Assembly (NCBI RefSeq): GCF_014652935.1
Contig: NZ_BMZT01000003.1
Location: 124,001 to 188,000 of the forward strand
Reading direction: 5' to 3'
Length of the DNA: 64,000 bases
Source: Luteimonas padinae
Lineage (GTDB): Bacteria > Pseudomonadota > Gammaproteobacteria > Xanthomonadales > Xanthomonadaceae
Part shown: positions 1 to 64,000 of the stretch, in pieces
Layout: the number at the start of each line of letters is the position of its first letter
Numbering within the stretch: position 1 is the stretch's first letter
Notes under the pieces: model-generated
Told to the model about the DNA's origin: nothing
Databases searched by the model: none
Seen by the model: the letters and a program-made list of their open reading frames with translations, nothing else
Made by a program: the position numbers and the translations under genes

Positions 1-2525
1 ACCACGGTGCCGTTGGGGGCGACGACCGGCAGGGCGGCGAGCTGTGCCGGATCGTTGCGGTCGGCCTCGTCGAGCCGGATCACGACGTCGAAGCGACGGT
101 CGCCCTCGAAGATCTTGCCGGCCGCTGTGCCGCCGATCCCGGTCGCCAGCGCCTCGCTGACGTCCGCCGCGGTCAGGCCGTACTGCGCCGCGGCGGCATG
201 GTCGACCCGGACGGTGAGCGTGGGCAGGCCCGAGACCTGCTCCACGCGCACGTCCGCCGCGCCGTCGATGCCGCGCAGCTTCAGCGAGACCTGGTCGGCG
301 ATCGGCTGCAGGACGTCGAAGTCGTCGCCGAACACCATCACCGCCAGGTCCGTGCGCACGCCCGAGATCAGTTCGTTGAAGCGCAGTTCGATCGGCTGGC
401 TGAACTCGAACGCGTTGCCGATCTGGTTGCCGACGATCGACTCCAGGCGGAGGATGAGGTCGTCCTTGCCCAGCGACCTGTCGGGCCACTCGGCGCGCGG
501 CTTGAGCACGATCACGCTGTCGGAGATGTTGGTCGGCATGGGATCGATCGCCGCCTCCGCCGTACCCGTGCGCGAGAAGACCGTCTTGACCTCGGGTTCG
601 CTCGTGATGGCCTTCTCCAGGGCCAACTGCATCGCCAGCGACTGTTCCAGCGAAGCGGACGGCACCCGCAGCGCCTGCATCGCCAGGTTGCCTTCGTCGA
701 GGGTCGGCATGAACTCCCGGCCCAACGAGAGGAATGCCACGAAGCCGATGGCGAGCATGGCAACCGCACCAATCAGAACGCTGCGCGGTCGCGACACCGA
801 GGTGCGGATAATCGGCTCGACCCTGCTGCGTACGAATCGGATGATGCGGGTCTCGTGCTCGGCGCTGTGCCCACCGTGCGATCCGTTCTCGTCCTCATGC
901 GGCGGGGCGTGTCCGGGGGCGACCTTGGGCTCGCGCACGAACAGTGCGGCCATCGCCGGCACGAAGGTGAAGGAGAGGATGAACGCGCCGATCAGGGCGA
1001 GCATGAAGGTCGCGGCCATCGGCTGGAACGTCTTGCCCTCGACGCCCTGCAGCGTGAGGATCGGCGCGAACACCAGCAGGATGATCAACTGGCCGAACGC
1101 CGCGGGCCGCACCATCTTGCGCGCCGCCTGGATCGCCACGCCCAGCCGCTCTCCGGCGGAGAGCGACCTACCCAGTTCGGCCCGCTTCTGGCCGAGCATC
1201 AGCAGTGTCGCCTCGACCACGATCACCGCGCCGTCGACCAGGATGCCGAAGTCGAGCGCGCCCAGGCTCATCAGGTTGCCGCTGATCCCGAAGCGGTTCA
1301 TGCCGATCACTGCGAACAGGAATGACAGCGGGATCACCAGCGCGGTGATCGCCGCGGCACGCATGTTGCCCAGCAGCAGGAACAGCACCACGATGACCAG
1401 CAGCGCGCCCTCGGTCAGGTTCCTGGCCACGGTCTTGATCGTGGAATTGACCAGCATGCTGCGGTCGAGGACGGGCTCGGCCACGATGCCGGCAGGCAGG
1501 GAGCGGTTGACCTCGGCCAGGCGCTCGGCCGCCGCCTGCGCCACCGTGCGGCTGTTGCCGCCGGCGATCATCAGCGCCGTGCCGAGCACCGCTTCGTGGC
1601 CGTCGCGTGTGGCGGCGCCCAACCGCGGCGCCTGTCCGAGCCCGACGCTGGCCACGTCTGAGACACGGATCACCACGCCGCCGCGATTGGCAATCGGCGC
1701 CTGCGCCAGGTCGTCGACCGTCTGCGCCAGGGCATCGGCGCGGACGACCAGCCCTTCGCCGGCGCGCTGGACGAAGCCCGCGCCGGCCTGGACGTTGGAG
1801 CGTTCCAGCGCTTGCACCAGTTCTCCCAGGCCGATGCCGTAGGCAGCCAGCCGTTCGGCATTCGGACGGACGGCGTACTCCTTGACGTAACCGCCGATCG
1901 TGTCGACGCCGGCCAGGCCGGGTGTCGAGCGCATCTGCGGCGCGATGATCCAGTCCTGCACCGTGCGCAGGTAGGTGGCGCGCTCCTGCGCCGTCGCGAG
2001 CCGGTCACCCTCGGGGGTCAGGTAGATCTCGTCGGCCTGCCAGCCGGGCGCGTTCGGCTTGCCGACGTTCGCCGGGTCGAACGGCACGTAGTCCACCGTC
2101 CACATCAGCACTTCGCCGAGGCCGGTCGTGACCGGCGACATCATCGGCGTTACGCCCTCGGGCAGGTCCTCCTGCACCTCGCGCATGCGTTCGGCCACCT
2201 GCTGGCGCGCGAAGTAGATGTCGGTCTGGTCGGTGAAGATCGCCGTGACCTGCGAGAAGCCGTTGCGCGAGAGCGAACGCGTGCTGGTCAGCCCCGGGAT
2301 GCCGGCCAGCGCTGTTTCGAGCGGGAAAGTGACCTGGCGCTCGATCTGCCCCGGGGCGAGCGCGGGCGCGATGGTGTTGATCTGCACCTGCCGGTTGGTG
2401 ATGTCCGGCACGGCGTCGATCGGCAGCTTGCTGAGCTGGAACAGGCCGTATGCGGCGATGACCGCCGCCACGAAGACCACTGCCCAGCGGAAGCGGACCG
2501 CCGTTTCAATGATGAGTTTGAACAT
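1..2525 (-). CDS. czcA: CzcA-type heavy-metal efflux RND pump, 3' end outside window
   Basis: Inner-membrane proton-driven RND pump that would export divalent metal ions with the CzcB- and CzcC-like proteins encoded just upstream. The ATG at 2525 follows the adaptor stop by 10 bases and starts MFKLIIETAVRFRWAVV, a typical HME-RND first helix. 841 full codons are visible and the C-terminal part is missing. The fourth-helix motif reads DFGILVDGAVIVVEA, close to the DFG-x3-DGA-x3-VEN signature of Zn/Co/Cd or Ni/Co pumps (HME1/HME2), with Ala for the final Asn. A His-rich stretch (GHAPPHEDENGSHGGHSAEH) lies before the second half. Last gene of the czcICBA-like operon. The family is certain, the metal is inferred. 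Confidence 0.93.
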   Translation of the reverse strand, partial: MFKLIIETAVRFRWAVVFVAAVIAAYGLFQLSKLPIDAVPDITNRQVQINTIAPALAPGQIERQVTFPLETALAGIPGLTSTRSLSRNGFSQVTAIFTDQTDIYFARQQVAERMREVQEDLPEGVTPMMSPVTTGLGEVLMWTVDYVPFDPANVGKPNAPGWQADEIYLTPEGDRLATAQERATYLRTVQDWIIAPQMRSTPGLAGVDTIGGYVKEYAVRPNAERLAAYGIGLGELVQALERSNVQAGAGFVQRAGEGLVVRADALAQTVDDLAQAPIANRGGVVIRVSDVASVGLGQAPRLGAATRDGHEAVLGTALMIAGGNSRTVAQAAAERLAEVNRSLPAGIVAEPVLDRSMLVNSTIKTVARNLTEGALLVIVVLFLLLGNMRAAAITALVIPLSFLFAVIGMNRFGISGNLMSLGALDFGILVDGAVIVVEATLLMLGQKRAELGRSLSAGERLGVAIQAARKMVRPAAFGQLIILLVFAPILTLQGVEGKTFQPMAATFMLALIGAFILSFTFVPAMAALFVREPKVAPGHAPPHEDENGSHGGHSAEHETRIIRFVRSRVEPIIRTSVSRPRSVLIGAVAMLAIGFVAFLSLGREFMPTLDEGNLAMQALRVPSASLEQSLAMQLALEKAITSEPEVKTVFSRTGTAEAAIDPMPTNISDSVIVLKPRAEWPDRSLGKDDLILRLESIVGNQIGNAFEFSQPIELRFNELISGVRTDLAVMVFGDDFDVLQPIADQVSLKLRGIDGAADVRVEQVSGLPTLTVRVDHAAAAQYGLTAADVSEALATGIGGTAAGKIFEGDRRFDVVIRLDEADRNDPAQLAALPVVAPNGTV

Positions 2526-2535
2526 GATGGCGTCC

Positions 2536-3795
2536 TCAGTGGCCGTGCTCGGCCTCGCCCTTGGCGAGTTCGGCCTTCAGCAGGAACGCGTTGGTCGCGG
2601 CGACGCGTTCGTCGCCCGACAGCCCGTTGAGGATCTCGATGCGACTGCCGGCGCGACGTCCCGCGAGCACCGGGGTGGCACGGAAGCCGTCGTCGCCGGC
2701 CACGAACACGACCGACCGGCCCTCCACCGTCTGCACGGCGTCGGCGGGCACGGTCAGCGTGTCGTCCTTGGCCTCGGCCACCACGACGCCGGACACCGGC
2801 GAGCCCGCCGGCGGCAGGGGGCCGGACTCGGGGCGCGCACGGATGATCGCCATGCCGCCCTGTTCGCGCACGTCGGCGGCCGCGCCGATCACGACGGCGC
2901 TGAAGCTCCCGTTGGCCCCGGTGACCTCGATGCGCGCGTCGGGCGCGATCTGCGCAGCGAGCGCGGGTGGGGCGGAAAACACCAGTTCGGTCTGCGCGGG
3001 ATCGGCCACGTTGGCCACGAGGTCGCCCGCGGCGACGAAGCCGCCGGGCGTCACCTGCACCGCGCCGACGACGCCGGGCACGGGACTGCTGATGGTCACG
3101 CGCCCGCCTGCGTTCGGCGAACCGGCCGCGGCGACCTGGGCCGCGGCCGCCCGGGCCGCGGCATCGGCCGCCAGCGAGCGTGCGCGCGAGGCTTCGAGTT
3201 CCTGCCGGGCGACCACGCCCTGGGTCACCAGCGCCTGGTCGCGCTGGTAGACCAGCCGTGCCGCTTCGGCCTCGGCGCGTGCGGCCTCCGCGCCCGCCCG
3301 CATCGTCGCCGCTTCGCCGCTCACGATCACCGCGAGCGGCTGGCCGGCGCGGACAGGAGTGCCGGGTGCCACGATGACGCGCTCGACGCGGCCGCCGACC
3401 GAGGCGGCAACGGAGGCGCGTGCGCCGATGGCGGACTCGACGCGACCGCTCAGGCGCGTCTCGCTGCCGCCGCCCCGGCCCAGGGCCACGACCTGGATGC
3501 CCGACGCCTCGATCTGCTGCTGCGTCAGCGCGACCAGGCCTTCCTCGCCCTCGGCCGCTTCATCGCCGTGGTCGTCGTGGTCGCCTTTCTCGTCATGGCC
3601 GTCTTCGGCGCCATGATCGGCATGGCTTTCCTGTGCCTGGTCGTCCCCGTGCGACGCATGGCCGTCGTCGTCGGAATGGGCCGCATGGGAGGTTTCGGCA
3701 TCCTGGCCTCCGGTGAGCCTGGCCAGGCCGAAGCCTGCGGCGAGGGCGATCAGGAGCGCCGCGGCGAGCATCAGTCGCCTCGTATTGGTGTTCAT
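2536..3795 (-). CDS. czcB: CzcB-like periplasmic adaptor (membrane fusion protein)
   Basis: Membrane-fusion protein that links the RND pump to the outer-membrane channel; 419 aa. Residues 1-25 form a signal/anchor helix. Residues 37-77 are extremely rich in His and Asp (HASHGDD, HADHGAEDGHDEKGDHDDH), which suggests metal capture in the periplasm. HlyD-type barrel-sandwich and coiled-coil segments follow (LSGRVESAIGARASVAASVG, then an Ala/Glu-rich hairpin). The start overlaps the stop of the CzcC-like gene by 4 bases and the stop lies 10 bases before czcA, so the three are cotranscribed and probably translationally coupled. Metal specificity cannot be read from the sequence. Confidence 0.92.
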   Translation of the reverse strand: MNTNTRRLMLAAALLIALAAGFGLARLTGGQDAETSHAAHSDDDGHASHGDDQAQESHADHGAEDGHDEKGDHDDHGDEAAEGEEGLVALTQQQIEASGIQVVALGRGGGSETRLSGRVESAIGARASVAASVGGRVERVIVAPGTPVRAGQPLAVIVSGEAATMRAGAEAARAEAEAARLVYQRDQALVTQGVVARQELEASRARSLAADAAARAAAAQVAAAGSPNAGGRVTISSPVPGVVGAVQVTPGGFVAAGDLVANVADPAQTELVFSAPPALAAQIAPDARIEVTGANGSFSAVVIGAAADVREQGGMAIIRARPESGPLPPAGSPVSGVVVAEAKDDTLTVPADAVQTVEGRSVVFVAGDDGFRATPVLAGRRAGSRIEILNGLSGDERVAATNAFLLKAELAKGEAEHGH

Positions 3796-5051
3796 CGGGA
3801 TTCTCCGAACGGGGCACGGCCTTCGAGGCGCGCCAGGTCGATTTCGGCAAGGACGCGCGCGATCCGCGCGTCCACGGCGGCGTTGCGCGAGGCGATCAGC
3901 GCCGCACGTGTGCTGCGAAGTTCCAGCTGCGAGATCCGGCCGGCCTCGAAGCCGATGCGGGACAGGCGATAGGCCTCCTCGGCGGCCGCGACGCCGCTGT
4001 CGGCGGCCCGCGTGCGGCTGCTCGATGCGGCCAGCGCGGCCTCGGCGGTGAGCCGTTCCGCCTGCGCCTCCTGCCTTTGCGCGATCAGGCGCGCTTCGGC
4101 GGCCCGCTGCTCGGCATAGGCGGCGCGGATGCCGCCCCGGTTGCGGTCGAACAGCGGGACGGTCAACTCGACGCCGACCGTGAACGCCTCGTCGCCGGTG
4201 TCCCGGAACCGGCGCATGCCGACGCCAGCGCTGACGTCCGGGAGCGCGCGGCGCCGCTCGACTGTCACCAGGCGGCTGGCGGCGTCGAGTTCGGCGGTGG
4301 CGACCTGGACGGCCAGCGGGTCGTCCGATCTGGCTCCCGGCAGGGCGGGCGTGCGATCGAGCAGACTCGCGCCGATCGCTTGCACCGGCCGGTCGAGCAG
4401 GGCGATCGCCGACAGACGGGCGAACGCACCGTCCCGAAGGGCCCTGGCTTCATCGAGCGCCGCCCTGGCGGCCTCGACCTCGCTCTGGGCCTGGACGCCC
4501 CGCAGTGTGGCCTCGCGACCCTGCTCGACCATGGCGGCGACCCCGCGCGCATCCTGCTCGGTCAGCGACAGCGCTTCGGCCGCCAGGTCGTGGCGACGTG
4601 CCGCGGCTTCGGCCTCGGCGTAGGCCAGCGCCAACCGGCCTGCGATCTGCCAGCGGGCCTGTTCGCGCCGCAGGCCCGCCGCGTCGGCCTCGGAGCGCGC
4701 CGCCTGGATGCGGGCGCTGCGCTGGCCGAACAGTTCGAGGGGTTGGTTGATCGACAGGGTCGATTCGGCATTGCCGGTGCCGTTGTAGGGCCCGGTGCCG
4801 TAGACGTTCTCCCGGTCGTACACGATCGAGGGGTTGGGCAGGGCCCGCGCCTGCTGGGCACGGGCGGCGGCCGCGTCGTAGACGGCATCGGCCTCGAGCA
4901 TCGACGGCAACGCGTCGAGCCGGGCGATCAGATCTTCATAGGACGGGGTGGCTTCGACGGCAGGAACGGCCGCCATAGACGGCGACGCGAATGCCAGGAC
5001 AACCACCGCGAACCCGGCCGCCATGAGCGGTCGGACAAGCAGCGTGAACAT
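3792..5051 (-). CDS. czcC: CzcC-like TolC-family outer membrane efflux protein
   Basis: Outer-membrane channel of the tripartite efflux system; 419 aa. The N-terminus has a signal peptide ending near AVPA. The rest shows the TolC/OEP pattern of two repeats of long Ala/Arg/Glu-rich helices (for example residues about 120-200 and 300-410) separated by short strands. The gene lies between the CzcI-like gene (55 bases upstream) and the adaptor, giving the order I-C-B-A known from Cupriavidus czc. The intergenic spacing is short, so it is presumably transcribed from the promoter ahead of the CzcI-like gene. Confidence 0.9.
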   Translation of the reverse strand: MFTLLVRPLMAAGFAVVVLAFASPSMAAVPAVEATPSYEDLIARLDALPSMLEADAVYDAAAARAQQARALPNPSIVYDRENVYGTGPYNGTGNAESTLSINQPLELFGQRSARIQAARSEADAAGLRREQARWQIAGRLALAYAEAEAAARRHDLAAEALSLTEQDARGVAAMVEQGREATLRGVQAQSEVEAARAALDEARALRDGAFARLSAIALLDRPVQAIGASLLDRTPALPGARSDDPLAVQVATAELDAASRLVTVERRRALPDVSAGVGMRRFRDTGDEAFTVGVELTVPLFDRNRGGIRAAYAEQRAAEARLIAQRQEAQAERLTAEAALAASSSRTRAADSGVAAAEEAYRLSRIGFEAGRISQLELRSTRAALIASRNAAVDARIARVLAEIDLARLEGRAPFGESR

Positions 5052-5106
5052 GGGAACTCCAGAGGCAAAAGTTGACGTGGGAGCCCGTCAGGACGGGCAA
5101 AGCACG

Positions 5107-5463
5107 TCAGCTCCGCGGAGGCCTCATGGGTCCTTCGTATAGCCCGAATGCGCGAGTGGAGTCCTGTAGAACAGGCTGCACGGCATGCGTGGTGTCGTAG
5201 CCCACGGTCGCGCTGAAAGCAAGGTTGGCCGATGCATGATGACAGTGATTGTGGGCACACACGCCATGCGAGCCGTCCGGGACGCCGCCCTTTCCGGCGT
5301 CGTCGCGCGACGATGACGCCGCGTAATCGTCCGCTGCGACCGCCGCGTGATCCGCGTCCGACTCGAACGAGCACGCGAACGCATCGGCGACAGGCACGAT
5401 CACCAGCACTGCGACAAGCAGCGCGGCAATGGTGCTTCTCAGTCGGGCAAGGGCACGATGCAT
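5107..5463 (-). CDS. CzcI-like small periplasmic His/Cys protein (copy 1)
   Basis: 118 aa protein with a signal peptide (hydrophobic core ALLVAVLVIVPVADAFAC) and a short metal-ligand cluster CAHNHCHH at residues 69-76. The C-terminus ends in MRPPRS. It is the first gene of the czc operon, where Cupriavidus has czcI, a small periplasmic protein implicated in regulation of the efflux genes; the role here is inferred from position and composition, not from clear homology. A paralogue with the same signal-peptide spacing, the same CxHxHCHH motif and the same MRPPR tail lies at 12108-12422. The ATG sits only about 7 bases after a plausible -10 box, so the transcript may be nearly leaderless. Confidence 0.7.
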   Translation of the reverse strand: MHRALARLRSTIAALLVAVLVIVPVADAFACSFESDADHAAVAADDYAASSSRDDAGKGGVPDGSHGVCAHNHCHHASANLAFSATVGYDTTHAVQPVLQDSTRAFGLYEGPMRPPRS

Positions 5464-5470
5464 CGGGTCA

Positions 5471-5500
5471 AATATATCAGTCGCTTGCGCCCGGATACAA
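5471..5500 (-). promoter_or_regulatory. Putative promoter of the czc operon
   Basis: On the minus strand TTGTAT (5500-5495) and TATATT (5476-5471) are separated by 18 bases, directly ahead of the CzcI-like start at 5463. The surrounding sequence (5460-5526) recurs in degenerate form at 7246-7310. A regulator-binding site is likely in an efflux promoter but no known operator is recognised. Confidence 0.4.
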
Positions 5501-5725
5501 TAACAGGGCCGGTCTGGGAATCTTGGCGGGCGGCAGGCTTGGGATACTGTTCAGAGAGCGGCGTTCGTGAAAACGCTTCTCGCCACGACGCGCCGACCGC
5601 GCGTCTGGTACCGGGCGGCCCGGGTTCGGGCTCGTCCATCGGCAAAACTCTACCAGTGTGTTGGCGTCATTTTTGTGTCGCCCGGAACACTGGGTTAGAG
5701 TCGCCAGGCCACAGGAGATTCCCCC

Positions 5726-6304
5726 ATGGCATACAACCTGCGCGAAGGCGTAGCCCGCTACGACAATGTCGCGGTCGCGCTCCACTGGCTGATCGTGGTG
5801 GTGCTCATCGCCCAGTTCGGCACCGGCTGGATCTTCAGCGGCATGGAACGCGGCGATGCCCGGACCGCCTGGTTCGAGTGGCATCGCACACTTGGCTTTC
5901 TGGTGCTGCTGCTGACCGTGGTGCGCCTGGGCTGGCGGCTGACGCATCCCCCGCCGCCGTTCCCGCCGGACTTCCCCGGCTGGCAGCGCATCCTGTCTCG
6001 CGCCGTGCATTGGCTGTTCTACGCGCTGCTGATTGCCTTGCCGCTGGCCGGGTGGGTGTACGTCTCCACCGGCAGCACCGCGGCCGAGACGGGCATGACC
6101 ACGCTGGTGGGCGGAACGCCGTGGCCGATCATCCCCGGCCTGCCCCGTTCGCTGCACCGCCCGGCGGCTGAAATGCATGTGGTGCTGGTCTGGATTGCGG
6201 TGGCGCTGATCGCGCTGCACGTGGCCGCGGCGCTCAAGCACCGGTTCGTGGACCGGTCGCCGGTCGCCAATCGCATGCCACCGTTCCGGGTACGCGTCCA
6301 CTGA
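5726..6304 (+). CDS. Cytochrome b561 family protein
   Basis: 192 aa four-helix inner-membrane dihaem cytochrome of the bacterial b561 (YodB/CybB-like) type, expected to exchange electrons with quinone or a periplasmic partner. Candidate haem-ligand histidines are H20 (VALHWLIVV), H53 (FEWHRTLG), H95 (RAVHWLFY), H151 and H165. A GGAG Shine-Dalgarno sequence precedes the ATG. It is a single-gene unit divergent from the czc operon. The 262-base gap upstream contains a CCAGTGT ... ACACTGG inverted repeat (5653-5693) of unknown meaning. The physiological partner is unknown. Confidence 0.88.
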   Translation: MAYNLREGVARYDNVAVALHWLIVVVLIAQFGTGWIFSGMERGDARTAWFEWHRTLGFLVLLLTVVRLGWRLTHPPPPFPPDFPGWQRILSRAVHWLFYALLIALPLAGWVYVSTGSTAAETGMTTLVGGTPWPIIPGLPRSLHRPAAEMHVVLVWIAVALIALHVAAALKHRFVDRSPVANRMPPFRVRVH

Positions 6305-6396
6305 GGAGGCTCCCACCTGCTTGCGGGCGAGCGAGGGAACGTCCGTCGCCCGGTCCAAGTGCCGGGCATCGAACTGGTGCGGGCTGGCCGAGCAAT

Positions 6397-7241
6397 CTAG
6401 TCCCGCCCCACATGTTCGTGCCCTGCCGGGCCTCCGGGGATTGCCGGAATCCGACCTTGGCGAACTTTCCTGACGCGCCGGTTCATCGAGTGACGCACGA
6501 GATGCCGATAGAGTAACCCCCGCATCCAGCCGAGATTTTGCTTATGCCGGGCGTAGAAGTCGTCCGGGCTGTCGAATACCCCGAGATCGGCATTGATGCC
6601 CGTGCGTTGGATGTACGTGTCCTGTCCCACCCAATCAATGGGTGGCGAGGACAGGCAATCGGTTCCGGCGCCGTAGCCGCAGAGTTCGTTGGCGGTTCCG
6701 GCAAACTTTGCCTGCAGGGATCGAGGAAGGGTTGATCCAGTATGAAACCCTCAAGATTGATCCAGCGCCCGTCGTGCCAGACTTCCACCCAACTGTGGAG
6801 GATGTCGTCGGGGGCGAGGCCGTAGACCAGTTCGGGAACCACACCGCGCTGGAGTTCCTTGTGGATGGTGAAGCCGTGCAGGCGGCACGCAATGCCGAGC
6901 GCACGCAGAAGCGCCATCAACAATGTTCCCTTGGTGTTGCACTGACCGTAACCGTCCTTAAGTACCTCGGACGCCGCAATCTCGTCATCCCGGTTGTAAC
7001 CGAACGCAATTTCGTCGCGAACGAAGGTGTAGGCCTTCCCGATCTGATCGAATGGCTCCAATGCGCCCCATCCTCGTGCGGCCACCAGGTCGTGAATCCC
7101 AGGAGAGCCGAAGTCAAGCAGGCGTGTCTGCGGCAAATATCGCTTTTCCACGTATTCAGGCACTCTCAATCCGGAAGGGACGTCTGGCCCCATGTTCCGA
7201 TGGCAGTGCGCGTACGGAACAGGCTTTGGAGCAAAGCTCAT
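6397..7241 (-). pseudogene. Transglutaminase-like protein, broken by a frameshift
   Basis: The N-terminal part (7241 to about 6720) matches transglutaminase-like cysteine peptidase-fold proteins: FVRDEIAFGYN, then DGYGQCNTKGTLLMALLRA carrying the core Cys, CRLHGFTIHK and LHSWVEVWHDG carrying the His. Near 6717-6720 the reading frame shifts. The homologous continuation (LQAKFAGTANELCGYG, then DWVGQDTYIQRTG and DDFYARHKQN) lies in another frame and ends at 6397. Loss of one base from an original GATCGCCTGCAG-like sequence would explain it. The unshifted frame gives a 252-253 aa product with a nonsense tail that still holds the catalytic region. It may be a recent mutation or a sequencing error. 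The function of the intact family is unknown. Confidence 0.75.
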
Positions 7242-7245
7242 CAAG

Positions 7246-7310
7246 GCATCGGATCAACGTACTCACAGCGCCCGCCCGGATGCAATAACAGTGTGCTCCG
7301 AGCATCTTGG
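7246..7310. repeat. Degenerate second copy of the czcI promoter region
   Basis: The segment 7246-7291 aligns with 5460-5506, sharing GCATCGG-TCAA, CGCCCGGAT and CAATAACAG in the same order with nearly equal spacing. ATCTTGG recurs a further 12-13 bases on in both. In this copy the position of the czcI ATG is followed by CCT TGA, so no CzcI-like protein is encoded. It now lies directly ahead of the transglutaminase-like gene and may serve as its promoter (TTGCAT, 18 bases, TACGTT on the minus strand). Confidence 0.6.
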
Positions 7311-7349
7311 GCATAAAGCGGATCCAATCTTCTCTTCGGGAGTCAACGG

Positions 7350-9125
7350 TCATCTCTCCTGCCGGCGTACGAAACCCATGCGCGAAGCCTGCGGCATGGA
7401 GACGCCGGCACAGGCCGAGAACACGTCCAGAGCGGCGTCGTAGGCAGAAGATCGAACTTGCATGAGCCCCAGCACGGAATGGAACAGGTTGTCGTGGCTA
7501 AGCGGCCTGCCTGCCTGTCGCTCGAAGCACCGCATGTCGATGCCAGCACTGTCTCGCATTCCCGGCGAAAGCCACGCCACCATCGGCACCTTGATCTGGG
7601 TTTGCGGCGCGATTGCGTAAGGAAATCCGTGCAGGTAGAGGTTTCCTTCGCCAAGCGATTCGCCATGGTCGGAGAGGTAGATCATGGCGGTATCGTGCGA
7701 CCGATCCTGCGCGAGCATGCGGATGGTCCTGGCCAGGAAGTCATCGGTTTCCAGAATGGCGTTATCATACGCGTTGACGATTTCTTCCTGGCTGCATCTC
7801 CCAAGATCCGAGCTCCTGCAGTCCGGGATGAAGCGACGCAGCGACGGTGGATACCGCTTGAAATAGCTCGGGCCGTGGTTTCCGAGCTGATGAAGCACCA
7901 CCACGGCGTCGCCCGGATTGTCGTCGATGGCGTCATGCAATCCTTGCAACATCACTGCGTCGCGGCACGCCTGCTCGTCGCAGAGCGGGTCGATACGCGG
8001 CTCACGATAGGACTCGAACGCCAGCCCGGCACATACGCCCTTGCATCCGGTCTGGTTGTCGCGCCAGAGCGTCCTGACGCCTGCACGTTCCAAGACATGC
8101 AACAGCGATTCGGATCGCCTGATAAGTTCCTGATCGTATTTCCGCCGTCCGGCAACCGAGAACATGCACGGCACTGAGACCTCCGTGTTCGATCCACAAG
8201 CCGTGACATCCGTGAAGTTGATGACGTCCAGTGATGACAATTGGGGCGTCGTCTGCCGACGGTAGCCGTTCAGTCCCCAGTTCTGGGCGCGAACCGTTTC
8301 CCCGACGACGATCACCAGCAGGTGGGGTTTGGTCGACGATTCATGGCCGACCAGTCGTGCATCCTCGCCAACGATACGGCGGGGAGCATCCGCAGTACGG
8401 GCGTCCTCGCCCAGCACCTTGACGGTCGACACGAGATAGTTTCCCGGCGTGACCAGGTAGCGCAGGGACTTGTGGTTCCGCATCAGCGACGAGAGATCGT
8501 CGAAGCACGCCGCCAGTGCCACTCCGGTCAAGGCGGTCACGGCCAGCAGGAACGCCAAGCGGCGCAGCAGGCTGCGTTTCCATCCGTACGTCCTGATCCT
8601 CGTCCACCAGAGCAGAGCAGCCGGCAGGACACCCATGGCCAGCACCGACGACGCCAGTCCCGGCGTCAACAGTTCGGAGGCCTCCGCCGTATCGGTGCGC
8701 AGTACGTTCCGGATCATGCTCGGGTCGTAATGGACGGCATAACGATCCGCGAAGTAGGCAGCCGCCGCTGTCGCCATCAGAAGCAGCGTGAGCAACGGCT
8801 TGGCCGTCCAGCGGTTCAGGACGATCCCGAGCAGGATCGCGTGCAGGCCCGCAATCGCAAGGCCCATGCTGGCGAGCAGGCGCCAACTGCCCGGCTGGTC
8901 CAGGATGCCCGCGTCCCTGACGCCAGACCAGAATGCCCCGTTCGCGGTCGCGACGAAGAACAGGCTCGCGATGGCGATGAGGCCTTCCACGCTGACGGAC
9001 GGCCTGAGTCCGGCAAGCCGTCGATCAGAGCGAGAACCCAACAGCGTCCGCATTGCCGCCGAAAGTTCGAGGGTGGTTGATTGGGCAACTCTCTTTTGCG
9101 TGCTTCGCGGCGGCCGACCGATCAC
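7350..9125 (-). CDS. eptA: EptA/MCR-family lipid A phosphoethanolamine transferase
   Basis: 591 aa inner-membrane enzyme expected to transfer phosphoethanolamine from phosphatidylethanolamine to lipid A. The N-terminal half has several membrane helices (about 45-65, 80-105, 108-125, 155-175, 188-208). The periplasmic sulfatase-fold domain keeps the family's catalytic set: E276 in VVGETVRAQN, nucleophile T314 in CGSNTEVSVPCMFS, H417 in LGNHGPSYF, D486-H487 in YLSDHGESLGE and H499 in YLHGFPYA. Cys pairs match EptA/MCR disulfides. The GTG start overlaps the LAB_N stop (GTGA), so it is the last gene of a four-gene coupled operon. Known members lower polymyxin binding; activity here is inferred. 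Confidence 0.88.
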   Translation of the reverse strand: MIGRPPRSTQKRVAQSTTLELSAAMRTLLGSRSDRRLAGLRPSVSVEGLIAIASLFFVATANGAFWSGVRDAGILDQPGSWRLLASMGLAIAGLHAILLGIVLNRWTAKPLLTLLLMATAAAAYFADRYAVHYDPSMIRNVLRTDTAEASELLTPGLASSVLAMGVLPAALLWWTRIRTYGWKRSLLRRLAFLLAVTALTGVALAACFDDLSSLMRNHKSLRYLVTPGNYLVSTVKVLGEDARTADAPRRIVGEDARLVGHESSTKPHLLVIVVGETVRAQNWGLNGYRRQTTPQLSSLDVINFTDVTACGSNTEVSVPCMFSVAGRRKYDQELIRRSESLLHVLERAGVRTLWRDNQTGCKGVCAGLAFESYREPRIDPLCDEQACRDAVMLQGLHDAIDDNPGDAVVVLHQLGNHGPSYFKRYPPSLRRFIPDCRSSDLGRCSQEEIVNAYDNAILETDDFLARTIRMLAQDRSHDTAMIYLSDHGESLGEGNLYLHGFPYAIAPQTQIKVPMVAWLSPGMRDSAGIDMRCFERQAGRPLSHDNLFHSVLGLMQVRSSAYDAALDVFSACAGVSMPQASRMGFVRRQER

Positions 9126-9460
9126 GATGGATCACCGTGAGCCGGGCCGGCACCGTGCTCGCTCCGCGGGCGAAGATCCAGGTAGAGGCTGTATGCCGCA
9201 GTGAAGGCTGGCAGCAGGTTCTGCAGTACGCCGACCACGTCCTGCTTGTGCGAGAACAGGAAGTACGAGAGCGCCATGAGGCTCCCCGTCAGGCTCATGT
9301 ACCAGAAAAGGCGGGGAATGACCGGCCGGCCGGCGCGCCGGCTGGCGAGGAACTGGACGAGCCAGCGGGCGCCAAACATCAGCGCGCCGATCATCCCGAT
9401 GAGTTTCCACGGCGTCAGCACGATTCCCGTCCAGGCGAGCCATGCGATGGGATCGTTCAT
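9122..9460 (-). CDS. LAB_N (lipid A biosynthesis N-terminal domain) membrane protein
   Basis: 112 aa protein of about three membrane helices, beginning MNDPIAWLAWTGIVLTPWKL and continuing GALMFGARWLVQFLASRRAG and LFWYMSLTGSLMALSYFL. This is the LAB_N domain found as small proteins beside lipid-modifying glycosyltransferases and as an N-terminal extension of some LpxB proteins. An AGGAGA ribosome site sets the start at 9460. It overlaps the GT2 stop by 4 bases and the EptA-type start by 4 bases. The role is inferred from context: membrane support for glycolipid transfer or flipping. Confidence 0.8.
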   Translation of the reverse strand: MNDPIAWLAWTGIVLTPWKLIGMIGALMFGARWLVQFLASRRAGRPVIPRLFWYMSLTGSLMALSYFLFSHKQDVVGVLQNLLPAFTAAYSLYLDLRPRSEHGAGPAHGDPS

Positions 9461-10251
9461 GGCCTGGTCTCCTGGATGGATCGGCTGCGCGCACGCACGT
9501 GGCGTGCGGTGAGCCATGACACGCCAAGCAGGTCACGTATGCCCACGAGTGCTCGTCCCAAGTTGGTGTACTTGGATCTTCCCGATCCCCGCGGGCGGTG
9601 ATTGACCGGAACACTGACCGTTCGCCAGCCCGCCCGTTGCATGAGCGCAGGCAGGTAGCGATGCATGTGATTGAATGCAGGCAGCGACAGGAAGGCATCT
9701 CGTTCGAAGAGCTTGATCCCGCAGCCCGTGTCCGGCGTCCCGTCGTGGAGGAAGAAGCGCCGGATGCGATTGGCCAGCCGGGATGCGATTCGCTTGCCCG
9801 ATCCATCGTTGCGCATGACGCGCCAGCCGGCGATCAGCTTCACGTCGGGCGGTGATTCTTCCAGCCGGGCAATCAAGCTTGGAATGTCCGCGGGATCGTT
9901 CTGTCCGTCGCCGTCCAGCGTCGCAATCCACGGGCTGTACGCGTTCTGTACGCCCGTTAGCAGCGCAACGCTCTGCCCTCGGCACACGTCATGCTGGAAC
10001 GGCCGCAGTTCGGGGATGCCACTCTTCAGCGTCCACAGCACCTGCCCGGTGCCGTCGCTCGAACCATCATCCACGCAGACGATCTCGAACTCGATCCGCC
10101 CGCGCAGGGCGTCGCAGACTTCCTGCAGGAGGGTTGCGATGTTGCCGGCTTCGTTGTGTGCCGGGATCACGACCGAAAGCGAATCCGGAACCGCCGATGA
10201 GGCTGAGCCGACTCGATAGCCATCTGTATGCGGGAACGCAGCGTGTTTCAT
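9457..10251 (-). CDS. GT2 glycosyltransferase (polyprenyl-phosphate sugar synthase-like)
   Basis: 264 aa cytoplasmic GT-A enzyme with SVVIPAHNEAGNI, CVDDGSSDGTGQ and the DGDGQNDP metal-binding region, typical of dolichyl/undecaprenyl-phosphate sugar synthases (DPM1/ArnC-like). No strong C-terminal membrane helices are seen, as in DPM1-type members. It would charge a lipid carrier with a sugar used by the GT39 enzyme encoded immediately upstream. ATGA overlaps join it to both neighbours. The sugar is not predictable from sequence. Confidence 0.85.
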   Translation of the reverse strand: MKHAAFPHTDGYRVGSASSAVPDSLSVVIPAHNEAGNIATLLQEVCDALRGRIEFEIVCVDDGSSDGTGQVLWTLKSGIPELRPFQHDVCRGQSVALLTGVQNAYSPWIATLDGDGQNDPADIPSLIARLEESPPDVKLIAGWRVMRNDGSGKRIASRLANRIRRFFLHDGTPDTGCGIKLFERDAFLSLPAFNHMHRYLPALMQRAGWRTVSVPVNHRPRGSGRSKYTNLGRALVGIRDLLGVSWLTARHVRARSRSIQETRP

Positions 10252-11948
10252 CGCTGGCTCTCCTGGGTTGAGGTGTCCCGGGCACGCGCGGGCAACAGCC
10301 ACCATGTCCTCCGGTTGGCGATACCCACCGCAAACGGTTCCCCGTCGCGAAATCCTTGCGGAATCGCCGAGCCCACGATGAGCAGCCACCTGTCCTCTGG
10401 GGCCTGCGCCTGCCACGCCAACGCGCTTTCGAGTTGCTCTTTCTCCGGCCGGGTGAAACCGAATTCGGTGGTTGGCGATTGGCTCATCAACAACTGCTGC
10501 TCGCGCCAGCCCACGAGGCCGAGTTGTGCGTCTGGGCCGATCTGTCGCGCCACGGTTTCCATCAGCCCGCGCGACGAGTTCGCATCGTTGAGGACGACGG
10601 CGCCGCCGATGCCGAAGGCGATCCACATTCCCCCTAGACCGGCCATCGTGCCGGCCACGACCCGCCCGCTCATGGCGGTGATGGCGCCCAATGCCGCGGG
10701 CAGCGCCATGGCGAGCACCAGCCAAGCCATGCCTTCCGAGCTTGTGGACATGCCGCGCGTCAGCAGGAAACGTTTCTCGAAACCCGGATCGGTGAACAGC
10801 ATCGCCAGGCCCGCCATGAACAGCGCAAAGGCCAGCGCCATGATGAATCCAAGGAGCAGCAGGCGTGGCCCACTGCGTCTGAGCAGACCGGGAAGCAGCG
10901 GTGCGACGGCCAGGCAGGCCAGCGGCAAGGCGGGCAGGATGTACATGTCCCGCTTGCCCGATGGAATCGAGAAGAACAGCACGATCAGCAGCCAGCCGCC
11001 CAGCAGGAGCAGAAAGCGTGGATCGCCACGAGAGATGCGCCGCTTCCAAGGGGCGAGTGCCCATGGCATCGCCAGCATCAACGGCAACCACGCGCTCGCC
11101 ATCACGCCCGCGAAGTACCAAGGCGGCTTGATGTGCGTCCAGGACTCCGCGTAGCGCTCGACGGTTTGCCGGAACAGGATGTCTTGGGCGTAGGCCAGAT
11201 GCTCGGCGGTAGGCACGAACCGGACCGCGGCCAGCATTGGTCCCAACCAGAGCGAGACGGCCACCAGCAGCGCGATCGGCCCCAGCCAGAACTTCCGGTC
11301 GTGCCACCAGGCATTCGAGACGCCGCGTTGCCACCAGGTTGCGGCGATCGCCGGGATCAGCACGAACAGGGCGATGATGCCGACGCCCTTGGTGATGACA
11401 CCCAGTCCCACGGCGAACCACCCCAGCGTCCACATGTGCCAGTCAGGCCCCCGGAGGACGTGCCGCAGCAAGCCGTAATGCGCGAGCGTGACCCAAGCGA
11501 TCAGCAGGGGGTCGATCTGCGCTCGCTTCATCTGCAGGGTGAACTGCAAGGTGAGGAGCAACGCCCACCCGGCGCACAGCCCAATCTGCCGGTTCCACAA
11601 ACGGCGACCGAGGTCGTACGTCAGCACGATCGTCAGCAAGCCGGCCAGCAGCGACGGCAGCAGGAAGGAGATCCGCAGGTTGCCCGTGGCCCAGTACAGC
11701 GCGGCCTGGATCCACATGAACAGCGGCGGCTTGTCCGAATAGAGCTCAGTTCCCCGATGGGGGAACAGCCAGTCGCCGCTTTCGACCATCTGCCTGGCCA
11801 CGAGCGCGAAGCGCGGTTCGTCGGCGGGCCAGGGATCCCGCAGTCCCAATCCGGCGCCGAGCACCACGAGGGCGACGAGCGACAGGACGCCAATGCCCGG
11901 TGGACGAAGCTGATTGAAGTTCAAGTGAGGAAACGTGGCGGTCGTCAT
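10248..11948 (-). CDS. GT39-family glycosyltransferase (ArnT-like)
   Basis: 566 aa polytopic inner-membrane transferase with the GT39/PMT hallmark acidic pair near the N-terminus (DPWPADEPRFALVARQM) and about twelve hydrophobic segments. Such enzymes move a sugar from undecaprenyl phosphate onto lipid A (ArnT) or another envelope acceptor. The chosen start at 11948 has a GGGAG site 7-8 bases upstream; an in-frame start at 11993 would add 15 residues covering a perfect hairpin. It is the first gene of the operon GT39-GT2-LAB_N-EptA, which points to lipid A or outer-membrane glycolipid modification. No arnA/arnB-type sugar synthesis genes lie beside it. Confidence 0.85.
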   Translation of the reverse strand: MTTATFPHLNFNQLRPPGIGVLSLVALVVLGAGLGLRDPWPADEPRFALVARQMVESGDWLFPHRGTELYSDKPPLFMWIQAALYWATGNLRISFLLPSLLAGLLTIVLTYDLGRRLWNRQIGLCAGWALLLTLQFTLQMKRAQIDPLLIAWVTLAHYGLLRHVLRGPDWHMWTLGWFAVGLGVITKGVGIIALFVLIPAIAATWWQRGVSNAWWHDRKFWLGPIALLVAVSLWLGPMLAAVRFVPTAEHLAYAQDILFRQTVERYAESWTHIKPPWYFAGVMASAWLPLMLAMPWALAPWKRRISRGDPRFLLLLGGWLLIVLFFSIPSGKRDMYILPALPLACLAVAPLLPGLLRRSGPRLLLLGFIMALAFALFMAGLAMLFTDPGFEKRFLLTRGMSTSSEGMAWLVLAMALPAALGAITAMSGRVVAGTMAGLGGMWIAFGIGGAVVLNDANSSRGLMETVARQIGPDAQLGLVGWREQQLLMSQSPTTEFGFTRPEKEQLESALAWQAQAPEDRWLLIVGSAIPQGFRDGEPFAVGIANRRTWWLLPARARDTSTQESQR

Positions 11949-11964
11949 CGCGCGCTCCCGCTCG

Positions 11965-11983
11965 TGTCGGCCTTTCGCCGACA
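11965..11983. other. Hairpin in the leader of the GT39 operon
   Basis: TGTCGGC and GCCGACA form a perfect 7-bp stem with a 5-base loop, 17 bases ahead of the preferred GT39 start. There is no T run, so it is not a standard terminator. It may affect leader stability or translation. Confidence 0.3.
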
Positions 11984-12080
11984 GGCTGGACAAGCAACGA
12001 CGCAGCCACCGGCCGCCATAGGCGACCAGTCGATACGGTCATGCATGGGATACCCGTGAGTCTGTCTGGATGGCAATCAC

Positions 12081-12097
12081 TGCGGCGAATCGCCGCA
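12081..12097. terminator. Possible terminator hairpin after CzcI-like copy 2
   Basis: TGCGGCG-AAT-CGCCGCA is a perfect 7-bp stem with a 3-base loop, 10 bases past the stop of the CzcI-like gene at 12108. No U-tract follows on the minus strand, so termination is only suggested by position and stability. Confidence 0.3.
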
Positions 12098-12107
12098 AAC
12101 GTTGCGA

Positions 12108-12422
12108 TCAGACTCGGGGAGGACGCATCAACCGTTCGGGTAGCAAAGACTTCGGCGCCGGCTTCTCAGGCGCGAGGACGAGAACCGCATGAACAACCGC
12201 CGAATACGAGGCGTCGCACGGCAACAACTGAGTCCCCGTGTGGTGGCAATGGCCGTGCCCACAAACGGCATGATCTGGCGTGCCGGGATCCGAGTCGGCG
12301 TCGTGCTGCACCGTCTCCGGCTCGACCGTGCAGGCCGCAGCATCGATCGCAGGCACGATCACCAGCATTGCCAGAAGCAATGCCATGATCAACCTTCGAC
12401 TCCGCGCAAAACACTCAGACAT
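12108..12422 (-). CDS. CzcI-like small periplasmic His/Cys protein (copy 2)
   Basis: 104 aa from the ATG at 12422, chosen because its signal peptide (MALLLAMLVIVPAIDAAAC) then aligns with copy 1 without gaps, each having Cys at residue 31. The metal cluster is CGHGHCHH, and the C-terminus ends MRPPRV, as in copy 1 (MRPPRS). The middle region is diverged. Unlike copy 1 it has no efflux genes downstream: the next gene on its strand is the GT39 operon, about 160 bases away. A GTG at 12434 would add four residues. Probably periplasmic and metal-binding, function unproven. Confidence 0.6.
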   Translation of the reverse strand: MSECFARSRRLIMALLLAMLVIVPAIDAAACTVEPETVQHDADSDPGTPDHAVCGHGHCHHTGTQLLPCDASYSAVVHAVLVLAPEKPAPKSLLPERLMRPPRV

Positions 12423-13123
12423 GCGACAAACCACGAACGTTCGGTTTCATTCTTGCCTGCCCGGACGGCTGACGCGCAATCTCAGGCAACGCCCAACATG
12501 GGGTGAGATCGCACCCGTGGTGGGTAGAGTACTGTGCGCGGACTCCCTTCCCGCGTCAAGACACATCAACGTCATTCCGATCCCGGCGAAGAAAGTTCTG
12601 CCGACACCCAAGAAGTATTGTTAACTTCTCGTTGCGCATTGTTCGGATTGCCTCTGCGGCTACCCGCTCGCAGGTTAGCCCGGCCACCGGCGATGCAGGA
12701 TATCGATGCGATAGGCATGCCGGTGCGTTCCCTCTCGGGTGTGCTCCAAGACGTGCGGATGATCGGCAGGCAGTTCAAATGTAATCGTGCTCGACGATTT
12801 CGGCATCGTCTTTCGGCTACATTGCCAGACGACCACGAGGCCCAGTCCGGCAAGCAGCTCAAGTGTGATGACATCCCGCACGGTCGCAATCGCGAGGCGT
12901 TTGGAAACCCCCCCCGCCACAGCGTCACGCACCCGAGCGAGTAGTGGTGGAGGACAATGGGCGCACGATGGTCGGCGCGGCCGTTCTCGTGATGCAAGCA
13001 CGTCGTCGCAGGGAGGTAGCCGTCAGGCGTAGCCACCCGGAAGGCGGGCATCGATGGCAGGCAGGATCCCCATGTCAGCCGATGAGGTGGCGCAGCATGC
13101 CGGCGCCGGCGGCGCCGAAATAG
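12423..13123. other. 700-base stretch with no confident gene
   Basis: Open frames on the minus strand (for example 13001-12675, ending in the His-rich HPHVLEHTREGTHRHAYRID) do not resemble a family I recognise, and the apparent coding switches between frames, as in decayed DNA. At 13075-13125, directly after the srap-like gene, a short open frame ends FGAAGAGMLRHLIG-stop with host-like GC-rich codons. It may be the tail of a lost gene. A GGGTG-N6-CACCC inverted repeat lies near 12499-12514. Confidence 0.4.
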
Positions 13124-13531
13124 TCACTTCTTGGCAGATGGGTGGTCAATGACGTTCCCGCCGGACATTCGTGCCTCAAGCGAGGAGATGTTCATCGTCA
13201 ACAGTTCGTTGACCGAGGCCAGCTTGGCAATCTGTTGCCGCAACTGAGCATTCTCGGATCGTAGTTTTTGATTCTTCTCCCGCTCTGCCTTGAGTTCCGA
13301 TTGCTTCGCATCCCGCATGGCTCGACTGGATCGTCCCTGCTTCTCGCGGATGACCTCAGCAATCTCGGGATGGTAGTTGTGAATGAGCGAGGTACTCACG
13401 CCCGCTTCCCTTGCTACCGAAGAGATCGTCAGCTTCCTCGCTTTGGTTTGCGAGCGCCCTCGCTCTATGCGGGTGATGGCAAGGCGAAGTTGCTTTTGCC
13501 TGTCTTCAGATGCCAAGCGGCTGTTCTTCAT
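13124..13531 (-). CDS. SRAP/TnpC-like small HTH and coiled-coil recombination protein
   Basis: 135 aa, basic. Residues 34-52 (LTISSVAREAGVSTSLIHN) form a helix-turn-helix of the kind seen in Tn554 TnpC-like proteins. Residues about 72-120 are a coiled coil (KAEREKNQKLRSENAQLRQQ). It is the last gene of the recombinase module, overlapping the stop of the IntB-like gene by 4 bases. Matching position and size with srap of SE elements suggests an accessory role in choosing or stabilising the recombination complex. Codon use is less GC-rich than the chromosomal genes to the right. Confidence 0.7.
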   Translation of the reverse strand: MKNSRLASEDRQKQLRLAITRIERGRSQTKARKLTISSVAREAGVSTSLIHNYHPEIAEVIREKQGRSSRAMRDAKQSELKAEREKNQKLRSENAQLRQQIAKLASVNELLTMNISSLEARMSGGNVIDHPSAKK

Positions 13532-15414
13532 GCGGCACCGTTGTTGTTCAGCTCATGGCCAAGATCGCGAAGCACGATGGCGCATCTGTCCAGATCGCGG
13601 CGCACGCGAAGCAATCCGCCTTCACCGATGTCATCGCAATCGAGGAGGGTTTCTAGGTGCTCATACAACCCTTGGTAGAAGGGTGCATGCTGCGCTTCGA
13701 TGACACTATGTTGGCAGTCGGTGCAACGGATCCGATCCAGCCCGCCGTTCCCTACACAGTCGATTCCATGGTGTGCCGAACACCAGGCATGTCCATTGCT
13801 GCGAATCTCGATGTTCTCCGAGATTGTTTGGATCATCTCGGCCCTGCTTTTGAACAACGTGATGGGGTTGGCTCCTCGATACTCGACGAACCCGCGGCCG
13901 GTTCTTCCAGAAAGTGGGACGTCTGGAGAAAGCCAGAGGTCGATTTTTGCCTCACGTAGACTGTCAACCTCCTCGCCAATTTCCTCGAACAATGTCTCCT
14001 CCAGCGCATCGTTCAACGCATAGAGCAAGGTCATGTCGATAGTCCAGTGCTTGAAGTGTTCTTTCAGGTAGCGTAGGTCGCCATATTGGCTGCGAGCAGC
14101 GTAGTGAGCAAAGGTGCGACGGAACTGGTGAGTGGCCACGTTCCAGGCGATACCGTTCTTCTTCGCAAACGCCAAAAGGCTAACGCTGAGTGATCTCAAC
14201 GAGATGGTGCGTACGGCATTTCCGTTTCTGGAACCTCTTCCGAGGAATACCGCCTTGAGATGCCTCTCCGCCTCGGCAATTTCGGTGTCGGTGGGGTCGA
14301 TAGCCCGGCGCTGGGCGATTTCATCGGCGATAATGGTCTGGTATGGGATGGCCCAGCGATCCATGACTTGTAGTGCCCGCACGGCCGCTTCTGGAATCAT
14401 CCATTCCGTATCGCCGGCATCTGTCTTGATCGATTGGCTCCGCATCCACCAGTATGTCTCTCCATCGCTGCCCTCCGTTCGATAGTACGAGCCGCACTGG
14501 ATCGCCGCGATTTCATGATTTCTGCAACCGGAAAGGCTGGCGACAATGATGTAGCAGGCTGTTCTGAGATCCGTGACTGTTTCCTGGAATTTCGCTAACC
14601 CGTGAGCCCATCCTCGGCTTACCAGGTGCCTCCTCATCGCGCACGTATTCGCTTCCTTGGAATTTCCGCCGCCTGCTGATTCCACGGTCGCAAGCTCATC
14701 GCGCAGGTCAAGAATGTATTGGGCTTTCTGTACCAAGGCATGCGAGGCTTGGAACAGCGCGCAGAAGATATGGTCAGGAATGAGGGGCGTGACACCATGA
14801 TGCCGGCTTCCCCTGGATCCGGTCAGCGTTCCTGAGAGGATCTTCGCAGAGGAATCCGGCCAGGGATGGGTAGGCATCGAATCGTCCGTATGCTTGCTCA
14901 GTTCATGCAGCATCTCGATCGCGCGGAATCGCTTCTCAAGCGTCGTGCGAGAGAAGGATTTACCTCTCGCTGATGTGCGCCCTTTCATTTCCTGGACATA
15001 AGTGGCGCATACAAATGGACTGACGTCTTGAAGTCGTTCGATGCCGAGCGATAGGATGTAGCGGAAGAACGATATCGAATCCCAGAAAAGTAATCTCACC
15101 GTGGACACGCTGGGAAGTCGGCCGCGATTCATGCTTCCGCGGCGCATAAACCGGTACATGATGGCTTTCATCGCCGCACGGAAAGGCTCTGGTACGGTCG
15201 TGAAATTCAGGGTTCGGTATCCCTTGTTCTGATTAGTGACGCCACTGTGGAGCAACCATGAGTCGTCCCCATAACGGCTAACCGTCTGCCACGATCCATT
15301 GACATTGATGGCAGAAACAATCAATGAGTCCCTGTCCAGAGACGACAATTCGAGAACACTGGATGGTTGCAGTGAATAACCGCGATGGCCTGCCGGGGAT
15401 GCTTGTGAATTCAT
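13528..15414 (-). CDS. IntB-like tyrosine recombinase (Tn554 TnpB-like)
   Basis: 628 aa site-specific recombinase. The C-terminal catalytic domain keeps R298 (SGCRNHEIAAI), K330 (SIKTDAGD), H429-x-x-R432 (THQFRRTFAHYAAR), H456 in FKHW and Y465 in LLYALN, so it looks active. After the catalytic domain there is a Cys cluster (C545, C553, C564, C567) that could bind zinc. Size and architecture are close to TnpB of Tn554 (about 630 aa). It overlaps both the Tfp-like gene and the srap-like gene by 4 bases, so the products are probably made in fixed ratio. Confidence 0.82.
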   Translation of the reverse strand: MNSQASPAGHRGYSLQPSSVLELSSLDRDSLIVSAINVNGSWQTVSRYGDDSWLLHSGVTNQNKGYRTLNFTTVPEPFRAAMKAIMYRFMRRGSMNRGRLPSVSTVRLLFWDSISFFRYILSLGIERLQDVSPFVCATYVQEMKGRTSARGKSFSRTTLEKRFRAIEMLHELSKHTDDSMPTHPWPDSSAKILSGTLTGSRGSRHHGVTPLIPDHIFCALFQASHALVQKAQYILDLRDELATVESAGGGNSKEANTCAMRRHLVSRGWAHGLAKFQETVTDLRTACYIIVASLSGCRNHEIAAIQCGSYYRTEGSDGETYWWMRSQSIKTDAGDTEWMIPEAAVRALQVMDRWAIPYQTIIADEIAQRRAIDPTDTEIAEAERHLKAVFLGRGSRNGNAVRTISLRSLSVSLLAFAKKNGIAWNVATHQFRRTFAHYAARSQYGDLRYLKEHFKHWTIDMTLLYALNDALEETLFEEIGEEVDSLREAKIDLWLSPDVPLSGRTGRGFVEYRGANPITLFKSRAEMIQTISENIEIRSNGHAWCSAHHGIDCVGNGGLDRIRCTDCQHSVIEAQHAPFYQGLYEHLETLLDCDDIGEGGLLRVRRDLDRCAIVLRDLGHELNNNGAA

Positions 15415-17060
15415 TGCAGGTACTCAAGGGAATCCGGCCTTGACCAGAAGGGATGTGGGTTGGTACGCGCGCGATCCCGGGCCGAACGGATCACATCTGG
15501 ATCCAGCTTCCTCTCGGCAATTCCACGATCCACGACGTCCCGTTCGATCAGCCTGACCAGGTGCGCGTAGTGACGCTTCCATCTCTTCTTGGTGACCCTG
15601 TCCCGTTCCCGCACCACCAGCCAGAAAAAGCTGAATAGCCGATGGAGGTCATCCGGATCGCCCGTCACGACGAAGTTCCTGCACCGCAAGCAGGCAAGGA
15701 AGTTCATGCACTGTGTCCCGTTCTTTGGTGCCAACTGGCCGTTCTTCGGGTCACTGCAGCGCGAAGTAGGCGTCTTTTGCGTCACAAGCGTCCCTGTCTC
15801 AAGTTCATTGGCAAGAACTTGCCCCATGAAACTCCAGTTCCTCTTCGCGTCTTCGCTGGGAATCAAATAGTCGCGATCCGTGGTGCGCGCGGTATTTCCC
15901 AGAGCCCTGGCCGTGGCTGCGATGTCGCCATCCAGAATCTCGAAAATGCGATTGGCGAACGTTTTCCGTAGGCGGGAGATGTTGACGCGCAACGGATCTC
16001 CGTTCGCATCTACAAGATCGGCATCCTTGACGAGTCTTTGTATGACGGTCATGAGCGTCATATCGCTGATATGTGTAACGCGACCTGCGGCGTCGCGATA
16101 GAGCCATAGCCGGCCCTTCAAATGGGCTGGGGCATCCTTCTGCAGGGGTTCGCAAAGGATCTTGGCGCGTTCAATCAGCCGAACCACGTCTGGAAGAACG
16201 CTGGCGGACATGGCAATGTCGCTCACGTCGCGTAATGCGACCTTATGGGTCGTGGCGCCCCGCCTCTTGAAGCACACGAGAATCCGCATGTTCTTCTTCG
16301 GGTGCGGCCTGAGGCAGTCGACGGGGAGCTCAAGCAATGGTGTGGTGTTCCTCCCGGTTCTGAGCGCGATGGCCAGAATGGCATACGTCAGGAGATCGGC
16401 CGTTGGTTCTGCACCGTCATGAAAAATCGGCATCACTGCGGTCTTCAATGCAGCAGCGAATGTCTTTCTTTCTCGCTGATCCAGTGGCTTCTCGCCTTGT
16501 TGCTTGCGCCCAATGTTCGGAAACGGATTTGGAGGAAATGTACCTTCTTCTCCGTTCAGGATGACAATCACCTTACTTTCGGCAAGGCCAACGAGTATCG
16601 CCTTCAGGCAGGTGTATTTGTGCCGCTGAGTCGTTGTTTTTATGGTCGACTGGCGTAAATGGAAAAGATAGCCATCAACGAGCGGGCGACCGATGTCAGG
16701 CAGAACCAGGTCACGGCCGAGCGCGCCGGCAGTCAGTACGCAGTAATCCAGGAACAGCTTCGCCCCGTTGCCGCAGTATCCTGCGATGGTTGCAATTGAT
16801 AGATCCCCGTCCCCGGTCAGCAGGAACCGTTCGACCTGCTTTTGGAATGCGTATGTGATCTGATCGACACCCACTCCATACCAAGGAGAAAAATCAAAAC
16901 TTCTGCGGTCGGTTGCGTTGCCTTCTGCGGGGAACCGGACGACAGTTTGTGCTTGCGAGATGAGTTCCTTCGAAATCTCAATTCCACCGCTTTCGGTCTT
17001 GCGAATGACAGCCGTCGGGACGGTCAGGTCTGCTTTCGGGAAGTTCTTCTTCCTGCCCAT
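15411..17060 (-). CDS. Tfp-like tyrosine-recombinase-fold protein with degenerate catalytic site
   Basis: 549 aa. The region around residues 225-400 has the recombinase fold but lacks key residues. The first Arg region reads ALRTGRNTTPLLEL (R234 or R237). The HxxR box is replaced by SRLR (S362-R365) in VNISRLRKTFANR, and the second His position is Asn in ALGNTARTTDRDYL, although Y398 remains. A Cys cluster (C435, C451, C457, C460) follows. This fits tfp of SE elements, a recombinase-fold protein between intA and intB. It is probably structural or DNA-binding rather than catalytic. The gene starts 3 bases after the intA stop. Confidence 0.75.
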   Translation of the reverse strand: MGRKKNFPKADLTVPTAVIRKTESGGIEISKELISQAQTVVRFPAEGNATDRRSFDFSPWYGVGVDQITYAFQKQVERFLLTGDGDLSIATIAGYCGNGAKLFLDYCVLTAGALGRDLVLPDIGRPLVDGYLFHLRQSTIKTTTQRHKYTCLKAILVGLAESKVIVILNGEEGTFPPNPFPNIGRKQQGEKPLDQRERKTFAAALKTAVMPIFHDGAEPTADLLTYAILAIALRTGRNTTPLLELPVDCLRPHPKKNMRILVCFKRRGATTHKVALRDVSDIAMSASVLPDVVRLIERAKILCEPLQKDAPAHLKGRLWLYRDAAGRVTHISDMTLMTVIQRLVKDADLVDANGDPLRVNISRLRKTFANRIFEILDGDIAATARALGNTARTTDRDYLIPSEDAKRNWSFMGQVLANELETGTLVTQKTPTSRCSDPKNGQLAPKNGTQCMNFLACLRCRNFVVTGDPDDLHRLFSFFWLVVRERDRVTKKRWKRHYAHLVRLIERDVVDRGIAERKLDPDVIRSARDRARTNPHPFWSRPDSLEYLQ

Positions 17061-17063
17061 TCG

Positions 17064-18209
17064 CTAAGCTCGGCTCCATTCCGTGACTTCATCGTCGTAC
17101 TGGAGCACGGCGGCGTCTGCCAGTTCGTCGATCAAATGCGCATAGACCATGGTCGTCTGTATGGATTCGTGGCCTAGCTGTCGTTGCAAGAACACGATTG
17201 GCTCAATGGTCTTGTCACCTTGCTGCATGGAATTCAGGGTGTGAGTTGCATAGGTGTGCCTCAACATATGCGGCCACACCTTGATGCCGACACTGGCGCC
17301 AAGGTTGCGGACGATCCGCTCAATTCCCTTTCCGCCGGCTGCAAAAGGGTTTCCATCCTGGTTCAAGAACAGTGCATTCGATTGAGAGGCACCTTGTCTC
17401 GCCCGCTCTCCGCGGACCTGAACGAAGTAGTGCCACAGGTCTTTCATGAAGTTCCGGCTGATGTAGATGGTTCTCTCCTTGTTGCCTTTGGTTCGCATGC
17501 CGTGTCCATCTTCCGGATCCAGGTGAACTCTGATGTTCTTGGGCGCATGGCCAAGGCGTGCGGGAGCGATCAGGTAGGCGTAGGGGAATGTGGCGATCTC
17601 TTCGCGACGAAGTCCCGTCTGTAGTCCCATGCGCACAATCATTTTGTGGTGGGGATTGTGCGCTGTGGCGAGCAGTTGCTGGATCTGGTCTGTCGACAGA
17701 AACTGTGGAAGCGTCTTCCTCATCTTTGGCATAACGCTAGTCGATGCGACCTCGTCGCCGGAACTGTCGATGTGCTCGAGGAGCGTGTCTGCTTTCGGTG
17801 CTAGAACAATCTCCCTTGAAAACGGAAGTGTCTCGATCCAGTTCTGCTTGTGGGCGTATTTGTAGAACTCACAGATCAGATACAACCTTTGCCTGACCGT
17901 GTTCAGGCTCAGCCCTATCGTGTCCTTGCAGTAGTCGCGATATGCAGCAACTGGTGTGTGATCCTCTGCCTTCGGGGTGTCGTTCCAGACTAGGTCGTGC
18001 GCTTCGAGAAAGCCGAAGTAGTCGTACAGCGCTTGCCCATAGACCTTCCAACTCTTGGCGGATCCAACCCTTCCCCGTTGCAGGAGGTGATATCGGAGGA
18101 ACGTGTTGGCTGGCGAGACGCCGACCATTTCTGAATCAAGCAGGATCGGGAAGTCGCGATACGAAACGCCGTGCAGCTTGAAGTCGTCCGTGGACCAAAT
18201 CAGTTCCAT
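17064..18209 (-). CDS. IntA-like tyrosine recombinase (Tn554 TnpA-like)
   Basis: 381 aa phage-integrase-family recombinase with SAM-like N-terminal and catalytic C-terminal domains. All six catalytic positions are present: R201 (TGLRREEIA), K241 (RTKGNKERT), H314-x-x-R317 (PHMLRHTYATH), H347 (QLGHESIQTT) and Y356 (MVYAHL). It is the first gene of the recombinase module. Its start is about 160 bases from the junction with the truncated DUF4442 gene, so it is the end-proximal recombinase, as intA is in SEs. Probably active. Confidence 0.88.
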   Translation of the reverse strand: MELIWSTDDFKLHGVSYRDFPILLDSEMVGVSPANTFLRYHLLQRGRVGSAKSWKVYGQALYDYFGFLEAHDLVWNDTPKAEDHTPVAAYRDYCKDTIGLSLNTVRQRLYLICEFYKYAHKQNWIETLPFSREIVLAPKADTLLEHIDSSGDEVASTSVMPKMRKTLPQFLSTDQIQQLLATAHNPHHKMIVRMGLQTGLRREEIATFPYAYLIAPARLGHAPKNIRVHLDPEDGHGMRTKGNKERTIYISRNFMKDLWHYFVQVRGERARQGASQSNALFLNQDGNPFAAGGKGIERIVRNLGASVGIKVWPHMLRHTYATHTLNSMQQGDKTIEPIVFLQRQLGHESIQTTMVYAHLIDELADAAVLQYDDEVTEWSRA

Positions 18210-18366
18210 TCTGCGGCCCCCTGGATCTGTTCCTGCAGGGGAGAGACAGTTCGATCGCTAGAGTGGCCTTGATGCTTGCAGCAGCCTTGCTTGAAGCACG
18301 TCAATGTGCGCTCTCCGCTGGGTGAGCCAGCAGGCTAGCACAAGGTAACGATTCTGAGGCCCCCTA

Positions 18367-18555
18367 TCAGAACGGATCGGTCATGGCGAACAGGCTGCCG
18401 CCGAAGTGCGTGCCGACGTAGTTGCGGTTGTACCAGCGCTGGCGCAGCTCGACGCGGGCGTGGCGGTAGTCCTCGGCCAGCGCGGTGATGCGGATTCCGG
18501 AGAACAGGAACGGCGGCCACGCGTTCATGCCGTGGCGCAGGGTCGACGCGCGCAC
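18367..18555 (-). pseudogene. Truncated DUF4442 (thioesterase-fold) gene, 5' part
   Basis: 62 codons from MRASTLRHGMNAWPPFLFSG to GTHFGGSLFAMTDPF, followed at once by TGA TAG. This matches the N-terminal part of DUF4442 hot-dog-fold proteins, which normally continue for roughly 80-100 more residues after MTDPF. It starts 3 bases after the thioredoxin stop, so it was the second gene of that operon. The break coincides with the intA-side end of the mobile element, so insertion is the likely cause. The missing 3' part is not present elsewhere in the window. Confidence 0.72.
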
Positions 18556-18558
18556 CGG

Positions 18559-19434
18559 TCAGGAGAGCAGCAGCGAGGACATCTGCCGGCGGTAGCGCGA
18601 GACCAGGCCGCCGTCCTCGATGACGCGGAAGGCCTCGATCAGGGCCTTGCGCGGCAGTCCGTCGTCGAAGCCGCGGTCGCGCCGCAGCATCTCCATGAAC
18701 TGCTCCAGCGCCGCCTCGTGGCGGCCCTCGACCATGTGCCGGGCGCCGAGCAGGTGGCGGGCACGGAGGTCGGACGGGTCGGCGGCAAGCGCCGACTCGA
18801 GGCTGGCCGCCGGCGGTGCGTCGCGCAGCAGCGCCGCGAAGCCGAGTGCGGCGCGGGCACGCAGGGCGCGGTCGTCGGTGGCGAGGTTGGCGGGCAGCGC
18901 GTCGAGCAGGCGGCCGGCCTCGTCGGTGGCGCCGGTGGCGAGCAGGGCGACGGCGAGGTCGAGCCGGAGCGCGTCGTTGTCCGGCGCGGCGGCGGATTCG
19001 GCGCGCAGGCGCTCGACTTCCGCGTGCGGATCCGCCGGCGCGGCTTCGGCGACGGTCGCGTCATCGGCGGGCGCCGCGGCGGGAACGATGCCGTGGCCGG
19101 CCAGGAACTCGCGCAGCTGGCCTTCGGGCATCGCGCCGGGGAAGCCATCCACCGGCTGGCCACCCTTGACCAGGATGATGGTCGGGATCGAGCGGATCTG
19201 GAATGCGCCGGCCAGCTGCTGCTCGCGGTCGACGTCGATCTTCGCGAGCACGAAGGTGCCGTTGTACTCGGCCGCGAGCTTCTCGAGGATCGGGCCGACG
19301 GTCTTGCAGGGTCCGCACCATTCGGCCCAGAAGTCGATCAGCACGGGCACCTGCAGCGAGCGGTCGAGGACGTCGGCCTCGAAGTTGTCGGCGGTGGCGT
19401 CGAAGGCGTGCGTGGTGGCGTGTGCTTGGGGCAT
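18559..19434 (-). CDS. cnoX: Thioredoxin/CnoX-like chaperedoxin
   Basis: 291 aa. Residues about 10-110 are a thioredoxin fold with active site WAEWCGPCKTVGP, so both redox cysteines are present (E. coli CnoX/YbbN has lost one). The C-terminal half is made of TPR-like Ala-rich helices ending in the conserved DDGLPRKALIEAFRVI region of YbbN. This architecture is that of a chaperedoxin that protects proteins from oxidation and hands them to chaperones. The start at 19434 (MPQAHATTHAFDATADNFE) fits the family. It is transcribed with the truncated DUF4442 gene and lies divergent from a DUF998 gene. Confidence 0.88.
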   Translation of the reverse strand: MPQAHATTHAFDATADNFEADVLDRSLQVPVLIDFWAEWCGPCKTVGPILEKLAAEYNGTFVLAKIDVDREQQLAGAFQIRSIPTIILVKGGQPVDGFPGAMPEGQLREFLAGHGIVPAAAPADDATVAEAAPADPHAEVERLRAESAAAPDNDALRLDLAVALLATGATDEAGRLLDALPANLATDDRALRARAALGFAALLRDAPPAASLESALAADPSDLRARHLLGARHMVEGRHEAALEQFMEMLRRDRGFDDGLPRKALIEAFRVIEDGGLVSRYRRQMSSLLLS

Positions 19435-19536
19435 GGTCCGATCCAGGATGCGATACGCATGAGATTGTGCCAGTGCTTGCCGTTTGCAAGCCGGCGGAGC
19501 GAGGATGCGCGCTGCATCCACGAGGCACCTCGACGC

Positions 19537-20151
19537 ATGACGACAGCAGCTCCGGACGGCCATGACCTTGCGGCACGCGTCGCGGGCGTGGCGGCCGCGG
19601 GCTGTTTCGCGGCGGCGCTGGCCGGGTTCGGCGCGGCGCTGGAGGGCTATGGCCACGCGCACTGGCCGGTGGCGCTGCTGGGTGCCGCGGGCGTTCCGCG
19701 CGCGGCCGGATTCAACCTGCTGGGCTATCTGATGCCCGGTCTGCTCGCCGGGTTCGTGGCCCTGCGCAGGCGCGCGGCGCTGCCGCAGGGGGCCGGTCTG
19801 GCGGCGCGCCTGGGCTGGTCGCTGGCGCTGCTGGCGGCGCTGGCCTTCGCGGCCCAGGGACTGCTTCCGCTGGATGCCTCGGCGCCCGACGCCGGGCGCG
19901 GCCGCCTGCATGGCGTCGCGTGGGCGCTGTGGGGGATCGCGTTCGCCGCGGCCGCGGCGTTGCTGGCGGTGGCTGCGGTGCGTGGCCGCCGGCCGCTGGC
20001 GGCGTTTGGTCACCTGGGCGCGGGCGGGCTGGTGTTCACGCTGAGCTGGCTCGCGGCCGAGGCCGTGCCGGCGCCACTGGCCCAGCGCCTGGCCTTCGCG
20101 GCCTGGTTCGCGTGGGTGTCCTGCGTCCCCTGGGGCAGGCCGATGCGTTGA
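19537..20151 (+). CDS. DUF998-family membrane protein
   Basis: 204 aa with six hydrophobic segments and short loops. The motif FNLLGYLMPGLLAGFVALR in the first half is typical of DUF998 proteins. The ATG at 19537 is preferred over upstream in-frame codons that run antisense to the thioredoxin gene. It stands alone, divergent from the thioredoxin gene and convergent with a diguanylate cyclase gene. Function unknown. Confidence 0.72.
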   Translation: MTTAAPDGHDLAARVAGVAAAGCFAAALAGFGAALEGYGHAHWPVALLGAAGVPRAAGFNLLGYLMPGLLAGFVALRRRAALPQGAGLAARLGWSLALLAALAFAAQGLLPLDASAPDAGRGRLHGVAWALWGIAFAAAAALLAVAAVRGRRPLAAFGHLGAGGLVFTLSWLAAEAVPAPLAQRLAFAAWFAWVSCVPWGRPMR

Positions 20152-20167
20152 GGCGGACCCGCCGTCC

Positions 20168-21874
20168 TCAGCCGATGCCGGCCGCGGCGTGCAGGACCCG
20201 GTTGCGGCCTTCCGCCTTCGCCCGGTACAGCGCCGCGTCGGCGACCTCGAACAGCAGTTCGGGTGTCACGCCGTCCTGCGGGAACGTCGCCACGCCGATC
20301 GAGACCGTCACCGCACCCAGCGTGCGGCCGTTGTGCGAGATCGTCTGCTGGGACACGGCGCGGCGGATCGCTTCGGCGCGCGCGACCGCGCTGGCGGCGT
20401 CGGTCTCCGGCATCACGATGGTGAATTCCTCGCCGCCGTAGCGGCAGGCCATGTCCTCGGCGCGCACCAGCGACGCGATGCAGCGGCCGGCGTGCGCCAG
20501 CACAGCGTCGCCTGCGCTGTGGCCCTGGCTGTCGTTGAAGCTCTTGAAGTGGTCGATGTCCAGCACCAGCAGCGCCAGCGGGAGGCGGCGGCGCTCGCAG
20601 CGCAGCATCTCGCGGCGCAGACTCTCTTCGAAGTAGCGGCGGTTGAAGAGGCCGGTCAGCGGATCGCGGAGCGACTGCTGGCGCAGGGTCTCGCGCAGCC
20701 GCAGGTTGGCGATCGCCAGCGCGAGCTGCTCGCCCATCAGTTCGATGATGGCCGCGTCGTTGTCCTCCTCGCCGCCGTCGACGGGACCGCTGGCGTGGAG
20801 CATGCCGAGCGTTTCGCCCTGCGCCGACAGCGGAATGCACAGCGTCGAGATCGCGGCCAGCGAGGTCCCGTGCTCGAGGTGCGCGCAGCGCACGCCACCA
20901 CCGGCGCGGTTGTGGTGCGGCTGGCCGCGGCGCAGCGCCCAGCAGTCGCCGGGCGGGAGGGCGTCGCTGCTGGAGATCGCCGGCCGGCCGAAGCTGGCGC
21001 GGCTTTCCAGGAAGTCCCGGGACGCGCGGGCGAGGTAGCACTGGCCGCCGAGGTGCGGCAGCAGGCGTTCGAAGGTGCAGGACGTGAGCTCCATGGCCTC
21101 GTCCAGGTTCTGCGCGCTCTGCAGCAGCCCGGTGTACTCGCTGATCGCCCAGCGCTGCGCGGACAGGCGCTCGGTCATGGTCTGGGCCCGCTGCAGCTCC
21201 GCCAGCGCCCCGCGGGCTTCGCGCTCCAGGTTGCGGTTGTGGCGGTTCTCGCGCGACAGGCTCACCAGCAGGGTCCAGAGCGTTGCCAGCGACACCGCCA
21301 GGCTCAGCAGCACGAACCCGAGGAGCAGGTTGGCGTTGCGCTCGTTGGTGGCCCGGCGGGCGGCGAGGAGCCGCAGTTCCTCCGCGCGCATCGCCTCGCT
21401 GGCGGCATTGACGCCGTGCATGCGGGCGACCAGTTCGTCCACGCGCATGGCCGCGACCGCGGCCTTCTGGCCCTCCCGGTCCTGGATGTCGACCAGTTCC
21501 TGCATCCGCTCGATCTGCTGGGTCGACTGCCGGAGCAGGCTCTGGGCGCGCGCATGCTGCGACGGGTTGTCGCTGGTGATGCGGACCAGTTCCAGGGCCG
21601 CGTCCAGGGCCTGCGGGCCGGCGCGGTGGAACTCCCCGCGCAGCGAGGGGTGCGCGGTCAGGCGATAGCCGCGGCTGGCCGCCTGGGTGGCGGCCAGCAG
21701 CGACTGGCTGGCCTCGAGCTGCTCGATGACCTGGTGGCTGCGTTCGACCCAGCGGTTGCTCTCGGTCAGCAGCCGCACGCCGAACACCGTCGCCGCGGCC
21801 ACCGCTACCAGCAGCAGCAGCGCAGCGACGGCAGCGGCGAGGCGGTACGGCCGGAGTCGGGACGGCGGCGTCAT
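20168..21874 (-). CDS. Membrane diguanylate cyclase with CHASE3, GAF and GGDEF domains
   Basis: 568 aa from the ATG at 21874 (starts at 21886/21883 are also possible). A first membrane helix ([20 protein letters not shown]) is followed by a helical CHASE3-like periplasmic sensor, a second helix ([18 protein letters not shown]), a coiled-coil/GAF region, and a C-terminal GGDEF domain. The active-site loop is GGEEF, so synthesis of cyclic di-GMP is expected. An inhibitory I-site RAED lies exactly five residues ahead of it. No EAL domain is present. Divergent from leuS. Confidence 0.9.
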
Positions 21875-21971
21875 GGCGGCCATCATAGGGCAGGAGGGTG
21901 CGGGGTCGCGTGGCGGCGGCAGTGGCCACTGGGGTAGGCTTGGCGGCCCCACTTTCCGCGGCAACCACGAC

Positions 21972-24734
21972 GTGTCCGACCCCAGCGCAGCGCCAGAACC
22001 GAACTCCTACCGACCTGCCGACGTCGAGCGCGCGGCCCAGGGCTGCTGGGAGCGCGCGCGCGCCTGGGAGGTCAGCGAGGACGACGCGCGCCCGAAGTAC
22101 TTCTGCCTGTCGATGCTGCCGTACCCGTCGGGCGCGCTGCACATGGGGCACGTGCGCAACTACACCATCGGCGACGTCATCAGCCGCCACAAGCGCATGA
22201 CCGGCCACAACGTGCTGCAGCCGATGGGCTGGGACGCCTTCGGCCTGCCCGCCGAGAACGCCGCGATCAGGAACCGCACCGCGCCGGCGAAGTGGACGTA
22301 CGCCAACATCGACCACATGCGCGACCAGCTGAAGATGCTGGGCTACGCCATCGACTGGTCGCGCGAGTTCGCCACCTGCAGCCCGGACTACTACGTCCAC
22401 GAGCAGCGCATGTTCACGCGGCTGATGAAGAAGGGTCTGGCCTACCGCCGCAACGCGGTGGTGAACTGGGACCCGGTCGACCAGACGGTGCTGGCCAACG
22501 AGCAGGTGATCGACGGCCGCGGCTGGCGCTCGGGGGCGGTGGTCGAGAAGCGCGAGATCCCGCAGTGGTTCCTGCGCATCACCGACTATGCCCAGGAGCT
22601 GCTGGACGGGCTCGACGCGCTGCCGGGCTGGCCGGAGGCGGTCAAGACCATGCAGCGCAACTGGATCGGCCGCAGCGAGGGTCTCGAGATCCAGTTCCGC
22701 GTCGACGGCGAGGACGCGCCGCTGACCGTCTACACCACGCGTCCCGACACGCTGATGGGCGTGACCTTCATCAGCATCGCCGCCGAGCATCCGCTGGCGC
22801 TGAAGGCCGCGCAGGAGGACATGAAGCTCGCCGCGTTCATCGATGAACTGCGTCGGGGCGGGGTCTCCGAGGCCGAGCTGGAGACCCAGGACAGGCGCGG
22901 CATGGCCACCGGCCTGTGGGCGATCCACCCGGTCACCGGCGAGGACGTGCCGGTGTACGTGGCCAACTTCGTGCTGATGGGCTACGGCACCGGCGCGGTG
23001 ATGGCGGTGCCGGCACACGACCAGCGCGACTGGGAGTTCGCCAAGGCGCACGGCCTGCCGGTGCGCCCGGTGATCGTGCCGCCGGCCGTGCGCGACGCAC
23101 TGGCGGAAGTGATCGGCGACGTGGCCCACGACGCCGATCCGTTCCAGGCCGCGCTCGCGGGCGGCAGCGTGGATGCCTACGACACCGCGGCCGCGGTGGC
23201 GGTGGTGCGCGACTACATGGACGGCATCGAGCAGCGCGAGGCGTACACCGAGCGTGGCTTCCTGATCGATTCCGGCGAGTACAACGGCCTCGACTTCGAC
23301 GCCGCCTTCGACGCCCTGGCCACGCGCCTGGAGGGCGAGGGCACCGGCCGGCGCAAGGTCAACTTCCGCCTGCGCGACTGGGGCGTGAGCCGCCAGCGCT
23401 ACTGGGGCTGCCCGATCCCGGTGGTCTACTGCGCCGCCTGCGGCGCGCTGCCGGTGCCCGAGGACCAGCTGCCGGTGGTGCTGCCCGAGGACGTGGCCGA
23501 CGCCTTCGCCTCGGGCGTGGTGCAGTCGCCGATCAAGGCCGACCCCGAGTGGCGCAAGACCACGTGCCCGCAGTGCGGGGGCGCCGCCGAGCGCGAAACC
23601 GACACCTTCGACACCTTCATGGAGTCGAGCTGGTACTACGCGCGCTACACCTCGCCGGGCGCGGCCGACATGGTCGACGGCCGCGCGAAGTACTGGACGC
23701 CGGTCGACCAGTACATCGGTGGCATCGAGCACGCGATCCTGCACCTGCTGTACTTCCGCTTCTACCACAAGCTCCTGCGCGACGAAGGCCTGGTGGACAG
23801 CGACGAGCCGGCGGTGAACCTGCTCACCCAGGGCATGGTCATCGCCGATACCTACTACCGCGAGGACGCGAACGGCGCGAAGGAATGGTTCAACCCCGCC
23901 GATGTCGAGGTCGAGCGCGACGAGCGCGGCCGCGTCACCGGCGCGCACCTGGCGTCGGACGGCCAGCCGGTCCGCGTGGGCGGCACCGAGAAGATGTCGA
24001 AGTCGAAGAACAACGGCGTCGACCCGCAGGCCATGGTCGACCGCTACGGCGCCGATACGGTGCGCCTGTTCTCGATGTTCGCCTCGCCGCCGACGCTGTC
24101 GCTGGAGTGGAACGAGGCCGGCGTCGAGGGCATGGCGCGCTTCCTGCGCCGCGTCTGGCGCCTGGTGCACGACCACGCCGCGTCGCTGCAGGCCATCGGC
24201 CGCCCGCCGGCCATCGACACCACCGCCCTGACGGCGCCGCAGAAGACGCTGCGCCGCCACCTGCACGAGACCATCCAGAAGGTCGGCGACGACTACGGCC
24301 GCCGCCACAGCTTCAACACCGCGATCGCCGCGCTGATGGAACTGCTGAACCACGTCGTGAAGTTCGACGACGCCAGCGACGCCGGCCGGGCCGTGCGCCA
24401 CGAGGCCCTGGAGGCGATGGTGCTGATGCTCAACCCGGTCACCCCGCACGCCTGCCATGCGCTGTGGCAGGTGCTGGGCCATGCCGAGCAGGTGGTCGAT
24501 GACGTCGCCTTCCCTGCCGTCGACCCGACGGCGCTGGTGCGCGACGCGGTCACCCTGGCGGTGCAGGTGAACGGCAAGCTGCGCGGCACCATCGAGGTGG
24601 CCGCGGACGCCGCGCGCGAGGCGGTTGAAGCGGCGGCGCTGGCCGAGCCGGGCGTGGCGCGGGTCCTGGAAGGCCTTGCGGTGCGCAAGGTCATCGTGGT
24701 CCCGGGCAAGATCGTGAACGTGGTGGCCGGCTGA
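21972..24734 (+). CDS. leuS: Leucyl-tRNA synthetase
   Basis: 920 aa class Ia synthetase that charges tRNA-Leu. The HIGH signature is HMGH in [15 protein letters not shown], the KMSKS loop is [13 protein letters not shown], and the editing domain includes [14 protein letters not shown]. The GTG at 21972 ([15 protein letters not shown]) is chosen because homologues begin about there; no strong ribosome site is visible. The stop is two bases from the end of the convergent lipoprotein gene. Confidence 0.97.
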
Positions 24735-24736
24735 GT

Positions 24737-25090
24737 TCAGCCGGCGTCGCAGGGCCCCTGCGTGAGCGTGCGCCTGGCCAGCGGGCGGCCCGACTTCGAC
24801 ACCAGGGTCACGGTCAGCCCGTCACTGGCCCATGGGCCAGTGGGTGCTTCGCCTTCCCGGACCGATGCCTGGCGCCAGTCCTTCATCGGGCGCCCGGGGC
24901 CGTTGATCCTCAGCAGGGCGGGTACCGGCTCGTCCTCCGGGATGCTCCAGCGGACCGTCACCACCTTCGGGATCGTGCACGAGGAGGTGTCGGCAATGAT
25001 CTCCAGATCCGCCCCGCGCGGCGAACAGGAGGACGCGGCGAGGACTGCGAGACCGGTGGCGGCGAGCGCCCGGACGGAACGGCCGATCAT
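24737..25090 (-). CDS. Small lipoprotein of unknown function
   Basis: 117 aa with a lipoprotein signal (VRALAATGLAVLAASSC). The mature part has two further Cys (TSSCTIPKVVTVRWSIPED and QGPCDAG) and a predicted beta-rich fold (ALLRINGPGRPMKDW), similar to periplasmic sugar- or sulfatase-associated small domains only in general character. The ATG overlaps the stop of the LtaS-like gene by 4 bases, so the two are coupled and may act together in the periplasm. No family is recognised. Confidence 0.7.
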   Translation of the reverse strand: MIGRSVRALAATGLAVLAASSCSPRGADLEIIADTSSCTIPKVVTVRWSIPEDEPVPALLRINGPGRPMKDWRQASVREGEAPTGPWASDGLTVTLVSKSGRPLARRTLTQGPCDAG

Positions 25091-26922
25091 CGGACCCGTG
25101 CCTCGAAGCCGCCGGAAAGGTTCGCACGCGCGGCCGACGTCAGGGCTTTCGCCGAGGGCGAATCCGGCTTTTTCTCGTAGTCCCGGCCCATCATGGCTCC
25201 CATCTTCCTGCTGAAGTCGAAATAGGCGTTGTCGATGCCGGCCTCGTAGGCCAGCTCGGCCGGCAGCTGCCAGGGGAAAGCGATCTCCCGCGCGGCCGGC
25301 CAGGTGTCGGAGCCCCGCCCGCGAATCAGCACCCACGGCGGTTGCTGGCTGCGGGCGGACGCACCATCGACGAAGCCGAGCTCGGGATAGGTGGCATGCA
25401 GGCCGGGCAGATGGTCGCCGAAGAACAGCAGCAGGTAGGGGCGGTTGCGCCGCTGCAGGACGTCGAGCAGGCGCGCGAACTGCGCGTCGGCGCTGCCCAG
25501 GTGGTAGAGGAGGTTGCGCAGCTCGATAGCGGCACCCTCGCCAAGGCCGTCGGGAAGACGGATCCGTTCCCATGCGTCGGCATGGAGGGCCCTGTTTGCG
25601 TCGTAGGGACCGTGGTTCTGCATGCTGATCGCAAAGGCGAACAGCGGCGTTTCCTCCGACTGGAGTTCGGCGACCAGCAGGTCGGTCATGGACTCGTCGG
25701 AGTACCAGAGGCCATCCCTGACCCCGGCCTTGCCGAACTCCTTCGCCGTGATGAACTTCTGGAACCCCATCGCCCCGTAGGCCGCCGAGCGGTTGTAGAA
25801 CGATCCCTGGTTGCCGTGGATCGCCGCGGTGCGGTAGCCGGCCTCGCGCAGGAGCAACCCCGGCAGGGTGGGCGTGGCGCGCATGTCCAGCGCCATGTAA
25901 GGGAAGCCGATGTCAGGGAAGGCGCGGTACGGCAGTCCGGTCAGGATCTCGAACTCGGTCCTGATCGTGCCGCCGCCGTAGGCCGGCACCGACATCGTGC
26001 CGCCATGCCCCGCTTCGATCCACTGCCGGACGTTGGGGATGTAGTCCTCGATATCGTCCAGTCCGCGCATGATCCGCGGGTCGAAAAAGGACTCGCTGAG
26101 CACCACGACGATGTCAGGTCGCGTGCCGGCCAGCGGGCGCGGTCCGGCGTCCCGGTCGGGCGTGGCGGCGAGCTTGCGCGCAGCGGCGCGCAGTGCCGCT
26201 TCGTCGACGTCGAAGCGGCGCGTCTTCCGCTCCAGGTGCTTGTCGACTAGGTCGGCCATGAGTCCGGAATGGAGGATGGCGGGCATGGTGCTGAACCGGG
26301 TGGGCGCGGCGACATCGTCCTGGTAGAGGCGGGGCCACGGCCATCGTGCCTGGGCAAGCGATGCGGCGGCGGCGAAGGTCAGCGCCAGCAGCGCCAGCCG
26401 GCCCGGGCCGAAGTTGCGGAACCAAGGCTTCTCGCGCCACGTCACCAGGGCCAGCAGCGCCAGCCCCGCGCCCAGCAGGACCAGCAGTCGCACGGGATCC
26501 TCGACATAGGCCCAGAAGAGCCTGATGCCCGCGAGGTCGATCCCCGTCAGGAAGTACATGTCCTCGAGTGCCACGGGCGTTTCGATCGTCCGCAGCTTGA
26601 TGCGGGACGCTTCGTAGACCAGCGCCTGCAGCGCGAACCCCATCAGGAACGAAAGCAGCAGCCGCCGCGTCGCCACGAAGAGGGCCAGGCATACGAGCAG
26701 CCCGGGCACGGCGTTGGCGGCGACGGTGGCCGGCACGCGGTAAGCGTCCACGGCCACGCCGATCGAGGCACGATCCAGGCTCCAGGTCGCGAATGCGAAC
26801 AACACGGGGAGCAGGATGGGCAGGAGCCATTTGAGCCGGGCCCTCCATGGCACGCCGGGAGCGATCTTCAATGTCCTTGTCAGCACGACTTCTGCCTGGC
26901 AACCGGTGGGTCCGAGCGGCAC
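25087..26922 (-). CDS. LTA synthase-like sulfatase-fold phosphoglycerol/phosphoethanolamine transferase
   Basis: 611 aa with four to five N-terminal membrane helices and a periplasmic alkaline-phosphatase-superfamily domain: VVVLSESFFDP, nucleophile region GGGTIRTEFEILTGL with T322 as the likely catalytic Thr, MQNHGPYDANRAL and FFGDHLPGLHATYP. This is the LtaS/OpgB group. In Gram-negatives such proteins modify periplasmic glucans or envelope glycolipids with phosphoglycerol. The GTG start is uncertain; the first 20 residues may not be translated. It lies between leuS and lptE with its coupled lipoprotein. Confidence 0.83.
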   Translation of the reverse strand: MPLGPTGCQAEVVLTRTLKIAPGVPWRARLKWLLPILLPVLFAFATWSLDRASIGVAVDAYRVPATVAANAVPGLLVCLALFVATRRLLLSFLMGFALQALVYEASRIKLRTIETPVALEDMYFLTGIDLAGIRLFWAYVEDPVRLLVLLGAGLALLALVTWREKPWFRNFGPGRLALLALTFAAAASLAQARWPWPRLYQDDVAAPTRFSTMPAILHSGLMADLVDKHLERKTRRFDVDEAALRAAARKLAATPDRDAGPRPLAGTRPDIVVVLSESFFDPRIMRGLDDIEDYIPNVRQWIEAGHGGTMSVPAYGGGTIRTEFEILTGLPYRAFPDIGFPYMALDMRATPTLPGLLLREAGYRTAAIHGNQGSFYNRSAAYGAMGFQKFITAKEFGKAGVRDGLWYSDESMTDLLVAELQSEETPLFAFAISMQNHGPYDANRALHADAWERIRLPDGLGEGAAIELRNLLYHLGSADAQFARLLDVLQRRNRPYLLLFFGDHLPGLHATYPELGFVDGASARSQQPPWVLIRGRGSDTWPAAREIAFPWQLPAELAYEAGIDNAYFDFSRKMGAMMGRDYEKKPDSPSAKALTSAARANLSGGFEARVR

Positions 26923-27030
26923 GCGGCCGTGTCTTCATTTTGTCATGGAACGCGCGAGCGGCGGCCGGCGGCATGCGAACCTGCCAGTCGCGGTTGCCGG
27001 CGCGCCGCCGCCTCGTCCACACTGCGCGCC

Positions 27031-27642
27031 ATGAGCCGACTCCTGCCGCTGCTGCTTGCCGCCATCGTCCTGTCGCTGCCGGCGTGCGGCTTCCACCTCC
27101 GCGAACCGCTGGAACTGCCACCCGACCTGGCCGGCGTGCAGGTGGTCGCGCGCAATCCCTACAGCCCGCTCGCGCAGTCGCTGACGCGCTCGCTGGAGCG
27201 CGCCGGCTTCAACGTCCCCGAGCGCGCCGGTGACGGCGTGGCGGTGCTGCGCATCCTCTCGGAGCGCTGGGATTCCCAGGCGATCAGCGTCGACCAGTTC
27301 GGCCGCGGCCAGGAGTACAGCCTGCGCTACGCGGCGGTGTTCAAGCTGCTGGATCCGCAGGGGCGGGAACTGGTGCCTGAGCAGGTGATCGAGCTCTCGC
27401 GCGACTACGTCTCCCTGCCCAACAACTCCACGGGCTCGGAAAGCGAGCGCGAGATGCTCGCCCGCGAGCTCGAGCGGGACATGGCGGCGGCGGTGCTGCG
27501 CCGGATCGCGGCCGTGAATCGAGCCGAGGCCGCGCGCGCGGCCGAGGCCGGGGCGGCCGGAGGCGACGCCGGTCCGGCGTCCGACGACGACGGGACGCCG
27601 GAAGGCGAGGCGGTGGATCGGCCGTCCGGCGATGGCGCGTGA
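27031..27642 (+). CDS. lptE: LPS-assembly lipoprotein LptE
   Basis: 203 aa outer-membrane lipoprotein that plugs LptD and helps insert LPS. The signal peptide ends LPAC, followed by GFHLREPLELPPDLAGVQV, the family's N-terminal motif. The last 40 residues are an Ala/Glu/Asp-rich tail longer than usual. The 3' end overlaps holA by 11 bases. Start of the conserved lptE-holA-nadD-rsfS-rlmH run. Confidence 0.93.
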   Translation: MSRLLPLLLAAIVLSLPACGFHLREPLELPPDLAGVQVVARNPYSPLAQSLTRSLERAGFNVPERAGDGVAVLRILSERWDSQAISVDQFGRGQEYSLRYAAVFKLLDPQGRELVPEQVIELSRDYVSLPNNSTGSESEREMLARELERDMAAAVLRRIAAVNRAEAARAAEAGAAGGDAGPASDDDGTPEGEAVDRPSGDGA

Positions 27643-28669
27643 GCTGAGTCCGGAGCAGCTGGCCGGCAGCGTCGCCCGCGGGCCCCTGGCCCCGGTCTAC
27701 CTGGTCGCCGGGGCCGAAATGTTGCGCGTGCTGGAGTGCGCCGACGCCATCCGCGCCGCGGCCCGCGAACAGGGCTACGCGGAACGCGAGGTTTTCGAGG
27801 TCGAGGGTCGCGACGTCGACTGGGACGGGCTCGAGGCCAGCCTGCGCGCGCCCAGCCTGTTCGCGGCGCGGCGCCTGATCGAAGTGCGCCTGCCGACCGC
27901 CAGGCCCGGCAAGCAGGGCGCGGAGGTGATCTCGACCTTCTGCGCCGATCCGCCGCCGGACCTCTGCCTGCTGGTCACCGGCGGCGAGTGGAGCCGGAAG
28001 CACGGCGGCAAGTGGAGCGAGTCGATCGCCGCCGCGGGTGCGATCGCGGTCGCCTGGCCGGTGAAGCCGCACGAGCTGCAGGGCTGGGTCGAGGGGCGCC
28101 TGCGCCGTCGCGGCGTAAGCGCCGACGCCGGTGCCGTGCAGCTGCTGGTGGAACGGGTGGAGGGCAACCTGCTCGCCGCCGCGCAGGAGATCGACAAGCT
28201 GGCGCTGCTCGCCACCGACGGCACCCTGGATGCGGCGCGGATGCAGGCGCTGGTGGCGGACGCGGCGCGCTATGACGTCTTCCGCCTGGTCGACGCCGCG
28301 CTCAACGGCCAGGGGGCCCAGGCCGTGCGCATGCTCGCCGGGCTCCGTGCCGAGGGCGAAGCCGTGCCCGCGCTCATGGGCATGGTGGTGGTGGAGCTGC
28401 AGCGCATGGCCGCGCTGGCGCGGGTCAAGGCGCGCGGCGGCAACCTCGGCGCCGAGTTCAAGGCGCAGCGGATCTGGGACGCGAAGGAGGCGGCCTACCG
28501 GCGCGCGCTGGAGCGCCATCCCGCGGCGCGCTGGGAACGCTTCGTGGCCGCGGCCGGCGAGGTCGACCGCGTGGCCAAGGGACGCGGTGCCGGCGATGAA
28601 TGGCTGCTGCTGGAGCGCCTGCTGCTGGCGGTGGCCGACGCCCGCGCGGTGCCGCTGCTGGCCGCGTGA
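27632..28669 (+). CDS. holA: DNA polymerase III subunit delta
   Basis: 345 aa clamp-loader subunit that opens the beta clamp during replication. The N-terminal domain starts LSPEQLAGSVARGPLAPVYLVAGAE. The middle AAA-like fold and the C-terminal collar domain (AARYDVFRLVDAALNGQG, then RIWDAKEAAYRRAL) match HolA. It overlaps lptE upstream and nadD downstream (GTGA), giving tight coupling. Confidence 0.95.
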   Translation: MARELSPEQLAGSVARGPLAPVYLVAGAEMLRVLECADAIRAAAREQGYAEREVFEVEGRDVDWDGLEASLRAPSLFAARRLIEVRLPTARPGKQGAEVISTFCADPPPDLCLLVTGGEWSRKHGGKWSESIAAAGAIAVAWPVKPHELQGWVEGRLRRRGVSADAGAVQLLVERVEGNLLAAAQEIDKLALLATDGTLDAARMQALVADAARYDVFRLVDAALNGQGAQAVRMLAGLRAEGEAVPALMGMVVVELQRMAALARVKARGGNLGAEFKAQRIWDAKEAAYRRALERHPAARWERFVAAAGEVDRVAKGRGAGDEWLLLERLLLAVADARAVPLLAA

Positions 28670-29343
28670 GCCTGCTGGCCTGCTACGGCGGCAGCTTCGA
28701 CCCGGTCCACCTGGGGCACATGGCGGTGGCGCTGGCGGTGCGCGACGCACTCGATGCCGAGGTCGCCCTGCTGCCCGCCGCGGATCCCCCGCACAAGGAC
28801 GCGACCCACGCTGGCGCTGCGCTGCGCGCGCGAATGCTGGAACTGGCCATCGCCGGCGAGCCGGGCCTGCGCGTGGATCGGCTGGAGCTCGAGCGCGCGG
28901 GGCGGTCCTACAGCATCGACAGCCTGCGCCTGGTGCGGGCGAAGCAGGGGCCGTACCGGCCGATTGCCTGGGTGGTCGGCGGCGACTCGCTGCTGCAGCT
29001 CGACACCTGGTACCGCTGGCGCGAGCTGTTCGCGCACGGCCACGTGCTGGCGGTGGCGCGGCCTGGCTCGCCCATCGGCGCGGACGACGTCGCCGCGCGC
29101 GCCCCGGCCGTGGAGCGCGAGCTCGGCGCCCGCCGCAGGCCGCCGGAAGCGCTGGCGGAGGCGCCGGCCGGCGGGTTCGCGGTGCTGGAACTTCCCAGGC
29201 TGCGCGGGGAATCCTCCACCGAGGTGCGCCGCCGGATCGCCGCCGACGACGGTTGGGACGCGATGCTGCCGCCGGCGGTGGCCGGATTCATCCGCGAACG
29301 CCGGCTGTACGGTTACGGGGCCGCGACGGGCCCTTCGCTATAA
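28666..29343 (+). CDS. nadD: Nicotinate-nucleotide adenylyltransferase
   Basis: 225 aa NAD-biosynthesis enzyme that forms nicotinate adenine dinucleotide. The nucleotidyltransferase motif GGSFDPVHLGHM lies at the N-terminus, with AADPPHKD, GGDSLLQLDTWYRW and the C-terminal GESSTEVRRRI (SSTxxR) motif. The start is the GTG at 28666 that overlaps the holA stop; an upstream in-frame start would run into holA. Confidence 0.95.
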   Translation: MSLLACYGGSFDPVHLGHMAVALAVRDALDAEVALLPAADPPHKDATHAGAALRARMLELAIAGEPGLRVDRLELERAGRSYSIDSLRLVRAKQGPYRPIAWVVGGDSLLQLDTWYRWRELFAHGHVLAVARPGSPIGADDVAARAPAVERELGARRRPPEALAEAPAGGFAVLELPRLRGESSTEVRRRIAADDGWDAMLPPAVAGFIRERRLYGYGAATGPSL

Positions 29344-29372
29344 TCCGTCGCCCAGCCAACGAGCCACAGCCC

Positions 29373-29834
29373 TTGACCAGCCAAGCCCAAGTCATCAAGA
29401 CCAGCCTGCCCACCCCGCCGCCGTCGGTCGACGTGCTGCTGTCGACCGTGCTGGAGGCCGTCGCCGAGATCAAGGCGGTGGACGTGGTCGACATCGACGT
29501 CCGCGGCAAGACCAGCGTCTGCGATTTCATGGTGATCGCGTCGGGCACGTCCACCCGCCACGTGAAGTCGATCGCTGACGAGGTGGTGAAGTTCGCCAAG
29601 CGCCTGGACTGCCAGCCGCTGGGCGTCGAGGGCGAGCGCGAGGCCGAATGGGTGCTGGTCGACCTGGGCGACGTCGTGGTCCACGTGATGCTGCCGCGGG
29701 TGCGCGAGTTCTATGCGCTGGAACGACTGTGGACGGTGGGCGACCAGCCGCCGGACGCCGGTGAGGCCAGCCGCTCGTTCGGACACGGCGACGACGCCGA
29801 CGAAGCCGACGCCACCACGCGCGACGCTGACTGA
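29373..29834 (+). CDS. rsfS: Ribosomal silencing factor RsfS
   Basis: 153 aa factor that binds L14 and blocks ribosome subunit joining when nutrients are scarce. The core (KTSVCDFMVIASGTSTRHVKS to HVMLPRVREFYALERLW) is nearly invariant in the family. The start is taken as TTG at 29373 (LTSQAQVIKTSLPTPPPS), as in xanthomonad homologues. The last 25 residues are an acidic, His/Asp-rich tail. A TATAAT hexamer at 29339-29344, overlapping the nadD stop, may give it its own promoter, though no good -35 is seen. Confidence 0.93.
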   Translation: MTSQAQVIKTSLPTPPPSVDVLLSTVLEAVAEIKAVDVVDIDVRGKTSVCDFMVIASGTSTRHVKSIADEVVKFAKRLDCQPLGVEGEREAEWVLVDLGDVVVHVMLPRVREFYALERLWTVGDQPPDAGEASRSFGHGDDADEADATTRDAD

Positions 29835-29843
29835 GCGGCTGCG

Positions 29844-30314
29844 GTGAAGGCACGCCTGGTCGCCGTGGGCGAGCGCCCGCCGGGCTGGGTCGCGGAGGGC
29901 TTCGGCGAATACCGCAAGCGGCTGTCGCACTGGCTGCCGCTCGAACTGGTGGAGATCACGCCAGGCCTGCGCGGCAAGGGCCGCGACGCCGCGCGCGCGA
30001 CCTTCGACGAGGGCCAGCGCGTGCTGGCGGCGCTGCCGCGCGAGCTGCACGTGGTCGCGCTGGACGGACGCGGCCGGGCCTGGGATTCGGAAGCGCTGTC
30101 GAAGCGGCTGGAGCACTGGCGCGGCCAGGGCCGCGACCTGGCCTTCCTCGTCGGCGGGCCCGAGGGCCACGCCGACGAGGTGCTGGCCCGCGCCGATGAA
30201 ACCTGGTCGCTGGGGCCGCTCACCCTGCCGCACATGCTGGTGCGGCTGGTGCTGGCCGAGCAGCTCTACCGCGCCGCGGCGCTGCTCGCCAACCATCCCT
30301 ACCACCGCGCCTGA
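29844..30314 (+). CDS. rlmH: 23S rRNA pseudouridine1915 N3-methyltransferase RlmH
   Basis: 156 aa SPOUT-family methyltransferase acting on 23S rRNA helix 69. It begins MKARLVAVGERPPGWV from a GTG, contains the SAM-binding knot motif FLVGGPEGHAD and ends with LTLPHMLVRLVLAEQLYRA and NHPYHRA, all standard. It lies 9 bases after rsfS. The stop lies in a short hairpin (TGAGCG-CGG-CGCTCA, 30312-30326) shared with the convergent TonB-like gene. Confidence 0.96.
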   Translation: MKARLVAVGERPPGWVAEGFGEYRKRLSHWLPLELVEITPGLRGKGRDAARATFDEGQRVLAALPRELHVVALDGRGRAWDSEALSKRLEHWRGQGRDLAFLVGGPEGHADEVLARADETWSLGPLTLPHMLVRLVLAEQLYRAAALLANHPYHRA

Positions 30315-30323
30315 GCGCGGCGC

Positions 30324-31037
30324 TCACCCGCGGTCGAGGCGGAACTCGATCGGCACCAGGCCGATGGCCTGCACCGCCCGGCCGTCGCGCATGGCCGGCT
30401 GGAAGCGCCAGCGGCGCAGCACGTGCCGCCGGGCCGCCTCGTCGAGCTCGCGGTAGCCGCTGCCTGTCTCGACCACGACCTCCAACGGGCGCCCGTCCAC
30501 GCCGACCAGCACCTGCAGCACCACCGTGCCCTGGTGGCCCGAGCGCAGCGCGTCGCGCGGGTAGGGCGGCGAACTGGCCTCGGCATAGGCCAGCTGCAGG
30601 CCGGCGGCGGGGCCGGGCGCCGGGGCGACATCGGCATCACCCGTGCCCGCCTCGAGCGGAGGCAGGGAATCCGCGGGGAGCGTGCCTCCTTCGACGAGGG
30701 GTGGCGTCGCCGGTTCGGGCTGGGTGACCACCGCCCGTCGCGGCTCCGCCGTCGGCGTTGCCGGGGTCGGTACGCGCTGCACGGGAACGATGGGCGGGGG
30801 CGGCGGGGGCGGCAGCGGCCTGGGCTCGAACCACTCGCCCTCCAGGCCCTTCTGCGGCGTGGGCGCTGTCCCGGGGCTCCCCAGCGGGGCGAGCATCAGC
30901 ATCAGCGCGGCGCCGTTGAGCAGCAGGGCGCCGGCGATGCCGGCGACGCGGACCGGGTCGGGTCGTCGCGGGTCGTCCGCCGCGCGGTGCGTGGACAGGG
31001 CGGGGAACGGACTGCGCACATCGGACTGCAGGACCAT
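30324..31037 (-). CDS. TonB-family energy transducer
   Basis: 237 aa. One membrane helix (VAGIAGALLLNGAALMLML) is followed by a Pro-rich linker (PLPPPPPPPIVPVQRVPTP) and a C-terminal TonB domain (YPRDALRSGHQGTVVLQVLV, ending RRWRFQPAMRDGRAVQAIGL). An AGGAGG site 7 bases before the ATG at 31037 fixes the start. No exbB or exbD lies beside it, so it may be an accessory TonB or an envelope protein using the same fold. Convergent with rlmH. Confidence 0.85.
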   Translation of the reverse strand: MVLQSDVRSPFPALSTHRAADDPRRPDPVRVAGIAGALLLNGAALMLMLAPLGSPGTAPTPQKGLEGEWFEPRPLPPPPPPPIVPVQRVPTPATPTAEPRRAVVTQPEPATPPLVEGGTLPADSLPPLEAGTGDADVAPAPGPAAGLQLAYAEASSPPYPRDALRSGHQGTVVLQVLVGVDGRPLEVVVETGSGYRELDEAARRHVLRRWRFQPAMRDGRAVQAIGLVPIEFRLDRG

Positions 31038-31109
31038 GGACCACCTCCTCGTTGACCGGCGCATGCCGGGTGCGGGGATGCCAACGCGCGGCCGGTGGCC
31101 GCGGGGTCG

Positions 31110-31853
31110 TCAGCGCCCCAGTTCGAACACGATCTCCAGGTTGGCCGTCAATGTGTTCTCGCCCGCGGCGACCGGGGTCGAGGCCTCGGCATCCGCGGCC
31201 AACGCGCGCACGGCGAACATCGGGCGCGGTTGCTCGAAGCCGCCGCCTTCGCTGATGCTGACGATGCGGCGCACGCGCAGCCCCAGGCTTTCGGCATACA
31301 TGTCGGCGCGGCGGCGGGCCTGTTCTAGCGCCTTGCGACGGGCCTCGTCGTACACCGCCTCGGGCTGGTCGATGCCGAAGCTCGGGCCGCTGACGTTGTT
31401 GGCGCCGCTGTCGACCAGCGCGTCGAGCACCTCGCCGAGCCTGGCGATGTCGCGCACCTTGAGGCTCACCGAATTGTTCGCGCTGTAGCCGGAGATGCGC
31501 GGCTCCTCGTTCTCGATGTGGCGGTAGGTGGGATGGATGTTGATGCCCGTGGTCTGGATGTCGCGCTCGGCCACGCCCGCCGCGCGGATGGCCGCGATCA
31601 CCTTCGTCATCTGCGCGGCGTTGGCGCGCATCGCCGCATTCGCGTCGGCGGCCTGGGTGACCACGCCGGCCGACGCGGTGGCGACGTCGGGCGCGCGGCT
31701 GGCCTCGCCGCTGGCCGAGACCGACAGCAGGGTGCCGTCGCTGGTGGCCGTGTGGGCTGGGGTTTGCGCGGCTGCGGTCATGGCGGGCGTCCCGAAGGCG
31801 AGGAGGAGGGTGAGGGCGGCGGCGGACGCCGTGCGCTGCAGGGTCGGGGTCAT
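31110..31853 (-). CDS. Secreted SIMPL (DUF541) domain protein
   Basis: 247 aa. Signal peptide up to about TAAAQTPAH, then the SIMPL/DUF541 fold: VSASGEASRAPDVATASAG, ANAAQMTKVIAAIRAAG, DIQTTGINIHPTY and EARRKALEQARRRADMYAES. Family members are periplasmic proteins of unclear role, linked to oxidative-stress protection in some bacteria. A GGAG site precedes the ATG at 31853. Divergent from maf with a 121-base gap. Confidence 0.88.
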   Translation of the reverse strand: MTPTLQRTASAAALTLLLAFGTPAMTAAAQTPAHTATSDGTLLSVSASGEASRAPDVATASAGVVTQAADANAAMRANAAQMTKVIAAIRAAGVAERDIQTTGINIHPTYRHIENEEPRISGYSANNSVSLKVRDIARLGEVLDALVDSGANNVSGPSFGIDQPEAVYDEARRKALEQARRRADMYAESLGLRVRRIVSISEGGGFEQPRPMFAVRALAADAEASTPVAAGENTLTANLEIVFELGR

Positions 31854-31974
31854 CGTGGTCTCCGGGAAGGGGCAAGGGAAGGGTTGTGCGGATGGAGTGA
31901 ACGGGTCGTGAGCCGGAACGGGGTTGCGGCCGTGGCGCACGGCCGGCCCGGCGCGGGCACGGTATCCTTCCACG

Positions 31975-32571
31975 ATGCTCCACCTTGCCTCGAAATCCCC
32001 GCGCCGGCGCGAACTGCTGGCGCGCCTCGGCCTCGACTTCGGCGTCCTCGACGTCGAGGTGCTCGAGCAGCGCGCGCCCGGTGAGTCACCCGATGCCTAC
32101 GTCGCGCGCGTCGCCCGCGAAAAGGCCGGTGCCGGCCTGCTGCGCGTGGTCGCGGTGCCGGGCGCGGTGGTGCTGGGCTCGGACACCGAAGTGGTGCTCG
32201 GCGACGAGGTCTTCGGCAAGCCCGCCGACGCCGCGCACGCCGAAGCCATGCTGCGCCGGCTGTCGGGCCGCAGCCACCGGGTGCTGACCGCGGTGTCGCT
32301 GGTGTCCGCCGGCCGCGAGGCCTCGGTGCTGGTCGAGAGCGAGGTGTCGTTCGCCGGGCTGTCGGATGCCGACATCGCCGAGTACGTCGCCAGCGGCGAA
32401 CCGATGGGCCGCGCCGGCGCCTACGCCATCCAGGGCGGCGCCGAGCGCTTCATCCGCCGCCTGGCGGGCAGCTACTCCGGCGTAATGGGCCTGCCGTTGC
32501 ACGAAACCGCGGGCCTGTTGCGCGGCTTCGGCATCCAGGCCAGCACGCCGCGGCGGGGCGGGGACGCATGA
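31975..32571 (+). CDS. maf: Maf-like nucleotide pyrophosphatase
   Basis: 198 aa. [16 protein letters not shown] is the phosphate-binding N-terminal signature and [16 protein letters not shown] the catalytic acidic motif; [16 protein letters not shown] and [12 protein letters not shown] complete the YhdE/Maf pattern. It hydrolyses non-canonical or canonical NTPs (dTTP/UTP in YhdE). It overlaps rng by 4 bases, as in many gammaproteobacteria. Confidence 0.94.
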
Positions 32572-34070
32572 GCGAGGAGATCCTGGTCAACGTCACCCCG
32601 CGCGAGACCCGCGTGGCGGTGGTCGAGAACGGCATGCTCCAGGAGCTGCACATCGAGCGCGGCTGGAGCCGCGGGGTGGTCGGCAACATCTACAAGGGCA
32701 AGGTGCAGCGGGTGATGCCCGGCATGCAGGCGGCCTTCGTCGATGTCGGCCTGGAGCGCGCCGCGTTCCTGCATGCCAACGACGTGCTGCGCCCGGGCCG
32801 TGCCGTGGACCTCGCGGTGGAGGAACCCGGCGCGCCGCCGCTGCCACCGTCGCCGCCGCCATCCACGCCGCCGATCGGCGAGCTGCTGCGCGATGGCCAG
32901 GAGGTCGTGGTCCAGGTGGTCAAGGACCCGATCGGGACCAAGGGCGCGCGCCTGACCACGCAGATCAGCATCCCGTCGCGCTATCTGGTGCTGCTGCCGC
33001 AGTCGAAGGTGATCGGCGTGTCCGCCCGGATCGAGGACGAGGCCGAACGCGCGCGGCTGAAGGCGCTGGTCGGCGAGCTGGCGCTGGCCGGCGGCCACGG
33101 CTACATCGTGCGCACCAATGCCGAGGGCCAGCCGGCCGAAGCCCTCGCGGAGGACGTCGCCTACCTGGCGCGGGTGTGGGCGCTGGTGGAGCGCAACGCC
33201 GCCGCGGCGCGCGTGGGCAGCTGCATCTACGAGGACCTGACCCTGCCGATGCGCGCGGTGCGCGACCTGATGCGCCGCGACGTGGAGAAGGTCAAGGTCG
33301 ATTCGCGCGAGACCTGCGAGCGGCTGAAGGTGTTCGCCGCGCAGTACATGCCCGGGCTCGACGAGAAGATCGAGCACTACACGGGCGTCCGTCCGGTGTT
33401 CGACCTCTATGGCGTGGAGGACGAGATCGGCCGCGCGCTGGAGAAGGAGGTGCCGCTGAAGTCGGGCGGGTACTTGGTGATCGACCAGACCGAGGCCATG
33501 ACCACGGTCGACGTCAACACCGGCTCCTTCCTCGGCCAGCGCAACCTCGAGGAGACGGTGTACCGCACCAACCTCGAGGCCGCGCAGGCGGTGGCGCGCC
33601 AGCTCAGGCTGCGCAACCTGGGCGGCATCATCATCATCGACTTCATCGACATGACCGACCCCGAGCACCGCCGCCAGGTGCTGCGGACGCTGGAGAAGTC
33701 GCTGCTGCGCGACCACGCCAAGACCACGGTCTACGACTTCTCGCCGCTGGGCCTGGTGGAGATGACGCGCAAGCGCACGGTCGAGAGCCTGGAGCGCCAG
33801 CTCAGCGAGACCTGCCACGAGTGCGGCGGCCGCGGCATGCTCAAGACCGCGGAAACGGTGACCTACGAGGTGTTCCGCGAAGTGGTGCGCGCGGTGCGTC
33901 AGTTCGACGCCGAGCGGCTGCTGGTGATCGCCTCGCCCAAGGTGGTGGCGCGGATCACCGAGGAGGAATCCGCGGCGGTGGCCGAGCTGGAGGAGTTCCT
34001 CGGCAAGTCCATCCGCTTCCAGGCCGATGCGCAGTACCTGCAGGAACAGTTCGATGTCGTCCTGCTCTGA
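32568..34070 (+). CDS. rng: Ribonuclease G
   Basis: 500 aa endoribonuclease for 16S rRNA 5' maturation and mRNA decay. It has an N-terminal S1 domain, a DNase I-like catalytic core with [15 protein letters not shown] and [14 protein letters not shown], and the Zn-link CHECGGRG near residue 414. Residues 88-103 carry a proline-rich insertion ([17 protein letters not shown]) inside the S1 region. Coupled to maf and followed by yhdP after 27 bases. Confidence 0.95.
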
Positions 34071-34097
34071 GCCCCGCGCCCGGCGCGCGGGCCGCTG

Positions 34098-37000
34098 ATG
34101 GCCGGCCCGCTGCGCCGCGCCCTGCGCCGTGCGCGGCGCGGTGCCTGGTACGCGATCGCCATCGGCCTGGTGCTGATGGCGCTGGGCGCGGGCATCACCA
34201 GCCAGCTGCTGCCGCTGGCCGAGCGCCACCCGGACCGCGTCGCCGAGTGGCTGGGCCAGCGCGCCGGACGCCCGGTCTCGTTCGACCATCTTGAAACCGC
34301 CTGGACCCGCCGCGGCCCGCTGCTGCGCCTGGACGGCCTGCGCATCGGCGAAGGCGACCAGGCCATCCCGATCGGTGCGGCCGAAGTGCTGGTGGCGCAG
34401 TACGCCGGCCTGCTGCCGGGCCGGTCGTTCACCGAGCTGCGCCTGCGCGGGCTGGAGCTCGCGCTGGAGCGCGGCGACGACGGCCGCTGGCAGGTCCGCG
34501 GTCTGCCCGGCGAAGCGCAGTCGGATGGCGATCCCTTCGAGGCGCTGGAAGGCCTGGGCGAGCTGCAGGTGATCGACGGGGTGCTGGTCGTGGATGCACC
34601 CGGGCTCGGGATCGACGCTCGCCTGGACGAGGTCGACCTGCGCCTGCGCGTGGACGCCGGTCGCGTGCGCGCGGCCGCGCGGGCATGGATGGTGCCGGGC
34701 GTCTCGCCGCTGGACATCACCGCCGAACTCGATCGCGACAGCGGCGATGCCCGGGCCTGGCTCGCGCTGCGGAATGCCGACCTGTCGGCCTGGACGTCGC
34801 TGCGCGCCGGCGGCGTGGGGCCGGTGGCCGGCACCGGCCGCGTCGAAGCCTGGGTCGACCTGGGTGGCTACCGGGTGTCGGCGGTGGCCATCCGCGGCGA
34901 TGTCGAAGGGCTGCGCCTGCAGGGCGGCGGGGAAAGCGGCGCGGCACGCGAAGTCGACCTTGGCGATGTCGGCGTCGACGGGCGTTGGACGGCGGTGGCG
35001 GGCGGCTGGCGGTTCGATGCGCCCCGCCTGCGCCTGGGCGCGGGCGAGGATGCGCAGCGCCTCGACGGACTGCTGGTGGCCGGGGGCGCGCGGCGCGCGC
35101 TGGTGGCCGCGCGCATCGATGCCGGCGCGCTGCTGGCGCTGGCGCCGCTGGCACCGGGGCTGTCCGACGGCCTCGCGGCCTGGCTGCGCGATGCGCGCCC
35201 GGACGGCGTGCTGCGCGAGGTGGAGGTCGTCGGCGATGCGGGCGGCGCGCTGCGGGCCAGCGCGCAGGTGGACGGCCTGGGCTTCGCCGTGCTGGGCGAT
35301 GCACCCGGCGTGTCCGGCCTTTCCGGGCGCCTGCGCGGCGATTCCGCGGGCCTGGTGTTCACGCCCGACCCGGCGGCCACGGTCGTGGTCGACTGGCCCG
35401 CAGGCTTCGGTCCGCTCGCGCACGAGGTCAGGCTGCGCGGCGACGTGGTGCTCTGGCGCGACGATGGCGGCTGGCAGGTGCGGACCCCCGCGCTGCGCAT
35501 CGACGGCCAGGGCTACGGTGCCGAGGTCCGCGGCGGGCTGATGTTCCCCGGCGACGGCACGCGGCCGGGCATCGACCTCGCGGCCGACGTCGACGCGGCC
35601 CGGGTGCCGGTCGCCAAGCGCTTCTGGATCCGCCACCTGATGCCGGAGGCCGCGGTGCACTGGCTGGACACGGCGCTGGTCGGCGGGCAGGTGCTCGACG
35701 GGCGCGCCGTGGTGTCGGGCGATCTCGACGACTGGCCGTTCGCGGCCGGGCCGGACGGTGCCGCCCGCGGCCTGTTCCACGCCACGGCCAGGCTGGAGGG
35801 CGCCGAAGTGCGCTTCGACCCCGGCTGGCCCGCGGCCACGGCGCTGGACGGTCGGGTCGATTTCGTCGCGGCCGGCTTCAGCCTCGAGGGCCGCGCCCGG
35901 CTTGGCGAGGTGCCGGTGGAATCCCTGCGCGCCGGGATCGCGGACTTCGGCGACCAGCCGCTCCGGGTCGAGGCGACGCTGGCATCCGATGCCGCGCCGG
36001 TGCTCGCGGTCCTGCGCGCCAGCCCGCTGCGCGAAGGCCGGGAGGACATCCTCGACGCGCTGTCGGCGTCGGGCCCGCTGCGCTCGACCTTCGGGCTGGT
36101 GCTGCCGCTGGGCAGCGGTGATGGCGACACCGGCCCGCGCATCAGCGGCCGCGTCGCGCTCGCCGGCGCGCGTCTCGCGGAAAAGCGCTGGGAGCTGGCC
36201 TTCGACGCCGTGCATGGCGAGGCGCGCTACGACCAGGCGGGGTTCACGGCCGACGGCCTGCGGGTGCGGCGGGACGGGGCACCGGGCCGGCTGTCGCTGC
36301 GCGCGGGCGAAGGCCACGTGCAGGCGCGCGACATGGCGTTCGAGGCCGAGCTCGAGGCCAGCCTGGCGTCGGCGGAGCTGGCCGCGCGCGCGCCGCAGCT
36401 GGCCTGGCTGGGCGAGCGCCTCGACGGCCGCTCGGACTGGACGATGGCCTTGGGCCTGCCGCAGGACGCGGGTGCCGACGGCGCGGGCGGGCGGCTGCAG
36501 CTGCGTTCGGACCTGGTCGGCACGCGGCTGTCGCTGCCCGCGCCGCTGGGCAAGCCGCCGGGCGAAGCGCTGGCGGCCCGCATCGACCTCCGGCTGCCGA
36601 TGGGCGAGGACGACATCGACGTGGCGCTGGGCAACCGCGTGGCGCTGCGCGCGCGCAGCCGCGGCGGGCGCACCGGCGTGCTGGCCGTGCTCGGCCGCGA
36701 CCGCGTCGATGCCGTCCCGCCCGACGCCGGCATCCGCATCACCGGGCGCACGCCGGTGCTGGATGCGATCGAATGGGCGGGACTCTTCGGCGGCGACGGC
36801 GCGGCAGCTGGCGATGGCCTCGAGCTGCGCGGGATCGATCTGCTCGCCGACCGGCTGCAGCTGCTCGGGGGCGTGTTCCCGGCAACGCGCGTGGTGGCCC
36901 GCCCGGAGCGTCGGGGCACGAACATCCGCTTCGACGGCGCGGCGCTGGCGGGAAGCCTGAGCATCCCGCAGGGCGACGGCGCCACCGTCGCGGCGCACGT

Positions 37001-37952
37001 CGATCGCCTGCACTGGCGCAGCGCCCGTGCCGGCGGCCCCGCAGGTGCGGCTGGCGGCGGCGATGCGGACGCCGCCGCGCGCGCCGACACCGACATCGAT
37101 CCAGCCGCGATCCCGCCGCTGGCGATCGTGGTCGACGACCTGCGCGTGGCCGACGCGGCCCTCGGCCGGCTCGACCTGCGCACCCGGCCCGCGGGCGATG
37201 GCCTGCGCGTGGAGCGCCTGCAGCTGCGCGCGCCCCGACAGTCGATCGACGTGCAGGGCGCATGGACCGGACGCGGCACCGGTGCCCGCACGCGCATGCA
37301 GGTCGAGGTGGACAGCCACGACTTCGGCACGCTGCTGGGCGGGCTGGGCCTGGGTGAGCGACTCAAGGGTGGCCACGGCACGGCGCGCTTCGACGCCGGC
37401 TGGCCGGGTTCGCCGGCAGGCTTCCGGCTGGCCGGGCTCGAGGGCAGCCTGGCGCTGGCGGTGAAGGATGGCCAGCTGGTCGAGGTCGAGCCCGGTGCCG
37501 GCCGCTTCCTCGGCCTGCTCAGCGTGGCCGAGCTGCCGCGGCGGCTGATGCTCGACTTCCGCGACCTGTTCTCGCGCGGCTTCGCCTTCAACCGCATCGA
37601 CGGCACGCTCCACTTCGGCGATGGCCTGGCGCGCAGCGATGCGCTGGTGATCGACGGCGCCGCGGCGGAGATCCATATCGGCGGCAGTGCCGACCTGCGC
37701 GCGCAGACCTATGACCAGGTGATCGAAGTGCAGCCGCGCACCGGCGGCCTGCTGACCGCGGTCGGCGCGATCACCGCCGGGCCGGTGGGCGCGGCCGTGG
37801 GCGCGGTGGCGAACGCGGTGTTCGAGAAGCCGCTCGGGCGCATGGGCGCGCGCACCTACCACGTCACCGGGCCCTGGAAGGATCCGAAGGTGGTGGTGGA
37901 GGGCAGGGAGGCCACGCCGCCAGCGGCCACCGGGCCCGTGCCGGTGCCCTGA
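34098..37952 (+). CDS. yhdP: YhdP-family AsmA-like phospholipid transport protein
   Basis: 1284 aa. One N-terminal membrane helix (AIAIGLVLMALGAGITSQLL) anchors a very long beta-rich periplasmic bridge (DUF3971 and AsmA-like repeats). The C-terminus has GRFLGLLSVAELPRRLMLDF and FNRIDGTLHFGDGLARSDAL, conserved in YhdP. Family members carry phospholipids between inner and outer membrane with TamB and YdbH. Usual length is about 1250-1300 aa. The gene order rng-yhdP-tldD is conserved. Confidence 0.92.
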   Translation: MAGPLRRALRRARRGAWYAIAIGLVLMALGAGITSQLLPLAERHPDRVAEWLGQRAGRPVSFDHLETAWTRRGPLLRLDGLRIGEGDQAIPIGAAEVLVAQYAGLLPGRSFTELRLRGLELALERGDDGRWQVRGLPGEAQSDGDPFEALEGLGELQVIDGVLVVDAPGLGIDARLDEVDLRLRVDAGRVRAAARAWMVPGVSPLDITAELDRDSGDARAWLALRNADLSAWTSLRAGGVGPVAGTGRVEAWVDLGGYRVSAVAIRGDVEGLRLQGGGESGAAREVDLGDVGVDGRWTAVAGGWRFDAPRLRLGAGEDAQRLDGLLVAGGARRALVAARIDAGALLALAPLAPGLSDGLAAWLRDARPDGVLREVEVVGDAGGALRASAQVDGLGFAVLGDAPGVSGLSGRLRGDSAGLVFTPDPAATVVVDWPAGFGPLAHEVRLRGDVVLWRDDGGWQVRTPALRIDGQGYGAEVRGGLMFPGDGTRPGIDLAADVDAARVPVAKRFWIRHLMPEAAVHWLDTALVGGQVLDGRAVVSGDLDDWPFAAGPDGAARGLFHATARLEGAEVRFDPGWPAATALDGRVDFVAAGFSLEGRARLGEVPVESLRAGIADFGDQPLRVEATLASDAAPVLAVLRASPLREGREDILDALSASGPLRSTFGLVLPLGSGDGDTGPRISGRVALAGARLAEKRWELAFDAVHGEARYDQAGFTADGLRVRRDGAPGRLSLRAGEGHVQARDMAFEAELEASLASAELAARAPQLAWLGERLDGRSDWTMALGLPQDAGADGAGGRLQLRSDLVGTRLSLPAPLGKPPGEALAARIDLRLPMGEDDIDVALGNRVALRARSRGGRTGVLAVLGRDRVDAVPPDAGIRITGRTPVLDAIEWAGLFGGDGAAAGDGLELRGIDLLADRLQLLGGVFPATRVVARPERRGTNIRFDGAALAGSLSIPQGDGATVAAHVDRLHWRSARAGGPAGAAGGGDADAAARADTDIDPAAIPPLAIVVDDLRVADAALGRLDLRTRPAGDGLRVERLQLRAPRQSIDVQGAWTGRGTGARTRMQVEVDSHDFGTLLGGLGLGERLKGGHGTARFDAGWPGSPAGFRLAGLEGSLALAVKDGQLVEVEPGAGRFLGLLSVAELPRRLMLDFRDLFSRGFAFNRIDGTLHFGDGLARSDALVIDGAAAEIHIGGSADLRAQTYDQVIEVQPRTGGLLTAVGAITAGPVGAAVGAVANAVFEKPLGRMGARTYHVTGPWKDPKVVVEGREATPPAATGPVPVP

Positions 37953-38026
37953 AGCCGATCGTCCACCTTGATCCGGGCGCTCCGAGCCCGCACCTCTCCA
38001 CGCATGACTTCCCGCAGGACCCCGAC

Positions 38027-39469
38027 ATGACCCACGCCCTCGAGATCGCCCAGTCACGCCTGCTGCTGCCCGCGGGGCTGGACGGTGCCGGGCTGGAGCG
38101 CGCGTTCGGCACCCTGCTGGGGCCCGGCGTCGACTTCGGCGACATCTACTTCCAGCACGCGCGGCGCGAGAGCTGGACGGTGGAGGACGGCATCGTGCGC
38201 GACGGCGCGCACTCGATCGAGCAGGGCGTGGGCGTGCGCGCGATCAGCGGCGAGAAGACCGGCTTCGCCTATGCCGACGACATCAACGCCGAGGCGCTGC
38301 TGTCGGCCGCGGGCTCGGCGCGTGCGATCGCGCGCAGCGGCGCCGAGCAGCGCGTGCGGTCGCTGGTGCCGGCGGGCGCGCGCTCGCTGTATCCGGCCGA
38401 GGATCCCGTGGACGGCATGGCCAACGATGCCAAGGTCGAGGCGCTGCGCCGCGTCGACCGCCTGCTGCGCGCCGCCGACCCGCGCGTGAAGCAGGTGATG
38501 GTGAGCCTGTCGGGCGGGGTCGACACGATCTTCGTCGCACGCTCGGACGGTGTGGTCGCCGGGGACGTGCGGCCGCTGGTGCGGCTCAACGTGCAGGTGA
38601 TCGTCGAGCAGGGCGGCCGACGCGAGAGCGGCTACGCCGGTTACGGCGGGCGGTACTCCTACGCCGAACTGCTCGGCGACGGGCAGCCGGAGAAGTTCGC
38701 GCGCGAAGCCCTGCGCCAGGCGCTGGTGAACCTCGAGGCGGTCGACGCGCCGGCCGGGGTGATGCCGGTGGTGCTCGGCAGCGGTTGGCCCGGCGTGCTG
38801 CTGCACGAGGCGGTCGGCCACGGCCTGGAGGGCGACTTCAACCGCAAGGGCACCAGCACCTACGCCGGCCGCATCGGCCAGCGCGTGGCCGCGCCGGGCG
38901 TGACCATCGTCGACGACGGCACGCTCGATGGCCGCCGCGGCTCGCTCAACGTCGACGACGAGGGCACGCCCACCCGGTGCACCACCCTGATCGAGGACGG
39001 CGTGCTCACCGGCTACATGCAGGACACGCTCAACGCGCGGCTGATGGGCGTGGCCCCGACCGGCAACGGTCGCCGCGAATCCTTCGCGCACCTGGTGATG
39101 CCGCGCATGACCAACACCTGCATGCTGGCGGGCAAGGACGATCCCGCGGACATGATCCGTTCGGTGAAGAAAGGCCTGTACGCGGTCAACTTCGGCGGCG
39201 GCCAGGTCGACATCACCAGCGGCAAGTACGTGTTCTCGGCCACCGAGGCCTATCTGATCGAGGACGGCAGGGTGACCGCGCCGGTGAAGGGCGCGACCCT
39301 GATCGGCAGCGGTCCGGAAACGATGCAGAAGGTGCGCATGGTCGGCCACGACATGGCGCTCGACGACGGCGTCGGCACCTGCGGCAAGGACGGCCAGAGC
39401 GTGCCGGTGGGCGTGGGCCAGCCGTCGCTGCTGGTCGAGGCGATCACCGTCGGTGGCACGCGGGCGTGA
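38027..39469 (+). CDS. tldD: Metalloprotease TldD
   Basis: 480 aa subunit of the TldD/E (PmbA) protease that trims peptides such as microcin B17 and degrades CcdA. The zinc motif HEAVGHGLEGDFN is intact, and the FGGGQVDITSGKYVFSATEAYLIEDG region is typical. 75 bases after yhdP. Its partner pmbA lies 0.7 kb downstream on the same strand, separated by the inverted darP gene and a REP pair. Confidence 0.95.
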   Translation: MTHALEIAQSRLLLPAGLDGAGLERAFGTLLGPGVDFGDIYFQHARRESWTVEDGIVRDGAHSIEQGVGVRAISGEKTGFAYADDINAEALLSAAGSARAIARSGAEQRVRSLVPAGARSLYPAEDPVDGMANDAKVEALRRVDRLLRAADPRVKQVMVSLSGGVDTIFVARSDGVVAGDVRPLVRLNVQVIVEQGGRRESGYAGYGGRYSYAELLGDGQPEKFAREALRQALVNLEAVDAPAGVMPVVLGSGWPGVLLHEAVGHGLEGDFNRKGTSTYAGRIGQRVAAPGVTIVDDGTLDGRRGSLNVDDEGTPTRCTTLIEDGVLTGYMQDTLNARLMGVAPTGNGRRESFAHLVMPRMTNTCMLAGKDDPADMIRSVKKGLYAVNFGGGQVDITSGKYVFSATEAYLIEDGRVTAPVKGATLIGSGPETMQKVRMVGHDMALDDGVGTCGKDGQSVPVGVGQPSLLVEAITVGGTRA

Positions 39470-39507
39470 CGCCGCTTCCTGCAGGGAGGGGCTGCCGCGG
39501 CGATTCC

Positions 39508-39575
39508 TGTGGGAGCGGCTATAGCCGCGATTGCCAGGCCCCCACGGCGCAGTCGGGGCTGCAGCCGCTCCTACA
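39508..39575. repeat. Inverted pair of REP elements
   Basis: Two copies of a 23-24 base unit face each other: TGTGGGAGCGGCTATAGCCG at 39508-39527 and, on the minus strand, TGTAGGAGCGGCTGCAGCC from 39575. Each has the GGAGCGGCT core and an internal palindrome, typical of Pseudomonas/xanthomonad REPs (REPIN layout). The second unit contains the darP stop codon. The pair lies between convergent tldD and darP and probably ends both transcripts. A third, partial GGGGCTGCCGCGGCGA lies at 39489-39504. Confidence 0.75.
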
Positions 39576-40119
39576 CGGTGCCGTCGTCGGCGGGCGTGTC
39601 GGCGTCCAGCAGCGCGCGCACTTCGCGGTACAGCTCGCGGAAGGCGCGCGGCGGCTTGCCGGCCTTGCGCTCGGCCAGCGCGTTGCGCACCAGCTGGCGG
39701 ATGCGCTGGCTGTCGGCGCCGGGGAACTCGTGCATCAGCGCCGAGAGCGCGGCTGCGCCGTCCTCGCCCAGCAGGCGCTCGCGCCATTCCTCGGCGCGGT
39801 GCAGGCGCGCGGTGTCCAGGCGCGCGGCTTCGCCGTCGGTGTCCAGGGCGTCGCGCAGCGCGTCCAGCGCCTCCTCGTCCTCGCGGCGCAGCTGCTTTGC
39901 CAGGAAGGCGATCTCGCGCTTGCGCGCGATGTTGGAGGTGATGCGGCGCGCCTGGGCGATGAAGGGCAGCAGGTGTTCCCCCAGCGGCAGCTTCGCCAGC
40001 CGGCCCGGGTCCAGGTCCACGAGCTGCTTCGCCAGCTCCAGCACGTCCAGCGCCTCGCGACGCTGCGCGCTGCGGCTGGGGCCGAGGAATTCACCGGTGT
40101 CGTCGTCCTTGCCGCGCAT
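39571..40119 (-). CDS. darP: Ribosome biogenesis factor DarP (YjgA, DUF615)
   Basis: 182 aa from MRGKDDDTGEFLGPSRSAQRRE; the upstream ATG at 40170 would add 17 atypical residues and overlap the pmbA start. Conserved features are SRSAQRREALDVLELAKQLV, the ARRITSNIARKREIAFLAKQ helix and LHRAEEWRERLL. The protein joins late 50S subunit assembly. Its last codon and stop fall inside a REP unit. Divergent from pmbA. Confidence 0.92.
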   Translation of the reverse strand: MRGKDDDTGEFLGPSRSAQRREALDVLELAKQLVDLDPGRLAKLPLGEHLLPFIAQARRITSNIARKREIAFLAKQLRREDEEALDALRDALDTDGEAARLDTARLHRAEEWRERLLGEDGAAALSALMHEFPGADSQRIRQLVRNALAERKAGKPPRAFRELYREVRALLDADTPADDGTV

Positions 40120-40169
40120 GTCGTTCCAGCCCGCCGTCCAACCATTCAAGAACCACGAAGGATAAGGCA

Positions 40170-41540
40170 TTGACCACCGCCATCACCGACGCCACGCCCG
40201 CCGTGGACGACAGCCGCCAGCGCCTGGCGCGCCTCGAGGGCATCGCCGCCCAGCTGCTCGACCGCTGCCGCGCCGCCGGCGCCACCCAGGCCGAGGTCTC
40301 CTGCAGCGAGGACCGCGGGCTCGAAGTCAACGTGCGCATGGGCGAGGTGGAGTCGATCGAGTCCACGCGCGACCGCGGCATCGGCGTCACCGTCTATTTC
40401 GGCCAGCGCAAGGGCAGTGCCAGCACCGCCGACCTGCGCGAGGAGAGCCTGGCCGCGACCGTGGCGCAGGCCTGCGCGATCGCCCGCCACACCGAGGACG
40501 ATCCCGCCTCCGGGCTCGCCGACCCGGCGCTGATGGCGCGCGACCTGCGTGAATTCGACGCCTGGCACCCCTGGGACCTGGACGCGCAGCAGGCGGTGGA
40601 GCTTGCGCTGGCGGCCGAGCAGGCCGGTCGCGACGCCGACCCGCGCATCAGCAACTCGGACGGCGCGGGCGTCGGCAGCGGCACCACGCTGTCGGTGTAC
40701 GCCAACTCCCACGGCTTCGTCGGCGCCGAGCGCGCCAGCCACCACAGCCTGTCCTGCGCGCTGATCGCGGGCCAGGGCGACGCCATGCAGCGCGACGGCT
40801 GGTACAGCCACGCGCTGGCGCCGGGCGATCTCGAACCGGCCGCCGCCGTCGGGCGCAGCGCAGCGCGGCGCACGGTCGAACGCCTGGATCCGCGTCCGCT
40901 GGCCACCGGCCGCTACCCGGTGCTGTTCTCCGCCGAGGTCGCGCGCTCGCTGCTCGGACACCTGCTGGGGGCGGTCTCCGGCGGCGCGCTGTACCGCGGG
41001 GCGAGCTTCCTGGTCGACAGTGCCGGCACGCGGCTGTTCCCCGACTGGTTCTCGATCCACGAGCGTCCGTTCCTGCAGCGCGGCCTGCGCTCGGCGTCGT
41101 TCGATGCCGAAGGCGTGGCCACGCGCGAGGCCCCGCTGGTCGAGGCCGGCGTGCTGCAGCGCTACGTGCTCGGGAGCTATTCCGCGCGTCGCCTGGGCCT
41201 GGAGACCACCGCCAACGCCGGCGGCGTGCACAACCTGGACGTCGCCGCCAACGCCGGAAGCCTCGAGGACCTGGTGCGCGGCATGGCTGACGGCCTGCTG
41301 GTCACCAGCCTGATGGGGCAGGGCGTCAATACCGTCACCGGCGACTACTCGCGCGGCGCGGCGGGCTTCCGCGTCGAGAACGGAGCCATCGTGCATCCCG
41401 TCGACGGCATCACCATCGCCGGCAACCTGCGCGACATGTTCCTCGCGATCGAAGCCGTCGGCCGCGACATCGACCCGCGTTCGCACATCCGCACCGGCTC
41501 GATCCTGGTCGGCGCGATGACGGTGGCCGGCGCGGACTGA
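40170..41540 (+). CDS. pmbA: Metalloprotease PmbA/TldE
   Basis: 456 aa non-catalytic partner of TldD. It starts at TTG 40170 with an AAGGA site just upstream. Typical segments are GATQAEVSCSEDRGLEVNVR, GVGSGTTLSVYANSHGF, LFPDWFSIHERPFL and NTVTGDYSRGAAGFRVENG. It lacks the TldD HExxxH motif, as expected for TldE. Confidence 0.95.
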   Translation: MTTAITDATPAVDDSRQRLARLEGIAAQLLDRCRAAGATQAEVSCSEDRGLEVNVRMGEVESIESTRDRGIGVTVYFGQRKGSASTADLREESLAATVAQACAIARHTEDDPASGLADPALMARDLREFDAWHPWDLDAQQAVELALAAEQAGRDADPRISNSDGAGVGSGTTLSVYANSHGFVGAERASHHSLSCALIAGQGDAMQRDGWYSHALAPGDLEPAAAVGRSAARRTVERLDPRPLATGRYPVLFSAEVARSLLGHLLGAVSGGALYRGASFLVDSAGTRLFPDWFSIHERPFLQRGLRSASFDAEGVATREAPLVEAGVLQRYVLGSYSARRLGLETTANAGGVHNLDVAANAGSLEDLVRGMADGLLVTSLMGQGVNTVTGDYSRGAAGFRVENGAIVHPVDGITIAGNLRDMFLAIEAVGRDIDPRSHIRTGSILVGAMTVAGAD

Positions 41541-41653
41541 CGCGCCATCTCCACCGCGCGCGGCGCGACCGGCCCTGTCATCGGTTGGGTTGCGCGCGGC
41601 GCGCGCGCGCCCCAACTTACGGGGACACGGCTACCGGACGAGGACACCCTGCC

Positions 41654-42094
41654 ATGAACGAAACCCGCGACGTGATCGGCACCACCACGCCCAGCGAGCG
41701 CCAGTGGGCCGCGTGCGCCCACCTGGCCGCGCTGGTGCTGGCGCTGTGCACCAGCTGGATGGCGGGGATCGCCGGCGTGCTCGGCGCCGGCGCGGTGTAC
41801 ATGTTCAAGCGCGACGATTCGCCCTTCGTCGCCGCGCACGCGCGCGAGGCGCTGAACTTCAACCTCAGCATGTTCATCTACGCCGCGGTGGCCTGCGCGA
41901 TCGCCGTCGTGCTGGTGGGCGCGACCCTGCTCACGCTCGGCATCGGCGCGATCGTCACCCTGCCGGCTGGCCTGCTGCTGCTCGCGCTGTTCGTCGTGAT
42001 CGCGCTGATGTGGCTGGTCTGCAGCGTGATCGCGGTGCTCCGCGCCTGGAACGGCGAGGCCTACCGCTATCCGCTGACCCTGCGGCTGTTCTGA
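41654..42094 (+). CDS. DUF4870-family membrane protein
   Basis: 146 aa with about four hydrophobic segments. The start region TTPSERQWAACAHLAALV and the FVAAHAREALNFNLSMFIYA motif are the DUF4870 (Tic20-like fold) signature. Function unknown. The 113-base gap upstream holds a GC-rich inverted repeat (GTTGGG ... CCCAAC, about 41585-41617) that may end pmbA transcription. Confidence 0.85.
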   Translation: MNETRDVIGTTTPSERQWAACAHLAALVLALCTSWMAGIAGVLGAGAVYMFKRDDSPFVAAHAREALNFNLSMFIYAAVACAIAVVLVGATLLTLGIGAIVTLPAGLLLLALFVVIALMWLVCSVIAVLRAWNGEAYRYPLTLRLF

Positions 42095-42106
42095 GGCGCG
42101 CCCGGA

Positions 42107-43009
42107 TCAGTACGAACGGCTGATCGCCAGCCGTCCCAGCGCCGCCAGCGCGTCGCCGCGCGGGCCCAGCGGCGCGAGCGCCGCATCCATCGTCCGCGCC
42201 AGGCCGTCGAGCCGGGCGCGCGAGGCCTCGATGCCGATCAGCGCCGGGAACGTGGCCTTGTCCTGCTCGGCGTCCTTGCCCGCGGTCTTGCCGAGCGTGG
42301 CACTTTCGCCCTCGACGTCGAGCAGGTCGTCACGGATCTGGAACGCGAGCCCGAGCGCATCGGCGAACGCGTCCAGGCGCACGCATCCGGCGTCCGGAGC
42401 ACCGGCGGCGATCGCGCCCAGGCGCACCGCGGCGCGGATCAGCGCGCCCGTCTTGAGCGCGTGCAGGTGCTCCAGCGCGTGGATGCCGGCTTCGGCGCCG
42501 CGGCCGGTGGCCGCGAGGTCCAGCGCCTGCCCGCCGCACATGCCCGTCGCGCCGGAGGCCAGCGCGAGTTCGCGCAGCATCGCGACGCGCGCGGCATCGC
42601 TGCAGGGCGCGTCGGCCAGTACCGCGAAGGCCAGCGACTGCAGCGCGTCGCCGGCCAGGATCGCGGTGGCTTCGTCGAAGGCGACGTGCACGGTCGGTTG
42701 GCCGCGGCGCAGGGCATCGTCGTCCATCGCCGGCAGGTCGTCATGCACGAGGGAATAGGCGTGCACGAGTTCGATCGCGGCGGCGGCGGCATCGAGCGTG
42801 GCCTCGTCGGCACCGAACGCGGTGCCGCTGGCATAGGCCAGCAGCGGGCGCATGCGCTTGCCGCCGAGCAGCACGGCGTGGCGCATGGCGTCGCCGAGCC
42901 GTGCTTCCGCCGCCGGATGCCGCGCCAGTGCGTCCTCGAGCACGCCGTCGATGCGACGGCGCCAGGCGTCCAGGCGCGCGGCGACGTCGCCGCCGCCGGC
43001 GTCAGGCAT
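42107..43009 (-). CDS. ispA: Farnesyl diphosphate synthase (polyprenyl synthetase)
   Basis: 300 aa prenyltransferase that condenses IPP with DMAPP/GPP to farnesyl diphosphate. The first Asp-rich motif is [12 protein letters not shown] and the second [23 protein letters not shown] and [10 protein letters not shown] also fit. The start at 43009 overlaps the 3' end of xseB by 8 bases. xseB-ispA is a common pair; dxs does not follow here. Confidence 0.94.
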
Positions 43010-43268
43010 CGTCGCCGAGGCCCGGGAACGGCGTGGCGGCGTCGGGCTGCTGCGGATCGGTGAGCAGGCGCACGCGCAGTTCGGCCGCTTCCAGGGCCTG
43101 CTGGCAGCGGCGGTAGAGGCCGACGCCGCGCTCGTAGGCGGCAAGCGAATCCTCGAGGCTCATGTCTCCGCGTTCCATCTTCCCGACCAGCTGCTCGAGC
43201 GCGTCGAGCGAGGCTTCGAAATCGGCGACCGGGGAGCCGGTGGGGGCGGTATCGGGCGTGTCGGACAT
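43002..43268 (-). CDS. xseB: Exodeoxyribonuclease VII small subunit
   Basis: 88 aa, the normal length for XseB. The conserved stretch is [19 protein letters not shown], then [20 protein letters not shown]. It forms the multi-subunit exonuclease VII with XseA (not in this window) for single-stranded DNA. Starts 11 bases after the tilS stop and overlaps ispA. Confidence 0.94.
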
Positions 43269-43278
43269 GGCTTCGAGT

Positions 43279-44595
43279 TTACGCCATGTCATGCCAGCGC
43301 AGGCGTGCGCCATGCCGGTGCAGCCAGGCGTCCAGCGCTGCCGACACCACGGCGTCGCCCGCCGCCAGCAGCCGGCCGTCGCCATCCGACAGCAGTGGCA
43401 TGCGCGGCCGGACCCAGGGTGGGCAACCGCTGTCCTGCAGGAGCTGCTTGAGCGAATGCGAATGCCTGCGTCCGGGCATCAGCATGCGCTCGCCCCCCTG
43501 CCGTGCGTGCGCGCGCAGCGGGGCATCGAACGCATCCGCGCCTTCCAGCACCAGCCGGCCGCCACCGGGAAGCTGCAGCGGGTCGCGTCCGTCCCAAAGG
43601 CGCGACCAGCCGGCCGGCAGCGGCGCGGCGTCCGGCACGGCATGCAGATGCCCGCGCCAGGTGCGGACGCAAGCCCCGGCCCAGCGGTATTCGGCGGCGC
43701 CGTCGCCACGCGCCTGGAACAGGGCTCCGATGGCGGTGATGCCCGAGCCCGGGAGCGGCGGCAGGTCCGAGCGTGCGGCCCATGCACGCAGCAGGCGCGC
43801 GCGGCGCGGCGGAGAAAGCGCCGACAGCGCCGCGATCGGCAGCGGCCCCGTGGCCGACGCCGTGGGCGGGCCGGCCAGGGCGTCCAGCGCGGCGCTGTCA
43901 TCGTCCGCCAGCAGGTCCGTGGCCTCCGCGCACAGGGCGGCACTGCGCGCGAGGGCGGCGGAGGCTTCCGGCCAGCGCTGGCGGAGCAGCGGCAGCACCT
44001 GCTGGCGCAGCAGGCTGCGTGCGTGGGCGGGATCGGCATTCGCCGGGTCCTCGATCCAGTCCAGCCCGCGCGCACGGGCCCAGGCCTCGAGGCGCGCGCG
44101 CGGCTGCGCGAGCAGGGGCCGCCACATCCAGCCGCCGGCGAAGCGCCGCCAGGGCCGCATCGCGGCGAGGCCGTCCGGCCCGGACGCACGCAGCGCTCGC
44201 AGCAGGAAGGTTTCGGCCTGGTCGTCGAGATGGTGCGCGAGGGCCAGCACCTCGCCGGCACCCAGGGCCTGGGCAAAGGCCGCATGGCGCGCGGCGCGTG
44301 CGGCGGCTTCCAGCCCGAGCCCGCTGTCACGGGCGACTTCGACGCGACGGACTTCGAGCGCGACGCCCAGCCTCGAGCACAGCCCCGCGCAGTGCGCGGC
44401 CCAGGCATCGGCATCGGCATGCAGGCCGTGGTGTACGTGCAGGGCGCGCAGGCCGCGTTCGCGGATCGCCGGGAGCTCGGCCAGGCGCTGCAGCAGGACG
44501 CTGGAGTCCAGGCCTCCGCTCAGCGCCACCAGCACCGCGCTGCCGGTTCCCTCGTCCGGGAGCGCGAAGATGGTGTCAGGCAGTGCCGGATCCAT
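43279..44595 (-). CDS. tilS: tRNA(Ile)-lysidine synthetase
   Basis: 438 aa enzyme that modifies C34 of tRNA-Ile2 to lysidine so that it reads AUA. The PP-loop ATPase motif is [12 protein letters not shown], followed by [14 protein letters not shown] and [16 protein letters not shown]-terminal TilS domains follow. The start [10 protein letters not shown] at 44595 is preferred to an upstream in-frame start at 44631. Confidence 0.93.
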
Positions 44596-44647
44596 GGGTG
44601 GACAGGCTGCGGCGCGCGGCGCCCGGGCCACCGCGCGCCGCCCCGGC

Positions 44648-44929
44648 TTACTCGGTCTCGATCCGGACGCCGCCGATGAAGCCGGCCGCCAGGTTGTAGA
44701 TGAAGGCCTGGATGGCGCCGCCGATGAAGCCGAAGATGCCGTACATGATGGGCATGGTGATGATGGCCATGAAGCCTCCGACGAAGCCCACGCCGCCGGC
44801 GTCGCCGAAGAGGCTGCCGAGCACGCCCCCGAACAGGAACACGAGGATGCCGGCCAGCAGGCCGAAGGCGGCGGCGGTGATGCCGAAGATCTTCGCCGCG
44901 GACAGGACGTCGATGCGCTTGATGATCAT
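44648..44929 (-). CDS. Small glycine-rich membrane protein of unknown function
   Basis: 93 aa. MIIKRIDVLSAAKIFGITAA leads into two or three hydrophobic, Gly/Ala/Phe-rich segments; the N-terminal KRIDVLSAAKI pattern recalls DUF3566-type proteins. A GGGGAGAG site 7-8 bases ahead of the ATG supports translation. It lies between accA and tilS on the same strand. No function can be assigned. Confidence 0.78.
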   Translation of the reverse strand: MIIKRIDVLSAAKIFGITAAAFGLLAGILVFLFGGVLGSLFGDAGGVGFVGGFMAIITMPIMYGIFGFIGGAIQAFIYNLAAGFIGGVRIETE

Positions 44930-44997
44930 GTGTTGGTCTCTCCCCTGGGCCGGCGGTCTGCCGGCACGGGAGAGTCTATGCGATCGTGCGCGCCGGC

Positions 44998-45957
<960 letters not shown>

Positions 45958-46034
45958 CGACGGCTTCGGTCGGAAAAGGAGGGAGTCTAGCGGGTTCGGC
46001 CCGGGGGGACCGTACGTCGGGGTGTGGCCGCGGC

Positions 46035-49000
46035 TCAGCCGGCCGCCCAGGGGCGGCTGCCCATGCCGACCTGGACCGCGCGCACGCCGTCCTCGCCTCG
46101 CAGGCGGTCGACGAGGTCCGGATCCACGCGGACCGCGTGCTGGCCGTCGAGGTCGAGCGAGCCGGCGCTGCCCGCCGGCAGCAGCAGGTCCAGGCGCAGC
46201 GGCGTCGGCCCCGGGCGGTGCGTCGACAGCAGGGCGTCCACGCGGTCTAGGGTGCCCGCGACGGACAGGTCCAGGCGCAGCGACAGCCGCCGCGCGGACT
46301 GGTTGCAGACTTCGTGGAAGTCCCAGGCGCGGCGTGCGCGCAGCGAGAAGCCGCCGCTGAACTCGTCCTCGCGCAGGCCGCCCTCGACGATCACGATGCG
46401 GCCGGTGGTCAGCAGCGGCGCGTGCTCCATCCAGGCCTCGGAGAAAAAGGCGCACTCGAGCCGCCCGCGCCCGTCCTCCAGCACCACGAAGGCCTGGCTC
46501 TCGCCGCGCTTGCGGATGCCGGTGACCTGGCCGGCGACGATCGCGGTGACCTCCTGGCGCCAGCCGCCACGGCCGCCTTCGCCATTGCCGTTGCCGCCCT
46601 TGCGCGCGGAGCTGGCCGATTCCCACAGCGCATCCAGCTGGCCGAGGTCGGTGCCGACCAGCGCCTTGAGCTCGCTGCGGTAGGGATCAAGCGGGTGGCC
46701 GCTCAGGTAATGCCCGAGCGTGTCGCGCTCGCCTGCCAGCTTCTGCGCCAGCGGCCATTCCGGCACTTCCGGCAGGGTGATCTGCGCCGCGGCCGCCGCA
46801 GGCTCCGCGAAGCCGCCGAACAGCGAGGCCTGCCCGGCCTCGCGCTCGCGCGCGAGCTGGTCGGTGGCCTTCAGCACCTCGGGCAGCTGCAGCATCAGCG
46901 AGGCGCGGTTGCAGCCGAGCGCGTCGAGCGCGCCCGCATTCACAAGGGCTTCGAGCGTGCGCCGGTTGAGGCGCGCCGATTCGTTGCGCCGGCAGAAATC
47001 CAGCAGATCGACGTAGGCGCCGCCGCGTGCGCGCTCCTCGGCGATCGCCTCGCAGGCGCCCTGGCCGACGCCCTTCACCGCGCCCAGGCCGTAGCGCAGC
47101 GTGCGCGGGTCGATCGCCTCGAACATGTAGGACGAGTGGTTCACGTCCGGCGGCAGCACCTCCAGCCCGAGCGCGCGCGCCTCGGCGAGGAAGCCCACGA
47201 CCTTGTCGGTGCTGTCCATGTCGCTCGACAGCACCGCGGCCATGAACTCGGCAGGATGGTGCGCCTTGAGCCAGGCGGTCTGGTAGGACACCAGCGCGTA
47301 GGCGGCGGCGTGCGACTTGTTGAAGCCGTAGCCGGCGAACTTCTCCAGCAGGTCGAAGATCGGGCCGGACACCTTCGGTTCGATGCCGTGCGTCTGCTGC
47401 GCGCCGGCCTCGAATTTGGCGCGTTCACGCGCCATCTCCTCGACCTTCTTCTTGCCCATCGCGCGGCGCAGCAGGTCGGCGCCGCCCAGCGAATAGCCGC
47501 CCAGGATCTGCGCGGTCTGCATCACCTGTTCCTGGTACACCACCACGCCGTAGGTCGGCGCCAGCACCGGCTCCAGCAGCGGATGCGGGTACTTCACCTC
47601 GGCGCGGCCGTGCTTGCGCTCGATGAAGTCCGGGATCAGGTCCATCGGGCCCGGGCGGTACAGCGACACCAGCGCGATCAGGTCCTCGAAGCGGTCGGGC
47701 TTCGCGCGCTTGAGCAGTTCGCGCATGCCGCGCGATTCGAACTGGAACACGGCCACGGTGTCGCCGCGCGCGAACAGCTCGTAGGTCTTCGCGTCGTCGA
47801 GCGGGAGCTTGGCGATGTCCAGCGGCTCGACCGCGGCGTCGCCCTGCGCGGACCCATCCGCCGCATGGCGCCGGTTGATGGCCTTGACCGCCCAGTCGAT
47901 GATCGTGAGCGTGCGCAGGCCGAGGAAGTCGAACTTCACCAGGCCGATGGCTTCGACGTCGTCCTTGTCGAACTGGGTGACCGGGTTGCGCCCGGCGCCC
48001 TCGCCGTCGTGTTCGGCGAACAGCGGGCAGAAGTCGGACAGCGGCGAGGGCGCGATCACCACGCCGCCGGCGTGCTTGCCGGCGTTGCGGGTGAGGTCCT
48101 CGAGCTGCAGCGCGAGGTCGATGAGTTCGCGGACCTCGTCCTCGTCGTTGTAGCGCGCGATCAGTTCGTCCGAGCGCCAGGCGTCGTCCTTCTTCCCCTT
48201 TTCGGTCCGGCCCAGGGCGTCGGGCAGCGACACGCCCAGGGTCATCGGCACCAGCTTGGCGATGCCGTCGACCAGGCCGAAGGGATAGCCCAGCGCGCGG
48301 CCGGCGTCGCGCACCACGGCCTTCGCCGCCATGGTGCCGTAGGTGATGATCTGGCTGACGCGGTCGCGGCCATACTTGCGCGCGACGTAGTCGATGACCT
48401 CGTCGCGGCGGTCCATGCAGAAGTCGATGTCGAAGTCGGGCATCGACACGCGTTCCGGATTCAGGAAGCGCTCGAACAGCAGGTCGTAGGGCAGGGGGTC
48501 GAGGTCGGTGATCTCCAGCGCCCAGGCCACCAGCGAGCCGGCGCCCGAACCGCGGCCCGGGCCCACCGGAATGCCCTGCTCCTTGCCCCAGCGGATGAAG
48601 TCCGAAACGATCAGGAAGTAGCCGGGGAAGCCCATCCGGATGATGACGTCGAGCTCGGTCTCCAGGCGCGCCTGGTAGCTGGCGCGGTCGTGGCCGGCGG
48701 CCAGCGGCGCGTGCTCGAGCCGTCGCGCCAGGCCGTCGCGGGCCTCGCTGCGGATCCAGGAGTCGAGGGTGTGGTCGTCCGGGACCGGGAAGGCGGGCAG
48801 GTAGTAGGTGCCCAGGCGCAGTTCGAGGTTGCAGCGCTGTGCCAGCGCGACGGCGTTGTCGATCGCGTCGGGCGCGTCGGCGAACAGCGCCGCCATCTCC
48901 TCGCCGGATTTCAGGTACTGCTCGGCGGTGTAGTCGCGCGGACGGCGCGGATCGTCGAGCACTCGGCCCGAGGCGATGCAGACCCGCGCCTCGTGCGCCT

Positions 49001-49619
49001 CGAAGCCCTCGCGGTCGATGAAGCGGACTTCGTTGCCGGCCACCACCGGCAGCGCGCACAGCGACGAGGCCTGCAGCGCGAAGTCGTTGAACGCGGCCTC
49101 GTCGGCGAAGCCGCAGCGGGCGAGTGCCAGGTGCAGCCCGTCGCCGAACACGCCGCCCCAGTCGCGCAGCCAGGCTTCGGCCTGGTCGTGGCGGCCGGCC
49201 GCGACCAGCCGCCCGGCCGGGGACTGCCGGCCGGCCAGCGCGAACAGGCCGGCGTGGTCGTCGCGCAGCCAGTCAGGGCGCACCACCACGCCGTCGTGGC
49301 GCTGGCCTTCCATCCACGCCCGGGTCAGCAGGCGCGACAGCGACAGGTAGCCGGCGTGGTCGCGGCAGAGCAGGGTGAGCGTGGCGGGGGCCTCGTCGCC
49401 CTCGGCCAGGCTGATGTCGGCGCCGGCGATCGGCTTGATGCCGGCGCCTTCGGCGGCGCGGAAGAATTTGACCAGTGAAAACAGGTTGTTGCGGTCGGTC
49501 ACCGCCACCGAAGGCTGCCCCAGGGCCACGCAGCGCTTGACGAGCTCCGGGATGCGGATCGTCGAGTCGGCGAGCGAGTACTCGCTGTGGAGGGCAAGGT
49601 GGACGAAGCGTCGGGACAT
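46035..49619 (-). CDS. dnaE: DNA polymerase III subunit alpha
   Basis: 1194 aa replicative polymerase. Domains in order: an N-terminal PHP domain ([19 protein letters not shown]), a C-family polymerase core with catalytic aspartates in [16 protein letters not shown], helix-hairpin-helix (FGAVKGVGQ-type [14 protein letters not shown]), and a C-terminal OB fold ([20 protein letters not shown]). Length fits DnaE1 of the family. Confidence 0.97.
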
Positions 49620-50169
49620 CGCGGGACCGCAGGTGCAGCAGGCAGGGTAGGGTCCCGCCCTCGCGCGGACAAGGCTTGACAGCCAGGCCCGCGCGGCCGA
49701 ACGGGAAGCTGCGGGGCCGCTCGCCGCGCAGCAGCGCCTCCTCGGTGCGCAACCGGCGGAAGTCGAAGTAGGCCTCGACGCGTGGGGATCTCGTCGGAGG
49801 CGGCCAGCGCGAGCGCCACCGACCGGAAGCGCGCGAGGCTCCGCACACCCGGTTCGAACCCGGCGATGTGGTGGCGCTGGGCCCTCGCTGGTCGATGGTG
49901 GCGCGCGCGCGGGCCGCCGACGATGGCGATCCCGCCGAGATCGCGCTGTACAACGCCGAGACGCTGTCGCTGCTCGGCGACACCGCGGCCTCTAACCGCG
50001 AACTGGCGCGTGCGAGGACATCCGGCATGGCGAAGGCGCGCATCCGCGCCAGCCCGGTGCTGGGAAAGTGAGGATGTGCGGCCGCCATGGCCGCGCGGAG
50101 GCATCCCCCGCAAGGGCCGGCGGGGCGCGTTGACCGGCCCGCAGCACTCGACCACCAGGAGGCATCGCG
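49620..50169. other. 550-base interval upstream of dnaE without a confident gene
   Basis: One plus-strand frame stays open from about 49772 to a stop at 50071 and encodes a smooth-looking C-terminal stretch (ALYNAETLSLLGDTAASNRE), but it has no good start: GTG at 49868 gives 67 aa with no ribosome site. It could be the remnant of a gene. The promoter of dnaE should lie in the first 100 bases. The GGTTCGAACC near 49851 resembles a tRNA T-loop but no tRNA can be folded around it. Confidence 0.35.
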
Positions 50170-50340
50170 ATGGCCAGCAGGAAACACCCGGACCACCCGG
50201 GCAAGGCGCAGACGCCCACGACCGGCAGGGAACCACCGAAGAAGGCGGAGGCGCCCCGTTCGGGCACCGCCGACAAGCGCATGGCGAAGGCGGGCGGCTC
50301 CGACCGGCGCCCCAAGAGCGGAGGGCCGGTAACCCGCTAG
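50170..50340 (+). CDS. Short basic, disordered protein
   Basis: 56 aa: begins MASRKHPDHPGKAQ and ends DRRPKSGGPVTR, rich in Lys, Arg, Pro and Gly, with no hydrophobic core. A perfect AGGAGG ribosome site stands 8 bases before the ATG. It lies on the opposite strand to both neighbours, with its stop 15 bases from the rnhB end. Small lysine-rich proteins like this are common in related genomes; function unknown. Confidence 0.6.
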   Translation: MASRKHPDHPGKAQTPTTGREPPKKAEAPRSGTADKRMAKAGGSDRRPKSGGPVTR

Positions 50341-50355
50341 TGCCTGCCGGCCGGC

Positions 50356-51012
50356 TCAGCCGGCCGCGAACAGGTCGCGCGCGCCGGCCTCGCGCACGGG
50401 CGCGAAGCTCCTGCGATGTTGCGGGCAGGGGCCGTGCGCGCGCAGCGCGGCCAGGTGCGCGGGCGTGCCGTAGCCCTTGTGGCCATCGAAGCCGTAGGCC
50501 GGGAACTCCCCGTGCAGGGCCAGCATGGCGCGATCGCGCGTCACCTTGGCCAGGATGGATGCCGCCGCGATGCTGCGGTCGCGGGCATCTCCGCCAACCC
50601 AGGCTTCGGCGGCGCAGGGCAGGCCGGGCGGGATCGCATTGCCGTCGATCCGGGCCAGCCCGGCCACGTGCGCGACGGCTTCGATGGCGCGGCGCATGCC
50701 GAGCATGGTGGCCTGGTAGATGTTGATGCGGTCGATCTCCGTGGCTTCGATCGCCACCACGTGCCAGGCCAGGGCGCGGTCGACGATGCGCGCGTACAGC
50801 TCCTCACGGCGCGCGTGCGCGAGCTGCTTGGAGTCGTCGAGGCCGTTGATCCGCGGGCGCGAGGGATCGAACACCACGGCCGCAACGACCACCGGCCCGG
50901 CGAGCGGCCCGCGGCCGGCCTCGTCGATGCCCGCGACCAGCGCGGATACCGCAGCCGAACCGGCCGGCGCTGGGCGCGAGCGGACTCCGACCAGCGGCGC
51001 GCGCTGCTTCAC
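50356..51012 (-). CDS. rnhB: Ribonuclease HII
   Basis: 218 aa from a GTG that overlaps the lpxB stop (GTGA). The catalytic motif [16 protein letters not shown] supplies Asp-Glu, with further acidic residues in [18 protein letters not shown] and [14 protein letters not shown]. It removes ribonucleotides from DNA. The first 25 residues before VAGIDEAG may be untranslated if an internal start is used. Order lpxA-lpxB-rnhB-dnaE is conserved. Confidence 0.95.
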
Positions 51013-52199
51013 GGCGCCGCGTCCGCCGGCGTGGAGGCGTGACGTGGATCGAGCAGTTCGGCCACCGCGGCCGCGGCCTCGCGCGAGGCGTCGCGGCGCA
51101 GCTGCAGGTGCAGGTCGCGGTAGCGTGGTTCGAGCGCCTCGATCGCCTCCGGCTGCTGGAACCAGGCCAGCACCGCGTCGGCCAGCGCGAGCGGCGTGCA
51201 GTCGTCCTGCATCAGCTCGGGCGCGATGGTCTCGCCGGCAAGCACGTTGGGCAGGGCGTAGCGGTCGACCTTGAGCAGTCCGAGGCCCTTCACGATGGCG
51301 TGCGTCGTCGGCGAGATGCGGTAGCCGACCACCATCGGACGCTTGGCCAGCATCGCCTCCAGCGTGGCCGTGCCCGAGGCCAGCAGCACCACGTCGGAGG
51401 CCACCATCGCCGCGCGCGCGGAGCCGTCGAGCAGCCGGACCTGCGGCGCCGTGGCGCCGGGCGCCGGCAGCAGCTGCTCCAGCGCTGCGCGGCAGGCGGC
51501 GTTGGCGGCCGGCACCAGCACCTGCAGGCCCGGGATGCGCTCGGCGACCAGCGCGGCCGCCTGCAGGAAGGTCGGCGCCAGGCGTTCGATTTCGCCCAGG
51601 CGCGAGCCCGGGAGCACCGCCAGCACCGGCGCCTCCGTATCGACGCCCAGCGCCTGGCGGGCGCCGCGGCGGTCGGGATTGAGCGGCATCGCATCGGCCA
51701 TCGGGTGGCCGACGAAGCGCGCGTCGACGCCGTGGCGGGCATAGATCGCCGGTTCCATCGGGAACAGGCAGAGCACGCGGTCGGCACTGCGGCCGATCTT
51801 CGCCGCGCGGCCCTGGCGCCAGGCCCAGACCGAGGGGCTGACGTAGTGCACGGTGCACACGCCGCGCGCCTTCAGCCGGCGCTCGAGGCCGAGGTTGAAG
51901 TCGGGCGCGTCGATGCCGATGAAGACGTCGGGCGTCCAGTCCTGGATCCGGCGCTGCAGGCCGCGGCGCAGGCGCAGCAGGCGCGGCAGGTGGGCCAGCA
52001 CTTCGGACAGGCCCATCACCGCCAGCTCGCCTGCATCGTGCCAGGTGTCCACGCCGGCCGCGCGCATGGCGTCGCCGCCGATCCCGGCGAACTCCGCGTC
52101 GGGGAAGCGCTCGCGCAGGCCTTCCACCAGGCCGGCGCCGAGCAGGTCGCCGGAGGCTTCGCCGGCGACCAGCGCGAAGCGCGGCCCGCCGCCGGTCAC
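51009..52199 (-). CDS. lpxB: Lipid-A-disaccharide synthase
   Basis: 396 aa GT19 enzyme that joins UDP-diacylglucosamine and lipid [16 protein letters not shown] is the N-terminal motif; [30 protein letters not shown] and [20 protein letters not shown] are diagnostic. Starts with GTG in a 4-base overlap with lpxA. No LAB_N extension is present; a free LAB_N protein is encoded at 9122-9460. Confidence 0.96.
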
Positions 52200-52990
52200 C
52201 GCAGCAGCGGCCTGTCGCCGCCCTCGATGAAGTCCAGCATCAGGCGCACGTCGTCGCTGCCCTCGGCGAGTTCGGCGAGCTTCGCGCGCGCCTCGTCCAG
52301 CGCCTCGCCGGACATGTAGACCGCGCGGTAGGCGCGCCTGATCGCGGCGATGCGCTCGGCGTCGAAGCCGCGGCGCTTCAGGCCCTCGGCATTGATCCCG
52401 CGCGGCCGGCCGTAGCCGTCCTGCGCGACCATCAGGAAGGGCGCCACGTCGCCGTTGACGAAGGCACCCATGCCGATGAAGGCGTGGTCGCCGATGCGGC
52501 AGAACTGGTGCACGCCGGCGAAGCCGCTGAGGATCACGTGGTCGCCGACCACGACGTGGCCGGCGAGCGTGGCGTTGTTGGAGAAGATGCAGTGGTTGCC
52601 GACGACGCAGTCATGGGCCACGTGCGTGTACGCCAGCAGCCAGTTGTCGCTGCCGATGCGGGTCACGCCGCCGCCGTCGCCGGTGCCGCGGTTGAGCGTG
52701 GTGAATTCGCGGATGACGTTGCGGTCGCCGATCTCCAGGCGCACGCTCTCGCCGCGGAACTTCTTGTCCTGGGGCTCGCCGCCGATCGCGGCGTGGCCGT
52801 GGACGTGGTTGTCGCGGCCGATGCGCGTCGGGCCCGTCACGCTGCAGTGCGGCCCGATGCGCGTGCCCGCGCCGATCTCGACCCCGGCGCCGATGATCGT
52901 GAAGGCGCCGATGCTGGCGCCCTCGCCGATGACGGCCGAGGGGTCGACGATCGCGCTGGCGTGGATGGCCGCGGCGGCCATGTCAGGCAT
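52196..52990 (-). CDS. lpxA: UDP-N-acetylglucosamine acyltransferase LpxA
   Basis: 264 aa left-handed beta-helix trimeric enzyme, first step of lipid A synthesis. Hexapeptide repeats run through the N-terminal two thirds. The catalytic His is in [19 protein letters not shown], and [17 protein letters not shown] follows. Either ATG at 52990 (overlapping fabZ by 8 bases) or at 52981 could be the start. Confidence 0.96.
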
Positions 52991-53447
52991 CGACCTCGGC
53001 GCACAGGATGTCGGCGCTGGCGACCTGCTTCCCGTCCACGCTGGCGACGCCGCAGTACAGCGTCATGTTGCGGATCTCGCGCTTGACCGTGACCTCGATG
53101 TCGAGCCGGTCGCCCGGCACCACCATGTTGGCGAAGCGGGCATTGTCGACCTTGACCAGGTAGGACAGCCGGCCGACGTGACTGGCGCCGCCGCGCGCGA
53201 GCTGGGTGAGCAGGCCGCCGCCCTGGGCCATGGCCTCGATCACCAGCACGCCGGGCATCACCGGGCGGTCGGGGAAATGGCCCTGGAAATAGGCTTCGTT
53301 GGAGGTGACGTTCTTGTAGGCGAGCACGCGTTTTGCCTCGGCGTCGAACTCCACCACGCGGTCGATCAGCAGGAAGGGATAGCGGTGGGGCAGCATCGTG
53401 CGGATGCCTTCCACGCCGATCGGGAACGTGAGCTTGCCGGCGGTCAT
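52983..53447 (-). CDS. fabZ: 3-hydroxyacyl-ACP dehydratase FabZ
   Basis: 154 aa hot-dog-fold dehydratase of fatty acid elongation. [16 protein letters not shown] starts the fold; the active-site helix is [20 protein letters not shown] with catalytic His and, further on, Glu. The ATG overlaps the lpxD stop (ATGA). Its location between lpxD and lpxA links the supply of 3-hydroxyacyl-ACP to lipid A synthesis. Confidence 0.96.
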
Positions 53448-54466
53448 GTCTTCTCCTTGCCGAGCGCCTGCACCTGGCGGGCGAGCGCGTCGAGTTGCCT
53501 GAAACGGGCCGCGCTCCTGCGCCAGCTCCGGTTGTCCATGAGCGGCGTGCCCGAGGAATACTCGCCGGGCGCGTCGATCGATGCGGTGACCAGGGCCATC
53601 GCGGTGATGGTGACCCGGTCGCAGATGCTGATGTGGCCCACGATGCCGGCGGCGCCGCCGATCAGGCAGTAGCGGCCGATCGTGGTGCTGCCCGCCACCG
53701 CCACGCAGCCGGCCATCGCGGTGTGCGCGCCGATGCGGACGTTGTGGGCGATCTGGATCTGGTTGTCGAGGCGCACGTCCTCGCCGAGCACCGTGTCCTC
53801 GATCGCGCCGCGGTCGATGGTGGTGTTGGCGCCGATCTCGCAGTCGTCGCCGACCACGACGCCGCCCTGCTGCGGGACCTTGATCCAGCGCCCGGCGTCC
53901 ATGGCCAGGCCGAAGCCGTCGGCGCCCAGGACCGCGCCCGGATGAATGAGCACGCGCTCGCCCAGGCGCACGCGGCGCACCAGGGTCACGCGCGCGACCA
54001 GCTGGCTGCCGGCGCCGACCACGCAGTCCTCGCCGATGACGCAGCCGGGCCCGACGATCGCGCCGGGCCCGATGCGCGAGCGCGCGCCCACGCAGGCCAG
54101 CGGGCCGATCTCGGCGCCGGGATCGATGTCGGCGGACCCGTCGACCACTGCCGTGGGGTGCACGCCGGGATTCGCGGCCGGCTCCGGATCGAACAGGGCC
54201 GCGATCTTCGCGAAGGCGACGTAGGGATCCCGCGCGACCAGCAGGGTGCGGTCCAGGCCTTCGGCATCGTCCTCGCGCACCACCACGACGCCGGCGGCGG
54301 AGCCGGCGAGCTGGCCGCGGTAGCGGGGATTGGACAGGAACGACAGCTGCCGCGGCCCGGCGCCGGCCAGGGTGGCCACGGCTTCGACCACGGCGCCGCC
54401 ATCGCCGCGCAGCGACAGACCGAAGCGTTCGGCCAAGGCCGCCGCCGTGTACGTCCTGGACTGCAT
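53444..54466 (-). CDS. lpxD: UDP-3-O-(3-hydroxyacyl)glucosamine N-acyltransferase
   Basis: 340 aa third enzyme of lipid A synthesis. An N-terminal uridine-binding domain (LSFLSNPRYRGQLAGSAAG) precedes hexapeptide repeats (IGPGAIVGPGCVIGEDCVVG). The active His is in DNQIQIAHNVRIGAHTAMAG. It lies 18 bases after bamA; many gammaproteobacteria have skp in between, but none is present here. Confidence 0.95.
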   Translation of the reverse strand: MQSRTYTAAALAERFGLSLRGDGGAVVEAVATLAGAGPRQLSFLSNPRYRGQLAGSAAGVVVVREDDAEGLDRTLLVARDPYVAFAKIAALFDPEPAANPGVHPTAVVDGSADIDPGAEIGPLACVGARSRIGPGAIVGPGCVIGEDCVVGAGSQLVARVTLVRRVRLGERVLIHPGAVLGADGFGLAMDAGRWIKVPQQGGVVVGDDCEIGANTTIDRGAIEDTVLGEDVRLDNQIQIAHNVRIGAHTAMAGCVAVAGSTTIGRYCLIGGAAGIVGHISICDRVTITAMALVTASIDAPGEYSSGTPLMDNRSWRRSAARFRQLDALARQVQALGKEKT

Positions 54467-54484
54467 CTCGCGCGTCCCCGGCGG

Positions 54485-56947
54485 CTAGAACGCGCCGCCG
54501 AAGGTGAACTGCAGGCGCTCCAGCTCGTCGCCATCCTCCTTGCGGAGCGGCATCGCGTAGCTGATCGAGATCGGGCCGACCGGCGCGCGCCACATCAGGG
54601 CGATGCCGGCCGAGGCGCGCAGCTCGCCGGCGTCGAACGCGTCGACGTCCTTGAACACGTTGCCGAAGTCGACGAAGGCCGAGACGCGCGCGGCGGGCGA
54701 GTCGAGCAGGGTGGGGAAGAACATCTCCAGCGAACCGATCGTCTTCACCGCGCCGCCGATGACCTGCTGGTAGCTGCTGTTCCAGGCGGCCTCGCGCGGG
54801 CCCAGCGTGTTGTCGCGGAAGCCGCGCACCGAGCGCGCGCCACCGGCGTAGAAGTTCTCGAAGAACGGCAGGCCGTCGGCCACCGCCTCGCGCGGGATGG
54901 GATCGCCGGTGGGCGGCGCGTCCTCGTCGGCGGGGATGTAGGGGTCGTAGACGATGCCGTAGCGCGGGTCGCCGTAGCTGTCGCCGTAGCCCAGCTCCAG
55001 CCGCGTGTTGAGCACCATCGCCCGCGTGAGCGGCCAGTACTTGGAGAACTCGTAGTTGAGCTTGAAGTACTCGGCCGTGGAGCCGGGCAGGGTCACTTCC
55101 GCCGACACCCGCTGCAGCGTGCCGCGGGTGGGCTGGAGGAAGTCGTTGCGGGTGTCGCGCGCCCAGCTCACCTCGCCGCGCCAGGCGTGGAAGGTGCGCT
55201 GGCCGATGACGTCGATGTAGTCGACGATCGACTGCGGCGAGCTGCCCCGCCACGCGAAGATCTGGTTGCTGTCGATGCCGAACATCGCCGAGACGGTGTC
55301 GTGTTCGGTGATCGGCACGCCCAGCACCATCTGCGCGGCGCGGCTGGTCGAGGAGTACTGCGCGGTGTTGAACTCGGAGTTGTCGAACTCGCGCCACCAC
55401 AGGTTGTAGCCCAGCGACAGGCCGCTGTCGTTGAAGTACGGGTTCATGTACGAGAACGAATAGCGCTGCAGGTACACGTTGCGCTGCGCTTCCACCGAGA
55501 TGCGGTTGCCGCTGCCGAGGAAGTTGTTCTGCGACAGCTGCACCGACGTGGTCATGCCGCTGAGCTGGGAGTAGCCCAGGCCGAACATGAAGCTGCCGGA
55601 CGTGGTCTCGGTGACGCTGAACTCCACGTCCACCTGGTCGTTGCTGCCGGGGACCGGCTTGGTCTCGACATTGACGCTGCCGGACTCGAAGAAGCCCAGT
55701 CGCTGCAGGCGCACCTTGGACCGGTCGATCGCGGCCTGCGAATACCACGCGCCCTCGAACTGGCGCATCTCGCGGCGCATCACCTCGTCGGCGGTGCGGC
55801 TGTTGCCCTTGAACACGATGCGGCGGACGCTGACGCGCGGGCCGGGGACCACCTGCAGGTTGATGTCGACGCGGCGGTTCTCGCGGTCGACCTCGGGCAC
55901 CACGTTCACCTGGGCGAAGGTGTAGCCGATGTTGCTCAGCGTGGCGGAGATCTGCTCGGAGCTGAACTCGAGCAGGGCGCGCGAGAAGGTCATCTCCGGC
56001 TTCAGCAGCACCAGGCGTTCGATGTCCTCCTTCGGCAGGATCGTGTCGCCGGTGACCTCGACCGAGTCGACCGTGTACACCTCGCCCTCGGTAAGGCCGG
56101 CGGTGATGTACATGTCGCGCTTGTCGGGGCTGATCGAGACCTGGATGTTGTCCTCGCTGAAGTCCACGTAGCCGCGGTCGAGGTAGAAGTTGCGCAGCTT
56201 CTCGCGGTCGCCCTCGAGCTTCTCGCGCGAGTACTGGTCGTCGCGGCGGTACCAGCTCAGCCAGTTGCTGGTGCCGGACTCCCAGCTGTCGGTGAGGGTC
56301 TCGTCGTCGAAGGTCTCGTTGCCGATGAGGTTGATGTGGCGGATCTTCGCCGGCTTGCCTTCGTCGACCTTGATGCCCACGTCCACGCGGTTGCGGTCCA
56401 GCGGCGACACCGTGGGGGTGATCACCACGTTGTACTTGCCGCGGTTGTTGTACTGGCGGGTGAGTTCCTGGGTGACGCGGTCGAGCGCCAGCCGGTCGAA
56501 GGTCTCGCCCTCGGCCAGGCCGATGTCGTTCAGGCCCTTGGTCAGGTCCTCGGTCTTGATGTCCTTGTTGCCGGTCAGCGTCAGCTTGTTGATCGCCGGG
56601 CGTTCCTTCACCTCGATCACCAGGATGTCGCCCTGGCGGCCGGCGCTGACGTCCTCGAAGAAGCCGGTCGCGTACAGCGCGCGGATGGCGTCGCCGATGC
56701 GGCTGCCGTCGACGGTGTCGCCGCGCTCGATCGGCAGGTAGGTGAACACGGTGCCGGCGCCGATGCGCTGCAGGCCGTCGACGCGGATGTCGGACACCGT
56801 GAACGCGCCAGGCGCCGGGGCCGCGGCCGGCTGGGGTGCAACGCCGAAGGCGGCCTGGGGGTCGACCGGCTGCTGGGCCCAGGCCGGCGCTGCGAGCGTC
56901 GAGGCGAGGGTGATGGCGAGCAGGCGGCGGTTCGGGAATCGCGTCAT
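54485..56947 (-). CDS. bamA: Outer membrane assembly factor BamA
   Basis: 820 aa from MTRFPNRRLLAITLASTLAA, chosen because it gives a proper signal peptide cleaved near AWAQQ; an in-frame ATG at 57007 would add 20 charged residues. Five POTRA domains (for example FTVSDIRVDGLQRIGAGTVF) lead into the C-terminal 16-strand barrel; the conserved VRGFRDNTLGPR loop and a terminal aromatic residue (FGGAF) are present. It folds beta-barrels into the outer membrane. Confidence 0.96.
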   Translation of the reverse strand: MTRFPNRRLLAITLASTLAAPAWAQQPVDPQAAFGVAPQPAAAPAPGAFTVSDIRVDGLQRIGAGTVFTYLPIERGDTVDGSRIGDAIRALYATGFFEDVSAGRQGDILVIEVKERPAINKLTLTGNKDIKTEDLTKGLNDIGLAEGETFDRLALDRVTQELTRQYNNRGKYNVVITPTVSPLDRNRVDVGIKVDEGKPAKIRHINLIGNETFDDETLTDSWESGTSNWLSWYRRDDQYSREKLEGDREKLRNFYLDRGYVDFSEDNIQVSISPDKRDMYITAGLTEGEVYTVDSVEVTGDTILPKEDIERLVLLKPEMTFSRALLEFSSEQISATLSNIGYTFAQVNVVPEVDRENRRVDINLQVVPGPRVSVRRIVFKGNSRTADEVMRREMRQFEGAWYSQAAIDRSKVRLQRLGFFESGSVNVETKPVPGSNDQVDVEFSVTETTSGSFMFGLGYSQLSGMTTSVQLSQNNFLGSGNRISVEAQRNVYLQRYSFSYMNPYFNDSGLSLGYNLWWREFDNSEFNTAQYSSTSRAAQMVLGVPITEHDTVSAMFGIDSNQIFAWRGSSPQSIVDYIDVIGQRTFHAWRGEVSWARDTRNDFLQPTRGTLQRVSAEVTLPGSTAEYFKLNYEFSKYWPLTRAMVLNTRLELGYGDSYGDPRYGIVYDPYIPADEDAPPTGDPIPREAVADGLPFFENFYAGGARSVRGFRDNTLGPREAAWNSSYQQVIGGAVKTIGSLEMFFPTLLDSPAARVSAFVDFGNVFKDVDAFDAGELRASAGIALMWRAPVGPISISYAMPLRKEDGDELERLQFTFGGAF

Positions 56948-57013
56948 CAATGGCGTCCGGGTCTGGCGTTGCGTGGGGGTGGGGCGGTGGGTCCGGCGGT
57001 CATGCATGCGGCG

Positions 57014-58372
57014 TCATCGCACCAGTTGCAGGATGTCGTTGTAGAACGCCAGGCCCATCAGGCCCGCGAGCATCGCCAGGCCGATGTACTGCCCGGCGAT
57101 CATGGCGCGCTCGCTCAAGGGGCTGCCCTTGACCAACTCGATAAGGTAATACAACAGGTGACCGCCGTCCAAGATCGGGATCGGCAGCAGGTTGATGATC
57201 GCCAGGCTCAGTGAGAGCAGGGCGAGGAAGTTCAGGAACCAGGCCGGGCCCAGCCCCGCCGACGCGTTGGCGTAGCGGGCGATGGTGATCGGGCCGGAGA
57301 CGTTTTCGACCGACGCCCGGCCGCTGGCCATGCGCCAGACCATGCCGACGGTGTCGCGCGCCAGCCGCCAGGTCTCGCCGAGCGCGGCGGGGACGGCCGC
57401 GAGCGGGCCGTGGCGCAGGGTCGCGTCGTGGCGGGCACCGCTGCCGGCGTCCGGCTCGATGCCGAGCGCCCAGAACGGCGCGCCGCCATCCCCCGGAGTC
57501 GCCTGCGTCGGCGTCACCTCGAGCGCCAGGCGTTCGCCGTCGCGTTCGACCTCGATCATGCCGCCGCCGCCCTGTTCACCCAGCGCCTGCACCAGCGGGC
57601 GGATGTCGGCGAAGGCGTGGACCGGGGTGCCGTCGATGGCGGTGATGCGGTCGCCCTCGGCGAGCACGCCCCAGGCGGCGCTGTCCTCGACCACGCGGCC
57701 GACGTCGGGCGGCAGGACGAACGCCTGCGGGACCAGCCCGATCGCCTGCATCGCGCGGCGCTGGTCCAGGTCCGCGGGGAGTGCGGAGAGCCGCAGGGTG
57801 CGCAAGGCGTCCTGGCCGGCGGCGGTGCGCAGCCGGACCTCGACGTCGCGGCGGTCGATGGCCGCGGTCACCAGGGCCATCGAGGCCTCGCTCCAGGTGG
57901 GCGTGGCGCGGTCGCCGACGGCCAGCAGGGTGTCGCCCCGCGACAGGCCGGACTCGGCCGCCACGCCTTGCACCTGGCCCAGCAGCGGCTGGTAGTCCGG
58001 CCGCCCGATCACGAACATCGCCCACAGCAGGGCCACGCACAGCACAAGGTTGGCGACCGGTCCCGCGGCCACGATCGCGATGCGCTGCCAGACCGACTTG
58101 CGGTTGAACGCGGTGTCGCGTTCGTCCTCGGCGACGTCGCCTTCGCGCTCGTCGAGCATGCGCACGTAGCCGCCCAGCGGCAGTGCGGCGATCACGTACT
58201 CGGTGCCGTCCCGGCCCACGCGCTTCCACAGCGGGCGGCCGAAGCCGATCGAGAACCTCAGCACCTTGACGCCGTTGCGGCGGGCGACCCAGAAGTGCCC
58301 GAACTCGTGGAAGGTCACCAGCACGCCGAGGCTGACGATCATCCACCACACCGAACCGAGGAACGTAGTCAT
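57014..58372 (-). CDS. rseP: RIP metalloprotease RseP
   Basis: 452 aa intramembrane site-2 protease that cleaves RseA in the sigma-E stress response. The zinc motif is TFHEFGHFWVARR in helix 1 and the partner motif INLLPIPILDGGHLLYYLIE in the C-terminal membrane part. PDZ segments lie between (LVPQAFVLPPDVGRVVEDSA). Starts 16 bases after dxr and is followed by bamA, the usual envelope-stress linkage. Confidence 0.95.
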   Translation of the reverse strand: MTTFLGSVWWMIVSLGVLVTFHEFGHFWVARRNGVKVLRFSIGFGRPLWKRVGRDGTEYVIAALPLGGYVRMLDEREGDVAEDERDTAFNRKSVWQRIAIVAAGPVANLVLCVALLWAMFVIGRPDYQPLLGQVQGVAAESGLSRGDTLLAVGDRATPTWSEASMALVTAAIDRRDVEVRLRTAAGQDALRTLRLSALPADLDQRRAMQAIGLVPQAFVLPPDVGRVVEDSAAWGVLAEGDRITAIDGTPVHAFADIRPLVQALGEQGGGGMIEVERDGERLALEVTPTQATPGDGGAPFWALGIEPDAGSGARHDATLRHGPLAAVPAALGETWRLARDTVGMVWRMASGRASVENVSGPITIARYANASAGLGPAWFLNFLALLSLSLAIINLLPIPILDGGHLLYYLIELVKGSPLSERAMIAGQYIGLAMLAGLMGLAFYNDILQLVR

Positions 58373-58388
58373 GGCGTTGGCGTGCTCG

Positions 58389-59558
58389 TCAGATTGCGTG
58401 GCGGGCGAGGGCGGCGCGGGTCGAGGCGCGGGCGAGGGCGTCGGCATCGCGCAGCGCCCCGAGGGACGCGGCGGGCCGTGCCGGCAGCGCGGCCAGCGCG
58501 TCTTCGACCAGCGCGGGGATCGACAGGAAACCGATCCGGCCCTGAAGGAAGGCTGAAACCGCCTCTTCGTTGGCGGCGTTGAGCACCGCCGGCGCCGTGC
58601 CGCCCGCGCGCAGCGCGTCGAAGGCCAGGCGCAGGCAGGGGAAGGCATCGGTATCGGGGGCCTCGAAGTCCAGCCGGCCCTGCGCCAGCAGGTCGAGGCC
58701 GCCGACCCCCGAGGCGATGCGCCGCGGCCAGCCCAGGCCGACCGCGAGCGCGGTGCGCATGTCCGGCAGGCCCAGCTGGGCGAGAGTGGAGCCGTCGACG
58801 AACTCGACCAGCGAATGCACCAGGCTCTGCGGATGCACCAGGACGTCGATGCGGTTGGCGGGCAGGCCGAACAGGTGGTGGGCCTCGATCACCTCCAGGC
58901 CCTTGTTCATGAGCGTGGCGGAGTCGACCGAGATCTTCGGGCCCATCGACCATTTCGGATGCGCCACCGCCTGCGCCGGGGTCACCTCCGCCAGCGACGC
59001 GCGGTCGCGACCGCGGAACGGGCCGCCCGAGGCGGTGAGCACCAGCCGGCGCACGTCGGCGCAGTCGCCGTCGGCGGGCAGACACTGGAAGATGGCGTTG
59101 TGCTCGCTGTCGATCGGGATGATGCGCGCGCCGTGCTCGCGGGCGGCCGCCATCACCAGCTCGCCGGCAAGCACCAGCGATTCCTTGTTCGCCAGCAGCA
59201 GGCGCTTGCCCGCGTTCGCCGCCGCGAGGGTCGAATCCAGCCCCGCGGCGCCGACGATCGCGGCCACCACGGTGTCGCTGCCGCCGTCACGGGCCAGCGC
59301 GGCGATGGCCTCCATGCCGGCATGGGCGCGGGTGGAGAGGCCGGCCTCGCGCAGGCCCTCGCGCAGGCGCGGCAGGGCTGCTTCATCGGCGATGGCGGCG
59401 TCGTCGGGGCGGTGGCGGCGGCAGGCCTCGAGCAGGGCCTCGACCTGGCGGCCGGCCGCGAGCGCGGACGCACGCATCGTCTCCGGATGCCGGGCGATGA
59501 CGTCGAGCGCCGAGGTGCCGATCGAGCCGGTGGCGCCGAGGACGGCGACGCGCTGCAT
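58389..59558 (-). CDS. dxr: 1-deoxy-D-xylulose 5-phosphate reductoisomerase
   Basis: 389 aa enzyme of the MEP isoprenoid pathway, making methylerythritol phosphate with [22 protein letters not shown] binds the cofactor; [30 protein letters not shown] and [20 protein letters not shown] hold substrate and metal ligands. The start codon shares one base with the cdsA stop (TGATG). Confidence 0.96.
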
Positions 59559-60382
59559 CAGAAGCCCAGCCAGATCTTGCCGAGCGCGAACACGGGCAGC
59601 GCGGCCAGCACGCTGTCGATGCGGTCCATGACGCCGCCGTGGCCCGGGATCAGGTTGCCCGAGTCCTTCACGCCGACGTGCCGCTTGAGCAGGCTCTCGA
59701 GCAGGTCGCCCACGACCGAGAACAGCACCGTCAGCAGGGCCACCAGGGCGACCAGCGGCAGCTGCGCCGGGGCGGTGCCCAGGATCCAGGCACCGATCGT
59801 CGCCACCAGCACGCCCAGCAGCGCGCCGCCGACCAGTCCGGCGACGGTCTTGTTGGGGCTGATCCGCGGGGCGAGCTTGCGCTTGCCGAAGGCGCGCCCG
59901 GCGAAATAGGCGCCGGTGTCGGTGGCCCAGACCACCATCAGCGCCAGCAGCAGCCAGCCGGGGCCGTCGTTGTGCAGCAGGGCGAGCCCGCACCAGGCCG
60001 GCACCACCGCGAACGTCGCAGCCGCCAGCTTGAACACGCGCGCATGGGTGTCGTGGTCGGACGCGAAGTCGTAGTGGACCAGCCAGAGCATGGCCAGCAG
60101 CCACCAGACCACGCCCAGCACCACCGCGAGCTTGAACAGCACCAGCGTTGCCGCCGTGCCGCCGGTGCCCCAGACCAGGGCCACCATCAGCATCAGGTTC
60201 AGCACCAGCAGCGCGCCGCGGGCGAGCGAATCGTCGACCTCGGCCAGGCCGAACCACTCCCAGAGCGCGGCCAGGAACACGATCGCGGCCGCCAGCATCA
60301 TCCACGGCGTGGGCAGGAGCAGCACGGCGGCGATGGCCACCGGGGCCATGACGAGCGCGGCGAGGATGCGGGTACGGGTCAT
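59558..60382 (-). CDS. cdsA: Phosphatidate cytidylyltransferase
   Basis: 274 aa polytopic membrane enzyme that makes CDP-diacylglycerol for phospholipids. The signature [20 protein letters not shown] near the C-terminus, with DRIDS following, is diagnostic. About seven hydrophobic segments are seen. It overlaps uppS by 4 bases and dxr by one. Confidence 0.95.
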
Positions 60383-61140
60383 GCGGTCTCCGGGGGCGTG
60401 GCCGCGGCGACCTGGTCACCGGTCAGGCCGAAGCGGCGTTCACGGCTGGCGAAGTCGTCCAGCGCCTGCTGGAGGGTCGCCCTGTCGAGGTCCGGCCAGA
60501 GCACGTCGGTGAACCAGAGTTCGGTGTAGGCCAGCTGCCAGAGCAGGAAATTGCTGATCCGCACGTCGCCGCCGGTGCGGATGAACAGGTCGGGCGGCGG
60601 CAGGTCGGACAGGGCGACGTGGCGCGCGATCGCCGCCTCGTCGATGTCGGCGGGGCGAAGCCGCCCTTCGGCCACTTCCACCGCCAGCGCGCGCGCGGCC
60701 GCGGCGATGTCCTGGCGCCCGCCATAGCTGGCGGCGATGGCGAGCGTGAGCCGACGGTTGCCGGCGGTGAGCGCCTCGGCGGCGTCCATGCGCGCGACGA
60801 TGCCGGCGTCGAAGCGGCCGCGCTCGCCGATGAAGCGCACACGCACGCCGCGGCGATGGAGCTCGGCGACCTCGCGATCGAGCGCGTTGAGGAACAGCTT
60901 CATCAGCGCACCGACCTCGTCGGCCGGACGGCCCCAGTTCTCGCTGGAGAACGCGAACAGGGTCAGCGCCGCGACGCCGCGCTCGAGGCAGAAGTCGATG
61001 CACAGGTTCACCGCGCGCGCGCCGGCGCGGTGGCCGATCATGCGCGGCCGGCGGCGGCGCGCGGCCCAGCGCCCGTTGCCATCCATGATGATGGCGACGT
61101 GTCGCGGAATGCCTGCGGTGGTGGCGGACGGGGCGCTCAT
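60379..61140 (-). CDS. uppS: Undecaprenyl diphosphate synthase
   Basis: 253 aa cis-prenyltransferase that builds the C55 lipid carrier for peptidoglycan and [23 protein letters not shown] contains the catalytic Asp; [15 protein letters not shown] and [19 protein letters not shown] are conserved substrate-binding motifs. The order frr-uppS-cdsA-dxr is conserved and the gene is coupled to cdsA. Confidence 0.97.
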
Positions 61141-61150
61141 CGAGTCGCCC

Positions 61151-61708
61151 TCAGACCGCCATCAGCTCCTGCTCCTTGGCCTTCACCACCTCGTCGACGT
61201 CCTTGATGGCGTCGTCGGTGAGCTTCTGCACTTCGGTCTCGAAGCGGCGCTCGTCGTCCTCGCTGATCGCCTTCTCCTTCAGGAGGTCCTTCGCCTGCTG
61301 GTTGGCGTCGCGGCGGATGTTGCGGATGGCGACCTTGGCCGACTCGCCCTCGGAGTGCACCAGCTTGGTGAGCTCGCGGCGGCGCTCCTCGGTGAGCGCG
61401 GGCAGGTTGATGCGGATCGTGGTGCCGGCCGTGTTCGGGGTCAGGCCCAGGTCGGAGGCGAGGATGGCCTTCTCGACCGCGGCGACCATCTGCTTCTCCC
61501 ACGGCGTGATGGTGAGCGAACGGGCGTCGCTGACGGCCACCGAGGCCACCTGGGTCAGGGGCATGTCGGAGCCGTAGTAGTTCACCTTCAGATGGTCGAC
61601 TAGCGCGGTGGACGCGCGGCCGGTGCGGACCTTGGTCAGGTCGTGGCGCAGCGATTCCACGCTCTTGGCCATGCGCGTCTGCGCGTCCTTCTTGATCTCG
61701 TTGAGCAT
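61151..61708 (-). CDS. frr: Ribosome recycling factor
   Basis: 185 aa, the standard length, splitting post-termination ribosomes with [22 protein letters not shown] (helix 1) and [32 protein letters not shown] are conserved. It sits 71 bases after pyrH and 10 before uppS. Confidence 0.97.
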
Positions 61709-61779
61709 CGGCTGCCCGCTCCTGTTCGCAATCGCGGGATTATAGGCGAAGCCGGCGCCGGCGGGCGCTCCGGGAAGTG

Positions 61780-62502
61780 TCAGCCCCGGCCCTGGACCAG
61801 GGTGCCGATCGGCTCGCCCTTGAGGATGCGCAGCAGCTGGCCCGGCTGCTCCATGTCGAAGATGCGCAGCGGCAGGTCGCTGTCGCGGGCCAGGGCGAAC
61901 GCCGCGGTGTCCATCACCTGCAGGTCGCGGCCCAGGACCTCGTCGTAGGACAGGCGGTCGAAGCGCGTGGCGCCCGGGTTCTTCTTGGGGTCCGAATCGT
62001 AGACGCCGTCCACCTTGGTGGCCTTGAGCAGCAGGTCGGCGCCGATCTCGATCGCGCGCAGGGCGGCGCCGGAGTCGGTGGTGAAGAAGGGGTTGCCGGT
62101 GCCGGCGGCGAAGATCGTGATCCGGCCCTTCTCGAGGTGGCGGATCGCGCGCCGGCGGATGTAGTCCTCGCAGACGTCGTTGATCTTGATCGCGCTCATC
62201 ACGCGCACCTTGGCGCCGAGCTTTTCGAGCGCGTCCTGCATCGCCAGCGCGTTGATCACCGTGGCCAGCATGCCCATCTGGTCGCCCGTGACCCGGTCCA
62301 TGCCGCCCGCCGCCAGGCCCGCGCCGCGGAAAATGTTGCCGCCGCCGATCACCAGCGCGACTTCCGCGCCCGCGGCCTGCGCCTCGATGACCTCGGCCGC
62401 CAGGCGGTGGATGACCTTGGGATCGATGCCGTAGTCCTCGTCGCCCATCAGCGCCTCGCCGGAGAGTTTGAGCAGGACGCGACGGTAGGCGAGCTGGGAC
62501 AT
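61780..62502 (-). CDS. pyrH: Uridylate kinase
   Basis: 240 aa hexameric UMP kinase, feeding pyrimidine nucleotide synthesis. [14 protein letters not shown] is the ATP/UMP-site start; [18 protein letters not shown] and [17 protein letters not shown] are family motifs. The start [11 protein letters not shown] is at 62502; upstream in-frame codons lie in the control region. Here it is the first gene of the long minus-strand run and must have its own promoter, because the divergent receptor gene stands where rpsB-tsf are found in many relatives. Confidence 0.96.
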
Positions 62503-62626
62503 GTGCGGGGCCTTGGCAGTGGCAAACCGGTGAATTCTACCCGACCGTCTGCCTGCGGGCATGCGAACTGCGGCATGCGGTCCCGGCGGCGCCGGCGAGG
62601 TGCCGCGACCCATCCCCGGGTTGAAA

Positions 62627-62642
62627 TGTGACGAAACTCACA
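62627..62642. promoter_or_regulatory. Perfect CRP/Clp-type palindrome
   Basis: TGTGA-CGAAAC-TCACA within the AT-rich context AAATGTGACGAAACTCACAA equals the consensus half-sites of CRP, and of Clp in xanthomonads. It lies in the 348-base divergent gap (62503-62850), 125 bases before pyrH and 209 before the receptor start. The rest of the gap has no gene; a TTGACT (62679-62684) lacks a convincing -10 partner. Confidence 0.6.
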
Positions 62643-62698
62643 AAAAAGGACTAATTTCTGCCGATTCACGTCATGAACTTGACTTAAATGGTCACTCG

Positions 62699-62713
62699 GA
62701 GCGAATTTCGCTC
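62699..62713. promoter_or_regulatory. 15-base palindrome in the receptor upstream region
   Basis: GAGCGAA-T-TTCGCTC is a perfect odd palindrome. A second small inverted repeat, TGAC-GAAA-GTCA, follows within about 10 bases. These may be operator sites for the TonB-dependent receptor gene; no known regulator is recognised. Confidence 0.35.
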
Positions 62714-62850
62714 TCGTGACGAAAGTCATGCAGGGTCGTCGAGGCCCGGGGAAGAGAGAACCATCCGCAGGAATGGACGGACGGCGCGCCAAGGGCGTGT
62801 GACTTGAAGGTCCATCCGTGATCCTTTTTTTGCAACCGGGGAGTACCGAT

Positions 62851-64000
62851 TTGAACCTGAACAAAACCGCCACGCGCAGGCATCTGCGCAAGACCGCACT
62901 GACGCTGGCCCTGGGCGCACTCTTCGCGACCGGTGCCGCACAGGCCCAGTCCAGCGCCGTGGGCTCGATTTTCGGCTCCGGCATGGAGCCCGGCACGGTG
63001 GTGACCGTGAGAAACAACGACACCGGGTTCCAGCGCCAGATCACCGTCGATGCTTCGGGCCGCTACTCGATCGGCGCACTTCCCACGGGAACCTATTCGG
63101 TCGCTGTCGACCAGAGCGGCCAGCAGACGGTCCTCAACCCCGGCGTGCAGGTAGTGATCGGTGGCGGCACCGAGGTGTCTGGCGGCGCGGCCGCTGGAGG
63201 GGACGTCACCACCCTCGGCGGCGTTCAGGTCACAGGCAGCCGTATGCCGGTCATCGACGTGTCGTCCACGGATACACGGCGGGTGTTCACCAGCGAACGG
63301 CTCGAACAGCTTCCGGTGCGCGAAAGCCTGGAGCAGGTGGCGCTGCTCGCGCCAGGCGTGGTCCTGGCCGACTCCCGTTATCCGGGAGCGGCGTCCTTCG
63401 GCGGTTCCGCTGCATCGGAGAACGCGATCTACATCAACGGCTATGCCGTGACCAATCCGCTGACCAACATCGGATCGACCACGCTGCCCTTCGACGCGAT
63501 CGGCCAGGCCCAGGTCATCACCGGCGGGTATGGCGCCGAGTTCGGCCGCTCCACGGGCGGCGTCATGAACATCGTGACCAAGCGCGGTGGCAACGAATGG
63601 AAGTTCGGCGGCGAGATGATGTACACGCCGAAGGGGCTCCGCGGGAACTACGAGGACATCCGCTACGAACACAATGGGCTGCCGGCATTCGACGGACTCG
63701 TGTACTCGCGCCGGAGCATGCGTGAGGCCAACGAGGTGAAGTACGGCATGTACGCCAGCGGTCCACTGGTGAAGGACCGGCTGTTCATCTACGCGAGCGG
63801 TGAGCTGACAAACCAGAGCATTTCCACGCCCGGCACGGCCCGACCCGGTGGCGATGCGGGCTGGCTGAAGGCGAACCTGGAAGACCCGCGCTGGATGGCC
63901 AAGATCGACTGGAACATCAACGACAACCACTTGCTGGAGTTCACCGCCGTTTCGGACACCGAGAAGGAAACCCGCGACAACTATTCGTTCGTCTACACGC
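62851..64000 (+). CDS. TonB-dependent receptor with N-terminal carboxypeptidase-regulatory-like domain (Oar-like), 5' part
   Basis: First 383 codons of an outer-membrane transporter, 3' end outside the window. The start is TTG 62851, with GGGGAG 5-10 bases ahead; a signal peptide ends at GAAQAQ. Residues about 35-95 are a beta-sandwich (CarboxypepD_reg-like) domain, then a plug domain with RVFTSERLEQLPVRESLEQV, NAIYINGYAVTNPLT and GGYGAEFGRSTGGVMNIVTK. This arrangement is common in Oar-like receptors of xanthomonads. Substrate unknown. Probably under the CRP-like site upstream. Confidence 0.9.
   Translation, partial: MNLNKTATRRHLRKTALTLALGALFATGAAQAQSSAVGSIFGSGMEPGTVVTVRNNDTGFQRQITVDASGRYSIGALPTGTYSVAVDQSGQQTVLNPGVQVVIGGGTEVSGGAAAGGDVTTLGGVQVTGSRMPVIDVSSTDTRRVFTSERLEQLPVRESLEQVALLAPGVVLADSRYPGAASFGGSAASENAIYINGYAVTNPLTNIGSTTLPFDAIGQAQVITGGYGAEFGRSTGGVMNIVTKRGGNEWKFGGEMMYTPKGLRGNYEDIRYEHNGLPAFDGLVYSRRSMREANEVKYGMYASGPLVKDRLFIYASGELTNQSISTPGTARPGGDAGWLKANLEDPRWMAKIDWNINDNHLLEFTAVSDTEKETRDNYSFVYT

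Follow-up and report, generated by a model that had tools for sequence, protein, structure and literature searches.

A probably intact SE/GInt-type integrative element inserted in a DUF4442 gene of Luteimonas padinae

The closest described systems to the locus considered here are two groups of integrative elements, SEs and GInts. SE-6945 (pSEA2), SE-Pda04Ya311 (pAQU1) and SE-PaeBT2436 (pBT2436) are SEs of PMC10214605 and PMC9345347. According to the accessible portions of these papers, SEs carry genes for IntA, Tfp, IntB and Srap in this order at one end, split their target, possess a 6-bp core and imperfect terminal inverted repeats, and transport efflux genes; others transport lipid A genes. 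In gene order, split target, core and cargo they resemble the window, as we call the whole 64,000-nt stretch of L. padinae DNA that was analysed; the terminal inverted repeat seen there is weak. It should be noted that an SE carrying mcr-9 is already in print in the same portions of PMC10214605, as is a xanthomonad SE, SE-XcaCN17, and the first-pass annotation was thus mistaken in taking such an example to be new. The GInts of E. coli (PMC5385486) likewise have four genes in a row. Published GInt descriptions, in the excerpts available, present GinC as degenerate, with a position beside ginD that makes it the third protein, and model integration with 6-nt staggered cuts.

Analysis of the window confirmed a minus-strand operon of four tightly packed ORFs at 13124-18209, encoding 381, 549, 628 and 135 aa (Table 1). 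The junctions consist of a 3-base gap at the first and 4-base overlaps at the second and third. Positions, sizes and spacing were all as the first-pass annotation had read them, and its claims of complete catalytic sets in IntA and IntB and of an SE-type gene order with SE-type sizes were borne out too. Its description of the middle protein as lacking the HxxR box stands in part: Ser replaces the box II His, with Tyr and the Arg residues of boxes I and II in place. The start of intA is 158 bp from the element end, an SE-type placement of the operon at one end. The arrangement is not due to chance, because a complete operon with the same 1-2-3-4 order was present at 71 of the 80 loci retained from the scan of named genomes. 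The commonest spacing among these 71 was a 1-base overlap at the first junction (39 loci) and a 4-base overlap at the other two (50 loci for the second, 42 for the third).

Table 1. Features of the locus, in window coordinates.
Feature	Position	Strand	Basis or remark
Element portion inside window	1..18367	-	exact comparison of flanks with empty sites in three congeners
CzcA-like RND pump	3..2525	-	crosses window's left edge; match made on overlapping L042 reading
CzcB-like adaptor	2536..3795	-	family match
CzcC-like outer membrane efflux protein	3792..5051	-	family match
Cytochrome b561	5726..6304	+	family match
Transglutaminase-like protein	6483..7244	-	family match
EptA-type lipid A phosphoethanolamine transferase	7350..9125	-	above NF028537 cut-off
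Lipid A biosynthesis N-terminal domain protein	9122..9517	-	family match
Family 2 glycosyltransferase domain	9457..10254	-	below curated cut-offs; start is our reading
ArnT-like glycosyltransferase	10248..11993	-	match below curated cut-off
srap-like gene, 135 aa	13124..13531	-	Pfam DUF6262 match below cut-off; HTH matches weak
intB, 628-aa tyrosine recombinase	13528..15414	-	R-H-R-H-Y complete
tfp-like gene, 549 aa	15411..17060	-	Ser at the box II His position; Tyr and both Arg present
intA, 381-aa tyrosine recombinase	17064..18209	-	R-H-R-H-Y complete
Left terminal motif C (GGGGC...GTTAC)	18344..18367	-	imperfect inverted repeat of far end
attL 6-bp core GTTCTG (minus strand)	18368..18373	-	identical to attB core in G018, G044 and G050
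Split host DUF4442 gene, N-terminal part	18371..18558	-	C-terminal part at C3:117488-117730

The element measures 24,633 bp (contig C3:117735-142367) with the operon at one end, and its remaining 6,266 bp (C3:117735-124000) lie to the left of the window. The far end, on which the first-pass annotation had made its reading depend, was found there through the three empty sites. The interval that the annotation closed at 18369 does contain the operon; the terminus itself is at 18367, 2 bp short of that. A second GTTCTG copy is located at the far end (C3:117729-117734), and the same 6 bp, corresponding to the SE spacer, occur in attB. Both halves of the split attB are retained as the two parts of the DUF4442 gene, in agreement with SEs, while this gene is undivided in the three congeners, with whole open frames of 157 codons from stop to stop. 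Aligned with a single gap, motif C agrees with the far end in 15 of 20 columns, which is a weak repeat, as 48 of 2000 random internal pairs scored equally high. A pattern for the terminal motif, composed post hoc and of illustrative value, was found in 36 of 107 leaders (duplicates included) against a mean of 5.2 and a maximum of 11 in shuffled ones. Ends resembling the terminal motif of the window were also seen in relatives. Neither a tRNA nor an Rfam family above its gathering score was detected within the 64,000-nt window, and a search for ssb tails next to the loci retrieved found none. The cargo overall comprises Czc efflux, P-type ATPase, CDF, EptA and lipid A genes, with the EptA-type protein reaching the cut-off of none of the MCR-specific models listed.

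In the IntA tree, the window belongs to a clade (99/96), designated W, whose hosts include Betaproteobacteria. Clustering with the published SEs, as anticipated by the first-pass annotation, was not seen: SE-6945, SE-Pda04Ya311 and SE-PaeBT2436 form another clade (100/96), and E. coli GInts with an ssb site fall into a clade of their own outside W. The IntB tree, computed by a quick method with fewer rows, divided the groups in the same way. Residues were counted in 89 distinct W operons, the set of 109 rows having contained duplicates. Arg I, His and Arg II of IntA were present in 89/89 and its box III His and Tyr in 88/89 with one gap; all five catalytic residues of IntB were present in 88/89, again with one gap. 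In the Tfp, the box II His was found in 0/89, Arg II in 89/89, Tyr in 88/89 and Arg I in 63/89. SE-type Tfps have the Tyr in 17/17 and Arg II in 16/17. Thus, the SE description of IntA and IntB with RHRY and a Tfp without it applies to the window, with Arg II and Tyr retained in the Tfps of both W and SE type. Conserved residues and profiles point to a recombinase fold of the second protein; a sequence search of the PDB with the Tfp profile returned three matches with E of 0.26 or worse, no recombinase among them. A scan of genome contigs with the Tfp as sole query detected no relative.

Taken together, the window probably carries an integrative element that is intact, of the same kind as SEs and GInts, and a member of branch W, and W, as judged from sequence comparisons, is a broad sister branch of the SE and GInt families. 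The published SE and GInt descriptions, in their accessible parts, do not place this branch.

That the element qualifies as an SE as defined in the papers, W then corresponding to the large clade with Pseudomonas in their SE tree, is a possibility we take seriously without expecting it to hold. The marks of an SE insert are present in kind, namely a split attB, a weak inverted-repeat joint and a 6-bp spacer. Moreover, at an E cut-off of 0.05 with database size fixed at 5e7 a profile of 17 SE-type rows found 89/89 distinct W Tfps and 84/88 Sraps; however, 13 of these 17 rows are unvalidated loci sorted by best hits. A profile of the three published SEs found only 8/89 distinct W Tfps and 65/88 Sraps, the window's own Tfp (E 0.045) and Srap (E 0.0009) among those within the cut-off. 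Against this identification, W lies outside the clade of the three published SEs in both trees, and it is present in Betaproteobacteria, in which the available text of the SE paper reports that no homologs were found. Plasmid hosts differ as well: Pseudomonas is outside the ten commonest genera among 64 plasmid records matching the SE-6945 Tfp (E up to 0.01) but accounts for 87 of the 185 matching the window Tfp (E up to 0.001). Protein identity of the window to SE-6945 and SE-Pda04Ya311, the two SEs compared, is 21-29%.

It is somewhat unlikely that the window is instead a GInt and that W includes the GInts of P. stutzeri DSM 4166 and P. syringae that have been tested experimentally, which would imply two-strand excision and an occasional empty site. 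IntB matches with E below 1e-50 were found in at least 38 of 398 Pseudomonadaceae genomes (at most three candidates per genome were scored), to be compared with the published figure of GInts in 10.4% of Pseudomonas replicons; Betaproteobacteria are, according to the same excerpts, common to W and GInts, and the 6-nt staggered cuts of the GInt model speak in the same direction. A coordinate-based search for the DSM 4166 GInt in 56 genomes from the genus of locus L059 (Stutzerimonas by title) gave no match. The comparison was made with E. coli ssb-site elements (L212-L215), recognised by site and operon, with profiles built from three of them representing two lineages. These profiles found 0/109 Tfps and 0/108 Sraps of W (rows including duplicates), and W profiles found 0/3 of the second and fourth E. 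coli proteins in the reverse search; these elements also form a separate clade. Furthermore, the degenerate protein is the second in W and the third, GinC, in the available GInt descriptions, the third protein of W being, unlike published GinC, catalytically complete in 88/89 operons with one gap. This argument is weak, because E. coli GInts also look degenerate in the second protein: in the three that were read, it lacks the box II His and has Arg and Tyr, as in W.

A decayed, immobile relic of intact look is improbable. The element occurs in one of 299 related genomes, a search of the 298 others with the Tfp giving no match, and the terminal inverted repeat is weak; nevertheless, the four ORFs are open, catalytic residues are conserved, and the 6-bp core, like the ends, is exact. 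An element of the RIT or Tn554 type, which would share several tyrosine recombinases in a row and, for Tn554, a small TnpC likened in the literature to Srap and GinD (the window's small protein weakly matches DUF6262), is very improbable and was rejected on the excerpted descriptions of both, in which archetype RIT recombinases have 315-410 aa each, against 381, 549 and 628 aa here, and Tn554 has TnpA, TnpB and TnpC with no counterpart of the Tfp-like protein.

For the preferred reading, an intact element of branch W, we suggest that two full tyrosine recombinases, a crippled recombinase-like protein and a small HTH/coiled-coil-like helper would assemble on both ends, that strands would be exchanged within the 6-bp core, and that a circle would be formed and inserted at a short target word, here within the DUF4442 gene. 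By analogy with published SE and GInt work, all four proteins would be needed, circles would form and exchange would concern only the top strand. As a conjecture, the second protein, devoid of the box II His and retaining Arg II and Tyr, might take the place of the unexchanged strand and so render the reaction one-sided.

Best pairs between W and SE-type profiles were collinear (E values of 1e-38 for 1-1, 1.9e-19 for 2-2, 7.4e-38 for 3-3 and 2.6e-14 for 4-4). Profile pairings with GInts were best on the diagonal in 11 of 12 cases, several weakly, the SE Tfp being the off-diagonal case. These pairings suggest, weakly where GInts are concerned, that the three groups SE, GInt and W form a single collinear system. 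We tentatively extend this to a single ancient four-protein machine (IntA=GinA, Tfp=GinB, IntB=GinC, Srap=GinD), of which W would be the third branch, one that is widespread and extends to Betaproteobacteria. The second subunit of W would be a recombinase minus the box II His, with Arg II and the nucleophile Tyr, rather than a dead DNA-binding protein, and would be the source of one-sided strand exchange. If so, the gene-order distinction made in the literature set Tfp against GinC, two subunits that do not correspond, findings from each group could be combined, and a single residue of the second protein would allow the origin of strand bias to be tested. With both ends defined and empty sites known, the element adds a complete example to a recombination system of unsettled mechanism.

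Among the loci compared, L002 (P. aeruginosa NZ_CP095924) and L003 (Cupriavidus pRK1-1) were closest to the window, with 46-54% identity over all four proteins and different neighbouring genes. Two further W elements, whose ends were resolved against empty plasmids, share its clade and gene order: L006 (5,470 bp), inserted in the umuC gene of a pOXA-48-like plasmid, and L008 (9,278 bp), which carries a blaVMB-1 integron and is found on IncC plasmids; their proteins are 28-44% identical to those of the window, and targets and cargo differ. Excerpts of the SE papers state that attL retains the 6 bp of attB and attR has the donor 6 bp. The window element gives no view of this rule, because its attL and attR cores are identical. 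Comparison of two W relatives with empty sites agreed with it in 2/2 cases, attL being equal to the attB 6 bp and attR different (ACAACG/ATAACG and CTCATG/CAGATG), as read with C aligned to C' by eye, the raw common overlaps being 5 and 3 bp. Branch W is also relevant to resistance tracking, because of the genes found in it: the host plasmid of a bounded relative within the branch with a carbapenemase integron was typed as conjugative, and in another relative mercury resistance genes are located immediately behind the operon.

For the first-pass annotation, the lack of a detectable far end would have counted against an SE-like integrative element at this locus. Alignment of both flanks to the congeneric genomes G018, G044 and G050 located this end and delimited an insert of 24,633 bp (assembly size 3.1 Mb). 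Beside intA lies the end of a DUF4442 gene fragment, the remaining half of which is found before the opposite end; in the three congeners the gene is whole, as 157-codon open frames from stop to stop. The core GTTCTG is present on each side of the insert and in the empty target (attB) of all three congeners, attL and attR cores being identical. Along the element strand, the left terminus has the sequence ATAGGGGGCCTCAGAATCGTTACC, and the right terminus, in inward orientation, TTTTGGGGCGTTGGTAATAGTTAC. Their best local alignment, which contains one gap, agrees in 15 of 20 columns, a score that 48 of 2000 random internal pairs reached.

Coordinates of the window element, its target and the loci compared with it (contig, NZ_BMZT01000003.1)
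Feature	Reference	Coordinates	Strand or length
Window	contig	124001-188000	64,000 nt
Inserted element	contig	117735-142367	24,633 bp
Remaining half of DUF4442 gene	contig	117488-117730	
Operon, proteins 1-4	window	13124-18209	minus
Small ORF, first	window	5107-5463	
Small ORF, second	window	12108-12434	
Target word CCGTTCTG	window	18368-18375	
Relative in pOXA-48-like plasmid	L006	7173-12642	5,470 bp
Relative in IncC plasmid	L008	5294-14571	9,278 bp
E. coli ssb 3'-end query	L211	500-1200	
Same word in E. coli ssb target	L211	854-861	

The annotated four-gene operon was recovered as four minus-strand ORFs of the sizes claimed (IntA, 381 aa; Tfp-like, 549; IntB, 628; Srap-like, 135), separated by one 3-base gap and two 4-base overlaps. 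Its G+C content (55%) is below that of the cargo (67%) and of the host flanks (73-74%). Pfam searches assigned Phage_integrase to protein 1 (5e-20), a sub-threshold SAM-like trace alone to protein 2 and a weak Phage_integrase trace (0.015) to protein 3. In its own genome the operon DNA is single-copy, as is IntA, to which three further weak integrase matches were found. None of the 298 other relatives (of 299) matched the Tfp-like protein at E up to 1e-10. Plasmid records with a match numbered 185; the best matches, at 44-49% identity, came from Pseudomonas, Cupriavidus, Paraburkholderia and Rahnella.

An IntB profile run against named genomes detected 195 relatives, and the 80 best were retained. 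The complete operon in the order 1-2-3-4 was present in 71 of these, and the other nine, cut or broken under the ORF rule used, were excluded. Judged by record title, one of the 80 was a Lysobacteraceae MAG (L060), and 14 belonged to genera that we take to be Burkholderiales or Rhodocyclaceae. Within Pseudomonadaceae, IntB was matched in 67 of 398 genomes, with E below 1e-50 in at least 38 and scores dropping off beyond, at most three candidates being scored per genome. With further fetched loci, the clade holding the window element (W) comprised 109 rows and 89 distinct operons. The SE-type group (S, 17 rows) consisted of three published SEs, namely SE-6945 (L046), SE-Pda04Ya311 (L047) and SE-PaeBT2436 (L055, two protein ids of which agree with those published), the locus L009 from a Vibrio plasmid and a further 13 assigned by visual sorting of best hits; in five of these 13 (L162, L165, L167, L201 and L204), one or two proteins score nearest a W or X row. 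Group X (L010, L158, L200) was set aside, L159 and L160, resembling L158, were left out of comparisons, and so were L163, L168 and L209, with a gene missing or a different order. In L168 and L209, proteins 2 and 3 are adjacent and an IntA-like gene lies downstream rather than upstream, which may represent a different arrangement of the system. SE-type loci L161, L162, L163, L165 and L204 have a common upstream gene, read as an HrpB-type helicase, which suggests a shared target.

The window proteins are 46-54% identical to those of P. aeruginosa NZ_CP095924 and Cupriavidus pRK1-1 and 28-50% to those of L006-L008, whereas SE-6945 and SE-Pda04Ya311 gave same-position matches at 21-29%. Against pBT2436, window IntA matched the element adjoining the mer operon (3e-71) and, at E up to 0.01, not the IntA of SE-PaeBT2436. 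This megaplasmid (L052, L055) carries both a W-type operon beside the mer operon and an SE with tmexCD-toprJ.

As yardsticks for ginABCD elements (GInts), several of which are located at the end of ssb (PMC5385486), we queried the E. coli ssb 3' end: at least 80% was covered in 4926 of 5376 matching records and not in 450. Among five of the latter listed, four ended at query base 361, inside the last codon, and one started at 355. All four ending at 361 (L212-L215) have a four-gene GInt-type operon directly after ssb; L212 and L214 have identical accessions for each of their four proteins, leaving three GInts, two of them near-identical in the tree and hence effectively two lineages. Two of the four operons are followed by a gene annotated as Avs4 defence. 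The word CCGTTCTG is common to the targets of the window element and of an E. coli ssb GInt, the recombinases being distant.

The IntA tree comprised 66 rows (43 from W after thinning, 17 from S and 3 each from X and the GInts). W, S and the GInts each formed a single group in it, with support of 99/96, 100/96 and 100/98, respectively, and the window was the first branch inside the main W subclade; X was split, and many long branches were flagged, published SEs among them. For IntB, a quick tree of 52 rows, 29 of them from W, likewise gave W (0.91), S (0.90) and GInts (1.0) as single groups, with X beside W and poorly supported deep forks (0.4, 0.59). Profile comparison of W and S paired all four proteins best on the diagonal. 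With the 17-row S profile, all 89 distinct W Tfps were matched, as were 84 of the 88 Sraps, and none of the three E. coli GInts. A profile of the three published SEs matched only 8 of these 89 Tfps and 65 of the 88 Sraps, among them the window's Tfp at 0.045 and its Srap at 0.0009. Together, S-profile counts and trees argue that W is closer to SEs than these ssb-site GInts are, but beyond the clade of published SEs. Of the SE kinship first proposed, gene order and sizes are supported; clustering with the published SEs is not. No paper that names the W branch was noticed in the literature searched, supplements being outside its scope, but W may figure in the list of members that belongs to the SE paper.

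The catalytic sets of IntA and IntB are complete over the 89 distinct W operons, save one gapped row each. Of the 89 W Tfps, none has the box II His, all have Arg II, 88 have the Tyr and 63 have Arg I. Among SE-type Tfps, Tyr is retained in 17/17 and Arg II in 16/17. In each of the three GInts, the second protein is also without the His and retains Arg and Tyr, and the third retains H-x-x-R and a Tyr. Tfp and GinC are reported as lacking the motif or part of it (PMC10214605, PMC5385486). The length filter for ginC-ginD blocks in PMC10214605 implies that GinC is the gene adjoining ginD, i.e. the third. Against two-sequence GInt profiles, W proteins 1-4 paired best on the diagonal (2.9e-9, 1.1e-4, 0.02 and 0.0056, the last two weak), with GinB only slightly ahead of GinC for protein 2 (1.1e-4 and 5.2e-4). 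The diagonal agreed for 4/4 X and 3/4 S proteins; SE Tfp scored better with GinA (0.0027) than GinB (0.006), against a collinear reading. From these weak pairings with few GInts, GinC would be the counterpart of IntB, and the published Tfp-GinC comparison would then pair non-equivalent subunits.

In two W relatives the ends were set by empty plasmids. The pOXA-48-like plasmid gave ACAACG in attB and attL and ATAACG in attR, and the IncC plasmid CTCATG in attB and attL and CAGATG in attR; the inverted repeats were equalled by 0 and 1 of 2000 random pairs, respectively. These sole two relatives so compared agree with the published SE rule, by which the target's 6 bp are kept in attL and the donor's in attR (PMC10214605, PMC9345347). 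Several W element leaders have a GGGGCTTG...GTTAG-like end adjoining the target, and targets include a umuC-like gene among others, by our own reading of gene names. The element in umuC of the pOXA-48-like plasmid has little cargo room and occurred in 1 of 1031 matching records; that on IncC plasmids carries an integron with blaVMB-1, at least 80% of the query being covered in two records.

In the best-supported scheme, a four-protein complex would join both ends across the 6-bp core, forming a circle that would then be inserted at a short target. GInts are reported to need all four genes (PMC5385486), and one SE to need intA, intB and srap, its tfp having resisted deletion (PMC10214605). Circles and top-strand bias are adopted by analogy with published work, and the second protein might, as a conjecture, be a non-exchanging protomer.

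From the far end towards the operon, the cargo encodes a MAPEG protein, a universal stress protein, a DUF411 protein, a heavy-metal P-type ATPase, a CDF transporter (below family cut-off), CzcABC-type efflux, cytochrome b561, a transglutaminase-like protein, EptA, a lipid A N-terminal-domain protein, a family 2 glycosyltransferase and an ArnT-like protein. Two similar small ORFs with His/Cys-rich stretches adjoin the metal and lipid A genes and had no NCBIfam match. EptA exceeded the cut-off of the general model for lipid A phosphoethanolamine transferases and fell below that of each MCR-specific model listed.
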